Source: Elusimicrobiota bacterium
GTDB lineage: Bacteria > Elusimicrobiota > Elusimicrobia > UBA1565 > UBA9628
Direction: 5' to 3'
NCBI GenBank assembly: GCA_026388095.1
Contig: JAPLKL010000005.1
Coordinates: 1-64,000, forward strand
Length of the DNA: 64,000 nt
Below the pieces are notes generated by a model. The model saw only the letters and a program-made list of their open reading frames with translations. It was not told the DNA's origin and did not search any database. Shown piece by piece: positions 1 through 64,000 of the stretch. The stretch's first letter is position 1, and the number at the start of each line of letters is the position of its first letter. Both the position numbers and the translations under genes were made by a program.

Positions 1-226
1 ATATCGGGAGTTGGGTGGGAGGAACGGGGTCGAGGCCTCCGGGATGGAAGGGGTGGCAGCGCGCCAGACGTCTGAGTGTCAGCCACAGGCCGCGCCCGCA
101 GCCGTGCGCGAGCACGGCCTCGCGGGCGTAATCCGAGCAGCTGGGATGGAAGCGGCAGGATGGCGGCAGCAAGGCGCGCCCCGCCTTCTGGTAGATGGCC
201 AGCGCCGCCAGGACCAGAGGCTTCAC
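1..226 (-). CDS. yidD: Membrane protein insertion efficiency factor YidD (partial, cut by window edge)
   Basis: The minus-strand reading frame runs from a GTG at 226 off the left edge and gives about 75 residues. It carries the YidD hallmarks: a hydrophobic start with an IYQK segment, then a Cys-rich [12 protein letters not shown] block, and later CHPF and GGLDPVP. YidD is a small membrane-associated protein thought to help YidC insert proteins. Its GTG overlaps the rnpA stop (GTGA), so the order rpmH-rnpA-yidD is the usual one and the three genes are probably co-transcribed. The C-terminus lies outside the window. Identification rests on motifs and gene order. Confidence 0.93.
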
Positions 227-624
227 GGCCTGTACACCCCCGCCTGGCGGGCCAAGTCCAGGATGTCCCGCTGCGCGTCGGCCAGGCCCTCCCAGCGGCA
301 GCCGGGCCGCAGGTAGACGACGAAATCCCCCGGCTCGAAGCTGCCGCGGTTGAGACGGAAGCATTCCCGGACCAGCCTCTTGAGACGGTTGCGTCGGACC
401 GCGCCGCCCACCTTGGCCGGGACGCTGAGTCCCAGCCGGGCCTGGGCTGGCGCCTGCGGTATCGGAAGTTCCGCAGGTGCCGGCCGGACGGATTTCCTTA
501 CCGCCGGCGGAGCGCACCAGAGAATGAGGCGCCGTCCGACGGACTTGCGGCCGTCGGTGAACACGCGCTGGAAGTCCCGTCGCGAACCCAGGCGGGCGCC
601 CGGTCCGAAACGCGCACCAGTCAT
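223..624 (-). CDS. rnpA: Ribonuclease P protein component
   Basis: The protein has 133 residues, slightly longer than the usual 110-120. It is the basic protein subunit of RNase P, which matures tRNA 5' ends together with the M1 RNA. An SRRDFQRVF segment near residue 15 is the usual N-terminal motif. The RNR-type signature, seen as [14 protein letters not shown] near residue 78, is intact. Proline/alanine-rich residues around 40-60 look like an insertion. The gene sits 20 nt downstream of rpmH and overlaps yidD by 4 nt, the conserved bacterial order. Confidence 0.96.
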
Positions 625-644
625 GGCGGCGCCTTCCTCAAGCG

Positions 645-782
645 TCAGGCGTCGACCAAGGTGCGGCGGCCCTTGGCGCGGCGGCGGCTGAGCACCGCCC
701 GGCCTCCGGCTGTGGACATGCGGGCGCGGAACCCGATCCTCCGGGCACGCTTGAGTCTATGGGGCTTATATGTCGGTTGCAT
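645..782 (-). CDS. rpmH: 50S ribosomal protein L34
   Basis: The product is a 45-residue, very basic protein with the classical L34 pattern: [31 protein letters not shown]. It is a structural protein of the large ribosomal subunit. The ATG at 782 is chosen because the L34 family begins exactly there. A perfect TATAAT lies only 7 nt upstream, so the mRNA probably begins at or next to the start codon. The frame stays open further upstream, but that extension does not look like L34. Confidence 0.97.
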
Positions 783-789
783 GGTCAAG

Positions 790-795
790 ATTATA
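790..795 (-). promoter_or_regulatory. -10 element of rpmH, leaderless type
   Basis: TATAAT reads on the minus strand from 795 to 790, followed by 7 nt and the rpmH ATG at 782. Initiation 6-8 nt past the hexamer would place the RNA 5' end at the start codon. No clear -35 hexamer or Shine-Dalgarno site is seen. Confidence 0.65.
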
Positions 796-845
796 TAAAA
801 TGTGAACATGTCCAGTTGGAAAGAATCTGGCGGGGGCGTCCTTTC

Positions 846-2492
846 GTGACGCTGGTCTGGCTGCGGAGCCTGGCCTACCTGGCGATGGCCCTGGCCCTGG
901 CCTGGTGGCTGCTGACCCTGCTCGAACTGCGGCACGGCCCGGTCGCGGTCCGCGCGGAAGAGAATCGGGGGCCGGATCCGGCGGTGGCCGTGCGCTGGGC
1001 CCTGTTCTGCCTGCTGGCGCTGTTCGCTTCGCTGGCCCTGAGCTGGGTCGAGGCCGGCCCCCGGCAGCCTATCCAGGCCTTGTTCCTCACCATGGCTTGC
1101 GCGGTGGTGGCCGCCGCGGCGTCGGCGGCCTCGGCCTGCTCGGCCGCCCCGTCCGGCAGGGCAGACCGCCCGCCTTTCAGCGACGGCGGCCCCAGCGCCG
1201 CCGCCGCCGGGCCGTGGTCCGCGCTGCTCGCCGGGGCGGGGCTGGCGCTACTCTCCAGCGCCGAGGGCTACTGCGCCTGGAGGTGGGTCCCCATGATCGC
1301 GGCCATCGGCCGCCTGGGCACGGGTTTCGCCGGGCAGTCCCTGGCGGCCGGCCTGCCGCTGGCTCTCGGCGTCTCTTTGGCGCTCACCGCGGCGGCTTGC
1401 CTGCATCCGGAACTGCGCGGCGTGCGCCTGAGGGTGGCAGCGGCGCTGCTCCTGGCCTGGGCGGCGCCCACGGCCCTGGCCGAGTGGCGGCTGCGCTCGG
1501 CCTGGGGTTTCGGCCCGGAGACCCTCGGCGAGGCGGCGGGAGTGCCGGCGGCCTCCGCCGCGAGGCAGGTCGAGGTGGCGGTCCTGCGGCGTTCCGCCGC
1601 AGGCGCGTCCTTCCGATGGGAGCGGCGCACGCAGGCCGCCGAGGGCGTCGACGCCTCGTCCGAGAGCCTGGAGCGGCTGGCCGCCTACCTTAAGGAGCAC
1701 GGCCATCGCGGCGTCTTCGCCCGCCAGGCCTTGGCCGCTGTGCGGCGGGGCTGGCTGCTCTGGTGGGATGCGGACCGGGCCCTGGAGGCCGCTTCTCTGG
1801 GCGTGCCCGGGAACTACGCCCCCGATTATCGCACGGCCCTGGCCCTCATCGCGGCGGGGCCGCTGACGCCCGAGCGCTTCGTGATTCTCAAACGCCTGCA
1901 CGAGGTCGCGGTCTCCAGCCCCGCCGGGTTCGAGGACGTCAACGGCGCGCAGCTCGCTTTCGAGGCTTTTTCGGCGGCCTTCGCGCGCTTCGACGACGAG
2001 CCCCGGGCCCAGTACTGGCTCGGGCGCGTGGGGAACCTCTGGCCCATCAATGAGAAGAAGGTCGAGGTGACTCCCCTGCAGTCCCTGCGCGGCGGCTTGG
2101 TCCAGGGCACGCTGCTCATCGACGGCCGGCCCGCCTCCTCTGTGCGCGTCGGGCTTTTCCTGGAGACGACGAGCGAGGTGACCAAGAAGACCAAGTTCTC
2201 CTTGAGCGCCGGAGCGTTCCCGGACTCCGATGGGAACTTCCGCTTCGAGCATCTGGGCGGCGGCCGCTATCACCTCGAACTGCAAGGCACTCCGGAACAG
2301 ATGCGCGGGGATATCCTGGGCAGCCCCGGCCCCATCGAGCTCTCCGAGGCCTCGTTCGTCGCGCGCCTGGGACCCGTCCGCATCTACACGCACGGACAGC
2401 CATCGGGCGAGTTCAAAGCCGCCGCCGAGGAGTGGCTGCGCGCCGAGCCGCAGGGCCTGGGCGGCCTGCTCGTCCCGGTCGGCAAGCGTTAG
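846..2492 (+). CDS. Polytopic membrane protein with C-terminal carboxypeptidase-regulatory-like domain
   Basis: I do not recognise a family for the whole protein. From the GTG at 846 it has 548 residues. The first half has about six hydrophobic segments, including one at the very start and pairs near residues 60-110 and 160-230. The second half is soluble. Near residues 420-500 it shows a pattern of short beta strands ([17 protein letters not shown], then [18 protein letters not shown]), typical of carboxypeptidase-regulatory or Cna-B-like folds that sit outside the membrane. An upstream ATG at 759 would overlap rpmH and its promoter, so GTG 846 is preferred. Possible envelope role; substrate unknown. 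Confidence 0.75.
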
Positions 2493-2504
2493 CCGACTAT
2501 TCTG

Positions 2505-2510
2505 TATAAT
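2505..2510 (+). promoter_or_regulatory. -10 element for the recO-glyQS transcription unit, leaderless type
   Basis: A perfect TATAAT is followed by 6 nt and the ATG at 2517. It lies in the 24-nt gap after the membrane protein gene. There is no Shine-Dalgarno sequence between it and the ATG, which fits a leaderless transcript for the gene at 2517 and its downstream partners. Confidence 0.6.
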
Positions 2511-2516
2511 AAACGG

Positions 2517-2894
2517 ATGTCCGCGCATGGGATGGAGCGAATCCGCGAGCTGGCCGGGACCGGCGCCTACGCCGAACTGCGTTCGTGGCTAGCCAGAGCC
2601 GACCGCGCGGATCTGGCGCGCGGCTGGCCGCGGCTGAAGCCCCTGCACAAACTCATCGCCTTCAAACTCATGGACGCCGCCTCCGCGCTCGATTTCTACC
2701 GGCGCCTTCCCTACGAGGAGAAATACTTCCTCTTCTCCGGGTTCCCTGCCGCCGCCATCGCCCCGGTCCTGGAAGACTCCCCTCCCTCCGTCCGCCGCCT
2801 TTTCGTCCAGCTCCCCGCCAAGTTCCATGGGGTCATGCTCCAGGACCTGGCGCGCGCAGGCGCGAATGTCAAATTTCAAGACCTGACCCCATGA
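2517..2894 (+). CDS. Small protein resembling an MgtE N-terminal (CBS-associated) helical domain
   Basis: A 125-residue soluble helical protein. Its middle part, with paired motifs around residues 45-100 ([21 protein letters not shown], then a repeat ending [10 protein letters not shown]), resembles the superhelical N-domain of MgtE magnesium transporters, where short LL..L(D/E)...A..L..LP repeats occur. No CBS or membrane domain follows, so it cannot be a transporter by itself. It overlaps the recO start by 4 nt and heads the recO-glyQ-glyS unit. The family call is by repeat pattern only. Confidence 0.6.
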
Positions 2895-3571
2895 TACTCA
2901 ACGACAACGCCGTCGTGCTGCGGCGGGGCGACTCGGGCGAATACGGCCGCTGGGCCGTGCTCCTGAGCGAGGGGCACGGCCTGCTGCCGGTGCGCTTCGC
3001 CGGCGTCAACCGGCCGGCGGGCAAGCTCAAGGCCCTTTCCGAGCCCATGGTCTGGGGCGAGTACCGCCTCTTCTTCAGCGGACGCTCGCCGGCGGTGCAT
3101 GTGACGGGCGGCCGCCTGGCGTCGAGCTTCCCGGGCATCCGCGCCGAACTCTCCCGCACCCTGACCGGGCTGACGCTCTGCGAGATGACCTGGCGGCTGG
3201 CGGCCGAGCGCGTGCCCAGCCCGGCCAAATACCGTCTGCTCTGCCGGGCGCTCTGCCTCCTGGACCAGGGAGCCAGCCCCTGGCTGGAGACGGCCTTCGG
3301 GCTCAAGCTCCTCGAAGCCGCAGGCTACAGCCTGCGCGAGCTGCCCTTGCCGCCCGCGCAGGCCCCGCTCTGGCGCAGCCTGCACGAGTCCGCCCTGGAA
3401 GGGCTCGGCGACTTGCCGTGGGAGGCCGAGGCCGGCGGCCGCTTCCTGCAGGTGGTGCACGACCATGTGGAGGCGCACGCGGAGCGGCCGCTGCGTTCTC
3501 TCGAGGTGGCGCGGAGCCTGGAGCTCTTCGCCGCGAGATCCCGTCGCGCAAAGGAGTCCGTCCCATGCTGA
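2891..3571 (+). CDS. recO: DNA repair protein RecO
   Basis: From ATG 2891 (ATGA overlap with the gene before) the protein has 226 residues, the usual RecO size. RecO helps RecR load RecA on SSB-coated single strands. The N-terminal part forms an OB-fold-like series ending in strand motifs ([22 protein letters not shown]), which matches RecO. The C-terminal half is helical and ends with the family-typical PLRSL segment. The zinc-binding cysteines found in some RecO proteins are not evident. The stop overlaps glyQ by 7 nt, so it is translationally linked with glycyl-tRNA synthetase. Confidence 0.82.
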
Positions 3572-4434
3572 CATTCCAAGAGGTCATCCTCGAGCTGCAG
3601 AGGTTCTGGGCGCGCGAAGGCTGCCTGCTCATCCAGCCCTACGACATGGAGAAGGGCGCCGGCACCTTCAACCCCGCGACTTTCTTCGGGGCCCTGGGCT
3701 CCAAGCCCACGGCCGCGGCGTACGTCGAGCCCTGCCGCCGGCCCGGCGACGGCCGCTACGGCGACAACCCCAACCGGCTGGGCAAGTACTTCCAGTTCCA
3801 GGTGCTGCTCAAGCCCGCGCCGGCGGACATCACGGACCTCTACGTGCGCTCGCTCAAGGCCTTGGGCCTCGACTCCAGCAAGCACGACCTGCGCTGGATC
3901 GAGGACGATTGGGAATCCCCCACCCTGGGCGCCTCGGGGGTGGGCTGGGAGGTCTGGCTCGACGGAATGGAGATCACCCAATTCACCTATTTCCAGCAGA
4001 TGGGCTCGCTGCCGCTGTTCCCCATCTCGGTCGAGATCACTTACGGCCTCGAGCGCATCGCCATGTACCTGCAGAAGAAGGACAACGTCTACGACCTCGC
4101 CTACAACGACGCGGTGACCTACGGCGACCTTCATAAGGAGCAGGAGCGGCAGTTCTCCACCTACAACTTCGAGGCGGCCGACGCCGCCATGCTCGCGCGG
4201 CACTTCGACGACTACGAAAAGGAGGGCGAGCGCATCGCGGCCCTGAAGCTCCCGTTGGCCGCCTACGACTGCGTGGTGCGCGTCTCGCACCTGTTCAACG
4301 TGCTCGAGGCGCGCGGCGCCATCTCGGTGACGGAGCGGGCCCAGTACATCGCCCGGGTGCGGGGCCTGGCCAGGAAGGTCATGAACCTCTATCTGGAGCT
4401 CAACGAAGCCAAAGCGGAGGCCGCCCATGTCTAA
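3565..4434 (+). CDS. glyQ: Glycyl-tRNA synthetase alpha subunit
   Basis: A 289-residue protein, the usual length. It is the catalytic subunit of the alpha2-beta2 class II glycyl-tRNA synthetase, which charges tRNA-Gly in the cytoplasm. Family motifs are strong from the first residues: [23 protein letters not shown] and EVGAGTFNP-like (here EKGAGTFNP). Later come [37 protein letters not shown] and ITYGLERI. The ATG at 3565 is set by the family start and overlaps the recO stop. The glyS start overlaps its end by 8 nt. No T-box leader is visible because the gene is embedded in an operon. Confidence 0.98.
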
Positions 4435-6553
4435 GGATCTCCTGCTCGAGATCGGCACCGAGCCGATGCCGGCCCGCTTCGTGGCGCCGGCCCTGTCTCA
4501 ATTGCTGGAGAAGTCCCAGGCGGCGCTAAAGGCGAACCGTCTGGGCTACGCCGGCGCCCAGACTCTGGGCACGCTGCGCCGCTTGGCGGTCTGCGTCCGC
4601 GGCGTGGAGGAGAAGTCCTCCGCGCTGGAGAAGGAGGTGCAGGGCCCGCCGGCGCGTCTGCTCAAGGACGCGCAGGGCCGCTTCACGCCCCAGGCCGAAG
4701 GCTTCGCGCGCAAGCAGGGCGTGGCGCCCGAGGCTCTGGAGACCGTGACCACGCCCAAGGGCGAGTTCCTCCTGGCGCGGGTCCACATACCGGGAGAGTC
4801 GGCGCTCAAGATCCTGGCCCGCATCCTGCCCGAAGTCATCACGTCTTTGGAGTTCCCCAAGTCCTTGGAATGGGAGGAGTCGCGCCTGCGCTTTGGGCGG
4901 CCGATCCGTAGCCTGACGGCCCTTTTCGGCAAGAGCGTGGTCCCGTTCCGGCTGGCCGGGGTGAGCAGCGGGCGCAAGATCGCCGGCCTGCCCGGGCACG
5001 GCCACAGGCCGGTCACCTTGTCGGGCGGCGCCGAATACCACGACAAGCTGCGCGACCTGCTGGTGCTGGTGGACCCCGATGAGCGGCGCCAGTCCCTCCT
5101 CAAGCGGCTCGAGAAGGCGGCAGAGGAGGCGGGCGGGCGGCTCGACCTGGAGGGCGGACTCTTGGAGGAGACGGTCTACATGACCGAGCACCCGGTGCCG
5201 GTGGTGGGACGCTTCCGGGAGGAGTTCCTGCGCCTGCCCGCGCCGCTGCTGAAGATGGTCTTGAAGAAGCAGCTCAAGTTCTTCCCCTTGCTCGGCCCCC
5301 AGGGCCTCATCTCCTCCTTCGTGGGGGTGCGCGACGGCGTCTCCGATGGGCAGGCAGCGGTGCGGGAAGGCTTCGAGCGGGTGCTGACCGCGCGCCTCAG
5401 CGACGCGGCCTTCTTCCTCGGTCGCGACGAGAAGACCACGCTGGAGGCCAAGCTCCCGATGCTTGCGCGCGTGACCTATCAGAACAAGCTCGGCTCCATG
5501 GCGGAGAAGGCGGAGCGCGTCAAAGCCCTGGCCGCGTGGATGTGCGCGGAACTGCGGCGCCGGGACATGCCCTTGAACGATGACGCGGTCGGCGCTATCG
5601 CGGCCCTGGCCTACGCGGACCTGGTCTGCGAGACGGTCAAGGAGTTCCCGGAGCTGCAGGGCACCATGGGCGGCCATTATGCCCGGCACGACGGCCTCGA
5701 CGAGCGCGCGGCCCTGGGCATCGAGGAATTCTACTTCCCGGTGGCGGCGAAGTCTCCGGTCCCGGTCACGCTGGAAGGCGCCGCAGCCTCCTTGTCGGGC
5801 AAGCTCGACAGCCTGGCCGGCAGCTTCGCGGCCGGAGTCGTGCCCACCGGCAGCGCGGATCCCTTCGGCCTGCGCCGGCAAGCCACGGGCTCTTTGCGCA
5901 TCCTTCTGGAGAAGCAGCTTCCTCTGGACCTGGGCGCCGCGGTCGACGCGGCGTTGCAGAGCCTGCGGGGCCGCCTCAAGCTCGCGGCCGAGGACGAGCG
6001 CCGCATCGCCGCCGAGCTGCTCGATTTCATCTGGGTGCGGGCCCAGCACCTTTTCGAGGAACAGGGCTTCCGGGTCGATGAGATCCGCTCGGTGCGGGAA
6101 GGCGGCCTGCGCCACCTGCCCAATACCTATCTGCGCCTGAGCGCCATCCATGGCGTGCGGCAGAACCCGGAGTTCGAGCCGTTGGCCGCGGTGTTCAAGC
6201 GCGCGGCCAACATCCTCAAGCAGGCCGCTCTGCGCAAGGATGCGGTGCCCGAGAGCGGCCCGGAGCGCTCAGCCCTCAAGGAGCCGGCCGAGATCGCGCT
6301 GATGGATTCCCTGGACCGCGTCAGCGGCGAGATGGAGGAGCATCTGACGGCCGGGCGCTACGACCACTGCCTGCGCAGCGTGGTGAGTCTCAAGCCTCGG
6401 CTCGACGAATTCTTCGAGAAGGTCATGGTCATGGTCGACGACCCGGCTTTGAAGGCCGCGCGCCTGGCGCTGCTGGCGAGGCTGGTGCGGCTCATCAGGC
6501 GGGTCGCGGACCTCTCCGAGATCCAGGGTCCCGATAAGCAGGACCCCCACTAG
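4427..6553 (+). CDS. glyS: Glycyl-tRNA synthetase beta subunit
   Basis: A 708-residue protein of normal length for the beta subunit, which recognises tRNA-Gly. Family motifs seen are [13 protein letters not shown] at the start, RFGRPIRS near residue 157, RLSDAAFF with KLGS-type segment near 325-350, and [12 protein letters not shown] near residue 410. The DPFGLRR segment near 485 and a helical anticodon-binding domain at the end ([14 protein letters not shown]) follow. It overlaps glyQ by 8 nt. The stop codon is immediately followed by a set of tandem hairpins. Confidence 0.97.
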
Positions 6554-6635
6554 CGAGGCAGACAGGCCTTGCCTGTCTGCCTCGCAACCGCCCCGCGCAG
6601 CGGGGCGGCTGCGCCCGATGCCCCGCATCGGGCGC
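6553..6635. repeat. Three tandem perfect hairpins after glyS
   Basis: Three perfect inverted repeats follow one another. The first has 15-bp arms at 6553-6567 and 6571-6585 with a 3-nt loop. The second has 9-bp arms at 6588-6596 and 6600-6608 with a 3-nt loop. The third has 11-bp arms at 6611-6621 and 6625-6635 with a 3-nt loop. Linkers are only 2 nt (AA, then CT). The first begins in the glyS stop codon. There is no T-run, so they are not classical intrinsic terminators, though they lie between convergent genes. The first two match the architecture of the pair between frr and uppS. Confidence 0.85.
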
Positions 6636-6664
6636 TCTTCTGTTGGGCTGTCCTATGAGTCCTG

Positions 6665-8335
6665 CTACGGCAACCCGCGCTCGCAGGCCCGCAGTCCCTC
6701 CAGGTCGGCGACCAGCCGCTGCGCCGTCTCGTCGGAGCGGGCCTCTTCGCGCAGCGCTCTCTCGGCCACGGTCACCGCGGTCAGGAAGGCGAGCCTGGAG
6801 TAGTCCAGGTTCTCCTCCTGGGTGTCGTTCGCGTTGGCGAGTTCGATGAGGTAGGTCTTGAGCCAGGAGCCCCAGAAGCGGGTCCCCTGGTAGGAGGCCT
6901 TATCATCGTGCACGCGCCGCCGGAGCTCCGAGATCAGGGCGCGCAGCGCGCGGCCGCGCGGCGGGTCCTGGGACTGGGCCTGCTCGGCCAGGGCTTCCAG
7001 CCGGCGGGCCAGGGCCTCGCCGTGCTCTCCGTCCTGGAACAAGGGCAGGAGCCGCGCCAGGATGAGCCGCGCCTCGGGCTTGAGGTCGTCGACGGGCAGC
7101 AAGAGTTCGTCGACGGAGAGGTCCCTCTGGAAATCGGCCGCGGTCGCGCTGGAGGCCTCGGGGTCCCAGACTTCGTCTTCGGGCAGTGCGGCCATGGCGA
7201 GCGTGGCCGAGGAGACGGCGCCGTCCCGGCTCCAGGCCAGGCGCAGGATGGGGATGCAGTCGGCCGGCGGCCAGCCGGCGTCCGCTACGGCGCGGTGCAG
7301 GAAGAACGCCGACTGGTGCAGCCCGTCGCAGGCGGGCTCGGCGTCCCGGGCCTCGGCCTGGCAGCCCACGACCGAGACCTCGGGCTGCGGCAGGACGCGG
7401 CCGTCGCGCAAGGCTTTGACGACGCGGGCGTTGACGAGGTCGGCGTAGAGGACCGTGCCGTCCGGCAGGAGCTTGCGCGCGAGGCTGTGGTAAGGATAGG
7501 GTGCGCGGGCCTGCCTGCCCAGCCAGCGCGCGGCCGGCCCATAGAGCAGGAAGTAGTCCGAGGAGAGCATGGGGATGTCGTAGCCGGCGGGCTGGGCGAC
7601 CACGCGGCCGTGGACTTCGCGGTAGTCGCGCTCCAGACCGCAGGCGTCCGCCCGGGCCGCGGCGAAGAGGTAGTCGAGGCGTTCTTCGGAGCGGTCCTCG
7701 TAGCAGCCTTCGGCCTTCTTCTCCGGCAAGGTGGAGAAGACGCCGCAGGCCGGGGCGAGCCCCGGGGCGGGCATGAGCGCCTCGGCGAAGCGGCCGCCGT
7801 AGCAGGTGAGGAACTGGCCTTTGACGGTCTTGCCCGCGCGGCGGGCCGAGGTCACGGCGTCGGTCAGGTCTTCGAGCCCTATCCAGCGGTCTTCCCCCTT
7901 CTGGTCCGTGCCCAGCCAGACGCCTTCGGGCCAACCGTGGCCCGTGAACAGGAGCCGGATGGTCTTCTGGGGCCTGGCGGCGAGGCCCTTGAGTGCGTCG
8001 GCGGCTCCGAGGGGGTCGGAGTAGGGGTTCTTCGTGGAGGAGCGGTGGGTGGCCGTGGAGGGCGCCGGCGCGAAGAGGGCGAGGCGGTCTTTGGGCACGC
8101 CCTCGGAGACGGCGCGCAGGTTCTCGAGGCCGAAGTCGTCGGAGGAGTCCTGTCCCGGGCCGACCAGGCCGAAGACGAACTCATCCGGCTTGGGGCGCTG
8201 GCAGGCCGGGAGATGGAAGGCCGCCGGCGACTTGGGGGATTTGGTCTTGGCTTCTGATGCCGGGGCGCATAGGAATGCCAGCGTGGCGGTCAGGAAGAAA
8301 CCAGCCCATGAAATCCGTCCACGGAAGCTTGTCAT
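6665..8335 (-). CDS. Secreted protein with caspase/legumain-like His-Cys dyad region
   Basis: From ATG 8335 the protein has 556 residues. It starts with a clear signal peptide: basic residues, a hydrophobic stretch, and cleavage near residue 29 after APASEA. A strand ending RLLFTGHGWPEG puts a His at residue 133, and a second strand QFLTCYGGRFAEA puts a Cys at 178. This spacing and the GHG/CYGG context resemble clan CD cysteine peptidases (C13/C14-like). The rest is unrecognised and ends in helices. A TAGAAT lies 8 nt upstream of the ATG. It is convergent with glyS. The peptidase call is inference from the dyad only. Confidence 0.6.
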   Translation of the reverse strand: MTSFRGRISWAGFFLTATLAFLCAPASEAKTKSPKSPAAFHLPACQRPKPDEFVFGLVGPGQDSSDDFGLENLRAVSEGVPKDRLALFAPAPSTATHRSSTKNPYSDPLGAADALKGLAARPQKTIRLLFTGHGWPEGVWLGTDQKGEDRWIGLEDLTDAVTSARRAGKTVKGQFLTCYGGRFAEALMPAPGLAPACGVFSTLPEKKAEGCYEDRSEERLDYLFAAARADACGLERDYREVHGRVVAQPAGYDIPMLSSDYFLLYGPAARWLGRQARAPYPYHSLARKLLPDGTVLYADLVNARVVKALRDGRVLPQPEVSVVGCQAEARDAEPACDGLHQSAFFLHRAVADAGWPPADCIPILRLAWSRDGAVSSATLAMAALPEDEVWDPEASSATAADFQRDLSVDELLLPVDDLKPEARLILARLLPLFQDGEHGEALARRLEALAEQAQSQDPPRGRALRALISELRRRVHDDKASYQGTRFWGSWLKTYLIELANANDTQEENLDYSRLAFLTAVTVAERALREEARSDETAQRLVADLEGLRACERGLP

Positions 8336-8343
8336 CCGCAGCA

Positions 8344-8349
8344 ATTCTA
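8344..8349 (-). promoter_or_regulatory. -10-like element for the secreted dyad protein
   Basis: TAGAAT reads from 8349 to 8344 on the minus strand and is followed by 8 nt and the ATG at 8335. This is the same short spacing seen at other promoter-proximal genes in the window. Confidence 0.45.
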
Positions 8350-8480
8350 CTAAATGGTCAGGAAGGGACATGATGGGGATGGAACAATTCGCCTTCTGAA
8401 TCGTATTCATATTGAGGGGCCGTGGTCGGTACGGAGGCAAGTCGCGGACTATTGACTTTCTATATCGAAAGAGGTATCCT

Positions 8481-8876
8481 ATGGCTAGAAACTTCATTCA
8501 GGCGGCTCTTGGGGCTACTGGCCCGGTCGGGGGCGAGCAGATAACGCTCTTCATCCCGAGCAAGAACCGTGCGGGGGAGGCGATAGACCAGGAGCGCTGG
8601 GCGGATGAGGCTCTGGACTTGCTGGGGAGATTGTTCCGCGGAGCGACCGCTTTCCCCCCCGGCAAGGGTGTCTGGAGGGACGACGCGAAAGGCGGGGAGT
8701 TGTTGCGGGAGATCACCGTGATGGTCGTTTCGCATGCGCCTCGGACGCTGCTGAGTGATGGACTTGGGACGCTGCGGGAGTTCTTGCACCGTTTTGGGCG
8801 CGAGGCCGGCCAAGGCGAAGTGGGTGTCGTCATCGACGGCCGCTATTTCGGTGTCTCTGCGTATGACGAGTCGTAG
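8481..8876 (+). CDS. Hypothetical protein, first of a two-gene unit
   Basis: A 131-residue soluble protein of no family I recognise. ATG 8481 is chosen because a GAGG Shine-Dalgarno-like site lies 6 nt upstream. It has alternating strands and helices (QITLFIPSKN near residue 18, REITVMVVSHAP near 75, VGVVIDGRYFGVS at the end), like a small alpha/beta fold. Many charged residues fall in the middle. The next gene starts 8 nt after its stop, so the two are probably co-translated. It might be part of a small accessory module with the following gene, but no function can be assigned. Confidence 0.7.
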   Translation: MARNFIQAALGATGPVGGEQITLFIPSKNRAGEAIDQERWADEALDLLGRLFRGATAFPPGKGVWRDDAKGGELLREITVMVVSHAPRTLLSDGLGTLREFLHRFGREAGQGEVGVVIDGRYFGVSAYDES

Positions 8877-8884
8877 GAGGCGAT

Positions 8885-9220
8885 ATGGCGGGAAAGAAAT
8901 TGACTCCAGATGCGATCGCAAGAGCGCTGGGAGCGTCACGTGTGGTCCGGCTGAGCAGCCGGCGTTCGAAGGGGCCGCTGGACTGGTTCGCGCTGGCGCA
9001 GACTCTGCAGGGCCGGCTCGTCTCGCGCGGCGGGAGGCCGAGCGATCCTCATTGGGACACCAAGCGGCTGGTGCCTTTCAGCCGGGAGACCTGGGAGCGG
9101 CTATCGGATGAGGCGGAGGAATTGAGCGCGCACGGCCGCAAGGTGGGGCCGGCTCAGCTTGCGGCCATCTTCATCGAGGAGCGGCTGGCTTCGTGGAAGG
9201 GGCGTCAGCCGGGCGTGTAG
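8885..9220 (+). CDS. Hypothetical small protein, second of a two-gene unit
   Basis: A 111-residue soluble, basic protein. A GGAGG Shine-Dalgarno sequence lies just upstream of ATG 8885. The C-terminal half (residues 70-105: FSRETWERLSDEAEELSAHG, then PAQLAAIFIEERL) looks like a helix-rich segment similar in feel to small DNA-binding or antitoxin proteins, but no named family is clear. It ends convergently over the 3' end of the Phd-like antitoxin gene by 16 nt. Function unknown. Confidence 0.68.
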   Translation: MAGKKLTPDAIARALGASRVVRLSSRRSKGPLDWFALAQTLQGRLVSRGGRPSDPHWDTKRLVPFSRETWERLSDEAEELSAHGRKVGPAQLAAIFIEERLASWKGRQPGV

Positions 9221-9462
9221 ACGCGTTTTAAAAATGGTTTGAGAGAGCCGGTGCGTCCTTTCTTGATGTCCTTGAGCCCCTGGCCGATGGCCTTGATGTA
9301 GGTTTTTTCGTGCTTGAGCACCAAGTCGGTCTCCCTAATGGGAACGATGGCGACGGCGGGGTGGCCGTGCTGGGTCACGATGGCGGGCTCTTGGGAGGAG
9401 ACGACCATCCGGATGACCTTGTTGGTGTCGTTCTTTAGGGTGACGGTGTTTATGAATCTCAT
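9205..9462 (-). CDS. Phd/YefM-type antitoxin (orphan)
   Basis: From ATG 9462 the protein has 85 residues. A TTG at 9525 would add an unlikely N-terminus, and an AGGA site lies upstream of ATG 9462. The N-terminal part fits the Phd/YefM fold: a short strand, a helix with NDTNKVIRMV, then QEPAIVTQHGHPAVAIVPI. The last part matches the strand pattern (P-x-hydrophobic-V-T-x-x-G-x-P-x-A-hydrophobic) that is diagnostic of the family. The C-terminal tail is basic instead of the usual acidic toxin-neutralising tail. No RelE, ParE or Doc toxin gene is adjacent, so it is either orphan or serves as a simple regulator. Confidence 0.72.
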   Translation of the reverse strand: MRFINTVTLKNDTNKVIRMVVSSQEPAIVTQHGHPAVAIVPIRETDLVLKHEKTYIKAIGQGLKDIKKGRTGSLKPFLKRVYTPG

Positions 9463-9719
9463 AGCTATATTCCTGGCTATTATTTTAAGCCGTCCCCTGG
9501 CTGCTGTCAAGGCCCATTCTGACAAGGTCGGGATGTGCGTGTCTCTGTCGTCCTACTATTTACATCCATTGGTCAGCTTGGCATAGTTTTCTGGACTCAG
9601 GTCAACCCGGAGAGGACGGCCCATACCGTTAGGCGTTCGCGGACGCCCGGCACAGAGGGACCTTCCCGATAACATGACCAACCGGGCTTCAAGTCAATGC
9701 GGCTCCGAGCGGTGAGCCG

Positions 9720-9944
9720 TTAATACTTAGTAGTGCCTCCCCCCGTCTGGTCCTTCGGGTTGGCCGAGCCAACACAATGATTTGTGCTAAAAAAGTTAGC
9801 CCCGATTGGTATTCCAAATATCGTGACGCCGCTCTTGCAGGCAGCCAGCAACTTCATATCGCTATCGTAGGTTTTGACATATGAGGTGCAACCAGCCATA
9901 GCGCCCAACCCGAGCAGTCCAACCAATGCAATCACTTTTGTCAT
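9720..9944 (-). CDS. Small lipoprotein of unknown function
   Basis: A 74-residue protein that begins with a lipoprotein signal: MTK, a hydrophobic stretch, then AMAGC with the lipobox Cys at residue 19. The mature part is only about 55 residues and carries two further Cys. A GAGGAG Shine-Dalgarno site lies 8 nt upstream of ATG 9944. The neighbourhood is AT-richer than most of the window. After export the Cys would be lipidated and the protein anchored in a membrane. Role unknown. Confidence 0.72.
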   Translation of the reverse strand: MTKVIALVGLLGLGAMAGCTSYVKTYDSDMKLLAACKSGVTIFGIPIGANFFSTNHCVGSANPKDQTGGGTTKY

Positions 9945-10153
9945 GCGAATCTCCTCTATCCTGTCAATCTGGACCGTAATATGCCTTTTATACCCCTTGT
10001 GTCACGGGGGCGTCAAGCAATTCGCCGATTTGAGCCGGCCCCGCCGCCGTTCGCCGGGCAACGATCCATCACTTCACTGACGTTCCCGCGAAGACTAGGT
10101 CAATTTGATTTGTGCCTTTTCGGTGATTAGCGTCACCTGGCCAAGAAAAAGAA
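9945..10153. other. Intergenic stretch with no convincing gene
   Basis: This stretch lies between the lipoprotein gene and the nadE terminator. It contains the lipoprotein Shine-Dalgarno site and AT-rich promoter-like sequence near 9970-10000, but no open frame with family features. A small palindrome-free, moderate-GC remainder shows nothing else. Confidence 0.5.
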
Positions 10154-10175
10154 AAGCCCACCTTTCGGAGGGCTT
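10154..10175 (-). terminator. Intrinsic terminator of nadE
   Basis: A stem of nine pairs with one mismatch (arms 10154-10162 and 10167-10175, 4-nt loop) is followed on the minus strand by a T-rich tract, TTCTTTTTCTT. It lies 68 nt downstream of the nadE stop, in the correct orientation to end that transcript. Confidence 0.8.
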
Positions 10176-10242
10176 CATTTGTGCTCCCGTCAAATCTCTG
10201 CGGGATTAAGACTCGAACCTTTTCTTTGGGCGACCCCGGCCG

Positions 10243-11877
10243 CTAGAAGCTTCCCCGCGCAATAGGCATCCGCCTGCCCACCCCGAAGGCCTTGGGCGAG
10301 ATCTTGAGGCAGGGCGCGGCCTGGCGCCGCTTGTACTCGTTGCGGTCGATGCGGCGGATCACGTCGCGCACCAGGTCTCCCGAGTGCCCCCGCCGGGAGA
10401 TCTCCCCCGCGCCCCGGCGCTCCTCGATGTAGGCTGTCAGCACCGCGTCGAGCGTCTCGTACTCCGGCAGGTCGTCCTGGTCCTTCTGGTCGGGCCGCAA
10501 CTCCGCCGACGGCGGTTTGTCGATGGAGCTCTGCGGGATCACCTCAGCTTCGCGGTTGATCCAGCGCGCCAGATCGTAGACCGTGGTCTTGGGCACGTCC
10601 GCGATCACCGCCAAGCCCCCGCACATGTCGCCGTAGAGCGTGCAGTAGCCCACGGAAAGCTCGGACTTGTTGCCCGTGGACAGGACGATGCCCCCCTCCT
10701 TGTTGGACAAGGCCATCAGCAGGTTGCCCCGGATGCGCGCCTGGATGTTCTGCTCGGCCAGCCCCACTTCGCCGCCTCCGAACGGCTTGCCCAAGGTGCG
10801 CAGGTAGGCTTCGTAGGCCTCGGTGATGGGCAGCTTCAGGAACCGGATGCCCAGGCTTCGGGCCAAGGCCTCGGCGTCAGCCACGCTGCCCGGCGAGGAA
10901 TACAGGGAAGGCATGGCCACGCCCGTCACCGCTCCCGGCCCCAGGGCCTTCACCGCCAGAGCGCAGACCACGGCCGAGTCGATGCCCCCGGAGAGGCCGA
11001 TGAAGGCCTTGGGCATCCCGCATTTGCGCAGGTAGTCGCGGATGCCCAGCGCCAGGGCCGCCTCGACCTCGGCGATGTCGGAAAGGCCGTAGGCAGCGGC
11101 GGCCTCGGGCAAGGCGTCGGTGTCCACCACCACCAAGTCCTCGGCGAAGGACACGCCGCGCGCCGCCACCCGGCCGCGGCCGTCCAAGACCAGGCTGTGC
11201 CCGTCGAAGATGAGCTCGTCGTTGCCTCCCACCTGGTTGCAGTACAAGAACGGCTTGCCCGCGCGCCGGGCATGCGCGCGCAGGAGCTTCTCGCGCAGGG
11301 CGCTCTTGCCCCTCTCGAAAGGCGAGGCCGAGAGGTTGACCAGGATGTCGGCACCGGCGCGGACCTGCTCGGCCACCGGGTCCGTCCGGTAGAGGCGCCG
11401 CGACTCGCCGGGGGCCCGGCTCCAAGCATCCTCGCAGATCGTGATGCCGACGCGCAGCCCGCCGAAGCGCACCGGGGCGTTGGCTGAGGCAGGCTCGAAA
11501 TAGCGGCGCTCGTCGAAGACGTCGTAGGTCGGCAGCAGAGTCTTGCCGCGCAGGGCCGCGACCTTGCCCCGGTGCAGCAGGGCGGCCGCGTTGAGGATGG
11601 GCTTGCCCACGGGGCGCGGGTTGCGCACCGCGGCGCCCACGACCAGCGCCATCTCGCCCGTGCCGCGCGCCAGGTCCTTGAGCGCGGCCTCGCCGGCGCG
11701 CAGAAAATCCCCGTCTTCCCAGAGGTCGAGCGCCGGGTAGCCGCCCAAAGACTGCTCCGGGAACACCACGAGCTGCGCGCCGGCGCGGCGCGCGCGGGCC
11801 GCGCCGTCGCGGATGCGGCGCAGGTTGCCCGGGATGTCTCCGACCGTGGTGTCGATCTGGGCGAGGGCGACGCGCAT
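10243..11877 (-). CDS. nadE: Glutamine-dependent NAD+ synthetase
   Basis: A 544-residue two-domain enzyme. It amidates deamido-NAD with ammonia released from glutamine. Residues 1-250 form a nitrilase-type glutaminase: catalytic Glu near residue 41 in the VVFPEQS segment, and a Cys in GITICEDAW near residue 150. Residues from about 280 form the ATP-pyrophosphatase domain with SGGIDS as the P-loop-like motif and the STGNKSELSVGYCTLYGD block near residue 400. Length matches bacterial two-domain NadE. It lies 13 nt after the unknown gene at 11891-12349, probably in one operon, and ends at an intrinsic terminator. Confidence 0.97.
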   Translation of the reverse strand: MRVALAQIDTTVGDIPGNLRRIRDGAARARRAGAQLVVFPEQSLGGYPALDLWEDGDFLRAGEAALKDLARGTGEMALVVGAAVRNPRPVGKPILNAAALLHRGKVAALRGKTLLPTYDVFDERRYFEPASANAPVRFGGLRVGITICEDAWSRAPGESRRLYRTDPVAEQVRAGADILVNLSASPFERGKSALREKLLRAHARRAGKPFLYCNQVGGNDELIFDGHSLVLDGRGRVAARGVSFAEDLVVVDTDALPEAAAAYGLSDIAEVEAALALGIRDYLRKCGMPKAFIGLSGGIDSAVVCALAVKALGPGAVTGVAMPSLYSSPGSVADAEALARSLGIRFLKLPITEAYEAYLRTLGKPFGGGEVGLAEQNIQARIRGNLLMALSNKEGGIVLSTGNKSELSVGYCTLYGDMCGGLAVIADVPKTTVYDLARWINREAEVIPQSSIDKPPSAELRPDQKDQDDLPEYETLDAVLTAYIEERRGAGEISRRGHSGDLVRDVIRRIDRNEYKRRQAAPCLKISPKAFGVGRRMPIARGSF

Positions 11878-11890
11878 GCCGGGCCGCGCC

Positions 11891-12349
11891 TCAGGGATGG
11901 CGGTCTTGGGCGGCCTTGACCAAGAGCCCGCCGAAGACCTCCCCGGTCCCTATGAAGTTGTGCTCCAGCGCTTCGCGGACGTTGGCCCCCACCTCCGGAT
12001 GCCCCAGCACGCAGACCTCGGCGATGGCTTCCATGGCCCAGGTCATCAGATCGCCGGGGTCAAGGTGGGCCTCCTGGCCGAGGTGCGCCATGGATTTGAC
12101 CAGCTCGACAGCTGTCAGCACCAGGTCCTTCTCGATGAGGAGCATGCCGGACATGACTCCCCGGCAGACCCCCGTGATCATCAGATGCGGGTCCTGGCGC
12201 CGGGTCGTGTCGGCCACGGCCGCGATGATGATCTTCTTGGCGACCGCCGCGGCGGTCTCGGCGGCGGCCTCACCGGGGATCCCCTTGAGCCGGCCGGTGA
12301 CGGTCTCGCGGGCCAGTTTTTCGAAATCCGGGCTGTCTGGAGCGGCCAT
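11891..12349 (-). CDS. Conserved-looking hypothetical soluble protein upstream of nadE
   Basis: A 152-residue, helix-rich soluble protein that I do not recognise. ATG 12349 is chosen because TATAAT lies just 6 nt upstream; the longer open frame crosses the divergent promoter. The protein has a long amphipathic helical run (AAAVAKKIIIAAV, near residue 35) and a GVCRGVMSGMLLIEKDLV segment near residue 60. It is first in a two-gene unit with nadE, which may hint at a role linked to NAD metabolism, but that is only context. Confidence 0.7.
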   Translation of the reverse strand: MAAPDSPDFEKLARETVTGRLKGIPGEAAAETAAAVAKKIIIAAVADTTRRQDPHLMITGVCRGVMSGMLLIEKDLVLTAVELVKSMAHLGQEAHLDPGDLMTWAMEAIAEVCVLGHPEVGANVREALEHNFIGTGEVFGGLLVKAAQDRHP

Positions 12350-12391
12350 GAGCGGATTATACAACAAAAGATTTGAGTTATAATGTCTCCC
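12350..12391. promoter_or_regulatory. Compact divergent promoter pair with two leaderless starts
   Basis: Only 42 nt separate the ATG at 12349 (minus) from the ATG at 12392 (plus). A perfect TATAAT at 12361-12356 on the minus strand is 6 nt from the first. Another at 12379-12384 on the plus strand is 7 nt from the second. Recognition sequences of the two promoters must overlap, so they may compete for polymerase. Confidence 0.65.
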
Positions 12392-12892
12392 ATGCCGCCA
12401 GAAGACCGGCCTCAGCGCAAGCACCAGCGCTTCCTCATCGACCTGCCGCTGACCCTCTGGGATCATTCACACCGCCTCCTCGACAGCCACGCCTTGGCCC
12501 ACGACGTGACTCCGGCGGGCTTCGGCTTCGAGACGCGGACCGACCTTGGCCATGTCGCCTGGGTCTATTTTGAGCTGAGGCTCCCGGACGGGGAGAGCGT
12601 CTCCGGCGCCGCCCGCCTGGCATGGCGGCAGCGAGGCGATTGGGGAACCTGGGCCGGGGCCCAGATCGTCTCGCTATCCGCGCGCAACCGGCGCAAGGTG
12701 ATGCGGATCATCCACGGCGACGGCTATGACTGGATGGGCTTGGCGAACCGGGCGGTCGTCGCCGGGGTCATCATCATCTTGGTCGTGGCGGTCCGGATGG
12801 CGCTGAGCCGAGACGCCGACCTCTGGATGGGATTCCCGTTCCTGGCGCTGGCGGCCTGCGCGGTCGCGGCGGCCTATTTCAACACCCGCTGA
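12392..12892 (+). CDS. PilZ-domain protein with C-terminal membrane segments
   Basis: A 166-residue protein. Its first ~110 residues fit a PilZ domain, which binds cyclic di-GMP: an RKHQRF motif near residue 8 (the R-x3-R signature) and a D-x-T-x-x-G-like motif DVTPAGFGF near residue 38. Two hydrophobic helices follow at about residues 118-138 and 146-164, so the domain is anchored to the inner membrane and the PilZ part faces the cytoplasm. The ATG at 12392 is 7 nt after TATAAT. Likely a membrane-linked c-di-GMP effector; the target is unknown. Confidence 0.8.
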   Translation: MPPEDRPQRKHQRFLIDLPLTLWDHSHRLLDSHALAHDVTPAGFGFETRTDLGHVAWVYFELRLPDGESVSGAARLAWRQRGDWGTWAGAQIVSLSARNRRKVMRIIHGDGYDWMGLANRAVVAGVIIILVVAVRMALSRDADLWMGFPFLALAACAVAAAYFNTR

Positions 12893-12895
12893 AAG

Positions 12896-13786
12896 CTAGA
12901 AGCCCTCTCGGCAGCGGGGGTCCATGGCGTCGAAGAGGAACAGCTTCGGGCCGGTGCTGCGCAGGGAGAAGCCCCAGCGCTCTTCGCCCCACAGCGGCGG
13001 GTTGGGCGTGTATGCCAGGAGGAACGGGCTGTCCTGGCCGCTCGGATCGTAGGCCAAGAAGCGTAGCAGCGCCGTTTCCGCCATGAGCTTGTTAGGCATC
13101 TCCACGCACTGCCCCACGAGCCTCTCGCCGTCGGCAAGGCGCAGACAACGGCGGAAGGTCGCGGAGACCTGAGAAGCCTCGACGAAGGCGAAGGCGTCGG
13201 TCAGGCCCCGCACCGACAGCCGCGCGCCGAAGTCCATCTTCATCTGGATCTGCTCAGGCCTGGGGTCCTGTCGGAGCAGAGGGTTGGGGTCGTCGTCGAG
13301 GGCGAAGATGAACGCGCCGCTCTTGATGTCCGAGACCGTCGCGGACTTGACCGGGTCGCCCAGTCTGGAGTAGGTCCCTTCGTTGACCTCATTGGGAAGG
13401 GGCAGGTATCTGGCCTGCGACCCTTCGATATTGAAGTCCGTCCTGACTTTGATGCCGATGATGGGCGATCCGACCGCGCTGCGCGGCCCTCTGAGCAGGG
13501 CCGCGCGCAGCTTGACGGGCCTGTTCTTCCGGCAAGCGCCGCCGTAGGTGGCCGAAGTCCGGGCCACCGTGAAGAGCCCCGAGCCCCGGCTGCCCACGAC
13601 CAAGAAGCGGGTCCCCAAGTCGAGGGGAGACGTCTGGCGGGACTTGGTCGGTCCGGGGTCCTTGTCGAAGATGACCCACTGCCCAGCGGTCTCGTAGACC
13701 GGATAGATGCCCTTGGACCCGTAGGCCTCCTGAGCCCGACCGGGTGCGGCGCAGGCCAGCACCAGGGCGGTCAGCAAGGCGCGCAT
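12896..13786 (-). CDS. Secreted protein of unknown function
   Basis: A 296-residue protein with a short signal peptide (residues 1-18, cleavage near GRAQ). The mature part is rich in beta-type sequence with a possible SH3-like start (YPVYETAGQWVIFDKDPG near residue 28). It has four or five Cys, which could form disulfides outside the cytoplasm. I do not recognise a family. ATG 13786 is preceded by TATCCT 7 nt upstream. It is convergent with the PilZ gene (3-nt gap) and follows the Trp-rich protein gene on the same strand. Confidence 0.68.
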   Translation of the reverse strand: MRALLTALVLACAAPGRAQEAYGSKGIYPVYETAGQWVIFDKDPGPTKSRQTSPLDLGTRFLVVGSRGSGLFTVARTSATYGGACRKNRPVKLRAALLRGPRSAVGSPIIGIKVRTDFNIEGSQARYLPLPNEVNEGTYSRLGDPVKSATVSDIKSGAFIFALDDDPNPLLRQDPRPEQIQMKMDFGARLSVRGLTDAFAFVEASQVSATFRRCLRLADGERLVGQCVEMPNKLMAETALLRFLAYDPSGQDSPFLLAYTPNPPLWGEERWGFSLRSTGPKLFLFDAMDPRCREGF

Positions 13787-13793
13787 GCTTTTT

Positions 13794-13799
13794 AGGATA
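13794..13799 (-). promoter_or_regulatory. -10-like element, leaderless type
   Basis: TATCCT reads from 13799 to 13794 on the minus strand and lies 7 nt before the ATG at 13786, in the 27-nt gap between two envelope-protein genes. Confidence 0.45.
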
Positions 13800-13813
13800 C
13801 CAAAAAAGGGGGC

Positions 13814-15289
13814 TCAAGGCGGCAGGGAGAGGGAGCGCGGCGCATGAGGCTTGGCCTTGGCCGGCATCTGGGCCTCGCTCCAGCGTCCCAGGACCGTCCC
13901 ACTGCGAGCGTCGAAGAGCCAGGCCCCGTCCCCCGGCGTGATCATGGCCACGCGCTTGCCGTCCGCGCTGTATTCCATATGCGTCCCGGTCCCGGGGTGG
14001 ATGAGGCCCTCCGCGCGCCGCTCCCCGAAGAGGCGGTAGCCCCAGACCTCGCCTTCGTGCAGCATGAACCATACGTCGTCGCTGCGCCACCACCAGCGTT
14101 CTGCGTGCCACAGCCAGGTGGGTTCGTCGGGCGCGGTCCACGCCCACCAATTCTTGCCGGATTTCTTGAGCCAAAGCCAGCCGCCGTCGTGCTGCAGGCC
14201 CCAGGCCGTCCCCTCATGGTAGGCGGGTTCGGGCCCGGAGTGCCAATGCGGACCGATCTTACGGCAGTCCGCGGCCGCCCCTGCCGGAGGCCGCACATCC
14301 TCGAGAGCCGTGGCCTCCGCGGGAGACTGGATCACGGGTCTGCCGTCGGGGCCCGTCCTGGGTGTGTCGCGGGCCAGGCGGCTGAAGTCCGGCGCTTGGC
14401 CCGCGGTCTTCGGGGGCCGGATGGCGTTGATGCCCAGGACCTTGGACAGCAGCACGGGGCGCAGCCGCGGCGGCTTGATGCTCATGGTCTTGCGCGCGAT
14501 CTTGGCTTTCGGCTTAGCCTTCGGTTTGGGCCCAGCCTTGAGCTTGTGCGCACCCTTGGCCCTGAGATCGGCGCGCGGGAGCGCGGCGCGCCTGGTCGAG
14601 TCGCTCAGCGCGTGCCGCGACTGACGGCTGGAGGCGCGCGGAGCCCCCGTCAGCGCTGGCGCGGAGGCCCGAGCAGCGCGTATGCGGCGCAGCAGGTCTG
14701 CCATCCGGCGCGAGAGCTTGTCCGGCGAGAAGGTCTGGGCGGCATTCTCTTGGGGCCTGAAGACCTGCCCCGCCGGCCCTGCAGCTCTCAAGGACCGCCC
14801 GTTCGGGAAAGCATCGGCCTGCTTCAGCGGCGCTGACGCCCGCGGGCCGCCGTCCTTGGAAACGCGGCGGTAGGTGGCCGGGAGATCCTGTGCGACGGGC
14901 ACGGCCGCCGTCTCTCGCTTCGTCACTCCCCAATAGGCGCGCCAGGGCGCCTGGATCAGTTCCCCTCCGGCCGGAGCCGCGCGCCAGGGCCCGTCGGCGA
15001 CCGCGTCGCGGACCGGCTCGCCCGCCGGATCGGATCGCGTCCGGGCCTCGTCCGACGCCTCGTCGGAGGTCGGGTCCTCGGCCTCATCGCTGGGCTCGGT
15101 CCGTCCTGGGGGAGCTGACGCGGCGGCTGTCGGGCCCTCTGCCGAGGATGCGGAGTCGGGCGTCTGCGCGGCGATGACCGGGCCCAGCCGGGGGATGTCC
15201 TGCGCCGGCCAGAACAGGGCAGCCGCCACGGCGCCGAGGCAGGCGACGCAAACCGAGGACCTGGTGAGGCGAGAGATGTGTCGCAGCAT
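13814..15289 (-). CDS. Membrane-anchored protein with a long low-complexity stalk and a Trp-rich C-terminal domain
   Basis: A 491-residue protein. One hydrophobic segment at residues 10-28 acts as a signal anchor. Residues 35-330 are rich in Ala, Pro, Arg, Lys and Asp/Glu, with a lysine/proline run near 255-275; this looks disordered. Residues 345-415 are unusually rich in tryptophan (HWHSG, GGWLWLKK, NWWAW, TWLWH, ERWWWRSDDVW), with spacing that suggests a repeated short beta motif. A final segment reads like one blade of a WD/beta-propeller (GKRVAMITPGDGAWLFD). No family is recognised. Probably faces the periplasm. Confidence 0.65.
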   Translation of the reverse strand: MLRHISRLTRSSVCVACLGAVAAALFWPAQDIPRLGPVIAAQTPDSASSAEGPTAAASAPPGRTEPSDEAEDPTSDEASDEARTRSDPAGEPVRDAVADGPWRAAPAGGELIQAPWRAYWGVTKRETAAVPVAQDLPATYRRVSKDGGPRASAPLKQADAFPNGRSLRAAGPAGQVFRPQENAAQTFSPDKLSRRMADLLRRIRAARASAPALTGAPRASSRQSRHALSDSTRRAALPRADLRAKGAHKLKAGPKPKAKPKAKIARKTMSIKPPRLRPVLLSKVLGINAIRPPKTAGQAPDFSRLARDTPRTGPDGRPVIQSPAEATALEDVRPPAGAAADCRKIGPHWHSGPEPAYHEGTAWGLQHDGGWLWLKKSGKNWWAWTAPDEPTWLWHAERWWWRSDDVWFMLHEGEVWGYRLFGERRAEGLIHPGTGTHMEYSADGKRVAMITPGDGAWLFDARSGTVLGRWSEAQMPAKAKPHAPRSLSLPP

Positions 15290-15397
15290 GATGGCATGGA
15301 GATTTTGACGCGCTCTCCCGGGTCCCGGCAGGGTCCGAGGTCCCAGGAGGACTTGGGTCTCCCGGCCCCCGATCCGGGCCGCGGGCCTGGCGAAGAC

Positions 15398-15426
15398 TTG
15401 AAGATGTAACAGGGCGGCCGTATACT
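15398..15426 (+). promoter_or_regulatory. Sigma-70-type promoter before the coiled-coil protein gene
   Basis: TTGAAG at 15398-15403 and TATACT at 15421-15426 are separated by 17 nt. The ATG at 15436 is 9 nt past the -10, so the leader would be very short or absent. Confidence 0.65.
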
Positions 15427-15435
15427 GAGTCCGCC

Positions 15436-17628
15436 ATGGAGCCTTACCATATCTGGCGGGAGGAGTACCGTCGCGAGGTGGAGAAGGTCCTCGATGAGAT
15501 GCGCGCCGGCAAGGATGAGGCCTCGCCCGGCCCCGTTGTGATAGACTTGGTCGACGGGATCATCCCCCCCTCCAAGGTGCACAAAGAGCTGCAAGCGGCC
15601 TTGGCCGACGCCGCGTCCCTACGGAGGCGGGTCGAGGAGATGACCTCCGGGCTCGAAGCCAAGTCCCGTGAGCTGGAAGCGGAGCTGCGCCGCCGCGGCC
15701 GCCTCAAGGATCTCGCCATCAAGCTCCATCTCCAGGTGGACGCCCTCGAGCGCGAAGCCGAGGAGGCGCGTCATGGGGCGCAGGAATGCGGAGACGAATC
15801 CCGGCGGTCCGCCGAGGCCGCTCAGCAGGCGCAAACCCGGCTCCAGGAGGCCCTGCAAGAGCTGGAGGCCGAGCGGCAGCGCACCCGGCAGGCCCAGGTC
15901 CGGGCCGCCTCCTTCCAGAGCGGCATCGACGATCTGCAGATGCAGCTCGACGCCAAGGGTCGCGAGCTCAGCACCCTGCAGGCGCGCGCCGACGTCGCGG
16001 AGCAGGACTTCCGGGAGCGCCTGCAGCGTTTCGAGGCCAGGGGCATAGAGCTCGAGGGCGGGCTCGAAGAGGCGCGCCGGAGGGCCGCCGGGGTCGACGC
16101 CCTGGAAACGGGCTACCGGCGTCAGCTCCAGGAGGCCCGGCAGGCCCAGGACAGCTTGGAGGCACGCCTGGAAGCCGCGCTCAGGCAGAACGACGAATTG
16201 CGCCAGCAGGCCACCCAGACCCGTCGCGAGGCCCTGAAGCTCGAGGACGAGGCGGCGCAGCGAGCCCTCGATGAGGGGCGCGCGCTGCAGGCGGCCGGGC
16301 TGCGCCAGCAACAGGAGACGGAGCGGGCCCAGCGTGAGTCCGCGGCGCGCCGGGCCGAGGCCGAAGAGCTGATGGCCGAGGCGCAGCGCCGCGAGGCGGC
16401 CGCCGAGAAGTCGCTGCTCGATGCCGATCAGGTCAAGGCCGCGTCCGCGGAGGTCGCCAAGGCCCTGTGCCGCGAGAGTGAGCGTCTGCGCGACGAAGCC
16501 ATGGGCGGGAAGGAGCGGCTGCGGGCCGAGTGCGAGGCTGGGCGAGCCCAGGCCGAGGCGGAGGTGCGGACGGAATTGGAGAGCCTGCGCCTCCGGCTGC
16601 GCCAGCTCACCGAGTCCCAGGCCGCGGCCGAGACCGAGCGAGAGCAACTGCGCGCGGAGCTCGTCAAGCAGAGGCAGGAAGGCGTCGAGAAGCAGGACCG
16701 CATCGCTAGCCTGCTCAAGCAACTTGAGGAGACCGCCAGCCCGATGGCGCCACCCGCCTTGTCTGCGCCGCCCGCGGCAGCCGTGGCGGTTCCCCACGCC
16801 ACGGGCGGTCAAGACAGCGCCGCTGCCGCGTCGCCGCGGCGCGGGCTGCGGGCTTGGATCTTGCTTGGTGCTGCGGCGTTGATCCTGTTTTCGGGGTGGT
16901 GGTTCGGAAAGCCCTTGGGAACTGCCGGGCGGGACTATCCCCTTCCTTTCGCCCGGCCCGGGGCCTTGGCATGGCAGGGAGACATGCTGTGGGTCGCAGA
17001 CCCGCAAGCCCAGGCGCTGCATAGATTCAAGCTGGAATCGGGCCGCCTGCGTGAGGATCGCAGTTTCCCCCTCCCCGGATCGCGCGTCGCCGGCTTGGCC
17101 GTGGCCGGGGGCGCGCTCTACGTGGCCGACGCGGGAGCTAATGAGATCCAGAAGCGCCGGGTCGACGATGCCCTCACTTTGGATAAGTCTTGGCCCGTGG
17201 CGGCCCAGGACATCTCGGCTTTGGCCAGCGACGGCAAGAGCCTGTTCGCGGCCTTCTCCAAGCCGGGGCGCATCCGACAGTATGCGCTCGATGAGAACCT
17301 TTCCTTCGTCAACACTTTCTTCGGCCCTCCGAACCCGGTGGGCATGGCCGTAGAAGGCGGCGCGCTCTGGACGGCGGATGGGGACTCCCGTCTGCTCCTG
17401 CGCTACAGCGTGGACTCGGCGCTGAGCCTCAGGGAGACCCGGGCCGTGCCGGGCCTCGGACCAGGCGCCCTGTCCGGCTTTGCGCTGCGCCGTCGCGCCG
17501 TCTGGTTCGTCCAGGACGGCCGGGCCCTGGTCCTGGAGCGGCCGCTGGCCATGCTGGAAGACCGCGCCCTGACGGATATCCCCGCCGAGGCTCCAGCCGC
17601 TCCACCCTCTCCCGCCCCAGGACCCTGA
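15436..17628 (+). CDS. Coiled-coil, single-TM protein with extracytoplasmic beta-propeller-like domain
   Basis: A 730-residue protein. Residues about 50-435 are a near-continuous coiled coil dominated by Glu, Ala, Arg, Gln and Leu. Residues 440-470 are a Pro/Ala linker. Residues 473-492 form one transmembrane helix (AWILLGAAALILFSGWW). Residues 505-715 show repeated strands of the type ALAWQGDMLWVADP, GLAVAGGALYVADAGANEI and GMAVEGGALWTADGDS, like an NHL or six-bladed propeller. The coiled coil probably sits in the cytoplasm and the propeller outside. It could be a sensor or scaffold; no catalytic motif is visible. Confidence 0.72.
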   Translation: MEPYHIWREEYRREVEKVLDEMRAGKDEASPGPVVIDLVDGIIPPSKVHKELQAALADAASLRRRVEEMTSGLEAKSRELEAELRRRGRLKDLAIKLHLQVDALEREAEEARHGAQECGDESRRSAEAAQQAQTRLQEALQELEAERQRTRQAQVRAASFQSGIDDLQMQLDAKGRELSTLQARADVAEQDFRERLQRFEARGIELEGGLEEARRRAAGVDALETGYRRQLQEARQAQDSLEARLEAALRQNDELRQQATQTRREALKLEDEAAQRALDEGRALQAAGLRQQQETERAQRESAARRAEAEELMAEAQRREAAAEKSLLDADQVKAASAEVAKALCRESERLRDEAMGGKERLRAECEAGRAQAEAEVRTELESLRLRLRQLTESQAAAETEREQLRAELVKQRQEGVEKQDRIASLLKQLEETASPMAPPALSAPPAAAVAVPHATGGQDSAAAASPRRGLRAWILLGAAALILFSGWWFGKPLGTAGRDYPLPFARPGALAWQGDMLWVADPQAQALHRFKLESGRLREDRSFPLPGSRVAGLAVAGGALYVADAGANEIQKRRVDDALTLDKSWPVAAQDISALASDGKSLFAAFSKPGRIRQYALDENLSFVNTFFGPPNPVGMAVEGGALWTADGDSRLLLRYSVDSALSLRETRAVPGLGPGALSGFALRRRAVWFVQDGRALVLERPLAMLEDRALTDIPAEAPAAPPSPAPGP

Positions 17629-17670
17629 TCGGCACTCCTTATCGGTTACGGTTATTTCCCTATTAAGGTC

Positions 17671-17699
17671 TTGGCTGACCCGCCGGAATTTGATATCAT
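17671..17699 (+). promoter_or_regulatory. rpsB promoter
   Basis: TTGGCT at 17671-17676 and TATCAT at 17694-17699 are separated by exactly 17 nt. The expected start near 17706 gives a leader of about 67 nt before rpsB. This leader contains a small hairpin (GGGAC at 17713-17717 pairing with GTCCC at 17723-17727) and purine-rich Shine-Dalgarno-like sequence at 17746-17761, so unlike many genes here rpsB is not leaderless. Confidence 0.65.
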
Positions 17700-17773
17700 C
17701 ATTGGCCTCAGAGGGACCGACAGTCCCGATTTGGCGTCAATCCAGAAGGAGTCAGGGAGGATAAGCACAGCGG

Positions 17774-18706
17774 ATGATCAACGTATCCATGAAAGCCATG
17801 TTGGAAGCCGGAGTCCACTTCGGCCATCAGACCCGGCGCTGGAACCCCAAGATGGGCCGTTTCATCTTCGGCGAGCGCAACAGCATCCACATCATCGACC
17901 TGCAGAAGACGGTCAAGGAACTCAAGAAAGTCTACGCGTGGGTGCGCGACCAGGCGGCGGCGGGGAAGTCCTTCCTGTTCGTCGGCACCAAGAAGCAGGC
18001 GCAGGAGATCCTGCGCGCCGAGGCTCAGCGCTGCGGCGCGGCGTACGTCTCCGACAAGTGGCTGGGCGGCACGCTCACCAACTTCATGACCATCCGCAAG
18101 TCCATCAAGCGGCTCGAGGAGCTCGAGAAATGGCAGTCCGACGGCATCCTGGCGGTCATGCCCAAGAAGGACGCGGCCCGCGCCGGCAAGGAGATGGCGA
18201 AGATGCAGAAGGTCCTGACCGGCATCCGCGCCCTGGCCCGCCTGCCCGACGTCATGTTCGTGGTGGACCCCGTTGAGGAGGACCTCGCGGTCGCCGAGGC
18301 CCGGCGCCTGAACATCCCCATCGTGGCGGTCTGCGACACGGACTGCGATCCGGACCTCATCGACCACCCCATCCCGGGTAACGACGACGCGGCCCGCTCC
18401 ATCAAGCTCTTCTGCGGCCTCATCGCCGACGCCGTGGCCGAGGGTACGGCGGCCTACGCCGCCGCCCAGACGGCCGCGTCTATGAGCGAGGCCGAGGCGG
18501 CGATGCTCGCCGCGGAGGGCGCGGCCGCGGAGGGCGGCGCCGCACCCGAGGGCGGTGTGGCCGCCGCTCCGGCCGAGGAACCCGTCGAGGAAGGCTTGGC
18601 GGCCTGGGAGAAGGAGATGCGCCCCGCCGCGGCCAAGGCTAAGCCCAAGCCCAAGGGCCGCACCAAGACTCGGGTCATGACCGAGATCGTGGAGGAACTG
18701 GAATGA
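17774..18706 (+). CDS. rpsB: 30S ribosomal protein S2
   Basis: A 310-residue protein. The first ~230 residues are a standard S2: [22 protein letters not shown] at the start, [20 protein letters not shown] and [37 protein letters not shown] and [11 protein letters not shown] follow later. The last ~75 residues form an Ala/Glu/Pro-rich, then Lys-rich tail not found in the short S2 of E. coli. It heads the rpsB-tsf-pyrH-frr-uppS-cdsA unit. The leader hairpin may take part in autoregulation, which is known for S2 in other bacteria, but this is not shown here. Confidence 0.98.
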
Positions 18707-19554
18707 TCACCATGACCCCCGAAGAGATGAGCCGGCTGATCCGGGATCTGCGCGAGAAGACGGGCGCGGGCATGACGGCCTGCAAGAAAGCCCTGGAGGC
18801 CGCCGACTGGAAGCTCGACGCGGCCTTGACCGCACTGCGCAAGCAGGGGCAGGCCGACATGGCCAAGCGCTCCGCGCGAGCGACCAAGGAAGGCGCCGTG
18901 GCCCACAAGGTGCTGGGCAAGAGCGGAGCCATCATCGAACTCAACTGCGAGACGGATTTCGTCGCGCGCACGGATGAGTTCAAAGCCCTGGCCCAGTCCC
19001 TGGCCGACAAGGCCTGCGCGGGAGAGATCAAGCAGCCCTCCGACGCCGCGCCCTTGGTCGAGGCCGTGCAGGCCAAGATGCGGGAGAACATGACTTTGCG
19101 GCGGCTGGAGCGCTTCAGCCTGTCAGGCGAAGGCGTCGTCGCCGGCTACATCCACCTCGGCGCCAAGAACGGCGCCCTCATCGAGATCGCGACGCCGGAC
19201 GCGGCGGTGGCCGCGAACCCGGCCGTGGCCGAGCTCGCCAAGGAGCTCCTCCTGCAGATCGTGGGCTTCAACGCCAAGTATCTGCGGCGCGAGGAAGTCC
19301 CGGCCGAGGAGATCGCCAAGGAGAAGGAGATCCATACGGAGACGCTGCGCAAGGAGGGCAAGCCCGAGGCCGCGATCCCCAAGATCGTGGAGGGCAAGAT
19401 CAACAAGCTCTTCTACCAGACCTTCTGCCTGCTTGAGCAGATGAGCGCGCGGGACGGCAAGACCCCGATCGCGAGCATCATCAAGGACGCCTCGGCCAAG
19501 GCCGGCGGCGAGCTCAAGGTCGTCCGCTTCGCCCGCTACACGCTCGGCGGATAA
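18703..19554 (+). CDS. tsf: Elongation factor Ts
   Basis: A 283-residue protein of usual length. EF-Ts is the nucleotide exchange factor for EF-Tu. The N-terminal UBA-like segment ([21 protein letters not shown]) and the core TDFVAR motif ([13 protein letters not shown] near residue 82) are intact. So are the later VAALAPTPAV-like strand region and the [15 protein letters not shown] segment near residue 232. ATG 18703 overlaps the rpsB stop (ATGA). Confidence 0.97.
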
Positions 19555-20264
19555 TGCCCAAGACCCGGCGAGTCCTGCTCAAGCTCTCGGGGGAATCCCT
19601 GGGCGGACGGGCCACGCGCGGCATCGACTCGGAGTCCTTGCTGCGCATCGCGGCCCAGGTCAAGCGCGCCTGGTCCCAGGGCATCCAGATCGGCGTGGTG
19701 GTGGGCGGCGGCAACATCTGGCGCGGCGCCCTGGACCGGGGCCACGCCATCGGCCGCGTCACGGCCGACTACATGGGGATGCTCGCCACCGTCATCAACG
19801 CGCTGGCCCTGCAGGACGCCCTGGAGGACCTGGGCGTGCAGACCCGGGTGCAGACCGCCATCGAGATCTCCAAGCTCGCCGAGGCCTACATCCGCCGGCG
19901 AGCCATCCGGCATCTGGAGAAGGGGCGCGTGGTCATCTTCGCGGGCGGGACGGGCAACCCTTACTTCACCACGGACACGGCTGCGGCCCTGCGCGCGGTG
20001 GAGATCGAGGCGGACGTGCTCCTCAAGGCGACGCAGGTCGATGGGGTCTACGATGACGACCCCCGGACCAACCCCAAGGCCAAGCGGCTGGTGCGCGTCA
20101 CCTTCATGGAGGCCATCCGGCGCCGGCTGCGCGTCATGGACGCGACGGCGCTGACGCTGTGCATGGAGAACCGCATGCCGATCGCGGTCTTCGACGTGGC
20201 CGTCCCGGGCAACATCGCCCAGGCGGCGGCCGGCAAGAAAGTCGGAACCTGGATAACGGAGTAA
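19554..20264 (+). CDS. pyrH: UMP kinase
   Basis: A 236-residue hexameric-type bacterial UMP kinase that makes UDP from UMP and ATP. Motifs seen are [11 protein letters not shown] at residue 8, [12 protein letters not shown] near residue 43, and the [13 protein letters not shown] segment. [18 protein letters not shown] near 131 and [13 protein letters not shown] near 160 are also present. Start and tsf stop share a base (TAATG). The frr gene follows 4 nt later. Confidence 0.98.
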
Positions 20265-20268
20265 GACC

Positions 20269-20841
20269 ATGCCGATCACCGAAGCGATCAACGGAGTCGT
20301 GGGCAAGATGGAAGAGGCCATGAAGGAGCGCATCACCCGGCTGAGCCGGGACTTCTCGGCCCTGCGCACCGGCCGCGCCAACCCGATGCTCCTGGAGGGC
20401 GTCAAGGTCGAGTACTACGGCCAGATGGTGCCCTTGAAGCAGGTGGCCGCGGTCTCGGTGCCCGAGGCGCGTACCATGGAAGTCCGGCCCTGGGACCCCA
20501 CGGTCCTCAAGGCCCTGGAGAAGGCGCTTTCCCAGGCGGACTTGGGCAGCGCGCCCCAGAACGACGGCAAGCTCATCCGGATCAACCTGCCCCAGATGAA
20601 CGAAGACCGGCGCAAGGAAATGGTCAAGGTCGTCAAGAAGATGGGCGAGGAATCCAAGGTCGGACTGCGCGGCGACCGCCACGAGGCGCTGGAGAAGCTC
20701 AAGAAGGCGCAGAAGGCCAAGGAGATGAGCGAGGACGACCTCAAGCTCATGGAAGCCAAGGTCCAGAAGTCCATCGACGCGTTCTCCAAGCAGGTCGACG
20801 AGGTCGTCGCCGGCAAGGAAAAGGAAATCACGACGGTCTAG
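20269..20841 (+). CDS. frr: Ribosome recycling factor
   Basis: A 190-residue protein, the usual length. It separates ribosomal subunits after termination together with EF-G. The signature FSALRTGRANPMLLEGVKVEYYG near residue 30 is clear. So are the later PPLTEERRKEMVK-like block (here LPQMNEDRRKEMVKVVKK) and the helical KVGLRGDRHEALEKLKK region. It belongs to the rpsB-tsf-pyrH operon and is followed by two tandem hairpins before uppS. Confidence 0.98.
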   Translation: MPITEAINGVVGKMEEAMKERITRLSRDFSALRTGRANPMLLEGVKVEYYGQMVPLKQVAAVSVPEARTMEVRPWDPTVLKALEKALSQADLGSAPQNDGKLIRINLPQMNEDRRKEMVKVVKKMGEESKVGLRGDRHEALEKLKKAQKAKEMSEDDLKLMEAKVQKSIDAFSKQVDEVVAGKEKEITTV

Positions 20842-20853
20842 CGCCGTCCCCGG

Positions 20854-20903
20854 GCGAGCGCTCCCGAAGGGAGCGCTCGCAACCGGCGACCGAAGGTCGC
20901 CGG
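20854..20903. repeat. Two tandem perfect hairpins between frr and uppS
   Basis: A perfect inverted repeat with 12-bp arms (20854-20865 and 20869-20880, loop GAA) is followed after AA by a second with 9-bp arms (20883-20891 and 20895-20903, loop GAA). No T-run follows, and uppS begins just downstream, so termination is unlikely. The order, 3-nt loops, AA linker, outer GCGAG/CTCGC ends of the first stem and CCG/CGG ends of the second all match the pair after glyS. Confidence 0.85.
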
Positions 20904-20924
20904 AGCTGTTTGATAAGGAACTCC

Positions 20925-21638
20925 TTGAAGACCACATCGGCCTCGTCTCTCGACCGCTCCCGCCTGCCCCGGCACCTGGCCATCATCATGGACGGCAACG
21001 GCCGTTGGGCCAAGGCCAAGGGCCTGCCCCGGCTGGCCGGGCACAAGGCCGGGGTGGATACCGTACGCGAGATGGTCAAGGCCTGCTCCGAACTGAAGAT
21101 CCCGATCTTGACGCTCTACGCTTTCTCCACCGAGAACTGGGCGCGGCCCCAGGACGAGGTCACGGACCTCATGGGGCTGCTGGCCTTCGCCTTGCGCCGA
21201 GAAGCCGACATGCTGCACAAGAACGACGTGCGCCTCAGCGCCATCGGCCACCTTGAGGGCCTGCCCCAGAGCGTGCGCTCCGAGCTCGAACGCGCCATTG
21301 AGCGGCTCAAGGACAACACGGGCCTGCACTTGAACCTGGCCCTGAACTACGGGGCGCGCCAGGAGATCGTTGACGCCGTCAACCGCCTCATCGCCGAGGG
21401 CCGCAAGTCCATCAGCGCTGAGGAGCTCTCCGGCGCGCTTTACACGGCCGGCATCCCCGACCCGGATCTCGTCATCCGGACTTCGGGCGAGATGCGGGTG
21501 TCTAATTTCATGCTCTGGCAGATCGCTTACTCCGAGCTCTATGTGACCCCGGTCTTCTGGCCCGACTTCAGCCGCGAGCATCTTTACGCGGCCTTGGCTG
21601 AGTACCAGCGCCGGGAGCGGCGGTTCGGGAGGCTCTGA
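20925..21638 (+). CDS. uppS: Isoprenyl (undecaprenyl) diphosphate synthase
   Basis: A 237-residue cis-prenyltransferase that builds the C55 lipid carrier from IPP and FPP for cell-wall synthesis. The catalytic HLAIIMDGNGRWA block is near the N-terminus. GVDTVREMVKACSEL, LTLYAFSTENWARP and LNLALNYGARQEI follow, and a PDLVIRTSGEMRVSNFMLWQ motif comes near residue 185. TTG 20925 is preferred because an AAGGA Shine-Dalgarno site lies 5 nt upstream; an in-frame TTG at 20910 has none. This enzyme consumes the isoprenoid precursors that the operon at 22982-30523 should make. Confidence 0.96.
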   Translation: MKTTSASSLDRSRLPRHLAIIMDGNGRWAKAKGLPRLAGHKAGVDTVREMVKACSELKIPILTLYAFSTENWARPQDEVTDLMGLLAFALRREADMLHKNDVRLSAIGHLEGLPQSVRSELERAIERLKDNTGLHLNLALNYGARQEIVDAVNRLIAEGRKSISAEELSGALYTAGIPDPDLVIRTSGEMRVSNFMLWQIAYSELYVTPVFWPDFSREHLYAALAEYQRRERRFGRL

Positions 21639-22421
21639 GTGCTGCTGCCGCGGGTCCTGACGGCCGCGGTCGGCATCCCGCTGCTGCTCTATCTCATCCA
21701 CGCGGGCGGCCTCGCCTGGGCGGGCTTCACCGCCGCCGTCTGCATCCTGTGCGTCTATGAATACGGGCTCATCCTGGCCGCGGGCGGGCGGCCGGTGCAG
21801 CGCTGGGTGCTGCTCTTGTGCGCAGCGGCCCTGGCGCTCAGCGTGGCTTTGGGCGGGCCGAGCCAGGCCGTCCTGACCGCGGTGACGGCCGCCATCCTCC
21901 TGCGCGAGATGTTCAGCCGGGTGCACTCTTTGGAGCGGCTCGCCTTCACGCTCCTCGGCGCGCTGCTCCTGGGCTGGATGCCGGCGCATCTGGCCCTCAT
22001 CCGCGACTTGCGGCCGGACGGGGAGAAGCTGACCTACATGCTTTTTGCGACGGTCTGGCTCATGGACACCGCGGCCTACTTCGGAGGCCATGCCTTCGGC
22101 CGCCACAAGTTGGCCCTGGGCCTGAGCCCGAAGAAGACCTGGGAAGGGGCCGTGGCGGGCTTCATCTTCGCCGTGGGCGCGATGTATCTGCTGCAGCGTC
22201 TGCTGGCTCCGGCGGGCTTGGGTCCGCGCGGGGCCCTGGCCATGGGCGCGCTCATCGGCGTCTGCGGCCAGCTCTCGGACCTGGCCGAGTCCTTGGTCAA
22301 GCGCGCCGTCGGGGCCAAGGACTCCGGCAATCTGCTTCCCGGCCACGGCGGGGTCATGGACCGGTTCGACTCCTTCATCCTGGCCGCCCCGGCCGTCTAC
22401 TACTTCCTGACGCTCAAGTAG
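21639..22421 (+). CDS. cdsA: Phosphatidate cytidylyltransferase
   Basis: A 260-residue polytopic membrane enzyme that makes CDP-diacylglycerol from phosphatidic acid and CTP. About seven or eight hydrophobic segments are visible. The family signature near the C-terminus is complete: SDLAESLVKRAVGAKDSGN, then PGHGGVMDRFDS. The GTG start directly follows the uppS stop. In most bacteria dxr follows cdsA; here the plus-strand operon ends and an inserted minus-strand block follows. The last 22 nt overlap the tail of the XRE regulator gene on the other strand. Confidence 0.96.
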   Translation: MLLPRVLTAAVGIPLLLYLIHAGGLAWAGFTAAVCILCVYEYGLILAAGGRPVQRWVLLLCAAALALSVALGGPSQAVLTAVTAAILLREMFSRVHSLERLAFTLLGALLLGWMPAHLALIRDLRPDGEKLTYMLFATVWLMDTAAYFGGHAFGRHKLALGLSPKKTWEGAVAGFIFAVGAMYLLQRLLAPAGLGPRGALAMGALIGVCGQLSDLAESLVKRAVGAKDSGNLLPGHGGVMDRFDSFILAAPAVYYFLTLK

Positions 22422-22810
22422 GCCGTTTCTCCCCCACTGGCGGTCTCCCTCTCCCGCGTCTTGCGCCACGGCTTGCGGTAGGGCCGGGCCTCCCGGACTC
22501 GGCCAAGCGGGCCCGGTAGCAAGATGGGTTCGTAGCCCAGGGCTGCGAAGATCGCAGAGATGGTGCTCCAGTTGAAGTCCGCCCCAGCCTCGATGCGGGA
22601 GAGCCGGGCTTGGGTGATGCCGGCCTTGTGCGCAAGCTGGCCCTGGGTGAGATGCTGGCGGATCCTCAGATACCACAGCTGTCGGCCCAAGGTCCAGGCT
22701 GCCCAAGGTCCGATGGAAGAATCAAAATTCCGATTGATTAACTCAAAAGGTTCAGGCGCCTCGAGGGCTTTCCGCAGCTCTGCAAGGATCTCTGATTGGC
22801 TCAGTCCCAT
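22400..22810 (-). CDS. XRE-family HTH transcriptional regulator
   Basis: A 136-residue protein. Residues about 42-97 form a cro/C1-type helix-turn-helix (LWYLRIRQHLTQGQLAHKAG, then ITQARLSRIEAG) with a following helix and the LGYEPILL strand common in HigA/HipB-like antitoxins. The N-terminal 40 residues and the basic C-terminal 30 residues are unassigned. Three near-identical 25-bp sites lie just upstream of its ATG, which fits autoregulation. No toxin gene is adjacent. It lies downstream of the mevalonate operon on the same strand, so it could also be read from that transcript. Confidence 0.82.
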   Translation of the reverse strand: MGLSQSEILAELRKALEAPEPFELINRNFDSSIGPWAAWTLGRQLWYLRIRQHLTQGQLAHKAGITQARLSRIEAGADFNWSTISAIFAALGYEPILLPGPLGRVREARPYRKPWRKTRERETASGGETAYLSVRK

Positions 22811-22813
22811 AAG

Positions 22814-22918
22814 ATTATGTCCTCGACGATATTATCACCCGTTGCGCACCGAGTGTTTATGTCCTGCAGAATATAATCACTTTCACAGTGGAAGTGATTA
22901 TATCGGGGACGACATATC
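22814..22918. promoter_or_regulatory. Triple operator array upstream of the XRE regulator
   Basis: Three 25-bp copies share TATGTC at positions 3-8 and ATAT plus ATCAC at the end. Copy 1 is at 22814-22838, copy 2 at 22856-22880, and copy 3 is inverted at 22894-22918. Copies 2 and 3 face each other and create a perfect 12-bp inverted repeat (22871-22882 with 22892-22903). Copy 1 ends 3 nt before the regulator's ATG, so binding would cover its promoter and start. Confidence 0.75.
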
Positions 22919-22950
22919 GGGTGTCCACTCCCTACTAAATATACGAGCTG

Positions 22951-22971
22951 GGCCTGAAAAAGTTCCAGGCC
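22951..22971 (-). terminator. Weak hairpin after the mevalonate operon
   Basis: GGCCTG at 22951-22956 pairs with CAGGCC at 22966-22971 around a 9-nt loop. It lies 11 nt after the isopentenyl phosphate kinase stop on the minus strand. No T-run follows, so termination would be weak or factor-dependent and read-through to the XRE gene is possible. Confidence 0.35.
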
Positions 22972-22981
22972 TTCGGGTGGC

Positions 22982-23791
22982 TCAGGGCTTGAGGAAGGTC
23001 CCCTTGCCGCCGGTCCCGAGGACCGCCTGGCAGAGGTTCCGGCCGTCCTTGGCGCAGCGCAGGATGCGCGCGGAGCCGGCGCGGCCGTGGCTGAGCAAGG
23101 CGAAGAGCTTCTCCACCTTCTTGCGCATGCCTCCGGTGACGTCCGGGGCGTGGGAGCCGCGGATTACGCCGAAGAGCTCCTTGATGTTGGCGCGGCTGAT
23201 GGCGGGGATGGTCTTACCGTCGTGCCCAAGGACCCCGTCGGTGTCCGAGACCATCACGATGCGGTCGAAGTGGATGCGGCGGCTCAGGGCTTCCAGCAGG
23301 GCTTCGGTGGAGGCGATGGTAAAGCCCCTCTTGGAATCGAGGATGACGTCGCCGTGCAGGACGGGGACCTGTCCTGCTTCCAAGAGCGCCTGGATGCTGG
23401 ATATGTCGAGGCGGCGCACGGCTCCGCTTGCGGCCCGAGCTACGGCGAAAGGCGAGACGGTGACGGGGTAGAGTCCCCCCCGGTAGCAGTGCTTCAGGAA
23501 AAGCTGGTTCATGTGCGTCATGGACTCGCGGATCTTGTAGAGGCCTTCCCAGCCGTGCCTGGGATGCACGCCCGCGACCGCGCCGTACTTCTTGGCCAGG
23601 ATGTGTCCGTAGGAGCCGGCCCCGTGGCCAAGGACCAGTCGGATGGGCCGGCCCTTGCGCGCGGAGGCGTCCATGGCTTTGCGGATGGCACGGGCGGCCG
23701 CGGCGATGCGGGCGCCGTTGAGGCTGTCCGTGACGGTCTTGTCCGTGATGAACGAGCCGCCGAGCTTGACGAAGACGCTAACAGGCTTCAA
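22982..23791 (-). CDS. ipk: Isopentenyl phosphate kinase
   Basis: A 269-residue amino-acid-kinase-fold enzyme that phosphorylates isopentenyl phosphate to IPP. Family motifs are FVKLGGSFITDK at residue 7, LVLGHGAGSYGH near 53 (the final His matches the catalytic His of archaeal enzymes), and VPVLHGDVILD near 143. IVMVSDTDGVLG near 178 and PDVTGGMRKKVEKL near 215 follow. The start is TTG 23791, supported by an AGGAGG site 6 nt upstream; it overlaps the AcnX small-subunit gene by 14 nt. This is the last gene of the operon and the step that distinguishes archaeal-type from classical mevalonate pathways. Confidence 0.93.
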   Translation of the reverse strand: MKPVSVFVKLGGSFITDKTVTDSLNGARIAAAARAIRKAMDASARKGRPIRLVLGHGAGSYGHILAKKYGAVAGVHPRHGWEGLYKIRESMTHMNQLFLKHCYRGGLYPVTVSPFAVARAASGAVRRLDISSIQALLEAGQVPVLHGDVILDSKRGFTIASTEALLEALSRRIHFDRIVMVSDTDGVLGHDGKTIPAISRANIKELFGVIRGSHAPDVTGGMRKKVEKLFALLSHGRAGSARILRCAKDGRNLCQAVLGTGGKGTFLKP

Positions 23792-24176
23792 AGATGACCT
23801 CCTGATCCTTGACCCTCACCATGGCGCCGTCTTTGAGCGCCGAGAGGTCGATGCTGTCGACGGTGGGGATGGAGCCGATGATGGCGCCGACGGCCACGAT
23901 GGTGTCGCACTCGGAGAGGATCATGGCCGCCGGGGCTTTGCCGGTCTTGCGCAGGGCGTAGAGGATGTAGGAGCCGACCGTGCTGCCCTTGGCGCGCGGG
24001 AAGACCAAAATTCGGCCTTTGACGCATTTGCCGTCGAGGGGATGCCCGGCTTCGCGGTAAACACCGGTCTTGGGGTCGAGGTGGCCGAAGAGGCCCAGCG
24101 GAGCGTCGGACTTGAGCACCTTCCCCGCGCCGGTGCCGCTGAAGATGAGGCGGCCTTTCAGCCCTCTTCTAGGCAT
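23778..24176 (-). CDS. Aconitase X small (swivel) subunit, putative phosphomevalonate dehydratase small subunit
   Basis: A 132-residue protein of the aconitase X swivel family (formerly DUF126). Seen motifs are the GRLIFSGTGAGKVL start, DGKCVKGRILVFPRAKGSTVGSY near residues 48-70 with the conserved Ser in KGST, ALRKTGKAPAAMI, and a GSIPTVDSID segment near 101. With the large subunit it should form the enzyme that dehydrates mevalonate 5-phosphate to trans-anhydromevalonate 5-phosphate, as shown for the archaeal enzyme. ATG 24176 overlaps the large-subunit stop by 8 nt. Confidence 0.9.
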   Translation of the reverse strand: MPRRGLKGRLIFSGTGAGKVLKSDAPLGLFGHLDPKTGVYREAGHPLDGKCVKGRILVFPRAKGSTVGSYILYALRKTGKAPAAMILSECDTIVAVGAIIGSIPTVDSIDLSALKDGAMVRVKDQEVIFEAC

Positions 24177-25380
24177 CGGGTGCCTCCTTCCAGAAGCCTC
24201 TGAGCGCGGCCTCGACGTTCTGCTCCAAGGAGCCGAAGTACACGCCGGCCCCATGATGGGACGGCAGATAGAAGGCCGCCTTGGCGGAATCCGTGGCCAC
24301 GGTATGGATGCCGAGCTCCTGGAGCGGCGCCACCACGATGCAGGTGTCCGCCACCAAGGTCGCGCCGCAGCGCCCCAGAGCCGCGGCCACGCCGGTCTCC
24401 CCGGCGTGCTTGCGCACGTCCTCGGCCACGAATATCCAGAAAGGGACCTTGGCCTTGCGCCAATTCAGGAGCCTCAAGATGCGAGTCAGGTCCTCGGGCG
24501 AAGCGTGCGGACAGCCCACCGCCACCACGTCGAGCTTGCCCTTGCCGCAGTTCAAGGCCCGGCGCCCCTCGTCGAGACTGTCGACCACGCTCTTCTGTTT
24601 CGCGGCCTTGGCCAGCTTGGAGCCCTGCGCCGCCGCCTCCGGAGTCACGCAGTCCAGATGATATAAGCCCACCGAGCCCGAGGCGGCCATGCCCGCGCCC
24701 AAAGCCTTGAGCCAGGTCAAACGCTCAGGCCCGGCCGGCGGCGTCGTGCCCGTGAGGAACGGGACGCCCCCGTTCTTGTCCGACGAGACCAGACGCCCTA
24801 CAAGATAGCCCAATGCCCCCGCATCCGCGGCCGCGGGAACCAGGCATCTCACCTCGATGACGCGGGTGGGCAGACGCCCTTCGTCCGTGTGCAGGGTGTG
24901 CCGAGGCGTCAGCCCGGTCAAAGCCGCGGCGATGGCGGAAGGCCCCCCCTCGCGGTTGGTGCGCGCGCCCAGCACGGAGTTGGCGAAGCAGACGGCCGAA
25001 GACTCGGCCCAAGCCACATGCTCCCCGAGCTTGGGAGTCACTCCCACATGGTACGGCGTGCAGGTCAACGATGGCCTGATGCCCAGCCCTTCCAAAGCCT
25101 TGATCACGCGCTCCTGCTTGCGCACGTATGCGGCGGAGAATCCCAGGCTCTTCCAAATCCGGCGGTCCGAGCCGCCCGGGTTCATGGTGGCGGGAACCAC
25201 GGCTTTGGAGCCCATCGCCGCCCACTCCTCGAGGAAGGCCAGCCCGTGCTCGCCGATGTTCCCGTAGCTGACGCCCGAGACCTGCACCGAGCCGACCGGG
25301 ACCATGTCCCGGGCGCCGTGGATGCGGCCCAAGGCCTCCAGGATCTCCATGGCCTTGGCCGCGCCCTTGCCTTTCTTCAT
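24169..25380 (-). CDS. Aconitase X catalytic (large) subunit, putative phosphomevalonate dehydratase
   Basis: A 403-residue protein with clear aconitase X motifs: PVGSVQVSGVSYGNIGEHG near residues 28-46, VPATMNPGG, TCTPYHVG with a Cys at 107, and the diagnostic AESSAVCFANSVLGARTNREGG at 125-146. GCPHAS has a Cys at 290 and DTCIVV a Cys at 347. Cys107, Cys290 and Cys347 are candidate iron-sulfur ligands. Aconitase X proteins act in hydroxyproline catabolism or as phosphomevalonate dehydratase. The surrounding mevalonate genes favour the second. Start ATG overlaps the UbiD-family stop (ATGA). Confidence 0.92.
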   Translation of the reverse strand: MKKGKGAAKAMEILEALGRIHGARDMVPVGSVQVSGVSYGNIGEHGLAFLEEWAAMGSKAVVPATMNPGGSDRRIWKSLGFSAAYVRKQERVIKALEGLGIRPSLTCTPYHVGVTPKLGEHVAWAESSAVCFANSVLGARTNREGGPSAIAAALTGLTPRHTLHTDEGRLPTRVIEVRCLVPAAADAGALGYLVGRLVSSDKNGGVPFLTGTTPPAGPERLTWLKALGAGMAASGSVGLYHLDCVTPEAAAQGSKLAKAAKQKSVVDSLDEGRRALNCGKGKLDVVAVGCPHASPEDLTRILRLLNWRKAKVPFWIFVAEDVRKHAGETGVAAALGRCGATLVADTCIVVAPLQELGIHTVATDSAKAAFYLPSHHGAGVYFGSLEQNVEAALRGFWKEAPDA

Positions 25381-26633
25381 TCCGCAACTTTCTGGAAGAG
25401 CGACAAGTCGCCGGACTTCACCGTGGCGTCGAGGCCCAGCTTCGCGCTGCGGCTCTTGCCCCCCTCCACGTGCCGCGCCGAGGGGTCCAAGGAGCTGGCC
25501 GGCTGGTCCTTGAGGATGAGAGTGTCGGTGTCGGCCTGGAAGCGCGTGGCCAAGGCCCACTCCACCTCGGCCGGGTCCGAGATGTCCACGTCTTCGTCCA
25601 CCACGACGCAATGCTTCAGCGAGCGGTGGGCGCGGAAGGCCGATTCCAGGGCCTTAGGGCCGTCCTCGGCGCGCTCCTTGGATATCCTCACCGCGGCGTG
25701 CAGCCAGGAGCAGCCTCCCGGCGTGATGCGCACGTCCACACAGCGGCAGACCTTATTGACCTCGCGGTAGATGTCGAGCTCCTTGGGGATGCCCATCAAG
25801 GTCTTATGGTCGAGCTTCCCCGGGACGATGGCGTAGTGGATGGGGTCTTTCCTGCACGCCACCCGCGTGATCTCGAAGACCGGCTGCTGGCGTACGAAAT
25901 CCATTGTGCCAGTGATGTCCACGAACGGCCCCTCGGGCCCGCGGTCGCCCGTGAAGCGGCCCTCGATGACCATCTCGCAGTCATCGGGGACCTCCAGGTC
26001 CACGGTCTTGCAGCGCGACAAGCGCACCGGGCCGAGGTTCGCGGCCAGGTCCAACTCGCTGACGTCCGGGGCCGGGGACAGCGCCGCGGCGAAGAGCACG
26101 TGCATGGGAGCGCTGACGCAGATGGCGGCCTCGGCCTTGCCGCCCAGGCGCTTGAGCGCGGTGTCCGTGCCGCGGTTCTCCACCACGCGCACCGTGCCGC
26201 GCGAAGGCTCGGACATCATGAGCCGGTGGTAGGAGGCGTTGACGCCCAGCTCCGGGTCTTTGACGATCCAGACCCCGGCGGTCAGGTAAGGCCCGCCGTC
26301 GCCCTTGTAGTAGGTGAGGAAAGGGAGCTTCCCCCAGTCCTTGCGGGGAACTTCCACCTCGCCGTAGACCTCGCCGGTGCTCGCGGCTTTCGCCCCTTTC
26401 TCCAGGAGGCTGTCCAGCTCGAAGAGGAACTTCTCCGGGGCGACGCCCAAGCGGCGGGCCAGCGTGTCCCGGTCCGGAAGGATGTTGGCCAGGACCTGGG
26501 AGCCGCCCGCATCAGCGAGGAGGACCGGCTTCGGCTCGGCCTTGCGGATGAGCGCCGAGGCTTCCAGGAAGAGCTTCGCCTTCTTCCTGACCGGGCTCAA
26601 CTTCGCCGCGATGGAGCGCAGGTCCAGGCTCAT
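25377..26633 (-). CDS. UbiD-family decarboxylase, putative trans-anhydromevalonate 5-phosphate decarboxylase
   Basis: A 418-residue UbiD-family protein, on the short side for the family, as archaeal homologues are. Motifs include NASYHRLM near residue 132 (the N-x-x-x-x-R prenylated-FMN/metal region), MVIEGRFTGDRGPEGPFVDITG with Glu224 and Glu234, and the VVVDEDVDI segment near 343. Such enzymes use prenylated FMN. In this operon the expected reaction is decarboxylation of trans-anhydromevalonate 5-phosphate to isopentenyl phosphate. UbiX, which makes the cofactor, is encoded directly upstream with a 4-nt overlap. Substrate assignment rests on context. Confidence 0.92.
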   Translation of the reverse strand: MSLDLRSIAAKLSPVRKKAKLFLEASALIRKAEPKPVLLADAGGSQVLANILPDRDTLARRLGVAPEKFLFELDSLLEKGAKAASTGEVYGEVEVPRKDWGKLPFLTYYKGDGGPYLTAGVWIVKDPELGVNASYHRLMMSEPSRGTVRVVENRGTDTALKRLGGKAEAAICVSAPMHVLFAAALSPAPDVSELDLAANLGPVRLSRCKTVDLEVPDDCEMVIEGRFTGDRGPEGPFVDITGTMDFVRQQPVFEITRVACRKDPIHYAIVPGKLDHKTLMGIPKELDIYREVNKVCRCVDVRITPGGCSWLHAAVRISKERAEDGPKALESAFRAHRSLKHCVVVDEDVDISDPAEVEWALATRFQADTDTLILKDQPASSLDPSARHVEGGKSRSAKLGLDATVKSGDLSLFQKVAE

Positions 26634-27193
26634 CGCTGCCCCCAGCGGCGCATCAGCTTGTTCTCCACGCCCAGCAGGTCCAGGATCTTCGCCACGAAGA
26701 AATCCGTCATGTCGTCGACGGTCTTGGGGCCGTGGTAGTATGCGGCGCAGGGCGGCATGATGATCGCCCCGCCGCGCTTGAGGGCCGCCATGTTCTCTAT
26801 CGCGGCCAGAGAGAGCGGAGTCTCCCGGGGCACCACGACGAGCTTGCGGCCCGTGCGCAGCATGCCGTCGGCGGCGCGGACCAGCAGGTTTTGGGCGTAG
26901 CCCGAGGCCATGGCGGAGAGGGACTTGACCGAGCAGGGGGCCACGACCATGGCGTCGACCAAAAAGGATGTGCTGTTGAGCGGCGAGGCCGAGTCGTCCT
27001 CCGCGTGCACGACCGCGCCCTTGGGGAAGCGGAAATCCTTGCCGACCTCGTGTCGGATGACTTCCCGGGCCGCGTCGGTCACGATGACGTGCACCTCTCG
27101 GCCCGCGGTCAGGAGCTCCTCCACGGTGCGTATCCCTATGATGACCCCGGAGGCCCCGGAGATCCCGACCACGAACCGTTCAGTCTTCTTCAT
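26630..27193 (-). CDS. ubiX: UbiX-type flavin prenyltransferase
   Basis: A 187-residue protein of the usual length. It attaches a dimethylallyl group to FMN, giving the prenylated cofactor of UbiD enzymes. Motifs are VVGISGASGVIIG at the start, a DAMVVAPCSVKSLSAMASG segment near residue 83, and LVVVPRETPLS near 120. ENMAALKRGGAIIMPPCAAYY near 133 follows. The gene lies between mevalonate kinase (14-nt overlap) and the UbiD-family gene (4-nt overlap), strong evidence that it serves that decarboxylase. It needs a dimethylallyl donor, itself a product of this pathway. Confidence 0.95.
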   Translation of the reverse strand: MKKTERFVVGISGASGVIIGIRTVEELLTAGREVHVIVTDAAREVIRHEVGKDFRFPKGAVVHAEDDSASPLNSTSFLVDAMVVAPCSVKSLSAMASGYAQNLLVRAADGMLRTGRKLVVVPRETPLSLAAIENMAALKRGGAIIMPPCAAYYHGPKTVDDMTDFFVAKILDLLGVENKLMRRWGQR

Positions 27194-28142
27194 GGTCGCT
27201 CACCTCCGTCAGGAACGTGGCGGCCGCGCCGGCGGCCTTGAGGGCGCGCTGCGCGCGCTTGGCGCAGAGCGGGTCGTCCGTGAGGGCCGCCATGCACCCC
27301 CCGCGCCCCGCGCCGCTGAGCTTGGCGCCCAGCGCGCCCGCGGACCGGGCCGCGCCGACCAAGGCGTCGAGCTCGGGCGAGGACACCCCGAGGCTTATGA
27401 GCAGCTCCTGATTGCGGTCCATGAGCCGGCCGAGCTCGCTCCAGCGGCCGGCCTGGAACGCCTCGGCGCCCGGCCCGGCGAGACGGCCGATGTCCTTGAA
27501 CAGCGCGTCGTAGCGGGCCGGGTTCGTGCCGCGGGCCCGGGCCACCTCGGCCACGATCTCCGCGGTGCGATGCCTTTTGCCCGTATGCCCGACGACCAAG
27601 AAGCCGCGGGTCCGGGGCGCGGAGAGGAACCGGGCCGGAGTCCCCTTCCTGAACAGGATCGGCCGCCCCAGCGCGATGACGGTGTTGTCTATGCCGCTGG
27701 GCTTGCCGTGGTGGAGCTTCTCTATCTCATAGACCAGCTCGGAGAGGACCTGCGGGGTGTAAGGGACGCGGAAATAGCGGAAGATGGCCCGGAAGGCGGC
27801 GGCCGTGACCGCGGTCCCGCTGCCCAGCCCGCAGCCCGAAGGGATCTCCGAGCGCACCGAGAGCTTCCAGCCCCGGGTGGGGACCACGGGAAAGCGCCTG
27901 ACCGCGGCCTGGATGATGCGGGAGAAGGACTCGGCCTCGGGCGGGGGCGCGGACATGCCATCCCAGCGGATGTCGTAATCCGTCAGCTCGACGGCCACCG
28001 CCTGGCTCGGGGCCGCCTGGCAGACCTTGGCTTGGGCCCTGGGATCTTTCAGGGGCACGGCCAGGGCGGCCTCGCCGTAGACCACGGCGTGCTCCCCCAG
28101 GAGGATGAGTTTCGAGGCGGCTTCCGCGGATTCGCAGCGCAA
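27180..28142 (-). CDS. mvk: Mevalonate kinase
   Basis: A 320-residue GHMP-family kinase that makes mevalonate 5-phosphate. Motif 1 appears as KLILLGEHAVVYGE near residue 11, motif 2 as PSGCGLGSGTAVTAA near 100, the substrate-region HGKPSGIDNTV near 145, and motif 3 as AKLSGAGRGGCMAAL near 278. VVYG and the GIDN context fit mevalonate kinase and not phosphomevalonate kinase or diphosphomevalonate decarboxylase. The start is a TTG at 28142, 3 nt after the HMG-CoA reductase stop; no strong Shine-Dalgarno site is adjacent, so the exact start is less certain. Confidence 0.93.
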   Translation of the reverse strand: MRCESAEAASKLILLGEHAVVYGEAALAVPLKDPRAQAKVCQAAPSQAVAVELTDYDIRWDGMSAPPPEAESFSRIIQAAVRRFPVVPTRGWKLSVRSEIPSGCGLGSGTAVTAAAFRAIFRYFRVPYTPQVLSELVYEIEKLHHGKPSGIDNTVIALGRPILFRKGTPARFLSAPRTRGFLVVGHTGKRHRTAEIVAEVARARGTNPARYDALFKDIGRLAGPGAEAFQAGRWSELGRLMDRNQELLISLGVSSPELDALVGAARSAGALGAKLSGAGRGGCMAALTDDPLCAKRAQRALKAAGAAATFLTEVSDHEED

Positions 28143-28145
28143 AGG

Positions 28146-29507
28146 CTATTGGCCGTCGTTCTCCGGGGTGTCCTGCTTGTGGGCGATCATCTTCTTGAGG
28201 ATCTCCTTGGCCCGGTCGAAGCGGATGCGGCCTTCCTGTATCATCTGGTTGGCGACCGCGATGGCCATATCCCCGATGGCGCCGGCGGAATAGGCGACAT
28301 TGCGGGCGTGGAGGGTCATGTGCCCCTCCTGGATGCCTTCCGTCACCAGAGCCTTCAGAGCGGCCAGGTTCTGCACCAGCCCCACCGTGGCCACGACCTC
28401 GGCCAGCTCGCGGCGCGAAGGCATGCCCATCAAGCGCAGCAGGAGCTCCACGCCGGTGTGCAGCTTCGACACCCCGCCCACCACTCCCACGGCGATAGGC
28501 AGCTCGATCTCGCCGATGAGCTTGCCGTCCTCGAGGCGGTACTTGGAGAGCGACCGGTAGCGGCCGGTCTTGGCCGCATAGGCGTGCGCGCCCGCTTCCA
28601 CGGCCCGCCAGTCGTTGCCGGTGGCGATGAGCACCGCGTCGATGCCGTTCATGATGCCCTTGTTGTGAGTGGCGGCCCGATAGGGGTCCGCGTCGGCGAA
28701 ATGGTAGGCCTTGACGATGCGCTCGGCCACGGCCTGCCCGTCGAAGGTCTTGCTCTTGAGGCAGGCCGGGTTGAGCTCCACGCGGGCGCGGACCAAGGAC
28801 TTGTCGCAGAGGTTGGAGATGATCTGGCAGACCACCTCGGCCTTGGCGATCTCTCCGAGGATCGGCCCGAGGGTCTCGACCATGGTGTTGACCGCGTTGG
28901 CGCCCATGGCGTCCACCACGTCCACGGCCAGATGCACGATGAGCATGGTGCCGCTCTCGGTCTCCAGGCGCCGCGTATAGAGGTCGCGGGCCCCGCCCCC
29001 GAGGTTGACCAAGGTGCGGTCCTGCTTGTTGGCCAGCAGGAGGAGCCGCTCCTTGGCTTCCGCGATGTCCTTGACGGCCTGGTCCGGGTCGTGCGGATGG
29101 ACCAGTTGGACCTGGCCTTCCATGATGGCGTGGGAGGCGTTGGCGGTCAGCTTGCCGTTCTCCCGGATGAGCTTGGCCAGGTTGCTGCAGGCCGCTACGA
29201 TGGAGGTCTCTTCCACGGCCATGGGGATGACGTAGTCCTTGTCGTTGATCCGGAAATTGACCGCGACACCCAAAGGCAGGCCGAAGACGCCGATGACGTT
29301 CTCGACCATCACGTCGGCCTGCTCGGCGGTCAGGCTCTCGTTCTTGAGTATCCACTTCTCCTTGGTGGTCAGGGGGTACCAGTCCGCGAGCTTGTCCAGG
29401 CGCTCCCAGACGTCGAGGTTGTAGAAGCCGGGGAAGCGCGAGGTGCGCAGCATCTTCTTGTCGGCGGGCGGCTCTATCTTGGCTTTCGGCTTCGGTTGTT
29501 GATCCAT
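28146..29507 (-). CDS. mvaA: Class II HMG-CoA reductase
   Basis: A 453-residue enzyme reducing HMG-CoA to mevalonate. It is the class II (bacterial, soluble) type: no membrane segments and a VENVIGVFGLPLGVAVNF block near residue 68. MAVEETSIVAACSN carries catalytic Glu100, and VDAMGANAVNTMVE lies near 198. HNKGIMNGIDAV has Lys283, GND has Asp299, and EGHMTLHARN near 394 has the catalytic His. Spacing of Lys and Asp equals that of the Pseudomonas mevalonii enzyme. ATG 29507 overlaps the isomerase stop by 34 nt; an ATG at 29453 would avoid overlap but lacks a Shine-Dalgarno site. Confidence 0.96.
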   Translation of the reverse strand: MDQQPKPKAKIEPPADKKMLRTSRFPGFYNLDVWERLDKLADWYPLTTKEKWILKNESLTAEQADVMVENVIGVFGLPLGVAVNFRINDKDYVIPMAVEETSIVAACSNLAKLIRENGKLTANASHAIMEGQVQLVHPHDPDQAVKDIAEAKERLLLLANKQDRTLVNLGGGARDLYTRRLETESGTMLIVHLAVDVVDAMGANAVNTMVETLGPILGEIAKAEVVCQIISNLCDKSLVRARVELNPACLKSKTFDGQAVAERIVKAYHFADADPYRAATHNKGIMNGIDAVLIATGNDWRAVEAGAHAYAAKTGRYRSLSKYRLEDGKLIGEIELPIAVGVVGGVSKLHTGVELLLRLMGMPSRRELAEVVATVGLVQNLAALKALVTEGIQEGHMTLHARNVAYSAGAIGDMAIAVANQMIQEGRIRFDRAKEILKKMIAHKQDTPENDGQ

Positions 29508-30523
29508 TCTCTCAATTGTCCTGTGATCACGGGCTTGTGCCTCTTCAGGGCCGGGATATCCCGGGCCCCGACCAGGAGCATGACGGCCTTGAGCTCCGCG
29601 ATCACGTCTTGCAGGCAGGCCAGCGCGCCGCCGTAGCCGCCGCGCCTATAGGCGCGCAGCACCGGCAACGCCAAGCCCACCACGTCGGCGCCGAGGACGA
29701 GGCATTTGGCGGCGTCCAGGCCGTCGCGGATGCCTCCCGAAGCCACGAGCTCGAAGCCCAGAGGGGAGGTCTCCCAGAGCGACGCGGCCGTGGGGATGCC
29801 CCAATCGTCGAGCCACGACCGCTGCGCCGGGTCGACGCCTTTCCTGAGGTTCTCCACCCGCGGCCAGGACGTCCCGCCCGCGCCCGCCACGTCCAAGGTC
29901 CGTACGCCTGCGGCCTTGAGACGGCGCGCCACCTCCCGGGAGATGCCGCAGCCGGTCTCCTTGACCATGATCTTTCCGGGCATGCGGCGGGTCAGGGACC
30001 TGAGGGTCTTGAGGCCGCCGATGAACCGCTTGTCGCCCTCGGACTGGCTCAGCTCTTGGGCCGGGTTGAGGTGGATGGCCAGACCGTCGGCCTGTATGCT
30101 GGCGACGAGTCGTTCCACATCCGAGGGGTCCGCGGCGGCGGCCTGCTGCAGGCCGATGTTTCCCAGGATCGGGATGTCCGGAGCGAAGCGCCGGAGGGCA
30201 TAGGAGCCGATCAGGCCGGGGTCCTCCAGCATGGGGCGCTGGCTGCCCAGGCCGAAGGCGATGCCCAGTTGCTGGGCGACTTTGGCCAAGTCCCGGTTGA
30301 GAGCCTGGGCCGCTTGGAGCCCGCCCGAGATGGCGGTGATCATGAGAGGCGCGCGCAGAGGCCTGCCCATGAACCGGGTCTCGGTGCTGATCTCATCGAA
30401 CGAGACCTCGGCGAGGGCGGCATGCACCAGCCGGATATGCTCCAGCCAGGTGCTCTGGCGCCGGAACTCCACGTCCATCTCAGTGCAGATTCGGAGATGG
30501 TCCGCCTTGCGGCCCTGGCTCAT
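29474..30523 (-). CDS. fni: Type 2 isopentenyl-diphosphate delta-isomerase
   Basis: A 349-residue FMN-dependent enzyme interconverting IPP and DMAPP. Motifs are RKADHLRIC at the start, PLMITAISGG near 73, and FGLGSQRPMLED near 106. ILGNIG follows, and HLNPAQELSQSEGD near residue 160 carries the Mg/substrate Asn, Gln and Glu. VKETGCGIS and DVAGAGGTSW are near 210-240. It is the first gene of the eight-gene operon. An AGAGG Shine-Dalgarno site precedes ATG 30523. Type 2 isomerases are common in archaea and in bacteria that use mevalonate. Confidence 0.96.
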   Translation of the reverse strand: MSQGRKADHLRICTEMDVEFRRQSTWLEHIRLVHAALAEVSFDEISTETRFMGRPLRAPLMITAISGGLQAAQALNRDLAKVAQQLGIAFGLGSQRPMLEDPGLIGSYALRRFAPDIPILGNIGLQQAAAADPSDVERLVASIQADGLAIHLNPAQELSQSEGDKRFIGGLKTLRSLTRRMPGKIMVKETGCGISREVARRLKAAGVRTLDVAGAGGTSWPRVENLRKGVDPAQRSWLDDWGIPTAASLWETSPLGFELVASGGIRDGLDAAKCLVLGADVVGLALPVLRAYRRGGYGGALACLQDVIAELKAVMLLVGARDIPALKRHKPVITGQLREWINNRSRKPR

Positions 30524-30611
30524 GCACCTCTATTTTCCCATTTTTCCGACCTGCCGTCAAAGCTTAGCCCGGCGCTCGCGCCGCTTTTGGTACAATGTCG
30601 CGGGTACTTTG
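30524..30611. promoter_or_regulatory. Divergent promoter region between the mevalonate operon and dxr
   Basis: The 88-nt gap drives fni leftward and dxr rightward. For dxr, TACAAT at 30591-30596 lies 15 nt before the ATG at 30612. For fni, a TTGACG at about 30562-30557 on the minus strand is followed after about 17 nt by an AT-rich GAAAAT, then the AGAGG site and ATG 30523. A GC-rich near-palindrome, GGCGCTCGCGCC, is at about 30571-30582. The two isoprenoid routes therefore share one control region. Confidence 0.55.
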
Positions 30612-31763
30612 ATGAAGCGCATCGCCATCCTCGGCTCCACCGGCTCGATCGGCCGCAACGCCCTGCGCGTGGTCGACGCCATGCCCGGGCGCTTCCGTGT
30701 CGTCGGCCTGGCCGCGCATTCCAACGGGGAACTGCTCTTCCGGCAGGCTTTGCGCTACAAGCCCGCCATGGTCTCGCTCTTCGAGCCCGCCGCCTCCGAA
30801 GGCCTCCAGGGCCGGCCTCACGGCTGCCGGCGCCTGCCCTCCGGGGTCGAGGGCCTGGTCGAGATGGCCTGCCACCCCGACGTGGACCTGGTCCTGACCA
30901 GCCTGGTCGGCGGCGTGGGCTTCGCCCCCCTCCTGGCGGCGCTGCGCGCGGGCAAGACCGTGGCCCTGGCCAACAAGGAGCCCATGGTCATGGCCGGCGC
31001 CCAGTTCATGCGCGAGGCCAAGCGTTGGGGCGCGCGCATCATCCCCGTGGATTCCGAACCCTCCGCCGTTTTTCAATGCCTCAACGGCTCGCCGGGGGGA
31101 AGCGTGCGCCGCGTCCTGCTCACCGCTTCGGGCGGCGCCTTCTACGGGCGCCGGGGTTCTCTAGATCGGGTCCGGGTCGCCGAGGCCCTGCGCCATCCGA
31201 CCTGGAAGATGGGCCGCAAGATCACGATCGACTCGGCGACGCTGATGAACAAGGGCTTCGAGACCATCGAGATCATGCACCTCTTCGGGCTCGGGCACAA
31301 GGCCATCGAGATCGTGATCCACCCCCAGTCCATCGTGCACTCGGCCGTGGAGTTCTCCGACGGCTCGGTCCTGGCCCAGATGGCGCCCCCGGACATGCGG
31401 CTGCCCATCCAATACGCCCTGGCCTACCCCGAACGCGCCGCCGCGATCGTCAAGAGGCTCGATCTGGCCGCGGCCGGCGGCCTGACCTTCTCGCGGCCTG
31501 ATTTCCGGCGCTTCCCCTGCCTGGCGCTGGCCCTCGAGGCCGCGGCGGCCGGCGGCGGCATGCCCGCGGTGCTCAACGCGGCCGACGAGGTCGCGGTGGA
31601 CGCCTTCACGGCCGGGCGCATCCGTTTCACGCAGTTGGCGCGGGTCGTGGAAAGGACCATGCGGTCCTTCCGCGGCGGCCGCGGGCTGCCCGGCTTTTCC
31701 GAGGTCGTGGAGATCGATCAGTGGGCCCGGAGCAAGGCCCAGGAGGCTTGCACCCGGCTATGA
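30612..31763 (+). CDS. dxr: 1-deoxy-D-xylulose 5-phosphate reductoisomerase
   Basis: A 383-residue enzyme of the MEP isoprenoid pathway. NADPH site GSTGSIG is at residues 8-14. ALANKEPMV carries Lys122; VDSEPSAVFQ has Asp147, Ser148 and Glu149; and TASGGAF has Ser173. HPTWKMGRKITIDSATLMNKGFE has His195, Ser208, Asn213, Lys214 and Glu217, and HPQSIVHS has His238. All metal and most substrate residues are kept. The His that normally follows the Glu in the DSEH motif is replaced by Pro150. It overlaps rseP by 4 nt. Its normal neighbour cdsA is now 8 kb away. Confidence 0.96.
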   Translation: MKRIAILGSTGSIGRNALRVVDAMPGRFRVVGLAAHSNGELLFRQALRYKPAMVSLFEPAASEGLQGRPHGCRRLPSGVEGLVEMACHPDVDLVLTSLVGGVGFAPLLAALRAGKTVALANKEPMVMAGAQFMREAKRWGARIIPVDSEPSAVFQCLNGSPGGSVRRVLLTASGGAFYGRRGSLDRVRVAEALRHPTWKMGRKITIDSATLMNKGFETIEIMHLFGLGHKAIEIVIHPQSIVHSAVEFSDGSVLAQMAPPDMRLPIQYALAYPERAAAIVKRLDLAAAGGLTFSRPDFRRFPCLALALEAAAAGGGMPAVLNAADEVAVDAFTAGRIRFTQLARVVERTMRSFRGGRGLPGFSEVVEIDQWARSKAQEACTRL

Positions 31764-32857
31764 ACACCCATAATGTCGTGAGTTTCATCCAGTCCGTGGC
31801 GGCGGTGCTGCTCACTTTCGGCCTGGTCATATTCCTGCACGAGCTGGGACACTTCCTCATGTGCCGGCGGCTCGGCGTCCGCGTCGAGAAGTTCGCTTTC
31901 GGCATGGGACCCGAGCTCTTCGGCATGACCCAAGGCGAGACGCGCTATTCTCTCTGCGCTTTCCCCGTGGGCGGCTTCGTCAAGCCCGCCGGCGAGGAGC
32001 TCGAGACCTCCACGGGCAAGCCCGACGAGTATTACGGGCAGGCTTGGTACCGGCGTCTGGCCATCGTCTACTCCGGGCCGCTCATGAACTACGTCCTGGC
32101 CTTCCTCCTTTTCACCGGCGTCATCTACCTCAAGGGCCTGCCCGAGTACGGCGACAAGCCCGTCATCGGGAACCTGGTGACGGGCTACCCCGCGGACCGG
32201 GCCGGCATCAGGATCGGCGACGAGATCCTGGCTTTCAACGATCAGCCCATCACCGTCTGGAAGCAGCTCTCCGAGGGGATCCATGCGCTGCCCCAGCGCG
32301 AGGTGACGATCCGCTACCGCCGCGACGGCAAGGAGTCTGAAGCCCGGCTGACCACCAAGAGGGACGAGGCCACCGGTTACGGCGTCATCGGCATCATGCC
32401 CGAATCCGTCTACAAGCCGGTCGGCCTGCTGACCGCCGCCTGGGAAGGCGCGGCCCAGTGCTACAATTTCACGGCCGTCACGGCCAAGACCATCGCCTCC
32501 AAGATCTACCATCGCCAGCGCCCGGACCTGGCGGGACCCGTGGGCATCGCCCAGATGGTCAGCCGCGCCGCGCATTCCGGCTGGGAGGACCTGGTCTTCC
32601 TCATCGGGTTCATCTCCGTGGCCATCGGGTTCTTCAATCTCCTGCCGGTGCCTCTGCTCGACGGAGGCCACGCCGTCCTTTATTTATGGGAAGGGCTCTC
32701 CCACCGCAAGCTCACCCAGGAGCTCATGACCCGGGCCAACAGCGTGGGATTCGTGCTGCTCGCCCTGCTCATCATCTTCGCCACCTACAGCGACGTGGTG
32801 CGCCTGCGCGACGAGCACGCCGCCCGGCGGGAGCAACCCGTGGAGGCCGCGCCCTAG
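31760..32857 (+). CDS. rseP: Site-2 zinc metalloprotease RseP
   Basis: A 365-residue membrane protease of the S2P family. HELGH at residues 27-31 gives two zinc ligands and the catalytic Glu. A single PDZ domain follows at about 125-200 (GYPADRAGIRIGDEI), and VPLLDGGH near residue 300 gives the third ligand. About four transmembrane segments are visible. Such enzymes cleave membrane-spanning anti-sigma factors or signal-peptide remnants. The second PDZ found in E. coli RseP is missing, as in many bacteria. ATG overlaps the dxr stop (ATGA). Confidence 0.95.
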   Translation: MNTHNVVSFIQSVAAVLLTFGLVIFLHELGHFLMCRRLGVRVEKFAFGMGPELFGMTQGETRYSLCAFPVGGFVKPAGEELETSTGKPDEYYGQAWYRRLAIVYSGPLMNYVLAFLLFTGVIYLKGLPEYGDKPVIGNLVTGYPADRAGIRIGDEILAFNDQPITVWKQLSEGIHALPQREVTIRYRRDGKESEARLTTKRDEATGYGVIGIMPESVYKPVGLLTAAWEGAAQCYNFTAVTAKTIASKIYHRQRPDLAGPVGIAQMVSRAAHSGWEDLVFLIGFISVAIGFFNLLPVPLLDGGHAVLYLWEGLSHRKLTQELMTRANSVGFVLLALLIIFATYSDVVRLRDEHAARREQPVEAAP

Positions 32858-32886
32858 CAGAGGTCCGGCCGGCTTGCTATCGGCGG

Positions 32887-32916
32887 TTGACAGGGTCCGG
32901 AATGGCTTGATATAAT
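32887..32916 (+). promoter_or_regulatory. Strong promoter of the rimP-nusA-infB operon
   Basis: A consensus TTGACA at 32887-32892 and a consensus TATAAT at 32911-32916 are separated by 18 nt. The expected RNA start is near 32923. This is the best match to a sigma-70 promoter in the window and it directly precedes an intrinsic terminator-like hairpin. Confidence 0.85.
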
Positions 32917-32937
32917 CTCATCGTAGCCTGAACACGA

Positions 32938-32966
32938 AAGTGGCTGCAGTCAAGCCACTTTTTTTA
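32938..32966 (+). terminator. Attenuator-like intrinsic terminator in the rimP-nusA leader
   Basis: AAGTGGCT at 32938-32945 pairs with AGCCACTT at 32953-32960 around a 7-nt loop, and a run of seven T residues covers 32959-32965. It lies about 15 nt after the predicted RNA start and 16 nt before rimP. It could end rseP read-through and also attenuate its own operon. Confidence 0.75.
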
Positions 32967-32981
32967 TTGACCGGAGGCCAC

Positions 32982-33437
32982 TTGGACGCAGCACGGATCG
33001 AAAGCGTGGTGGAGCCCCTTTTGGCGCAGGAGGCCGTCGAACTCGTGGACATCGAATCGATCCATGAGCACGGCCGCCAGGTCCTGCGCTTCTACCTGGA
33101 CAAGAAGGGCGGCATCACTCTCGATGACTGCGAGCATCTTTCCAACCGCATCGGCGCCCTCCTCGACGAGGCCGACCTGATCCCCGGCGCCTACGTGCTG
33201 GAGGTCTCCTCTCCCGGCCTGGACCGGGTGCTCAAGAAGGAGAAGGACTTCGCGCGGTTCGCGGGCAAGACGGTGCAGGTCCGCCTCAAGGCCCCGCAGG
33301 ACGGCCGGCGCAATTTCAAGGGGACCCTGCAGGGACTGGCGGACGGCAAGGTCGCAGTCGAGTGCGAGGGGGCCCGGTTCGAATTCGCCCTCGGGCTCAT
33401 CGACGAGGCCCGGTTGGATTACCGGGCGGAGGTCTAG
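32982..33437 (+). CDS. rimP: Ribosome maturation factor RimP
   Basis: A 151-residue protein of the usual length, needed for 30S assembly. Motifs are LVDIESIHEHGRQVLRFYLDKKGG near the N-terminus, TLDDCEHLSNRIGALLDE, and the family-typical YVLEVSSPGLDRVLKKEKDFARFAG near residue 80. The TTG at 32982 is chosen because a GGAGG site lies 4 nt upstream. A GTG at 32940 would lie inside the terminator hairpin and adds non-family residues. First gene of the rimP-nusA-infB-rbfA-truB operon. Confidence 0.93.
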   Translation: MDAARIESVVEPLLAQEAVELVDIESIHEHGRQVLRFYLDKKGGITLDDCEHLSNRIGALLDEADLIPGAYVLEVSSPGLDRVLKKEKDFARFAGKTVQVRLKAPQDGRRNFKGTLQGLADGKVAVECEGARFEFALGLIDEARLDYRAEV

Positions 33438-33443
33438 GACGCC

Positions 33444-34760
33444 ATGGCAAAATCGGAACTGGTTCTGGCTTTGGAGCAGTTGGAGCGCGAGAAGAACATC
33501 CGCAAGGACGACATCCTCAAGATGATCGAGGAGGCCGTGGTCAGCTCCCTGCGCAAGCACGTGGGCAAGAACGCGGTCATCGAGGCGAGCATCGACCCGG
33601 AGACCGCGGAGTTCAAGGCCGCGGTGGTCAAGAAGGTCGTCGAGACCGTGGCCGACGCGGAGCTCGAGATCGGCCTGCCCGAGGCGCGCCGCTTCAAGAA
33701 GGACGCCGCGGTCGGCGATGAACTGCGTCTGCCCGCTCCGGTGACTGACTTCGCCAGAATCGCGGCCCAGACCGCCAAGCAGGTCCTGGCCCAGAAGATC
33801 CGCGAGAAGGAACGGGACAGCCTCTTCGACGAGTATAAGCCCAAGGAAGGCGAGATCGTGACCGGCAGCGTGCATCGCTTCCTGGAGCGCAACGTCATCG
33901 TGGACATCGGCAAGACCGAGGCCATCCTGCCGGTGCGCGAGCAGATCCGCCGGGAGCGCTACCCCATCGGCGGCAACGTGCGCGCCATCATCCTGCGCGT
34001 GGACAAGGCCCAGCGGGGGCCCCAGGTCGTCATCTCGCGCGCAGCGCCCCTGTTCCTCAAGCGGCTCTTCGAGCTGGAGGTCCCCGAGATCGGCGACAAG
34101 ATCGTCGAGATCGTCGCCGTCGCGCGCGACCCCGGGTTCCGGGCCAAGGTCGTGGTCAAGTCGAGCGACCCCAAGATCGATCCCGTCGGCTCCTGCGTCG
34201 GCCTGCGCGGCTCGCGCATCCGCAGCATCATGAACGAGCTCGCGGGCGAGCGCATCGACCTGATCCCTCACGACGATCAGATCGAGAAGTTCCTCGCCAA
34301 CTCGTTGGCTCCCGCCAAGGTCGTCTCGGTGCGGGTCATGGACCCGGAGAACAAACGCGCCGAGGTCCTGGTCTCCGAGGAACAGCTTCCCCTGGCCATC
34401 GGCAAGGACGGGCAGAACGTCCGGTTGGCCTGCCGGCTCACCGGCTGGGAGCTGGAGGTCCGCGCCGTCGGACCGGCCGCGGCGGCGCCCGCCGGAGCGG
34501 CCGGCGGCTTGCTGGCGCTCGAAGGAGTGGGCGCCAAGACCGCCGAGATCCTGGCTGCGGCCGGGTTCGCTCAGCCGCAGCGCCTTGCCGCTGCCACGCC
34601 GGAGGAGCTCAGCGCCTTGGAAGGCATCGGCGAGAAGACCGCGGCCAAGATCATCGCCAGCGCCAAGAAGCACTTGCAGGAGAACCCTCCGGCACCCGAA
34701 CCGGCGCCCGCGCCGGAGGCCCCTGGCGGCCCCGAGGCCGGGGACGCCGCGGCCTCATAA
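33444..34760 (+). CDS. nusA: Transcription termination/antitermination factor NusA
   Basis: A 438-residue protein. The N-terminal RNAP-binding domain is at residues 1-125, S1 at about 135-200 (GEIVTGSVHRFLERNVIVDIG) and two KH domains at about 210-345 (SCVGLRGSRIRSIMNELAGERIDLI; AIGKDGQNVRLACRLTGWELEV). A single helix-hairpin-helix pair follows near 350-415 (LALEGVGAKTAEILAAAG, then LSALEGIGEKTAAKI). The end is Pro/Ala-rich. NusA modulates pausing and termination, and in E. coli controls its own operon; the terminator in the leader makes similar control possible here. Confidence 0.97.
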   Translation: MAKSELVLALEQLEREKNIRKDDILKMIEEAVVSSLRKHVGKNAVIEASIDPETAEFKAAVVKKVVETVADAELEIGLPEARRFKKDAAVGDELRLPAPVTDFARIAAQTAKQVLAQKIREKERDSLFDEYKPKEGEIVTGSVHRFLERNVIVDIGKTEAILPVREQIRRERYPIGGNVRAIILRVDKAQRGPQVVISRAAPLFLKRLFELEVPEIGDKIVEIVAVARDPGFRAKVVVKSSDPKIDPVGSCVGLRGSRIRSIMNELAGERIDLIPHDDQIEKFLANSLAPAKVVSVRVMDPENKRAEVLVSEEQLPLAIGKDGQNVRLACRLTGWELEVRAVGPAAAAPAGAAGGLLALEGVGAKTAEILAAAGFAQPQRLAAATPEELSALEGIGEKTAAKIIASAKKHLQENPPAPEPAPAPEAPGGPEAGDAAAS

Positions 34761-34781
34761 ATGCTACACTTAGGTCCGGTG

Positions 34782-37316
34782 ATGGAGAAAAAGAAAACCG
34801 ATAAAGCTGAGAAGACCGAGGCGGGGGCCAAGAAGGCCGCCAAGGCCTCGGCGCCCAAGAAGACGGCGAAGAAATCCGCCGCCGACGGCAAGCCGGCCAA
34901 GACCGCGAAGAAGGGGTTGGCCGGCGTGCGCAAGGCGGCGGCTGAGACCCGCTCCGTCCAAGAAGAGGGCTCCATCGCGCCTCCATCTGCGAACCTCGTC
35001 TCCGCCTTCGACCTATTCAGAAAGAAGAAGCTCCTGCATTCCACCGGCCCGACCGTGACTCGCCTGGCGGCTGGCGCCTCCTTGCCCAAGCCTCCGGCGC
35101 CGCCCTCCAAGGTCGAATCCGCTCCTGCCCCGGCGGCCTCGGCCTCTGCGGCGCCCGCGCCGCAGGTCGCTGCCGAACCCGGCGTCCCAGTCTCCAAGCC
35201 GGTGACGGCCGTACCGGGAGCTCCCGCTGTCCGGCCTGCGGCCGAGCCCGCGGCCAAACCCCTCTCCGCGGCTCCTGCGGTCGTCCCGCCGGCGCCGGCC
35301 AAGCCCGGCGTAGTCGTGCCGATCTCCAAACCGGCTCCCGTCCGTCCTGTGATGCCTTCCGTGAGGATCGGAGCGCCCGCGCCTCGCTCTCCGGGCGCCC
35401 GGGCTCCGGCTCCGGGAGCGCATCCCGGCGGCGCGAACCGCTCTGCTGCCAAGCCCGGGTTCAGGCCCGTGGCCAGACCCGCCATCCCGGCCCGGCCCGT
35501 GCTGGCGGCCAAGCCGGCGGAGTCGGCCGCGGCGAAATCGGCTCTCAAGAAGCTGCAGGTCTCGACCATGATGACCGTGCGGGAACTGGCTGAGAAGATG
35601 GAGGTCAAGTCTCCCGATGTCATCAAGAAGCTCATGAGCCTGGGGGTCTTCGCCACCATCAACCAGCGCCTGGAGACGGAGTCGGCCTCCATCATCGCCC
35701 AGGAGTTCGGCTTCGAGCTCGATTTCCAGAAGCTCTACAAAGAGGAGGAGATGGCGGCCGCCGTCGAGGCGGAGAAGCCCGAGTCCCTCAAGCCCCGGCC
35801 TCCCGTGGTCACGGTCATGGGGCACGTGGACCACGGCAAGACCAAGCTCTTGGACGCCATCCGCTCCACGCGCGTGGCCGAGGGCGAGTCCGGCGGCATC
35901 ACCCAGCACATCGGCGCCTACCGGGTCCATACCGCCAAGGGCGACATCGTTTTCCTCGACACTCCCGGCCACGAGGCCTTCACGGCCATGCGCGCCCGCG
36001 GGGCCAAGGTGACCGACATCGTGGTCCTCGTGGTCTCCGCGACGGACGGGGTCATGCCCCAGACCATCGAGGCCATCGACCACGCCAAGGCCGCGGACGT
36101 GCCCATCGTGGTCGCCGTCAATAAGATCGATCTGCCCGGGGCCAATCCCCAGAAGATCCGCCAGGACCTCGCCAACCGCGGCATCCAGGCCGAGGAGTGG
36201 GGCGGCAAGAACATATTCGTCGATGTATCGGCCAAGCAGAAGCTGCACATCGACACCCTGCTCGACATGATCGCTCTGCAGGCCGAGATGCTCGACCTCA
36301 AAGCCAATCCGGACCGGCCCGCCTACGGCGCGGTCCTGGAGGCGCGCCTCGATCCCAAGAAGGGCGTGGTCGCCACCGTCCTGGTCCAGGCGGGGACGCT
36401 CAAGCCCGGCGACGCCTTCGTGGCAGGTCTCGCTCACGGCAAGGTCAAGGCTTTGCACGACGACACGGGCAAACGCATCATCTCCGCCGGACCCGCCACG
36501 CCGGTCGAGATCCTGGGCGTCATGAACACGCCCCAGGCCGGAGACGTCTTCACCGTGGTCAAGGACGAGCGCCAGGCCCGCGAGATCGCGGAGCGCCGCT
36601 CCCTCATCGCCCGCGAACAGGCCCTGGCCCACCAGAAGCACATGACCCTCGTGGGCCTCAAGAGCGCGCTCTCGGCCGCGGCCGGCAAGGCCGCCAAGGA
36701 CCTCAACATCGTGCTCAAGGCCGACGTGCAGGGCTCTCTGCAGGCCCTCAAGGACTCTTTGGAGAACCTCTCCACGTCCGAGTGCCGCGTGCGCATCATC
36801 CACGGCGAGGTGGGCAACGCGAACGAATCCGACGTCCTGCTGGCCTCGGCCTCCGACGCCGTGGTCATGCTCTTCCATACCACGTTGGATACGCGGGCCG
36901 AGGAGGTCTCGACCCGCGAGGGAGTGGAGGTCCGCAAGTACGAGATCATCTACGACCTCATCGAGGACGTCAAGGCCGCGCTCGAAGGGCTCCTGGAGCC
37001 CGAGATCGTCGAGGTAGTCTCGGGCAAAGGCGAGATCCGCGAGCTCTTCAACGTCAAGGCGGGCCGGGTCGCCGGCTGCATGATCCGCGAAGGCAAGGTG
37101 GTCCGCGGCAACCTCGTGCGCATCAAGCGCGACGGAGCCTCGGTCTACGAGGGCCGTGTGTCGGGCCTCAAGCGCTTCAAGGACGACGTCAAGGAAGTGG
37201 AGAAGGGCCTGGAGTGCGGCATGGACTTCGAGGGCTTCAAGGACTTCCAGCAGGGCGACGAGCTGGAGTTCTACGTCAAGGAGACCCGCACCCGGCGGCT
37301 GAGCCAGTCCAAGTAG
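34782..37316 (+). CDS. infB: Translation initiation factor IF-2
   Basis: An 844-residue GTPase that places initiator tRNA on the 30S subunit. Residues 1-250 form a Lys/Ala/Pro-rich low-complexity N-terminal region. An IF2-N domain follows near 265-315, then the G domain with [10 protein letters not shown] (G1), [10 protein letters not shown] (G2), DTPGHEAF (G3) and NKIDLP (G4). C-terminal beta-barrel and IF2-C domains end with [24 protein letters not shown] 34782 is preferred; a TACACT 11 nt upstream may be an internal promoter. The usual ylxR/L7Ae-like genes between nusA and infB are absent. Confidence 0.97.
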
Positions 37317-37340
37317 GGCGTCGCGGAAACGGGAGGTCCT

Positions 37341-37691
37341 GTGTTCGACCGAAACGAGCGGCTCCGCGAGCTTTTCCGCGGCGAGATCATCAAGGCCCTT
37401 CGCGACATCAAGGATCCCGGTCTCTCCGGCCTGCTGACCGTCACCGACGTCGAACTCAGCCAGGACCGCAAGACTCTGACTGTGTTCTACTCGGTGCTGG
37501 GGACTCCCGTGGAGCGTCGCCGCACGGACAAAGCCCTGCAGCGTTGCGCGCCGTACATCCATCATCTCCTCATCAAGCGCCTCGCGCTCAAGCTGGTCCC
37601 CAAGATCGCGTTCAGCTTCGACGACACGCCGCGCCGGGCCTCCCGCATCGACCAGCTCCTTTTGGACATCGAGAAGGAGCACGGCGGATGA
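37341..37691 (+). CDS. rbfA: Ribosome-binding factor A
   Basis: A 116-residue protein, the usual length, which binds the 30S subunit during late maturation. The KH-like core is visible: RNERLRELFRGEIIKALRDIKDP, then LLTVTDVELSQDRKTLTVFYSVLG, and a KLVPKIAFSFDDT strand. The start is GTG 37341 with a GGGAGG Shine-Dalgarno site. The stop overlaps the truB ATG. Confidence 0.95.
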   Translation: MFDRNERLRELFRGEIIKALRDIKDPGLSGLLTVTDVELSQDRKTLTVFYSVLGTPVERRRTDKALQRCAPYIHHLLIKRLALKLVPKIAFSFDDTPRRASRIDQLLLDIEKEHGG

Positions 37692-38437
37692 GGTCCGCGG
37701 ACCGCGGCGCCGGGCCCGGGGTCTCCGGGATGCTGCTCTTCGACAAGCCCGAGGGCTGGACCTCCCACGACGCGGTGGCCGCCTTCCGCCGGATGCTGCC
37801 GGCCGGCACCAAGGTGGGCCACTGCGGCACGCTCGACCCTTTGGCCACGGGCCTGCTCATCCTCCTGGTGGGCCCCTGCACCCGGCTGCAGGCGCGGATG
37901 CAGGGCCTCGACAAGGTCTACGCCGGCAAGATCCGCCTGGGGCTGGCCACCGACACCGGAGACGTCACGGGCAAGGTCCTGGAGACCCGGCCCGTGCCGC
38001 CCGTGGACCTCTCCCGCATCCAGTCCTGCCTGGACGGCCTGCGCGGCGTCCTGGATATCCCGGCGCCGGCCTATTCCGCCGTCAAGCACAAGGGCAAGGC
38101 CCTCTACAAGTATGCCCGGGCCGGGATCGCGGTGCCCGCCAAGCCCCGCACCTGCACGGTCTACGCCTGGTCAGCCCTCTCTTTGGTCAGCCCGGATTTC
38201 GAGCATCGGCTGACCTGCTCGAGCGGGACCTACGTGCGCTCGCTGGCCGAACTGGTCGGAGCCAAGCTCGGCTGCGGGGCGACGGTGCTCACTTTGCGCC
38301 GCGAGCGCATCGCCGATTTCCGGATCGAGGACGCCCTCACTTTGGAAGCGGCCAAGAAGCTCGATCTTCCTACCCTGCGGCGTCTGTTGACCTCCTCCTT
38401 GGCTCCCCTGGGGGAGGCCCTGGCCGCAAAACGGTGA
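37688..38437 (+). CDS. truB: tRNA pseudouridine-55 synthase
   Basis: A 249-residue enzyme that makes pseudouridine 55 in the tRNA T-loop. The catalytic Asp lies in the GHCGTLDPLATGLL motif near residue 45. LLFDKPEGWTSHD near the start, YAGKIRLGLATDTGDVTG, QIPPAYSAVK-like PAPAYSAVKHKGKALYKYAR and SSGTYVRSLAELVG are all present. It is short at the C-terminus and probably lacks a PUA domain. ATG overlaps the rbfA stop and its own stop overlaps the riboflavin kinase start. Confidence 0.95.
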   Translation: MRSADRGAGPGVSGMLLFDKPEGWTSHDAVAAFRRMLPAGTKVGHCGTLDPLATGLLILLVGPCTRLQARMQGLDKVYAGKIRLGLATDTGDVTGKVLETRPVPPVDLSRIQSCLDGLRGVLDIPAPAYSAVKHKGKALYKYARAGIAVPAKPRTCTVYAWSALSLVSPDFEHRLTCSSGTYVRSLAELVGAKLGCGATVLTLRRERIADFRIEDALTLEAAKKLDLPTLRRLLTSSLAPLGEALAAKR

Positions 38438-38820
38438 AATCCCTCGTCCTGCGCGGCAAGGTCGTCCGGGGCGCCGGGCTCGGGCGCCGGCTGGGCTTCC
38501 CGACGGCCAACGTCGTCATCCCCCCGCAGAAGCTCCCCCCCTACGGCGTGTACCGGGTGGAGGCCGTCTGGGGCGCCTCGATCCATCCGGCGGTCTGCAA
38601 CGTGGGCGTCAGGCCCACTTTGGGGCCTTCCGGTGAGGTCTGGCTGGAGGTCCACGTCCTGGGCTTCGACGGCGATCTCTACGGCCGTGAGCTGGAGGTG
38701 CGCTTCCTGGAGAAGATCCGGGATGAGAAGCGCTTCGACTCCTTGAGCGAGCTCGTAGAGCAGATCCGCAAGGACGCCGAGGCGGTCCAGAAGGCCTGCC
38801 TCGGGTCCCAGCCGGAGTAG
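38434..38820 (+). CDS. Stand-alone riboflavin kinase (RibF C-terminal domain only)
   Basis: A 128-residue protein. It is a complete riboflavin kinase domain that makes FMN: VVRGAGLGRRLGFPTANV near residue 10 (the G-x-G-R-x-L-G-F-P-T-A-N motif), GVYRVEAVWG, CNVGVRPT near 53 and LEVHVLGFDGDLYG near 70. The N-terminal FAD synthetase (nucleotidyltransferase) domain of normal bacterial RibF (about 180 residues) is missing. There is no room for it upstream because the GTG overlaps truB by 4 nt. FAD would have to be made by another protein. FMN is needed in this window by UbiX/UbiD and the type 2 isomerase. Confidence 0.88.
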   Translation: MKSLVLRGKVVRGAGLGRRLGFPTANVVIPPQKLPPYGVYRVEAVWGASIHPAVCNVGVRPTLGPSGEVWLEVHVLGFDGDLYGRELEVRFLEKIRDEKRFDSLSELVEQIRKDAEAVQKACLGSQPE

Positions 38821-38825
38821 CGGTC

Positions 38826-40124
38826 ATGCGTCGGGAAGGCAAGGTCCTCGTCGTCACCTTGGGCTGCTCGAAGAATCTCTATGATTCCGAGGTCCTGATG
38901 GGCCGGCTGCAGGCGGGCGGGATCGCAGTCGAGCACGAGGGCGGCCTGCGCGGAGCCTCCATCGTGGTCATAAACACCTGCGGCTTCATCGCTAGCGCCA
39001 AGACCGAGTCCATCGACACGATCCTGCGCTATGCCCGGGCCAAGAAGGAGGGCCTGATCTCCAAGCTCTTCGTGACCGGCTGTCTTTCGGAGCGCTACAG
39101 GCAGGAACTCCAGAAGGACATCCCGGAGGTGGACGGCTACTTCGGCACGCGCGAGCTGCCCCGCCTGCTGGAATCCCTACGGGCTGACCTCCGGCGATCC
39201 CTCGTGGGAGAGCGCCTCCTGACGACCCCGCGCCACTTCGCCTATCTCAAGATCTCGGAGGGCTGCGACCGGCCCTGCTCCTTCTGCGCCATCCCGCTCA
39301 TGCGCGGCCGGCATGTCTCCAGGCCGATCGCGGACCTGGTCGCCGAGGCCCGGCGCTTGGCTCGTGCCGGCACCCGGGAGCTGCTCCTCATCGCCCAGGA
39401 TTCGACCTACTACGGGCTCGACCTCTACGGCAAGCGCCGCCTGGCGGACCTGCTCAAGGCGCTCTCGGACGTCGACGGCCTAGGCTGGATCCGCCTGCAC
39501 TACGCCTACCCGGCGGGCTTCCCCATGGACGTGCTCGACGTGATGCGCCGGCGCCCCAACATCTGCAAGTATCTGGACCTGCCGCTGCAGCACATCAACG
39601 ACCGGTTGTTGGCCTCCATGCGGCGCGGGACCACCAAAGCCAGGACCGACGAGCTCATCGCCGAGATCCGCGGGCGGGTGCCGGGCATCGCCCTGCGCAC
39701 CTCTCTGATCGCGGGCTACCCGGGCGAGACCCGGAAGGACCACGAGGAACTCTTAGACTGGATCCGCGCCACGCGCTTCGACCGTCTGGGGGTCTTTGAG
39801 TATTCCCACGAGGAGGACACCCGGGCTTTTTTGCTGCGCGACGACGTCCCCCCTCGGGAGAAGAAGCGTAGGGCCGAGGCCGTGCTGGCCCTGCAGCAGG
39901 GAATCTCCCGCGAGATCAACGAGGCCAAGATCGGCCGGACCGTGAAGATCATCGTGGACCGCAGGCAGGGCAGCCGCTTCGTGGGGCGCACTGAGCATGA
40001 TTCGCCCGAGGTGGACAACGAGGCGCACGGCGACGCGGGGCGGCGGCGGCTCAAGGCGGGAGACTTCGTCCAGGTCCGGGTCACGGCCGCATCGGAGTAC
40101 GATCTGGCCGTCGAGCAGGTCTGA
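38826..40124 (+). CDS. rimO: Ribosomal protein S12 methylthiotransferase RimO
   Basis: A 432-residue radical SAM methylthiotransferase. The N-terminal UPF0004 domain has TLGCSKNLYDSE near residue 10, NTCGFI near 45 and a Cys in VTGCLSERY near 79. The radical SAM triad is CDRPCSFCAIP near 146. A TRAM domain ends the protein. GCSKNL and the IRLHYAYPAGFPMDVLDVM block favour RimO over MiaB. It modifies an Asp of ribosomal protein S12. It starts 5 nt after riboflavin kinase. Confidence 0.95.
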   Translation: MRREGKVLVVTLGCSKNLYDSEVLMGRLQAGGIAVEHEGGLRGASIVVINTCGFIASAKTESIDTILRYARAKKEGLISKLFVTGCLSERYRQELQKDIPEVDGYFGTRELPRLLESLRADLRRSLVGERLLTTPRHFAYLKISEGCDRPCSFCAIPLMRGRHVSRPIADLVAEARRLARAGTRELLLIAQDSTYYGLDLYGKRRLADLLKALSDVDGLGWIRLHYAYPAGFPMDVLDVMRRRPNICKYLDLPLQHINDRLLASMRRGTTKARTDELIAEIRGRVPGIALRTSLIAGYPGETRKDHEELLDWIRATRFDRLGVFEYSHEEDTRAFLLRDDVPPREKKRRAEAVLALQQGISREINEAKIGRTVKIIVDRRQGSRFVGRTEHDSPEVDNEAHGDAGRRRLKAGDFVQVRVTAASEYDLAVEQV

Positions 40125-40135
40125 CCGGCGGTCCT

Positions 40136-40969
40136 TCAGGGCAGGAGGTCGTGGCGGGGCAGCCCGTCGGCGGCGCCGGCGCGCTTCGGGCTGCGGCGGA
40201 ACTCGGTGACATCCGAGCGGTAGAAGAGCAGCACCTTCCTGACGTAGTTGCGGGTCTGGCGCATGAAGCTGTTGCGGGTCAGGGCCCGCGGTCCCGCGTT
40301 GTAGGACGCGATGATGCGCTGCACCACCCAGAGGGGAGCGTCCGGGTACTTCACGCCCTTGAGCCGGTACTGCTTCCAAGCGGCGCGGTAGAGCCGCTCC
40401 AGGTAGGCCGTGCCCACGTGGATGTTGGCTTGGGGGTCGTGGAGGGCGGAGCGGGGCACGCCGAGCTCCTCGGCGGTGATGGGCATGACCTGCATCAGGC
40501 CCTGGGCTCCGTGCGGGGAGAGGGCCTCGGTGGAGAATTCCGATTCGGCGGCGATAAGGGCTTTGACCAAGCGCGGATCCATGCCGTGCCGCAGGGAGTT
40601 CTCCAAGATGAGCTCGTCGTAGCGGTCCGTGATCTCGGGATGCTCGGAGAGGACATGGAACGTGTACTTGTAGGCGGGCGTGGGCTTGGGAACGGGCACG
40701 ACCAAGGGGGTCCGGCGGGTGACCTTGAGGTCCTTGGGCGGCGCGATGCTGGAGCCGGGAGAATGCGGAGCCAGCCGCGCGCCCAGGCCGAAGGCCGCGC
40801 TCGGGATGGCGGGGAAGGGGCGCAGCGTCGCCTGGGCCAAAAGCGGCCCGCGAGAGACGCTCTCCCTGAGGGTGCCTGGGTCGGGGCTTACGGCGTGAGC
40901 GCAGAGGATGGAGAAGAGGACTACCCCCACGACCCAAGCGAGCAACGACTGCCTTTTGGTGCTGCTCAC
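40136..40969 (-). CDS. Lytic transglycosylase (SLT/Slt70-type catalytic domain)
   Basis: From GTG 40969 the protein has 277 residues. A signal anchor at about residues 8-24 is followed by a Pro-rich linker. The C-terminal goose-lysozyme-like domain at about 115-260 has the SLT motifs: ALIAAESEFSTEALSPHGAQGLMQVMP with the catalytic Glu, NIHVGTAYLERL, and IIASYNAGP. It cleaves murein glycan strands in the periplasm. TATAAT lies 9 nt before the GTG, and this fixes the start better than an upstream ATG at 41101. Convergent with rimO. Confidence 0.9.
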   Translation of the reverse strand: MSSTKRQSLLAWVVGVVLFSILCAHAVSPDPGTLRESVSRGPLLAQATLRPFPAIPSAAFGLGARLAPHSPGSSIAPPKDLKVTRRTPLVVPVPKPTPAYKYTFHVLSEHPEITDRYDELILENSLRHGMDPRLVKALIAAESEFSTEALSPHGAQGLMQVMPITAEELGVPRSALHDPQANIHVGTAYLERLYRAAWKQYRLKGVKYPDAPLWVVQRIIASYNAGPRALTRNSFMRQTRNYVRKVLLFYRSDVTEFRRSPKRAGAADGLPRHDLLP

Positions 40970-40978
40970 TAGTCCGAC

Positions 40979-40984
40979 ATTATA
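40979..40984 (-). promoter_or_regulatory. -10 element of the lytic transglycosylase, leaderless type
   Basis: A perfect TATAAT reads from 40984 to 40979 on the minus strand. Nine nucleotides later comes the GTG start at 40969, with no Shine-Dalgarno site between. Confidence 0.6.
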
Positions 40985-41134
40985 CCAAAACCCCCCTTCC
41001 CCGTCGAGGGATAAAGGGCCTATCGGGGGCGGGTCCTTTGCCGGCTGGGGCTGGGTCTGGCGGGGCTTGCGGCTGTGCTTGATCGGCCGTGCTTGTCCCA
41101 TTCCTGGTCAAAAGCCGCGATGATGTGGCGTCAG

Positions 41135-43648
41135 CTACACCAACAGCTGGAGGCAGGCGTTCGTGGCCGCCGCCAGCGCATCCAGCGGCGGACGGAGAGC
41201 GAGCTTTACGGCCAAAGCCATGGCGCTCTGGGCGAGGGCCCCGCCCGAGGACGCCCGATCGATGGCCTTCGCGATCTCGTCCTTTTTGGCGTCCCTCTGC
41301 AGGCGCACGCCCACCCCCAGGGACTCGAGGGCCTTGGCCGTCAGGTCGGCTTCGACGTGGGTCGGCAGAAGCACCTGGGGCCGGCCGCCGATCATCGCGG
41401 CATGCGCCGTCGTCGAGCCCGCGTGCGAGACGACCGCCGCGGCCCGGGGCACGACCTCGCAAAGCGCCGGCGGGCTCTCGTGCACCCGCGCGCCGCGCGC
41501 GGTCAACAGCCGCCGCAGGCTGCCGACCTCGCCCCGCAGGTAGGCCTCGACGGGGGCTTTGCGCTCGGCGAGGAGCTCCACTATCGTCTCGAGCGCCGGG
41601 TGCTCCTCCCCGAGATAGGCGAACAACCGGCCGTCCAGCGGCAGCGGAGCATGCGACGGCATCTTCTCCATGGGGCCCAGCACGGGCTCGCGCCTGGTCT
41701 TGCGGTACGGGTCCAGTTCGGGCAGGGTGCCGACGGCGCGCAGAGGGGCGTCGAAGAGCGCGGGCAAGGTCGGCGGCGCCGGACGGCCGCGCCGGCGCTG
41801 CACCGCATGGACGTTCTCCAGCAGCCGCGCCTCCGACATCAGAGGCGGCGCGTCGCAATAGAGCGGCGGGAAGCTCGCCTGATCCGCCGGAGGCACGGTG
41901 AAGCCGTTGCCGACCACGGCGACGGGGATCGCCCCGTAGGCCGCCAGGCAGACGGTGGGGCTGTGGTCGGCGACGATGAGGTCGGGCTTCACGAGCCCGA
42001 TGAGGGCGTCCCAAGACCGGACCAGCGCCGCCAGGTCCGCGGCGCCGGAGAACCCCAGGGCCGCCAAAATGTCCGAATAGCTCGACGGCCGGAACGGCCG
42101 GCCGCGCACGACGGCTCCTTTCGTCCATCTCGGCGCCTGGAGGACCGGGATGTCCTCGTCCTCCAGCAAGGCCCGCGGGCCGACGACGTCGCGCAAGGCG
42201 AAGACCGGGCGATGGCCGTGGCGCCGCAATTCGCGCGCGACGCTCAGCAGGGGCCCGACATGACCGAAGCCCGCCCCCAGCTCCCACGTCAGCAAGACCG
42301 TCTTCATCCGGCCGCAGCCCTCGATTTTCGCTCCGCTGTTCGCTGGCTTTTCATGCAGCGATCCAGGCAGACGGGCCATGACCAGATCCGCGGCATGCTC
42401 GACTCCCGGATCCCTCGACAGGTCCTCCGCCAGCGCACGAACACGCCGACAGGCCTCCGGGGACAACACCTTGTTTTCGAGCAGTTCAGCCAGCGCTTCG
42501 GGCGTCATCCCGCGGGGCTGAGCTTCGGCGCCGATCCCCAGCTTCACCGCGCGGCCGGCGTTGAAGAACTGGTCGTTTCCGTACGGTTCGATGAGCATCG
42601 GCTTGCCGCAGCGCACGGCTTGCGCCAGCGTCCCGATCCCTCCATGGTGGATGACGGCCGCCGAGCGCGCGAAAAGCCATTCGTGCGGCAGTTCGCCGGC
42701 CACATGCACATGCTCCCGGCACTCGCGAGGCACGTCCTCCTTTTGGAATCCGGCCCATCCAGAGAGGACGACGAGCCTGCGGGAGAGCAGCAGCGCGGTC
42801 CGGGCATGGATCCTGAGCACGGATGGCGCGTCACGGAGAGGGAGGCTGCTGAACGTCAGGACGAGCGGCGGATGGCCCTTTTCGACGAAGCGTTCCAGCG
42901 CAGGGTCGGGCCGCCAATCGCGCCATTCCGGCCGTTCGTGGAACCAGAAACCCGTAAAATCGATATTCGGGAACTTCTCGATATCCGGATCGCAGAAATG
43001 GCTGCTGATGGCGGCGACGATATCGCTGGCGGCGCCCGGCAACAGGCCGTCCGGCCTCTCCGGCAGGCCGATGCGGCCTCGGAACTCGCGTATGTGGTCC
43101 AGCAGATGAACCAACGGCTCGCCGTTGATGGGAGGCGGCCTGTCTTCGGGACTTTGCTGCGGAGACGTTCGGGGCGCATCGACGTTTTCCGGCCGGCGGG
43201 CGACATGCGGCGGGACTATGGCGACGGCCAGCGAGGGGATTCCCGTCTTCTCCGCAACAAGCTTGCCGAGAAACTGGGTCGTTGAATAGATGAAGAGAGC
43301 CGCATCCCGCGCCGCCGCCATGAGGTCCTGATAACGGCCCTCGAGATCGATGACGCTGGGCAGTCCCCACCAAAGCCGCCTGCCCTGGCCCCAATGATCC
43401 CAGGAATGGGCGCCACGGCGCGCACGTTCGGCATCGACCGGCGGGCGGCAGTCCCACGTTTCCATCCCGAGCTTTCCGGCGTGGGGTAGAAAAGATCCGG
43501 GCGCGCAGAGACGGACGCGCGCTCCCCTTCGGATCAGCGCTTCGCCGAGATCCAATATCGGCCAGAGGTCGCCGAGCGTGCCGGTCGTCGCGAGAACGAT
43601 GATGGGATTGCCGCTATGACGATGTTTTATATTTCTGGAAGAAGGCAC
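41135..43648 (-). CDS. Tandem glycosyltransferase: two UDP-glycosyltransferase-like GT-B units fused
   Basis: An 837-residue protein made of two GT1-like units. Unit 1 (residues 1 to about 430) starts with VLATTGTLGDLWPILDLGEAL and has the donor-site signature SAAVIHHGGIGTLAQAVRCGKPMLIEPYGNDQF near 335. Unit 2 (from about 448) starts MKTVLLTWELGAGFGHVGPLL and has AAVVSHAGSTTAHAAMIGGRPQVLLPTHVEAD near 740. Each has the two-Rossmann layout of macrolide/sterol-type glycosyltransferases. GTG 43648 is 7 nt after TATATT. Likely decorates a lipid or secondary metabolite; acceptor unknown. An ATG at 42307 could once have started a separate second gene. Confidence 0.85.
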   Translation of the reverse strand: MPSSRNIKHRHSGNPIIVLATTGTLGDLWPILDLGEALIRRGARVRLCAPGSFLPHAGKLGMETWDCRPPVDAERARRGAHSWDHWGQGRRLWWGLPSVIDLEGRYQDLMAAARDAALFIYSTTQFLGKLVAEKTGIPSLAVAIVPPHVARRPENVDAPRTSPQQSPEDRPPPINGEPLVHLLDHIREFRGRIGLPERPDGLLPGAASDIVAAISSHFCDPDIEKFPNIDFTGFWFHERPEWRDWRPDPALERFVEKGHPPLVLTFSSLPLRDAPSVLRIHARTALLLSRRLVVLSGWAGFQKEDVPRECREHVHVAGELPHEWLFARSAAVIHHGGIGTLAQAVRCGKPMLIEPYGNDQFFNAGRAVKLGIGAEAQPRGMTPEALAELLENKVLSPEACRRVRALAEDLSRDPGVEHAADLVMARLPGSLHEKPANSGAKIEGCGRMKTVLLTWELGAGFGHVGPLLSVARELRRHGHRPVFALRDVVGPRALLEDEDIPVLQAPRWTKGAVVRGRPFRPSSYSDILAALGFSGAADLAALVRSWDALIGLVKPDLIVADHSPTVCLAAYGAIPVAVVGNGFTVPPADQASFPPLYCDAPPLMSEARLLENVHAVQRRRGRPAPPTLPALFDAPLRAVGTLPELDPYRKTRREPVLGPMEKMPSHAPLPLDGRLFAYLGEEHPALETIVELLAERKAPVEAYLRGEVGSLRRLLTARGARVHESPPALCEVVPRAAAVVSHAGSTTAHAAMIGGRPQVLLPTHVEADLTAKALESLGVGVRLQRDAKKDEIAKAIDRASSGGALAQSAMALAVKLALRPPLDALAAATNACLQLLV

Positions 43649-43655
43649 GGCGGGC

Positions 43656-43661
43656 AATATA
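43656..43661 (-). promoter_or_regulatory. -10 element of the tandem glycosyltransferase, leaderless type
   Basis: TATATT reads from 43661 to 43656 on the minus strand, then 7 nt, then GTG 43648. It sits inside the 15-nt gap after the upstream gene. Confidence 0.5.
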
Positions 43662-43663
43662 TT

Positions 43664-45178
43664 CTAATCAAGGGGCTCGTTCAATGGAGGGGGACCACCA
43701 ATGGTCGTGTTTGTAGGAGGGGAAGTCTGGTCGTTGGACGACGTGATATTGTTGTTGGGCGGCGTGATATTGGTGCCGCCCGCCTGGCTCACGGCGCCGC
43801 CGCCGCCGCCCCCTCCGCCCGCGTCGCTGAAGGCGGGCGGGTCGTCCTCGCGGTGTCGACGGATCAGCGTCTTGGCCGGGCCGAAGTAGTAGCGGAAACC
43901 CACGAAGGCGTAGCCGTCCTTCTGCCCGGCCTCCTTGCCGTTCTGGTCGCTGATGCCGGCGTCGGCGAAGACGCTCAGGCTGGAGAGGGCCTTGGCGCCC
44001 AGCTGGCACTCGACGGCGAGCAGCGCCAGCGAATGGCCCGGCTTGATGTCCGCGCCGGCGCTGAGCATCAGGTTGTCCTCGGGGTACCATCTGACGTCGA
44101 CCACGGTGAAGGCGCCGCGAGGGATCTGGCCGCTCTGATAGCCCGGGGCCAGCGAGCCGGTCCATTTCCCGTAATAGTACTCGCCCTCGCCGCCGTAACG
44201 GTTCGCGTTGATGGTCGAATTCGTCTCGGGGACGGTCCGGGCTACGTGGGAAGCGAAGCCGCCCAGCAGGCCTTTCTCGGGATCGCGCCAGAAGCCCTGG
44301 CCCGCGACCCCCCAGATGGAGCGGTCATGCACGACGCCGTCCATGACGTCGGCCTGCACCCCGAAGCTGTGGCCCACCGGGGCGGTGATGCTGCCCTCGC
44401 CGATGCCGCTCCAGTAGCCGTCCACGGTGCCGCCTGCGACCGACACCTTGCCGTTGAGGGCCGAGACGGCGGGCTCGTCGCCGGCCCGCGCCTGGCCGGG
44501 GAAGGCCATGCCGAGCAGGGCGGAGATCCCGCTGGCGAGCAGGCCCGCGTGGACCCGGCTCCACCACGGCGACTGGCGCGCTTCGCGGCGCGAGGCCTCG
44601 TCGGCGGCGAACAGCGGCAGCCTCGGCAGCCCGATGCACAGGCGGATCGCGAGGTCGAAAGAGTCGGCGTCCTCCTTGCGCCAGGCCTCGATGACGGCCG
44701 CGGCCCGCGTCGTGAGGCCCTGCCGGCGGGCCTCGTCGATGCGGCCTTCGGTCAACAGTCCTTCGCGGCGGCACAGGACGAACAGCGTGCGGCTTCCGGG
44801 GTCAAGGTACGCGCCGCGCACGATGTCCCCGAGCGAGGCCCTTAATCGCTCGACGCAGCGCAGCAGCGACTGGGAACGCGTCACGGACCCGGTGGGATCG
44901 TAGACCACGCATTCGTGCGCGAAGTGCTTGAGCACGCCTTGCAGGCTGCCCGCGCGCTCGATGCGGCGGTGGTCGAAGGCGCGGACCTCGCAGCGGGCTT
45001 CGATGCCGGCGCGGGAGAGGGCCTCCTGCGCCTCTCGGCGCAGCGAACGGCGCTTGCGGGCGTCGGCGACATGCAAGGTCAGGCGGCCCGGCGCGGAGCC
45101 GTCGAATCCGGCTAGAAAGACCTTCTCGGAAAGCGAGCGCAAGGCGGTCTTCGCGGCTTCGGTGCTGAAGTCATTCAT
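43664..45178 (-). CDS. Protein with soluble N-terminal half, internal hydrophobic segment and beta-rich C-terminal half
   Basis: A 504-residue protein of unknown family. Residues 1-205 are soluble, charged and lack a signal peptide. Residues about 206-232 form one hydrophobic segment with an ARAGDE end like a signal cleavage site. Residues 235-440 are rich in Gly and aromatic alternation (YYYGKWTGSLAPGYQSGQ; AFVGFRYYFGPAK), resembling an outer-membrane beta-barrel. The tail has a run of nine or so Gly and Asn/Thr/Pro-rich sequence. This may be a fusion of a cytoplasmic domain and a barrel, or the barrel half may be the original gene. Function unknown. Confidence 0.62.
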   Translation of the reverse strand: MNDFSTEAAKTALRSLSEKVFLAGFDGSAPGRLTLHVADARKRRSLRREAQEALSRAGIEARCEVRAFDHRRIERAGSLQGVLKHFAHECVVYDPTGSVTRSQSLLRCVERLRASLGDIVRGAYLDPGSRTLFVLCRREGLLTEGRIDEARRQGLTTRAAAVIEAWRKEDADSFDLAIRLCIGLPRLPLFAADEASRREARQSPWWSRVHAGLLASGISALLGMAFPGQARAGDEPAVSALNGKVSVAGGTVDGYWSGIGEGSITAPVGHSFGVQADVMDGVVHDRSIWGVAGQGFWRDPEKGLLGGFASHVARTVPETNSTINANRYGGEGEYYYGKWTGSLAPGYQSGQIPRGAFTVVDVRWYPEDNLMLSAGADIKPGHSLALLAVECQLGAKALSSLSVFADAGISDQNGKEAGQKDGYAFVGFRYYFGPAKTLIRRHREDDPPAFSDAGGGGGGGGAVSQAGGTNITPPNNNITSSNDQTSPPTNTTIGGPPPLNEPLD

Positions 45179-45293
45179 TGGTCATCCCGCTTCATCGTCC
45201 CACGCAGGCGAAGTATCACCTATGCTATCACATTTGCGATGTAGAACATGATAAATCAACATGGACCGAGGCCTGCGCCGTCGGACCAATTTG

Positions 45294-45299
45294 TATAAT
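45294..45299 (+). promoter_or_regulatory. -10 element of the GT2-GT2-GT7 gene
   Basis: A perfect TATAAT at 45294-45299 precedes a GTG at 45304 (4 nt) and an ATG at 45313 (13 nt). RNA starting near 45306 would leave a leader of about 6 nt before the ATG. No Shine-Dalgarno site is visible. Confidence 0.55.
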
Positions 45300-45312
45300 G
45301 CGCGTGCCGCCC

Positions 45313-47967
45313 ATGCTGACCGTCGCGATCGCGACCCATGACCGGGAAAAAACGCTCAAGCGCTGCCTGCTGGCTCTGAGCGCGGCGCAGGCGCCGCCCG
45401 GGGGCTGGAAGCTCATCGTCGCGGACGACGGGAGCACGGACGGGACCCGCGCCGTCGTTTCGGAGTTCGCGGGGCTCATGCCCCTCGAATACGCCCATGG
45501 CGGGTGCTGCGGCAAGAGCGCGACGCTCAACTCGATCGTCCCCCGGCTCGACGGGGACGTCGTCGTCCTGTGCGACGACGACATCCTGGTTCCTCCCGGC
45601 TGGCTCATCGAGCATCGGCGCCTGGCCGACGACACGCCGGATTACGACGTCTTCGGCGGCCGCCTCCTGCCCGAATGGGAGCAGCGGCCTCCGCCCTGGC
45701 TCTTGCGCGCCGTCCCGCCCAACACCGCTTTCGCGATCACCGCGGACGACGCCGTCGAGGGCCCCTGCGAGCCATGGGCGATCTGGGGCGGGAACATGAG
45801 CGTGCGCCGCAGCGTCTTCCGGGAAGGCTTCCGTTACGATCCCGATCTGGGCCCCAGCGCCCGCACGGGCGATCGCGCCATGGGCGAGGACTACGATTTC
45901 GTGCAGCGGCTCGCGGCGGCGGGCCATCGCTGCTGGTTCAGCAGGAAGGTGGCGGCCCGCCATGTCATCCGGGCGGAGCAGCTCAAGGCCCCGTGGCTCC
46001 ACGCGAGAGCCGAGAGCTACGGGCGCGGGCTCGGCAGGGCCTATAGCGATGGGGGCGCGGCGCGGGCGCTCGCCGCCGGCGCGCGCGAGGCCGCCAAGCT
46101 CCTCGTCTCGGGCTGCCGGAGGCTCGCGCCCGGGCCGGAGAGCCGCCTGCGGGCCGGCTGGGACTTCCACCAGAGCCGGGGAATCCTGCGCCAGCTTGCC
46201 GCGGAGCTCGCCGGGCGCGCGTCGAGGCCGGCCGAGCCGATCGTTCCGCCGCGCTGTGATGACGGCGTCGGACTGAGCGTCGTCATCGCCTCCTTTCACC
46301 GCGCGGCCGGACTCGACCGGCTGCTCACCCTCCTGCGCCCGCAGGTGGAGGGGCGCGCCCGGCGGCGCGTGATCGTGGTGAGCGACGCGAGTCATGACCG
46401 GGCTTGCGCGCAGGTGCTCGGGCGCCATCGCCGGTTCGTCGACTCCGTCGCGGCCCCGAAAAATGGCGGGCTCGCGGCGGCGCGCAACCTCGGCGGCGCG
46501 CGCGCGGACCAGGACTTCCTGGTGTTCATCGACGACGACTGCGAGCCTCCGCCGTACTGGCTCGATTGGCTGGCCTCCGTCATCGCCGAAAACCCGGATG
46601 CCGACGCGGTCGGCGGGGCGACTCGCCCTTTGCTGTCGCCGCGCCCCGGTGTGTTCGAGCGCTTCCTCGCCGAATGCGGCTTTCATCCCAACCCCGTCGC
46701 GCACGACCGCCGCCTGACGCTGATGGTCACGGCCAACCTCGCGGTGCGGCGGGCGCTGTTCCTGGCAGTGGGCGGGTTCGACGAGACGATGAGGACGGCA
46801 GAGGACCGCAATCTGACGTACCGGCTCTCCCGCCGCGCGGCTGTGCTCCACCTCGATCCGGCTTGGTTCGTCTATTACAGCATGACCAGCTCGCCGTGGG
46901 CGCATTTCCGGCACTACTACCACTACGGCCGGGGACTTTCGCGCGCGCTGGCGCTCGAGGCGGATCCTCCTGACCGCGCCTTGTGGCCGCCGGAGGAGAG
47001 GCCGCCGGGCTACTGGCGCTCGCGAGCCGCGCAGAGGCTCAGGAACGAGCGCTCTCGCCCGGAGTATGGCGAGCGCCCGTTGCTGGAGCGGTATCTCTTC
47101 GCCGCCCTCGCCGCCCTGACCCATCTCGCCTTGGACATGGGCTTCGCGCGGGCCGGCAAGCGCCCGGATGCCGGCTCGTCAGCGCCAAGCCCGACCGAGC
47201 GGATGCTCGCGAAATTGAAGAAATTCGTAAAAATGGGCGTTTCATGTTGTCGTCACGCCAAGCGGGCTTTGCTGCTGGGAAAAGAGCCGGAGCTCATCAT
47301 CATCGTTCCTTACCGTCAGCGCGCAGAGGACCTCAAGCAATTCGTGCCCCACATGCATCGCTTCTTGCGGGACATCAAGCATCGCATCGTCGTGATCGAG
47401 CAGGCGGGGAGCGGCTTGTTCAACCGGGCCAAGCTGCTCAACGTGGGCTTCAAGCTGTACCAGGATCAAAAGGCCTACTTTTGCTTTCACGACGTCGACA
47501 TGCTGCCGGAATCGGCCGCGTGCGATTACTCGTACCCTGTCATGCCGACTCATCTTGCCGCGTATTGCTCCCAGTTCGATTATCAGATGCTGCCGTCGTA
47601 CTTCGGAGGCGTGCTTCTGGTCAATAAAGAAGACTTCCAGCGTATTAATGGGTGCAGCAATCAATACTGGGGGTGGGGCGGGGAGGATGATGATTTAAGA
47701 AAGAGGTTTGATCAAACCTGGACGATTCCAAGGCGCCGCCGGATGGGCAGGTATCATTGCATCGAGCGCCTGGCTTGCGATCATCCCATGGCGCATGAGG
47801 AAGCCAAGCGCCAGGGCAACCCGCAGTATGGGACAAATAGGACGCGCCTGGGATCGGGTGAGGTTTTGCCTTATGATTCAGGAGACGACGGGCTGTCGGG
47901 CCTTCGCTATGAACATGTCGAAACGATCATCGAGGACGGTTACGTGAGACATGTCGTGCTTATTTGA
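45313..47967 (+). CDS. Three-domain glycosyltransferase: GT2-GT2-GT7 (beta-1,4-galactosyltransferase-like)
   Basis: An 884-residue protein from ATG 45313. Domain 1 (about 1-245) is a GT2 fold with TVAIATHDREKTLKRCL, VADDGSTDGT and the LCDDDI metal motif. Domain 2 (about 320-570) is a second GT2 with LSVVIASFHRAAGLDRLL and FIDDDCEPP. Domain 3 (about 660-884) matches family GT7: IIIVPYRQR, FNRAKLLNVGF, CFHDVDMLPE, YFGGVLLV, and NQYWGWGGEDDDLRKR. The last is the acceptor/metal block of animal beta-4-galactosyltransferases. DNA from about 47210 onward is AT-richer, so the GT7 part may be acquired. Likely makes a surface polysaccharide or glycolipid. Confidence 0.88.
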   Translation: MLTVAIATHDREKTLKRCLLALSAAQAPPGGWKLIVADDGSTDGTRAVVSEFAGLMPLEYAHGGCCGKSATLNSIVPRLDGDVVVLCDDDILVPPGWLIEHRRLADDTPDYDVFGGRLLPEWEQRPPPWLLRAVPPNTAFAITADDAVEGPCEPWAIWGGNMSVRRSVFREGFRYDPDLGPSARTGDRAMGEDYDFVQRLAAAGHRCWFSRKVAARHVIRAEQLKAPWLHARAESYGRGLGRAYSDGGAARALAAGAREAAKLLVSGCRRLAPGPESRLRAGWDFHQSRGILRQLAAELAGRASRPAEPIVPPRCDDGVGLSVVIASFHRAAGLDRLLTLLRPQVEGRARRRVIVVSDASHDRACAQVLGRHRRFVDSVAAPKNGGLAAARNLGGARADQDFLVFIDDDCEPPPYWLDWLASVIAENPDADAVGGATRPLLSPRPGVFERFLAECGFHPNPVAHDRRLTLMVTANLAVRRALFLAVGGFDETMRTAEDRNLTYRLSRRAAVLHLDPAWFVYYSMTSSPWAHFRHYYHYGRGLSRALALEADPPDRALWPPEERPPGYWRSRAAQRLRNERSRPEYGERPLLERYLFAALAALTHLALDMGFARAGKRPDAGSSAPSPTERMLAKLKKFVKMGVSCCRHAKRALLLGKEPELIIIVPYRQRAEDLKQFVPHMHRFLRDIKHRIVVIEQAGSGLFNRAKLLNVGFKLYQDQKAYFCFHDVDMLPESAACDYSYPVMPTHLAAYCSQFDYQMLPSYFGGVLLVNKEDFQRINGCSNQYWGWGGEDDDLRKRFDQTWTIPRRRRMGRYHCIERLACDHPMAHEEAKRQGNPQYGTNRTRLGSGEVLPYDSGDDGLSGLRYEHVETIIEDGYVRHVVLI

Positions 47968-48733
47968 CGAACGCTTTTCCAAACGGGTGGAAGGCCCTTC
48001 TCCCGGACTGCTTGGCAAGCTCTTCGGCGATTGTCGATAAGCTGATTTCTTTACTGTCGCAATTGAAGAACCCTTGCTCTTGTTCGTCGAACCATTTCCT
48101 GCATAAGCGAGTGTCATAGAGCTTGAAGCCAAAAACCTGGCTGAACAAGGGGATTCTCAGTTCATCATGGCATAGCTCGGGGATATCGGCGTTGCTGTAT
48201 TCCTCCAAAAATCCTCTTGGCATGCATGCGCCTGGGAACTCGCATGCAAATGGTTCCTGACTATAGCCGTACTTATCCTTCACGAATCCCAAAAGACGAT
48301 GCCATTGAGTTCTTAAGGATTCTTCGGAAAGCCAAAACCACTGTTTCTCTATATTCTTCAACGGTATCAATGAGGTGAGGCCTATGCCTTTCTCAGGTAT
48401 GTGGCCGTACATCTTCTCCAAAGATTCGAGAAGCAGCAGATCCCATTCAATATAATGGATGGTGTCGAAGGAAACCATCTTGCCGACTTCCTCGTACCAT
48501 AACTTCATTGCCAAGTCGCCGTGCGTCCGCTTCCAAGATGGCGACTTTTCTCTAATGCAATATAAATCTTCCAGGTATGGATTCAGCGCCTCTCTAAAAT
48601 GCTCCGAATCATTTTCCTGGCCGCCAAAAAGACCGAAAATCGCGACGCCGGGGTTGTGCCTTTTCAAAAGCTCCAGCCTATTCCTGCAGACAGCGGCATC
48701 AGTGTGGAATCTGAAAAGGATTATCCTCTTCAT
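47960..48733 (-). CDS. Hypothetical protein in the glycosyltransferase island
   Basis: A 257-residue soluble protein of AT-richer composition than most of the window. It starts MKRIILFRFHTDAAVCRNRL and contains an IEWDLLLLE segment near residue 93 that could be a D-x-D-like nucleotide-sugar/metal site. Further on is CEFPGACMPRGFL. The overall look (conversion of a named residue-rich strand, then acidic motif) suggests a small GT-A-type glycosyltransferase, but I do not recognise the family. It overlaps the upstream GT4 gene by 4 nt and the convergent tri-domain gene by 8 nt. Confidence 0.65.
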   Translation of the reverse strand: MKRIILFRFHTDAAVCRNRLELLKRHNPGVAIFGLFGGQENDSEHFREALNPYLEDLYCIREKSPSWKRTHGDLAMKLWYEEVGKMVSFDTIHYIEWDLLLLESLEKMYGHIPEKGIGLTSLIPLKNIEKQWFWLSEESLRTQWHRLLGFVKDKYGYSQEPFACEFPGACMPRGFLEEYSNADIPELCHDELRIPLFSQVFGFKLYDTRLCRKWFDEQEQGFFNCDSKEISLSTIAEELAKQSGRRAFHPFGKAFVK

Positions 48734-49941
48734 GGCTTATGCCTTGGACTCTCATCGGCCTTGAAGGCAGCTATGGCTCCGGCATAAGCATCTACTGTCT
48801 GCCGCGCAATCACATTTATATCGAAATCTGCGCGTATCGATTCGACAGCTCTTTGCGATATCTCCTGCCTCAACTGATCATTTTGAAGCAATTCCACCAG
48901 ACCATCAGCCAGCGCCTCCACATCGCCGGGAGGGATTAGCAATCCTGATTGTCTGTCCTTGATGACCTCTCCGAGACCGCCCGCCCTGCTGGCCAGCACT
49001 GGACAGCCGCAAGCCATCGCCTCGAAGACCACCGTACCGCCGGGTTCGTAAAGGGAAGGCACGGCGCAGATCGTCGCCGTCTGATAATATCGGATGAGCT
49101 CTTGCGTCGATAGGGAGCCCAAATAGATGACATGCTCCGTGGAAAAATAATCCATCAGGCGTTGGGACCATGACCGGTGACGGTCATCATATTCCTGATC
49201 CTTCCCCGCAAAACAGAATCTTGCTTTGGGCATTTTTCTTAGAACCAAGGCGATGGCATGCGCAAGTATTTCGATCCCTTTGGATTTTTCCAATCGTCCC
49301 GCAAAAAGGATCAATTGTTCTTCCCGAGAGGCGCCGCTTGGGTGAAAGAGGTTCGAATCAACGGCAATGGGGATGATCTGTACTTCTTTCCCCTTGATTT
49401 CCCATGCCTCTCGGACGAAATCAGTATAAGACTGCGATACCCCTGTGACAAGATCTGCGGACAAAATGTGCTTTCTTTTGCTGGTCCAGTAAAAATAATT
49501 CCTGGGCCATCGTTTTAGTATTCCCCCGTCGAATTCGGCTTTGAATCCGGGATAGCCGTGCAGCCTCACACAAACAGGCACTTGGCGTTCAGGCAAATAA
49601 TGCCCGGCATCAACCCCCCAATCTGTCGCTTCTATTATGTCGATGGCGTGATCCTTGACGATGGCGGGCAGGACCTCTTTCATGCGGCGGCTGTAGCGCC
49701 AGGTGGATAAAGGGAAGATGCTCTCTAATCGCAAGAATCCGCTAAAGGGATCTTCTCTTAGACTGAATTGATGGATAGATATTCTGTCTTCGAAGCCTTT
49801 GAGGTCCCGTTGGCCTTTCCCGGTCAGTGAAACGATATGTACATTATGCCCCAGCCTGGCCAGGGCTATTGACATATTGTGGACATAACTCTCTGTTCCT
49901 GCCTGAGTGCTGAAGGAACGGATCAGATAACAGATGTTCAT
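48730..49941 (-). CDS. GT4-family glycosyltransferase
   Basis: A 403-residue GT-B enzyme. The N-terminal domain has NICYLIRSFSTQAGTESYVHNMSIALARLGHNVHIVS, and ITGVSQSY-like LVTGVSQSYTDFV near residue 155. The C-terminal domain has ILFAGRLEKSKGIEILAHAI near 215 and the donor-site E-x7-E region AVPSLYEPGGTVVFEAMACGCPVLASRAGGLGEVI near 305. ATG 49941 has an AAGG site upstream; an ATG at 49965 adds extra residues. It lies 30 nt after potC on the same strand but has lower GC, so it probably belongs to the acquired sugar island and not to the transporter. Confidence 0.9.
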   Translation of the reverse strand: MNICYLIRSFSTQAGTESYVHNMSIALARLGHNVHIVSLTGKGQRDLKGFEDRISIHQFSLREDPFSGFLRLESIFPLSTWRYSRRMKEVLPAIVKDHAIDIIEATDWGVDAGHYLPERQVPVCVRLHGYPGFKAEFDGGILKRWPRNYFYWTSKRKHILSADLVTGVSQSYTDFVREAWEIKGKEVQIIPIAVDSNLFHPSGASREEQLILFAGRLEKSKGIEILAHAIALVLRKMPKARFCFAGKDQEYDDRHRSWSQRLMDYFSTEHVIYLGSLSTQELIRYYQTATICAVPSLYEPGGTVVFEAMACGCPVLASRAGGLGEVIKDRQSGLLIPPGDVEALADGLVELLQNDQLRQEISQRAVESIRADFDINVIARQTVDAYAGAIAAFKADESPRHKP

Positions 49942-49971
49942 TTCTGCCTTGCCGTCGTGTGGCATGCGCCC

Positions 49972-50751
49972 CTATCCGAGGCGGGACCTTCGGTTCAGGA
50001 TACTCTGCAGCGCCAGGAACGTGATGGTGATGCCCAGCAGGCAGGATGCCAAAGCGTTGATCTCGGGGGTGACCCCGAATTTCATCATCGAGTAGATCTT
50101 GATGGGCATGGTCACGATCCCGATGCCCGCGATGAAGAAGCTGGTCACGAAATCCTCGAAGCTCACCGTGAAGGCCAGAAGCGCCCCGCTGATGATGGCC
50201 GGCCGGGCCAGAGGCAAGGTGATCTTCCGGAACGCCTCCCATTCCGTGGCGCCCAGGTCCATGGCGGCGTCTTCGAGATTGTTCTCCTTCAAGGAGAGCA
50301 GTCTGGCGCGGATGGCCGCGGTCGTGTAGGGCAGCGCGATGAGCGCGTGAGCGCAGGCCAGGCTCCAGAAGTTCAACGGCATGCCCACCCGCGAGAAGAA
50401 AGACAGCAGACCTACCCCCATCACGATCTCGGGCATCATCAAGGGCGCGTTGAGCAGAGCCGAATACAGACCCCGGCCCCGGAAAGGCGCGTGGCGGGTC
50501 ATGGCATAGGAGGCGAGCATGCCCATGACCGCCGCCAAGAGGCTCGCCACCACGGCCAGCTCCAGCGTGGTCGCCACGGCGCGGGCCAGTTCCGCGTCAT
50601 GGAAGAGATTCCCGTACCACTGGAAGGTGAAGCCCTTCCAGGCCACGTTGCGCCTCGCCTCGTTGAAAGAGAAGGCCACCATCACCGCCAGAGGCAGATA
50701 CAAGAAGGCGTAAAGGCCCGCGCAGTAGGCTTGCAGGCCGCGCCCCTTCAT
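49972..50751 (-). CDS. potC: Polyamine ABC transporter permease (PotC-type)
   Basis: A 259-residue inner-membrane permease with about six transmembrane helices. The EAA loop that contacts the ATPase is present near residue 165 as LEDAAMDLGATEWEAFRKITLPLARPAI. The start ATG overlaps the potB stop (ATGA). PotC pairs with PotB as the channel of a spermidine/putrescine-type importer. Family motifs cannot tell which polyamine is carried. Confidence 0.93.
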   Translation of the reverse strand: MKGRGLQAYCAGLYAFLYLPLAVMVAFSFNEARRNVAWKGFTFQWYGNLFHDAELARAVATTLELAVVASLLAAVMGMLASYAMTRHAPFRGRGLYSALLNAPLMMPEIVMGVGLLSFFSRVGMPLNFWSLACAHALIALPYTTAAIRARLLSLKENNLEDAAMDLGATEWEAFRKITLPLARPAIISGALLAFTVSFEDFVTSFFIAGIGIVTMPIKIYSMMKFGVTPEINALASCLLGITITFLALQSILNRRSRLG

Positions 50752-51644
50752 TCGGCCTCCTCGAATAGCCCCTGCTCCTCGAACCGGTGCCGGGCGTAGA
50801 GTCCGGAAACCAGCAGCAGGACCAGGCACGATGTCAAAGCCGAGCCGAACTGCCAGTCCTGGGACATGAGGAACTGGTTCTGGACCAGGTTGCCCACCAG
50901 ATAGGTGCGCGGGCTGCCTAGGAAATCGGCGCACAGGAAATCGCCCATGCAGGGCACGAAGGTCAGGATGGCCCCGGCCAGGACGCCGGGCAATGAGAGC
51001 GGCAGCGTGACCTTCAAGAAGGCCTCGGTCTTGCCCGCGCCCAGGTCGTGCGCCGCCTCCACGTAGGAGCGCGGGATCTTCTCCAGACTCGCGTAGAGGG
51101 GCAGCACCATGAAGGGTAGGTAGAAATAGACCAGGCCCAGGATGACCGAGAACGAGGTGCCCAGGAAGGCGATGGGAGGGAGGCCCAAGTGACGCAAGAG
51201 CCCATTGAGCAGCCCTTCTCTGCCCAGGATGATGATCCAGGAATAGATGGCCACGAGCCAGGAGGTCCAGAACGGGATCATGAGCAGCGCCAGGAACAGG
51301 TCGCGCCTCTTGCCGGCCTGGAAGCTCAGGAAATAGGCCAGCGGGTAGCCCAAGAGCAGGCACAGCAGCGTGGTCGAAGTCGCATAGCATACGGTGCGCA
51401 CTAGGATGGGCAGGTACTTGAGGTCCAGGGCGCGGCGGAAATTGGCCAAGGTGAAGACCCATTCGAAGGCCCCGTAAGGCCCGCGATGGGTGAAGCCCAA
51501 GCACAGCAAGGAGGCCACGGGAAGGACGAGGAATACGGCCAGCCAGAGCGTGGCCGGGGCCAGCAGGAGATGGCTGGCCGAAGACCTCTCCCCGCGGATG
51601 AGCCAGGAGAAAGTCCGGTCTACAAAGCTTTGACGTCGGACCAA
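50748..51644 (-). CDS. potB: Polyamine ABC transporter permease (PotB-type)
   Basis: About 298 residues if it begins at the TTG at 51644, which overlaps potD by 25 nt; the exact start is uncertain because no ATG or clear Shine-Dalgarno site is near. Six transmembrane helices are visible. The EAA loop YVEAAHDLGAGKTEAFLKVTLPLSLPGV lies near residue 190. It forms the heterodimeric membrane channel with PotC. Gene order potA-potD-potB-potC, all overlapping, shows a single operon. Confidence 0.9.
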   Translation of the reverse strand: MVRRQSFVDRTFSWLIRGERSSASHLLLAPATLWLAVFLVLPVASLLCLGFTHRGPYGAFEWVFTLANFRRALDLKYLPILVRTVCYATSTTLLCLLLGYPLAYFLSFQAGKRRDLFLALLMIPFWTSWLVAIYSWIIILGREGLLNGLLRHLGLPPIAFLGTSFSVILGLVYFYLPFMVLPLYASLEKIPRSYVEAAHDLGAGKTEAFLKVTLPLSLPGVLAGAILTFVPCMGDFLCADFLGSPRTYLVGNLVQNQFLMSQDWQFGSALTSCLVLLLVSGLYARHRFEEQGLFEEAE

Positions 51645-52693
51645 GTCTCGTTCCAAAGGACGTAGGCCTCCGGGTCGGGAGGAGTGTGGTAGCGCAGGCC
51701 GCGCGCGACTTCCGGCGGCGGGAAGATTCGGCGGTCTTTGAGGACGGCGGGGTCTATCTTGGCCCTGGCCGCGGCATTCGGGCTGCCATAGCGGACCGCG
51801 TTGCAGATCTCGGCGGCCACTTCGGGACGCAGGAGGTAGTCGATGAGCCGGACCGAATCGGCCAGATGGGGCGCGCCGCGCAGCAGGCACATGGAATCCA
51901 CCCACATGTAGCCCCCCTCCTTGGGAAGGGCATAGTCGAGGTGCGGGTTCTCCTTGACCGCCTGCAGCACGTCTCCGGAATAGGCCATGGCCAAAGCGGC
52001 TTCGCCGGCGACCAGGCTGTCCACGTAGGTCGCGCTGGTGTACTGCTTGACCAAAGGCTTCTGCTTGAGCAGGAGCTCCTTGGCCTCCTCGAAATCCTTC
52101 TCGACGCCGGTGGTCTCGGGATGGCCCTTGAGCAGCAGCGCCGTGCCGATGCACTCGCGCGGGCTGTCGAGCATGCAGATGCGGCCCTTGTACTTCTCGT
52201 CCCAGAGGTCCCACCAGGACGTGGGCGGCTTGGCGACCAGCTTCTTGTTGAAGCCGATGCCGGTGGTGCCCCAGAGGTAGGGGACGCTGAACTCCTGGTC
52301 CGGGTCGTAGGGCGTGCGCAGGAATCTCGGGTCGATGTTGAGGAGGTTCTTGACGTCCGCCATGGGGATGGGCGCGATGAGGTTGCCGGCCCGCAGGCGC
52401 GGCAGCAGGTAGTCGGTGGCCACGATGAGGTCGTAGCCCATGGCCCCGGAGCGCAGCTTGGCGAACATCTCCTCCTCGTCGGCGAACACGTCGTAGTTCA
52501 CCTTGATGCCCGTCTCCTTGGTGAAGCTCGGCAAGGTGTCCTTGGCGATGTAGGAGGACCAGTTGAAGAAATTGACCACCCGGTCGGTCTCTTTCTTGGC
52601 GCAGGCCAGCAGCCCCGACACCAGGGGGCCCGCTGCCGGCAGCAGCAGCCCCAGGCGCAGGAAGTCCCGCCGGGTCAGGCTTGATTCAGCCAC
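51620..52693 (-). CDS. potD: Polyamine-binding lipoprotein (PotD/PotF-type) with Tat-like signal
   Basis: A 357-residue periplasmic binding protein. The N-terminus carries a twin-arginine motif (SLTRRDFLRLG) followed by a hydrophobic stretch and a lipobox LLAC near residue 31, so it is probably a Tat-exported lipoprotein. The mature part follows PotD: VNFFNWSSYIAKDTLPSFTKETGIKVNYD, then YDLIVATDYLL, VPYLWGTTGIGFNK and WWDLWDEKYKGRI. It overlaps potA by 8 nt. The use of a Tat plus lipobox signal is unusual compared with E. coli PotD. Confidence 0.93.
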   Translation of the reverse strand: MAESSLTRRDFLRLGLLLPAAGPLVSGLLACAKKETDRVVNFFNWSSYIAKDTLPSFTKETGIKVNYDVFADEEEMFAKLRSGAMGYDLIVATDYLLPRLRAGNLIAPIPMADVKNLLNIDPRFLRTPYDPDQEFSVPYLWGTTGIGFNKKLVAKPPTSWWDLWDEKYKGRICMLDSPRECIGTALLLKGHPETTGVEKDFEEAKELLLKQKPLVKQYTSATYVDSLVAGEAALAMAYSGDVLQAVKENPHLDYALPKEGGYMWVDSMCLLRGAPHLADSVRLIDYLLRPEVAAEICNAVRYGSPNAAARAKIDPAVLKDRRIFPPPEVARGLRYHTPPDPEAYVLWNETWSDVKAL

Positions 52694-53804
52694 GGGCGGG
52701 CGGCTCCAGGAGCAGGATGTCGCCCCAGCGGATGTCGGCCCAGACCGGCGTGCCGTCGCGGCGCTGGGCCTGATGGCGCGCGTCCATGGACGCGGCGAGC
52801 ACGGTCTTCTCCGACTTCGTGAAGAGAGATAGGAACATCTGGGTCTCGTCGCCCAGGTTGATGGTGTCGGCCAGGCGCGCGGGCAAAGACACGCAGTCGC
52901 CCCGCAAAGGCAGTTCTTCCTCGTAGCGCACGTGGATGCGCTCCGGCCGCACGGCCACGCAGAGCTCCCCTCCTTCCGGGACGGCGGGCGGCTCGGAGCA
53001 GGGCAATTCCAGATCGATCTCTCCTTCGATGCGGATGCTCGCGCAGCCGTCGTGGAAGCGCAGCAGGCGCCCGGACAGGATGTTGGCCGAGCCCATGAAG
53101 TCCGCCACGAAGCTGGTGCGCGGCTTATGATACACCTCGGCGGGAGTGCCGACCTGCTCGATGTGGCCCTGGTGGAAGACGATGATCCTGTCGGACATGG
53201 CCATGGCCTCGTCCTGGTCGTGCGTCACGTAGACGAAAGCGATGCCCAGGCGCCTCTGGATGGCCTTGAGCTCGAGCTGCATCTCACGCCGCAGCTTGAG
53301 GTCCAGGGCTCCCAGCGGCTCGTCGAGCAGCAACAGGGCGGGGCGCCCCACGATCGCGCGCGCCAGGGCGATGCGCTGCATCTGGCCGCCGGAAAGGGCG
53401 GTGGTGCGGCGGGCTTCGAAGCCGGAGAGCTTGACCAGGGCCAGGGCTTCCAGGACCCGGCTCTTGACCTCGCTTTCGGGCAGCTTTCGGATACGCAGGC
53501 CGAAGGCCACGTTGTCGAAGACGCTATAGTGCGGGAAGAGGGCGTAGTGCTGGAAGACCGTGTGCACGTCGCGGCGGTAGGGCGGCAGGTCGGTCACGTC
53601 GGCCCCCCGCAGCAGGACCCGGCCGCCGTCGGGCTGCTCGAAGCCCGCGATGATGCGCAGAGTCGTGGTCTTGCCGCAGCCGGAAGGGCCCAGGAGGGTG
53701 AGGAACTCGCCGTGGCCGACGGTGAGGCTTATGCCCGTGAGGACCCGGGTGGCGCCGAAGGACTTGGTGACCCCGATGATCTCGAGGAGGGGCCCGTCTG
53801 GCAT
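52686..53804 (-). CDS. potA: Polyamine ABC transporter ATPase (PotA-type)
   Basis: A 372-residue ATPase that powers uptake. Walker A is GPSGCGKTT near residue 38, the signature is LSGGQMQRIALARA near 138, Walker B is LLLLDEPLGALD near 158, and the H-loop is VTHDQDEAM near 193. Residues from about 245 form the TOBE/regulatory domain (CVAVRPERIHV). ATG 53804 is preceded by TATCAT 6 nt upstream, so the operon transcript is probably leaderless. It heads potA-potD-potB-potC. Confidence 0.95.
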   Translation of the reverse strand: MPDGPLLEIIGVTKSFGATRVLTGISLTVGHGEFLTLLGPSGCGKTTTLRIIAGFEQPDGGRVLLRGADVTDLPPYRRDVHTVFQHYALFPHYSVFDNVAFGLRIRKLPESEVKSRVLEALALVKLSGFEARRTTALSGGQMQRIALARAIVGRPALLLLDEPLGALDLKLRREMQLELKAIQRRLGIAFVYVTHDQDEAMAMSDRIIVFHQGHIEQVGTPAEVYHKPRTSFVADFMGSANILSGRLLRFHDGCASIRIEGEIDLELPCSEPPAVPEGGELCVAVRPERIHVRYEEELPLRGDCVSLPARLADTINLGDETQMFLSLFTKSEKTVLAASMDARHQAQRRDGTPVWADIRWGDILLLEPPARG

Positions 53805-53810
53805 GGCGTG

Positions 53811-53816
53811 ATGATA
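53811..53816 (-). promoter_or_regulatory. -10-like element of the pot operon
   Basis: TATCAT reads from 53816 to 53811 on the minus strand and is 6 nt before the potA ATG. TATAGT at 53821-53816 overlaps it and is an alternative that would give a short leader. Confidence 0.45.
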
Positions 53817-53838
53817 CTATATTTCGTCGGGGAGAGCC

Positions 53839-55176
53839 TTGCACCGCCGTCATGTTTTTGCGATGCTATGGCTCATGCAGCGCACGCTCGCCGCCGTGCT
53901 CCTGGGCTGCGCGCTGGGCCGCCCCGCGACCGCCCAGGACCCTGCGCCGGGTGTCTTCATCATGGGCCAGGCGCGCTTCACGGTGCTGGCACCCGAGTGC
54001 ATCCGCATCGAGTACAGCACGCGGAGTCTCTTCATCGACGACCCGTCCCTCTTCGCAGGGCAGCGGCAGACCCGCTATCTCGGCTACAGCGTCGAGCAGT
54101 CTACGGGCCGGCTGGTCCTGGACACGGGCCGCATCCGGCTGACCTACGCCCCGGACGGGTGGCCCTTGAGCGTGGCCAACCTCAAGGCCGAGATCCGGGT
54201 GGGCACGCAGACCGTGACCTGGACGCCGGAGTGCAACGACGAGAGCCGCCTGGACGCCGCGCGCAGCCGCGACTGGGCCCAGGGACGTTCGCTGCGGGCT
54301 CCTGAGCTCTCCCCGCGCGCGGGCTGGAGCCTGGCGGACGACTCCGAGGGCAGGATCATCCTCAAGGACCGGAGGGCGGCGGCCCGCCCGGCCGGCCACG
54401 GCACGGACTGGTTCCTCTTCGGCTACGGCCTCGACGCCAAGGCCGGCCTCAGGGCTGTGGCCGCGGTGTGCGGGGCCCCGCCTTTGGCGCGCCGGCAGGC
54501 TCTGGACCGCGACGCTGCGGGCGCGGGCTTGCCCCCGCGGCTGCGTTCGCAACTGCAGCCGTACACCGATTCCGCCGCCTGGCAGACCCACGCCTACTCC
54601 CTGCCCATCTGGCGGCCCCTGCACCTCGAGTTCCCCCGGCAGGAGGAGGCTTACCGCCACCCCGAAGAGCGCCTCTACGGCGACTCGCTGCTGGCGGCCG
54701 CCGGCCCCGTCGCGCAGGACGTGTGGCTGCCTGAGGGAGACTGGTACGAGTTGCCCACCGGCCGGCGCGCCTTGCGCCTCTACGCCAAGGGCGGGGTCCC
54801 GCTGACCCTGCGGCCCGCCTCCGGCCCGCAGCGGGCCGTGGTGCTGCGCTGCTATCCCGGCCGCAGCGGCGAGACCGGGCGGGCCACTCTCTACGAGGAC
54901 GGCGGCTCAGGCGGCGACGGAGCCTTGACCGAGGTCTCCTATCTCAGGCAGGGCGCGCGGGTGCGCATCAAGGCGGAGCCGACCCAAGGCGGCTTCAAGG
55001 GCCAGCGGCCCGAACGAGCCTACTCCATCGAGCTGCCCGGGGCGCAGGCGATCCAGGCCGCCCTGGACGGGAAGGCCGTGCCTGCGGCCTATTCGGCCCA
55101 GGAGAAGCTCAGCCGCGTCTCCATCCCGGCGCGCGGCATCCGCCAGGGCTTCACATTGTACGTCTGGCTGCGGTAG
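53839..55176 (+). CDS. GH31-like protein lacking the catalytic barrel
   Basis: A 445-residue secreted protein with a signal peptide (cleavage near PATAQ). Residues about 35-215 match the GH31 N-terminal beta-sandwich, ending in the DWFLFGYGLDAKAGLRAVAAVCGAPPL segment that normally leads into the catalytic TIM barrel. At once, near residue 235, the sequence continues with LRSQLQPYTDSAAWQ, then WRPLHLEFP, LYGDSLLAA, DVWLPEGDWYELPTG and LYEDGG. These belong after the barrel. About 350 residues with both catalytic Asp are missing, in frame. TTG 53839 has a GGAGAG site; ATGs at 53863 and 53875 are alternatives. Probably an inactive or remodelled GH31. Confidence 0.8.
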   Translation: MHRRHVFAMLWLMQRTLAAVLLGCALGRPATAQDPAPGVFIMGQARFTVLAPECIRIEYSTRSLFIDDPSLFAGQRQTRYLGYSVEQSTGRLVLDTGRIRLTYAPDGWPLSVANLKAEIRVGTQTVTWTPECNDESRLDAARSRDWAQGRSLRAPELSPRAGWSLADDSEGRIILKDRRAAARPAGHGTDWFLFGYGLDAKAGLRAVAAVCGAPPLARRQALDRDAAGAGLPPRLRSQLQPYTDSAAWQTHAYSLPIWRPLHLEFPRQEEAYRHPEERLYGDSLLAAAGPVAQDVWLPEGDWYELPTGRRALRLYAKGGVPLTLRPASGPQRAVVLRCYPGRSGETGRATLYEDGGSGGDGALTEVSYLRQGARVRIKAEPTQGGFKGQRPERAYSIELPGAQAIQAALDGKAVPAAYSAQEKLSRVSIPARGIRQGFTLYVWLR

Positions 55177-55187
55177 CCTCGGGCCCC

Positions 55188-55586
55188 TCAGCGCGCCGCC
55201 AGCCAGACCCCCGCGGCCAAGGCTTGAGCCAGGCTCATGCCGTAGAGCGGGATGAGGGCGATCCAGGCGCGGTCGCCGCTGAGCATCCAGCGCCGGACCG
55301 GCGGGAGCATGGGGATCCTCCAGAGCCAGGCGTCGCGGCGGTGGATGGCCGGGGCCAGCCACAGGGCGAGCAAGGCGAAACTCAGGCCGATGACCGCCTT
55401 GTCGACGACCAGGGCCCAGCCGATGCCCAGGCGGAGCATGGTCCAGCGCACGAAGGGGTTGCCTTCCAGGGACAGGTTCTGGCCTATGCCGTCGCGCGTC
55501 AGGACGCCGTCGTACGCCGCGAAGACGGCGTAGAGGGGCAGGCCCCCTAGGGCGATCCAGCGCAGACGCTTCTCGGACTCCGGCAT
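55188..55586 (-). CDS. Small membrane protein, possibly DUF5658-like
   Basis: A 132-residue protein with about three or four hydrophobic segments. An N-terminal segment (YAVFAAYDGVLTRDGI) followed by LEGNPFVRW resembles small membrane proteins of the DUF5658 type, where an aspartate in the first helix and an N-P motif are conserved. Function is unknown. It lies 12 nt after the aminotransferase gene on the same strand and is convergent with the GH31-like gene. Confidence 0.6.
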   Translation of the reverse strand: MPESEKRLRWIALGGLPLYAVFAAYDGVLTRDGIGQNLSLEGNPFVRWTMLRLGIGWALVVDKAVIGLSFALLALWLAPAIHRRDAWLWRIPMLPPVRRWMLSGDRAWIALIPLYGMSLAQALAAGVWLAAR

Positions 55587-55598
55587 CCCGGCTTCTCC

Positions 55599-56981
55599 CT
55601 AAGGCTTGCGCAGCGTCGGCGGGCGGCGCGGCTCGAAATGCTTGGCGTTGACTTCCTTGAACACCTTCTCGATGGTGCTGACCGCCAGGTCCATCTCCTT
55701 GGCCGTGAGGGTCAAGGGCGGCTCGATGCGCAGGGTCTTGGCCGAGAACAGCGTGCCCGCCACCAGCACGCCGTTGTCGAAGAGCCCTTTGGAGACCTCG
55801 TAGCCGATGGCGTCGGTCGGGAACTCGATGCCGATCATGAAGCCCTTGCCGCGCACGTCGGTGCAGAGCTTGGGGAAGCGCCGGCGCAGGGTCTTGAGCT
55901 TGTTGATCATCTCCGTGCCCATCTTGTCCGCGCGCTCCGGCAGCTTCTCGTCGAGGAGCACGTGGATGCCCGCGATGGCCGCCACGCAGGCCAGCGGGTT
56001 GCCTCCGAAGGTGGTGGAGTGCAGCCAGGGCTCGGGGAAGAGCTGCTCCCAGATGGTCTTGTTGGACACGAAGGCGCCGATGGGCATCACTCCGCCGCCC
56101 ATGCCCTTGCCCAAGCACATGATGTCCGGGACCACGTTCCAGTGGTCCACGCAGAACATCTTGCCCGTGCGGCCGAAGCCGGTCTGGATCTCGTCGGCGA
56201 TGAGGAGCGCTCCGAAGCGGTCGCAGAGCTCGCGCACCCTGGGGAAGTAATCGTCCGGGGGCACGTTGATGCCCCCCTCGCCCTGGATCGGCTCCAGGAT
56301 CACGCCCGCGATGTCGTTGCCCACCTCGTCGGCTGACTTCAAGGCCGACTCCACGTAGTCCGCGTCGCCGTAGGGAACGTGGTAGCAGTCGGGCAGGATG
56401 GGCAGGAAGGGCTGGCGGAACTTGGCCTTGGCCGTGGCCGAGAGCGCGCCCAAGGTCTTGCCGTGGAAGCCGGAATTGGCCGCGATGAACGACTTGCGGC
56501 CCGTGTGCAGCATGGCCAGCTTCATGGCGCCCTCGACGGCCTCGGCGCCGGAGTTGCCGAAGAAGGAGAACTGCAGGTCTCCGGGGGTGATGTCGTTGAC
56601 CAGCTTGGCCAGGATGGCCCGGAAGGGCTCCAAGAGCTCCTGGGAGTGCAGGGCTTGGCGCTTGAGCTGCTGCGAGACCGCCTCCACCACCTTGGGGTGG
56701 CGGTGGCCCACGTTGTATATCCCGTAGCCGCCCAAGAGGTCCAGGTACCTGCGGCCCTTGATGTCCTCGAAGCTGTTGGCGTTGTCCGCCCACTCGATGG
56801 AGATGTATTCCGTGGATACGGACTTGCGGTATTCGAGTATGCCGGGGTTTACGTGGTTGGCGTAGTAGTCCGCCGTGACCTGCGTCAGCCAGTTCTTGTC
56901 TTCGTCGTTGAGCGAGGTCTTGGCCACCAGTTCCAGGGTGCGCTGCGTCTCCTTGAGGATGTCCTGCGCGGAACTCTTCAT
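55599..56981 (-). CDS. patA: Class III aminotransferase, putrescine aminotransferase-like
   Basis: A 460-residue PLP enzyme. Sequence features follow E. coli PatA/YgjG closely: YYANHVNPGILEYRKSV near residue 40, LLGGYGIYNVGHRHPKVVEAV, and ALHSQELLEPFRAILAKL. GALSATAKAKFRQPF, VILEPIQGEGG, LIADEIQTGFGRTGKMF, and the PLP-Lys context CLGKGMGGGVMPIGAF come later, with TTFGGNPLACVAA and TLRIEPPLT at the end. It should transfer the amino group of putrescine (or cadaverine) to 2-oxoglutarate. ATG 56981 has a GGGAGA site upstream. Its position next to a polyamine importer fits. Confidence 0.88.
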   Translation of the reverse strand: MKSSAQDILKETQRTLELVAKTSLNDEDKNWLTQVTADYYANHVNPGILEYRKSVSTEYISIEWADNANSFEDIKGRRYLDLLGGYGIYNVGHRHPKVVEAVSQQLKRQALHSQELLEPFRAILAKLVNDITPGDLQFSFFGNSGAEAVEGAMKLAMLHTGRKSFIAANSGFHGKTLGALSATAKAKFRQPFLPILPDCYHVPYGDADYVESALKSADEVGNDIAGVILEPIQGEGGINVPPDDYFPRVRELCDRFGALLIADEIQTGFGRTGKMFCVDHWNVVPDIMCLGKGMGGGVMPIGAFVSNKTIWEQLFPEPWLHSTTFGGNPLACVAAIAGIHVLLDEKLPERADKMGTEMINKLKTLRRRFPKLCTDVRGKGFMIGIEFPTDAIGYEVSKGLFDNGVLVAGTLFSAKTLRIEPPLTLTAKEMDLAVSTIEKVFKEVNAKHFEPRRPPTLRKP

Positions 56982-57010
56982 TTTTGGGTCTCCCTGCAAC
57001 GATGATGGGA

Positions 57011-58189
57011 CTACATGAGCAACGGGTGCGCGATGGTCTCCTTGAAATTGAACACCTTGCGCCGCACAAGCTCCTTGAAGAATACGTCTGAAACGAGCAG
57101 TCCCTCGGGCGCGGCCACCCCGGACGGGGCCGTGGTGTGACCCAGCACGAGCATCTCGGCCGCCACCGCGCCTGTGAATCCCACGCCCATGGCGCCGGCG
57201 GTGAGCAGGCGCGTGGCCCGCATCTCGCAGTCCCAGGTCTTGACCAGGGGCCGGCGGTGGCGCGCGCCCGATATCTTGACCCGCATGACCTCGAAGTCGG
57301 CGGGCGTGCCCGCTGGCGCGGTCGCGCTCTGATGGGCCAGCGCGGTGACGAACTGCCGCGGCGATATGCGTTGGCCATCAACGGCGATGGGCGCGTCCTT
57401 GTCCAGGCCCATTCCCATCAGGAAGGTGAGCTGGCGCCGGACCACCTCGGGATAGACGATCTTGAAATGGAGGTTCTGCACGCCGGTGCCCTTGAGATGA
57501 CCGGGCAAGGTCGCGGTCTCCGAATGGATCACGGTCACGGCCGAGCAACGGCCCAGAGGCTCGGGGAAATCGAGCTCTTCGGGCCCGGAGTGCGCCGGCA
57601 CGGCGCGCATGCGCCCGTCCAGGAGGACCGGGGCCGGCGCCGCGTACTCTTCTAGCATGGTCCTGATGGAGAAGGGCGGCAGGAAGGCCTCCTCGCTCAA
57701 GGACGGGTCGTGGCTGGCGTCGTAGATGGCTACGGTCTCGATGGCCTCGAAGGAGGGCGCCATGCGCGAGACCATCATGTTGGTGATGCCCGGCGTGGAG
57801 CCGCAGCCCAGCACCGCGCGCAGGCCCGCGCGCCGGAACTGGCGATCGCGCGCGAGCTGGCGCAGGGTCATGTGGAAGAGGCCGCCCAGGTCCACGTAAT
57901 GGGCTTTGAGGGCCAAGGCCAGGTCCATGGCCTTGAGGTTGTGCTCATACCAGACGCAGTTGAGCAGGGCCTGGCTGCCGCGCAGGGCCCTGGCGGCGCC
58001 GTTGGTGTCGGTTATGTCCACCCGGATGGTGCGGATCTTGCGGCGCTGGGGAATCTTGGCCAGGACCGCCCGCGCCCGGTCGAGGCTCAAGTCCGCGGCC
58101 AGGACGCGTTCCACCTTCGGGTTGGCCGCCAGATCATGGAGCGCGGCCTCGGCCATGAGGCCGAAGGCGCCCAGCACCGCTATCTGCAT
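57011..58189 (-). CDS. Saccharopine dehydrogenase-like oxidoreductase
   Basis: A 392-residue enzyme with an N-terminal Rossmann fold (IAVLGAFGLMAEAALHDLA) and AADLSLDRARAVL as the second strand. NCVWYEHNLKAMDLALALKAHYVDLGG lies near residue 75, and LGCGSTPGITNMM near 125. These are hallmarks of the saccharopine dehydrogenase family, which includes lysine 6-dehydrogenase and carboxynorspermidine dehydrogenase. It lies 29 nt upstream of the putrescine aminotransferase on the same strand, so it may act on an aminoaldehyde/imine from polyamine or lysine metabolism. The exact substrate is not evident. Confidence 0.85.
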   Translation of the reverse strand: MQIAVLGAFGLMAEAALHDLAANPKVERVLAADLSLDRARAVLAKIPQRRKIRTIRVDITDTNGAARALRGSQALLNCVWYEHNLKAMDLALALKAHYVDLGGLFHMTLRQLARDRQFRRAGLRAVLGCGSTPGITNMMVSRMAPSFEAIETVAIYDASHDPSLSEEAFLPPFSIRTMLEEYAAPAPVLLDGRMRAVPAHSGPEELDFPEPLGRCSAVTVIHSETATLPGHLKGTGVQNLHFKIVYPEVVRRQLTFLMGMGLDKDAPIAVDGQRISPRQFVTALAHQSATAPAGTPADFEVMRVKISGARHRRPLVKTWDCEMRATRLLTAGAMGVGFTGAVAAEMLVLGHTTAPSGVAAPEGLLVSDVFFKELVRRKVFNFKETIAHPLLM

Positions 58190-58341
58190 GGGAGAAACCC
58201 CGGGAAAATCGACTAAAATCCGATACTCAGTGATACTGTACAGCCTGTATCGGGCAGCATTATACCAGTTCGCTCAAGAGGGTGTCAAAGACGGATGCCC
58301 TGGACAGAGCTGCGGCTTTGGGGCTACACTATGGCCGCTTG

Positions 58342-59679
58342 ATGATTTCCGATGAAGGCCTGCTGGATTTCTGCCGCGCCCTGGCCGACGCCGTGCGCAG
58401 CGGCCTGCCTTTGGGCGAGGCTCTCGAGATCCTGGCCAAGTCCTCAAGCCAAGGCCGGGCGCTGAGGGGCGCGGCGAAGCTGACAGCTGGCGGCCGTCCG
58501 CTCCACGAGGCGCTCCAGGCGCAGAAGATCTTCCCCCCGGTCTTCATCGCTTTGGTCCGGGCCGGCGAGGAGAGCGGCAAGGTCGACGAGTTCCTCGACC
58601 GCTTCGCCGACTGCCTCGAGGTCCGCGTCGATTTCCGCAGGCGGCTGCAGCGCGCCTTCATGTATCCGGCCTTCACGGTTCTCCTGGCCGCGGGGGTGTT
58701 CCTGTTCCTTTCCCTCAAGGCCGTTCCCATGATAATCGAGCCGCTGCTCAGCGCCGGCGTCGCGCCGCCCCGGGCTCTTTGGCTGCAGAGCCTCAGCGAG
58801 TATCTCTCCGAGCACTGGCAGGTGATCCTGGTCTTGCTCATCGCGGCGGGTCTGGCGCTGCGGGCGCTGGCGCGCTCAGGTCCCGCGCGCAAGCTGTGGG
58901 CCTTGGCCGGGCACTGGCTGCCGGTGTTCAGGTTCGCGGCCGTTCATTCCCGGCTCCACCAGATCTGCACCACCATGGGCCTCCTGCTCAAGGCGGGGAT
59001 CCCTTTCGGCACGATGATGGACGTGCTGGGCCAGTTCTTCCAGGACGATTCCGTGACCCGCCGCCATTTCTCGCGGGCGTCGGCGCTGCTGTCCAAAGGC
59101 GGCACCTTCTGCGAGAGCGTGGGCGGCTGCCTGCCTCCGGATGACCGACGCAGCCTGGAGATCGCGGAGAAGTCGGGGCGGCTCGACGAAGCGCTGATCC
59201 GGCTGGGCAAGACTCATTACGACCTGCATTCGCATCGGATGAAGCTGCTGGCCACGGGCTTCAAGATATCGGCCACGGTCGCCTTGGCGCCGCTGTGCTT
59301 CGGGCTCATCATGGCTCTGCTCTGGCCGGTCTTGTCCTCCTTGAGCGCAGTGAAAGGATTCATCGCGGACCCACGCTCCTTCGGCTCAGCCCCGGCTGGC
59401 GACCGGGAGCCGTCGCTGAGCGGCGTGCAGGGGCGGTCGGGCGCAGGCTCCCACGGCGGCAAGGGCTCCGGTTGGTCGCGTTTCAACGAATCGCGGGCCA
59501 AGGAGATCGTGGACTTCATGTACAAGCATGCGCCGAGCCGCGGCGGCGCGGGCGGCGGCGAGTGGAAGAAGCCCAAGCTGGGACCGATGCCCCCGATGAA
59601 GGGCGTCCAGTTGCGGAAGATACAGCCCACTTCCGTCCAGTCGAGCGATTTCAGCGGGTCAGGGAAATTCCGGAACTAG
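58342..59679 (+). CDS. GspF/PilC-family inner-membrane protein with C-terminal tail
   Basis: A 445-residue protein with two T2SSF domains. The first (about 10-135) has LADAVRSGLPLGEALEILA and LVRAGEESGKVDEFLDRFAD. The second (about 200-330) has TTMGLLLKAGIPFGTMMDVL and LEIAEKSGRLDEALIRLG. Three transmembrane segments near 118-135, 160-178 and 318-340 fit the family. The last ~100 residues are Gly/Ser/Lys-rich and not part of the family. No secretion ATPase, pilin or secretin gene is adjacent, so it is separated from its system or is an orphan. ATG 58342 follows TACACT by 11 nt. Confidence 0.85.
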   Translation: MISDEGLLDFCRALADAVRSGLPLGEALEILAKSSSQGRALRGAAKLTAGGRPLHEALQAQKIFPPVFIALVRAGEESGKVDEFLDRFADCLEVRVDFRRRLQRAFMYPAFTVLLAAGVFLFLSLKAVPMIIEPLLSAGVAPPRALWLQSLSEYLSEHWQVILVLLIAAGLALRALARSGPARKLWALAGHWLPVFRFAAVHSRLHQICTTMGLLLKAGIPFGTMMDVLGQFFQDDSVTRRHFSRASALLSKGGTFCESVGGCLPPDDRRSLEIAEKSGRLDEALIRLGKTHYDLHSHRMKLLATGFKISATVALAPLCFGLIMALLWPVLSSLSAVKGFIADPRSFGSAPAGDREPSLSGVQGRSGAGSHGGKGSGWSRFNESRAKEIVDFMYKHAPSRGGAGGGEWKKPKLGPMPPMKGVQLRKIQPTSVQSSDFSGSGKFRN

Positions 59680-60320
59680 CGAGGGGACTCTTTGCGGCCC
59701 AGACTGTCGGCCAGGAACACCCCGGCTCCCAGGCCCGCGCCGATGAGGAGTCCGCTGAGCAGGTCCAGCGGCGAGGGCACGAAGCTCCCGGGATGCCAGC
59801 GCCCCTGCGCGTAGGAAGGGACGATGCGCAGGAACAGCGACAAAGACAGGTAGCCGGCCAAAGACCCCAAGACGGCGCCCACAGCGCCGAGCCAGCGGCG
59901 GCGCGGGCACAGCAGCGCCCCCAGGGCCAGCGTCGTCCCCCAGGTGCCCAAGGAATGGGCGGCCAGCACCAGCCAGTACCAAGCCAAGGTCGGAGGGGCG
60001 CCGGCTTCCATGCCCCAGCGCGCCGTGCGGGTGAACAGGGCCATGGGCAGGGCGATGCCGAGGAAGGCTCCCCAGGCCCCGACCAACGTGATGCCCGGAC
60101 GCAGAGACAGCCCGCAGGCGATGCCCCCATAGAGCAGGCCGAGATAGAGCGCGATGTCGAAGAAATGGGGGCCGTAGGGGCCCTTGAGCCAGGACTCGGC
60201 CCCGGCGCGCAGGCACGCGGTCACCAGGATATGGCCCAGGACCGCGCCCGCGAAACCGCCGGCCAAGCCGCGCAGCAGGGCCGCGGAAAGGCCGGGGATG
60301 GCGGGGCGTTCGTTGGTCAC
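59676..60320 (-). CDS. Polytopic membrane protein of unknown function
   Basis: A 214-residue protein with about six hydrophobic segments, rich in Gly, Ala and Leu. I do not recognise a family. The GTG at 60320 overlaps the dihydropyrimidinase stop by 4 nt (GTGA), so it is translationally coupled to that gene. Its tail overlaps gspF by 4 nt. It could be a transporter-like partner of the hydantoinase, but that is only position-based. Confidence 0.65.
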   Translation of the reverse strand: MTNERPAIPGLSAALLRGLAGGFAGAVLGHILVTACLRAGAESWLKGPYGPHFFDIALYLGLLYGGIACGLSLRPGITLVGAWGAFLGIALPMALFTRTARWGMEAGAPPTLAWYWLVLAAHSLGTWGTTLALGALLCPRRRWLGAVGAVLGSLAGYLSLSLFLRIVPSYAQGRWHPGSFVPSPLDLLSGLLIGAGLGAGVFLADSLGRKESPR

Positions 60321-61729
60321 AGGCAGAACTGCCGCTGGCTGCGCGGGAGGTAGCGGCCGCAGCCGGGCCGGCCCAGCAGCCGGCCGCGGGAGACCATGCG
60401 CTGGCCGCGCAGGAACACCTCCCGGACGGCGCCGTGCACGGCGATGCCTGCGAAGGGCGTGTAGTCCACGGCGTGGTGCAGGTCGGCCGCGGCGATGGTC
60501 GTGCGGTGCTTGGGGTCGATGAGCACGATGTCCGCGTCGGCGCCGGGTCCCAGATGGCCTTTGCGGGGATAGAGGCCGAAGACCTTGGCCGGTCCCGTGG
60601 CCGTGAGCTCCACGAATCGGGCGGCCGAGATGCGGCCCTTCTGCACGGCTTCCCACATGAGGGGCAGGCGCGTCTCCACGCCCGGAGCGCCGCTCGGGAT
60701 GAGGGAGAAGTCCTTGGCCCCGCGGTCCTTGCCGGGCCGGTCCGGCCGCGAGCGCATCGCGAAGGAGCAGTGGTCGGTGGCCACGGCTTGGAACTCGCCT
60801 GCGGCCAGGCCCTGCCAGAGCGCCTCGCCGTGCTCCCGGGAGCGCAGGGGCGGCGAGATGACGAAGCGCGCGGCGGCCGGGCCCGGCCGCTCGTATTCGC
60901 GCGAGTCGAGGTAGAGGTACTGCGGACAGGTCTCAGCCAGGATCGCCGTGCCGCGGGCCCGGCCGCGGCGCACCTCATCGAGCCCGGGCGCGGACGAGAG
61001 GTGCACGATGTAGACCGGGGCTCCGGCCGTCTCGGCCAGCGCCGCGGCGCGCCGCACGGCCTCCGCCTCCAGGGCCGGGGGGCGGGTCAGGGCGTGGAAG
61101 CGGGCCGCGGTGCGGCCTTCGGCGCGGGCTTGCCGCACGAGCTCCGCGATGGCCGCGCCGTTCTCGCAGTGCAGGCTCACCAAAGCCCCGAGCTCGTTGG
61201 AGCGCTGGAGCGCTCTTAAGATCGCTCCATCGTCGCTCATGAGGACCCCGGGATAGGCCATGTAGAGCTTGAAGCTGGTCACGCCCTCGCGCACCAGCCG
61301 GCCCATCTCGCGGCTGGCGCGCGCCGAGAGGTCGGTGATCGCCATGTGGAAGGCGTAGTCGGCCCAAGCTCGGCCCGCGGCCTTGGCCTGCCACTGGTCC
61401 AGCGCGGCCAGGAGGCTGCGGCCCGGGGTCTGGGTCGCGAAGTCGATGATCGTGGTGGTGCCTCCGCAGAGGGCCGCCCGGGTCCCGGTCTCGAAGTCAT
61501 CAGCCGTGGTCCCGCCGGGATAGGGCATGTCGAGATGGGTGTGGGCGTCCACGCCGCCCGGCACCGCGATCAGGCCGCGGGACTCCAGGGCCTCGCGGGC
61601 CGGCCCCAGGGCCTCGCCCACGGCCGCGATGCGGCCGTCGGCCACGGCGATGTCCGCCACGAAGCTGTCGCAGGCGCTCTGGACGGTGGCGTTGCGGATG
61701 ACGAGGTCGAAGGGCTTGCCGGCGGCCAT
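60317..61729 (-). CDS. Dihydropyrimidinase/D-hydantoinase
   Basis: A 470-residue amidohydrolase. It has the metal-binding PGGVDAHTHLDMP block near residue 58, the Lys that becomes carboxylated in SFKLYMAYPG near 150, and SLHCENG and VYIVHLSS with His ligands near 185 and 240. The ATDHCSF segment has the catalytic Asp near 318. It opens cyclic amides such as dihydrouracil or hydantoins. Allantoinase is an alternative but the KLYMAYPG context favours dihydropyrimidinase. Start ATG shares bases with the stop of the upstream gene (TAATG). Confidence 0.93.
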   Translation of the reverse strand: MAAGKPFDLVIRNATVQSACDSFVADIAVADGRIAAVGEALGPAREALESRGLIAVPGGVDAHTHLDMPYPGGTTADDFETGTRAALCGGTTTIIDFATQTPGRSLLAALDQWQAKAAGRAWADYAFHMAITDLSARASREMGRLVREGVTSFKLYMAYPGVLMSDDGAILRALQRSNELGALVSLHCENGAAIAELVRQARAEGRTAARFHALTRPPALEAEAVRRAAALAETAGAPVYIVHLSSAPGLDEVRRGRARGTAILAETCPQYLYLDSREYERPGPAAARFVISPPLRSREHGEALWQGLAAGEFQAVATDHCSFAMRSRPDRPGKDRGAKDFSLIPSGAPGVETRLPLMWEAVQKGRISAARFVELTATGPAKVFGLYPRKGHLGPGADADIVLIDPKHRTTIAAADLHHAVDYTPFAGIAVHGAVREVFLRGQRMVSRGRLLGRPGCGRYLPRSQRQFCL

Positions 61730-62229
61730 TATTGGTTCTGGATGCGTCCGTTGAGCTGCCCGAGCCGTTCCGCCACGGGCGGGACGTTGAGGAATTTCTT
61801 CTCCCAGGTCAGCACCCGGTTGTCTTCTATGGGCAGGCGCAGCTGGTACTTGTTCTCCTCGGAGTTGTGCTCGAACTGCGTGCCGTAGATCTGGGGCTGG
61901 CCCATGGCCATGAGGTAGCGGTCCAAGGAGGAGGCGGCCAGCCAGCGCGCGGGTCGGTGCCCGTTGATGGCGGACATGACCGCGAGGCGGTGGGCGGTGA
62001 GGAAGTCCTTGGCCTCGCTGCCGTGCAGAAGAATCACCGCCGCCCGGTAGAGGTCCAAAGAGGTGTTGACCTCGCCTTTGGACATCATGTCGAGCGTCAT
62101 GGCCTTGCGCATGGCGTCGCGGTGCTTGAGCTCGGTCACGGCCTGGGGCGAGTCGTAGACCTTATGCCGGTCGCTTTGGTCGGCCTGGTAGATGTCGTCC
62201 AGCTGCAGATTGTCGGTCTCAGGCGGCAT
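61729..62229 (-). CDS. Hypothetical protein (DUF6624-like)
   Basis: A 166-residue soluble protein. The pattern of an N-terminal acidic stretch, a helical AAVILLHGSEAKDFLTAHRLAVMSAINGH block near residue 63, an AASSLDRYLM helix and the GTQF motif near residue 116 resembles bacterial proteins grouped as DUF6624. Function unknown. It heads a pair with dihydropyrimidinase (TAATG overlap). TAGAAT lies 9 nt before its ATG. Confidence 0.65.
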   Translation of the reverse strand: MPPETDNLQLDDIYQADQSDRHKVYDSPQAVTELKHRDAMRKAMTLDMMSKGEVNTSLDLYRAAVILLHGSEAKDFLTAHRLAVMSAINGHRPARWLAASSLDRYLMAMGQPQIYGTQFEHNSEENKYQLRLPIEDNRVLTWEKKFLNVPPVAERLGQLNGRIQNQ

Positions 62230-62246
62230 GGCGTTCTGATTCTAGC

Positions 62247-62786
62247 TTATTTGATGACCTGTATCCTCCCGATGGAAGGCTGGGGCACCAGGGCCTTGGA
62301 GAGGGCGCCGACTCCTCCCGCGACGTAGAGGGTCGCCACGATGACCACGCTGGAGAGGAGGATGCCCACGGCGACGTTGCCTTTCATGAGCTCCTGGCCT
62401 TCCTGCATCCGGCGGGTGAACCGGCCGAAGAGGCGTAAAGTGAGCGATATGGTCAGTACGGCCAGGAACAAGGACAGGCCCAGGTGCGCCAAGCCCAGCA
62501 GGAGCATCTGCCAGAGGGCCAGGGGCGCGGTGTCGGGCGCGGTCATGTAGAGGCGGAACATGCCCACCACGGATTCCATGCCCTTCTGCAGGAAGACGGA
62601 GGCGCAGATGAGGATGGTGCCGACGAGCAGGCCGGTGGCGACGTTGCCTTTCTTGATCTCGGCTTCCATGTCGAAGTCGGGGTTGGCCCGGATGAAGACG
62701 CGGTAGGTCACGAAGATGACCGCGCCCGACATCAAGACCGCCAGCAGGAACTCGAAGAGGCTCACCAGCACTCGCATCAGGAACAT
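62247..62786 (-). CDS. DUF350-family membrane protein
   Basis: A 179-residue protein with about four transmembrane helices arranged as an internal duplication. Each half has an E-x-x-KGNVA(T/V)G motif after the first helix (EAEIKKGNVATGLLVG near residue 42 and EGQELMKGNVAVGILLS near 128), which is the DUF350 signature. The family's function is unknown; members are often near transglutaminase-like or glutathionylspermidine-related genes. Here a transglutaminase-like gene lies directly upstream, 24 nt away. Confidence 0.82.
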   Translation of the reverse strand: MFLMRVLVSLFEFLLAVLMSGAVIFVTYRVFIRANPDFDMEAEIKKGNVATGLLVGTILICASVFLQKGMESVVGMFRLYMTAPDTAPLALWQMLLLGLAHLGLSLFLAVLTISLTLRLFGRFTRRMQEGQELMKGNVAVGILLSSVVIVATLYVAGGVGALSKALVPQPSIGRIQVIK

Positions 62787-62810
62787 GATCGTCTCCTTGG
62801 TTTTCGGGGC

Positions 62811-63815
62811 TCACCCCGAGCTGTTCGTGAACGGCTCCACCTGGAATCCTTCCGCGGCCTGCAGCATGGGCATGGTGTCCACGCCCACCTGGCCCGGGGG
62901 CAGCCAGGCCGGCCCGGCGGGCTCGATGAGGACGTAGCGCAGGCCCTGCCACTCCACGAAAACCTCGCCTTGGGCGGGCAGGCGGAGGATGGCCATGAGG
63001 TAGTGCTCGGGCACGGCGATGCCCACGATGCGCATGCTGGACCAGTTGGACAGGATGGAGGCCAGCAGGGCGGTCTTGGTGTCGCAGTCGCCCCAGCCGC
63101 GGACCATGGCCATGGCCGGGGGCAGGATGCCGCCGGTGTGCTTGCCGCCCTCGAGGTCGGCTGGGACCTGGTAATGCAATGCGGTCTGGACCATGGCCGC
63201 GGCCGCGCCCACCAAGGTCTCGGGGTCGTAGTGGTTGCGCGCGGCGACGGAGTCCAATGCCAAAGCCACGGGCCGGAGGGCCGCGAGGCTCCTCTTGGCG
63301 ATGGCGGGGACGTCCGCCGTGACGACGTTGCCGGCCAGGAGCTTGAAGCCTTTGGAGGCGAGGTGGTCCCGGCGCTTGCGCTCGTACTCGGCCTGGAGGT
63401 TGGCCATGGCGCTGTCGAGCTGGGATTGGGTCTTGTGGGTGGCCACCGCGAGCTTGAAGGCGCTTTTGCGGGCGTCGTTGTGCCATTGGGACAAGGCGTC
63501 GAGGCCGGCCTGGCTGTACCAGAAACCGTCGCAGTATGCGGCGTAGGAGTTCCTGGGGATCTGGTAGCGGACCTGGAGCCGGTCTCGGTTGAAGTTCTGG
63601 AAAGAGTACTCGGCGAAGAAGGAATCCGGGGTCCGGCCGAGGCGCTGGGAGGCGCGGGCCTGGCCTTGGGGGTCGTTGCGGCCGGCCGGCTGGGAATAGC
63701 GGCCGGTGACGCGGGGGAAGATGGCCTGTTCGCAACGCCAGCAGAGGCGTGCGGCGGCGGCGTAGCAGAGGATGCTCAGGGCCGTCGCGACCCGGAGGGA
63801 GAGCCCGGCGCGCAT
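62811..63815 (-). CDS. Transglutaminase-like cysteine peptidase domain protein
   Basis: A 334-residue protein with an N-terminal hydrophobic signal/anchor at about 5-22. The C-terminal region has the transglutaminase-like triad context: VRGWGDCDTKTALLASIL with Cys244, AVPEHYLMAI with His271, and RYVLIEPAG with Glu298. The middle is helical and charged. The mature protein would act outside the cytoplasm, possibly on a peptide or protein amide. ATG 63815 is 5 nt after TATCTT. It is followed by the DUF350 gene. Confidence 0.78.
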   Translation of the reverse strand: MRAGLSLRVATALSILCYAAAARLCWRCEQAIFPRVTGRYSQPAGRNDPQGQARASQRLGRTPDSFFAEYSFQNFNRDRLQVRYQIPRNSYAAYCDGFWYSQAGLDALSQWHNDARKSAFKLAVATHKTQSQLDSAMANLQAEYERKRRDHLASKGFKLLAGNVVTADVPAIAKRSLAALRPVALALDSVAARNHYDPETLVGAAAAMVQTALHYQVPADLEGGKHTGGILPPAMAMVRGWGDCDTKTALLASILSNWSSMRIVGIAVPEHYLMAILRLPAQGEVFVEWQGLRYVLIEPAGPAWLPPGQVGVDTMPMLQAAEGFQVEPFTNSSG

Positions 63816-63828
63816 GGGCAAAGATACC

Positions 63829-63859
63829 ATTTTCAGCGACGGGGGATGCCGCTGAAAAT
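63829..63859. promoter_or_regulatory. Inverted repeat between divergent genes
   Basis: Perfect 10-bp arms at 63829-63838 and 63850-63859 flank an 11-nt spacer. The repeat lies just upstream of the TATCTT (63826-63821) of the minus-strand gene and upstream of TAGAAT (63863-63868), the likely -10 of the cyclase gene. It could be the operator of a dimeric regulator controlling both. Confidence 0.5.
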
Positions 63860-63891
63860 TGCTAGAATCCGGGGGCGTTCGGACCACCAGC

Positions 63892-64000
63892 ATGCCGCCG
63901 ACCACCCGAAACCTGACCATCTTCTTGACCGACATCAAGGGGATCTCGGCCAAGACCTCTCGGCGTGCCCGCACCGGGATACTCGAACTGCTGGCGTCCC
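63892..64000 (+). CDS. Class III adenylate/guanylate cyclase (partial, cut by window edge)
   Basis: About 36 residues from ATG 63892 run off the right edge. They contain TIFLTDIKGIS, the first strand of class III nucleotidyl cyclases with the first metal-binding Asp (usual form F-x-D-I-x-G-F). TSRRARTGILELLA is the helix that follows. Only this part is visible, so substrate and downstream domains cannot be judged. TAGAAT lies 23 nt upstream; no Shine-Dalgarno site is seen. Confidence 0.78.
   Translation, partial: MPPTTRNLTIFLTDIKGISAKTSRRARTGILELLAS

Follow-up and report, generated by a model that had tools for sequence, protein, structure and literature searches.

The trans-anhydromevalonate phosphate pathway was described in Aeropyrum pernix (Hayakawa 2018, as cited in PMC10663253), and in 2023 this archaeal route was still called unique to archaea (PMC10040528). 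According to a 2026 review that cites Kanno 2024 (PMC13001223), some Chloroflexota also encode the archaeal-type pathway. A different variant, the haloarchaea-type mevalonate pathway of haloarchaea and Chloroflexota, combines a GHMP-type decarboxylase with isopentenyl phosphate kinase (IPK) (Dellas 2013, PMC11052028). The [4Fe-4S] cluster of A. pernix phosphomevalonate dehydratase (PMDh) is held by three cysteines at sites A, 1 and B (PMC10040528), and the residues contacting mevalonate 5-phosphate (MVA5P) have been described for the AcnX of T. kodakarensis (PMC8184944).

Here, we analysed a stretch of 64,000 nucleotides (the window) from an Elusimicrobiota MAG. An operon of eight genes lies on its minus strand at 22982-30523, in the order type 2 IPP isomerase (IDI2), class II HMG-CoA reductase (HMGR), mevalonate kinase (MVK), UbiX, UbiD, AcnX large subunit, AcnX small subunit and IPK. 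From the protein families, their order and the residues seen in AcnX, we infer that this operon very probably encodes the archaeal lower mevalonate pathway, with each activity and the flux through the route being predicted.

Organization and distribution of the operon

IDI2, HMGR, MVK, UbiX, UbiD and IPK were judged by curated NCBIfam cut-offs and the two AcnX subunits by Pfam cut-offs; all eight proteins score above them (Table 1), and the identities, order and coordinates given in the original prediction for eight minus-strand genes hold. The same is true of its description of the genes as overlapping or nearly touching, because neighbouring genes either overlap or are separated by at most 3 bp. 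The small AcnX subunit probably starts at 24176, as opposed to 24254 where the longest ORF starts. In the divergent stretch between the operon and dxr, a sigma-70-like match is present on the minus strand (30560-30532, 9/12), which is a match to the consensus only.

Table 1. Genes of the operon and the adjoining dxr region in the window
Feature	Position	Strand	Evidence
Type 2 IPP isomerase (idi2), first gene of the operon	29474..30523	-	TIGR02151, 346 bits vs cut-off 281
Class II HMG-CoA reductase	28146..29507	-	TIGR00532, 393 bits vs cut-off 260
Mevalonate kinase	27180..28142	-	TIGR00549, 233 bits vs cut-off 163
UbiX flavin prenyltransferase (makes prenylated FMN)	26630..27193	-	TIGR00421, 200 bits vs cut-off 109
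UbiD-family decarboxylase, predicted anhydromevalonate phosphate decarboxylase	25377..26633	-	TIGR00148, 290 bits vs cut-off 245
AcnX large subunit, predicted phosphomevalonate dehydratase; ATG start	24169..25380	-	PF04412, 411 bits vs cut-off 31.5
AcnX small (swivel) subunit	23778..24176	-	PF01989, 106 bits vs cut-off 27
Isopentenyl phosphate kinase, last gene of the operon	22982..23791	-	NF040647 (archaeal IPK), 162 bits vs cut-off 120
Divergent intergenic stretch between operon and dxr, 88 bp	30524..30611	.	Sequence between operon and dxr
dxr, MEP-pathway DXP reductoisomerase, divergent from the operon	30612..31763	+	TIGR00243, 422 bits vs cut-off 316

Relatives of AcnX were detected in 10 of the 341 Elusimicrobiota genomes searched, and these carriers belong to three families of one order; the matching records are titled Elusimicrobia bacterium and are all MAGs. 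In all ten carriers, the other operon genes follow in identical order as far as the contigs extend. Two of the contigs end inside HMGR, so that IDI2 is not visible there, and one of these two also ends inside IPK; in G183, some operon genes have broken reading frames, which are perhaps assembly errors. Because the same order recurs in nine other genomes, the gene arrangement is far beyond chance. The operon is located between cdsA and dxr in this genome (G000) and in G233, and cdsA follows IPK in G231, while cdsA and dxr were not found beside the operon in the other carriers with longer contigs. The patchy occurrence across the phylum suggests transfer or loss; among the viral contigs searched, no relative was found.

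Predicted roles of the operon proteins

At the positions of the three cluster cysteines of A. pernix PMDh (sites A, 1 and B), the large AcnX subunit of the window carries C107, C290 and C347; its residue at site C, a cysteine in type I enzymes, is not one here. Moreover, the subunit keeps the checked MVA5P contacts of T. kodakarensis PMDh (TkPMDh), i.e. G36, V37, S38, N41, N67, E126, S127, K367 and Y371, and the best solved match of the small subunit is the small subunit of the same enzyme (4e-35). By contrast, the hydroxyproline-type (type I) AcnX, which belongs to the same family, is a single chain with a site C cysteine, is without the site 1 cysteine and is missing the phosphate-site residues as a set. 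A tree was built from PDB sequences and plasmid AcnX genes, with some outgroup rows being long. The window clade and TkPMDh were split from the type I group with support of 100/100; the window clade was joined to TkPMDh, the single archaeal AcnX included, with moderate support (83/70). The three cysteine ligands and the phosphate contacts are those of the phosphomevalonate dehydratase type, and the window AcnX shows neither the site C cysteine nor the fused small domain nor the grouping that mark the hydroxyproline type I. The question raised with the original prediction, on which side of the tree AcnX would fall, is answered in favour of archaeal PMDh.

UbiD has R137, E234 and D239 at the catalytic positions of UbiD enzymes, with D as in E. 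coli UbiD. It is the sole match to TIGR00148 in the genome; this model is not specific to archaea, and since E. coli and others also score above its cut-off, it cannot separate AMPD from other UbiD proteins. Anhydromevalonate phosphate as the substrate is predicted from the operon context. The best solved match of IPK is 3k4o, an isopentenyl phosphate kinase, and the catalytic His63 is kept. Similarly, the closest solved relatives of HMGR are class II HMGRs, e.g. 1qax, and the catalytic E99, K283, D299 and H396 are kept.

The diphosphomevalonate decarboxylase model TIGR01240 was run against 12 genomes, among them all ten carriers, and gave no match. Five GHMP kinases were detected in this genome, i.e. 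MVK, homoserine kinase (thrB), IspE and two heptose-kinase-like proteins; because all five are otherwise identified, no phosphomevalonate kinase was found in the genome. Phosphomevalonate kinase and diphosphomevalonate decarboxylase, which together would indicate the classical mevalonate pathway, had been noted as absent from the cluster, and the genome-wide search was likewise without either.

In the proposed pathway, HMGR would convert HMG-CoA to mevalonate, and MVK would phosphorylate mevalonate to mevalonate 5-phosphate. AcnX, predicted to bind a [4Fe-4S] cluster, would convert mevalonate 5-phosphate to trans-anhydromevalonate 5-phosphate, from which UbiD, using prenylated FMN supplied by UbiX, would form isopentenyl phosphate. 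Finally, IPK would convert isopentenyl phosphate to IPP, and IDI2 would convert IPP to DMAPP. HMG-CoA could be supplied by an archaeal-type thiolase/HMGS/DUF35 set encoded on another contig and possibly also by leucine-type catabolism.

Two other explanations of the locus were weighed. AcnX together with UbiX and UbiD might serve another purpose, i.e. hydroxyproline metabolism or the decarboxylation of quinone or aromatic acid compounds, and merely lie among mevalonate genes. AcnX also matches the hydroxyproline dehydratase model NF051439, well under the cut-off, and the nearest solved relatives of UbiD are other UbiD decarboxylases; however, the cysteines and phosphate contacts of AcnX are of the archaeal type and not the type I set, and the order with IPK and MVK is kept in ten genomes. 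Moreover, diphosphomevalonate decarboxylase and phosphomevalonate kinase are absent, so that without AcnX and UbiD no known reactions would link mevalonate phosphate with isopentenyl phosphate. We consider another purpose very improbable. That an archaeal or otherwise foreign contig contaminates a bacterial bin might be suspected from the fact that the carriers with named records are all MAGs. This explanation is argued against by the position between cdsA and dxr on one contig, with both neighbours recurring in G233 and cdsA next to IPK in G231, by a GC content of 67.7% in the operon vs 67.2% in the window with an ordinary dinucleotide distance, and by the occurrence of the operon in ten separate genomes. 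With flanking bacterial genes and a composition like that of the surrounding chromosome, contamination of the assembly was rejected as next to impossible, and the original assignment of the operon to a bacterial chromosome stands. Altogether, the AcnX residues and tree, the lack of the two classical enzymes and the presence of HMGS and thiolase support the original proposal that this bacterium would make IPP by the archaeal route.

MEP genes and the source of HMG-CoA

The genome also contains MEP genes, i.e. dxr, which 88 bp separate from the divergently oriented operon, and dxs, ispE and ispH, which are located elsewhere in the genome. The archaeal-type pathway stands beside MEP genes and does not replace them. 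Neither these genes nor the leucine-type context of HMG-CoA described below were part of the original prediction.

Bacterial-type HMGS (PF08540) had no match in the genome. On contig C18, an archaeal HMGS (TIGR00748, 501 bits vs cut-off 353), a thiolase and a DUF35/OB-fold protein are encoded in a row, so that the search for mvaS and thiolase proposed earlier yields archaeal-type versions of both. The genes of the archaeal mevalonate pathway matched in the genome are those for HMGR, MVK, IDI2, IPK, the AcnX pair and HMGS, with UbiX and the UbiD-family protein of predicted substrate beside them. As in the archaeal thiolase/HMGS/DUF35 complex (PDB 6ESQ, 6ET9), the genes are adjacent and all three proteins match (6ESQ; E 3e-130, 4e-106 and 5e-28), but here the set is embedded in what we read as a putative leucine-degradation-type cluster, for which the family models leave the substrate unfixed: BCCP, biotin carboxylase, enoyl-CoA hydratase and carboxyltransferase are encoded directly upstream of the set, and an acyl-CoA dehydrogenase further upstream.

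A close HMGS is present in five of the ten carriers (G000, G187, G191, G213 and G214) and also in G112 and G113, which are without an AcnX match. HMGS was not detected in the other five carriers, i.e. G233 (99% complete), G234 (93%), G183 (91%) and the less complete G229 and G231; the weak PF01154 matches of G233 and G234 resemble FabH and were rejected as HMGS. The carboxyltransferase has a match in 9 of the 10 carriers, with an identity of 76-95% in G231, G233, G234, G191 and G183. The corresponding cluster of G233 includes HMG-CoA lyase, G234 has a leucine-type cluster on the operon's own contig, and an acyl-CoA dehydrogenase (G183) and a related hydratase (G213) are likewise encoded on the contig of the operon. 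The simple gene caller, which picks shadow ORFs in GC-rich DNA, was used solely to place labelled genes.

Since most carriers without a detected HMGS have the leucine-type cluster, leucine may supply HMG-CoA. Judging from gene content, leucine-derived HMG-CoA could feed the operon, with the methylcrotonyl-CoA carboxylase/hydratase-type cluster kept in several carriers without a detected HMGS linking leucine to isoprenoids beside the MEP route; we put this forward tentatively, as a possibility with somewhat less than even chances. Alternatively, the lower pathway would operate as described, while the archaeal-type HMGS set would serve leucine oxidation in place of HMG-CoA lyase and the operon would obtain HMG-CoA from elsewhere. 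The position of the set behind carboxyltransferase, enoyl-CoA hydratase, biotin carboxylase and BCCP, the HMG-CoA lyase in the G233 cluster, and G113, which has HMGS and the leucine-type cluster and no AcnX match, are consistent with such a role. However, the HMGS reaction runs strongly towards HMG-CoA, as established by enzymology, and the set matches an archaeal biosynthetic complex; a role in leucine oxidation is unlikely in our view. The carriers without a detected HMGS raise the testable question of the source of bacterial mevalonate carbon.

Comparison with known systems

The original prediction left open whether other bacteria have such a pathway; they do, as Chloroflexota were reported in 2024 (cited in PMC13001223). 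Among open-licence papers, judged by title and the start of the abstract, nothing relevant on Elusimicrobia and mevalonate was found. The archaeal route is already known in bacteria, and Elusimicrobiota is a second bacterial phylum for it; given the complete operon in this phylum, the route extends beyond archaea and Chloroflexota, the one bacterial phylum for which we found it reported. The occurrence of a compact operon in another phylum of bacteria, with MEP genes alongside, suggests movement of the route as a unit, and the operon may offer putative non-thermophile versions of the pathway enzymes.

Ca. Promineifilum breve of the Chloroflexota (Kanno 2024, as cited in PMC13001223) likewise has the archaeal route in a bacterium, but represents a different phylum. 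The haloarchaea-type pathway also ends with IPK, as here; however, it uses a GHMP-type decarboxylase, whereas no TIGR01240 match is present here. The archaeal mevalonate pathway of A. pernix has the same set of enzyme families (MVK, large and small AcnX, UbiD with prFMN, and IPK), and the AcnX residues agree; by contrast, the Elusimicrobiota host is a bacterium, its eight genes form one operon, its HMGR is of class II and it has MEP genes too.

Genes around the operon

The HTH_3 protein encoded beside the operon is a possible regulator, and none of the operon regions retrieved from the relatives gave a match to it. The iron-sulfur carrier gene in G187 would fit an Fe-S aconitase X (AcnX).

Genes near the operon in the window and in three other Elusimicrobiota genomes
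Feature	Coordinates	Genome	Position	Basis
HTH_3 protein	window:22400-22810	G000	operon strand, downstream of IPK	domain match
NUBPL/Mrp-type iron-sulfur carrier gene	L028:11754-12560	G187	immediately follows IPK	
Second undecaprenyl diphosphate synthase-like gene	L029:11676-12485	G191	beside or near operon	
Second undecaprenyl diphosphate synthase-like gene	L024:15175-15999	G234	beside or near operon	
Protein with ankyrin repeats and caspase-like domain	L024:8336-10357	G234	close to operon	

Interrupted frames and base composition

In the operon copy of the relative G183 (L027), AcnX is interrupted by a TGA and the UbiD and HMGR frames are both split, which may reflect sequencing error or decay.

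Within the window, the dinucleotide distance peaks (96.7) at the stretch starting at 41250, and ORFs with low GC3 lie at 47960-51504; window:41250-51504 is possibly foreign.

HMG-CoA synthase cluster

On contig C18 of G000, a leucine-degradation-type carboxylase/hydratase cluster is followed directly downstream by genes for an archaeal-type HMG-CoA synthase, a thiolase and a DUF35 protein (L030:8310-15447). Close by, an IS91/ISCR-like transposase match (L030:3146-4549) scored below the curated cut-off. By contrast, a corresponding cluster of G233, another operon-carrying genome, has HMG-CoA lyase in place of these three genes.
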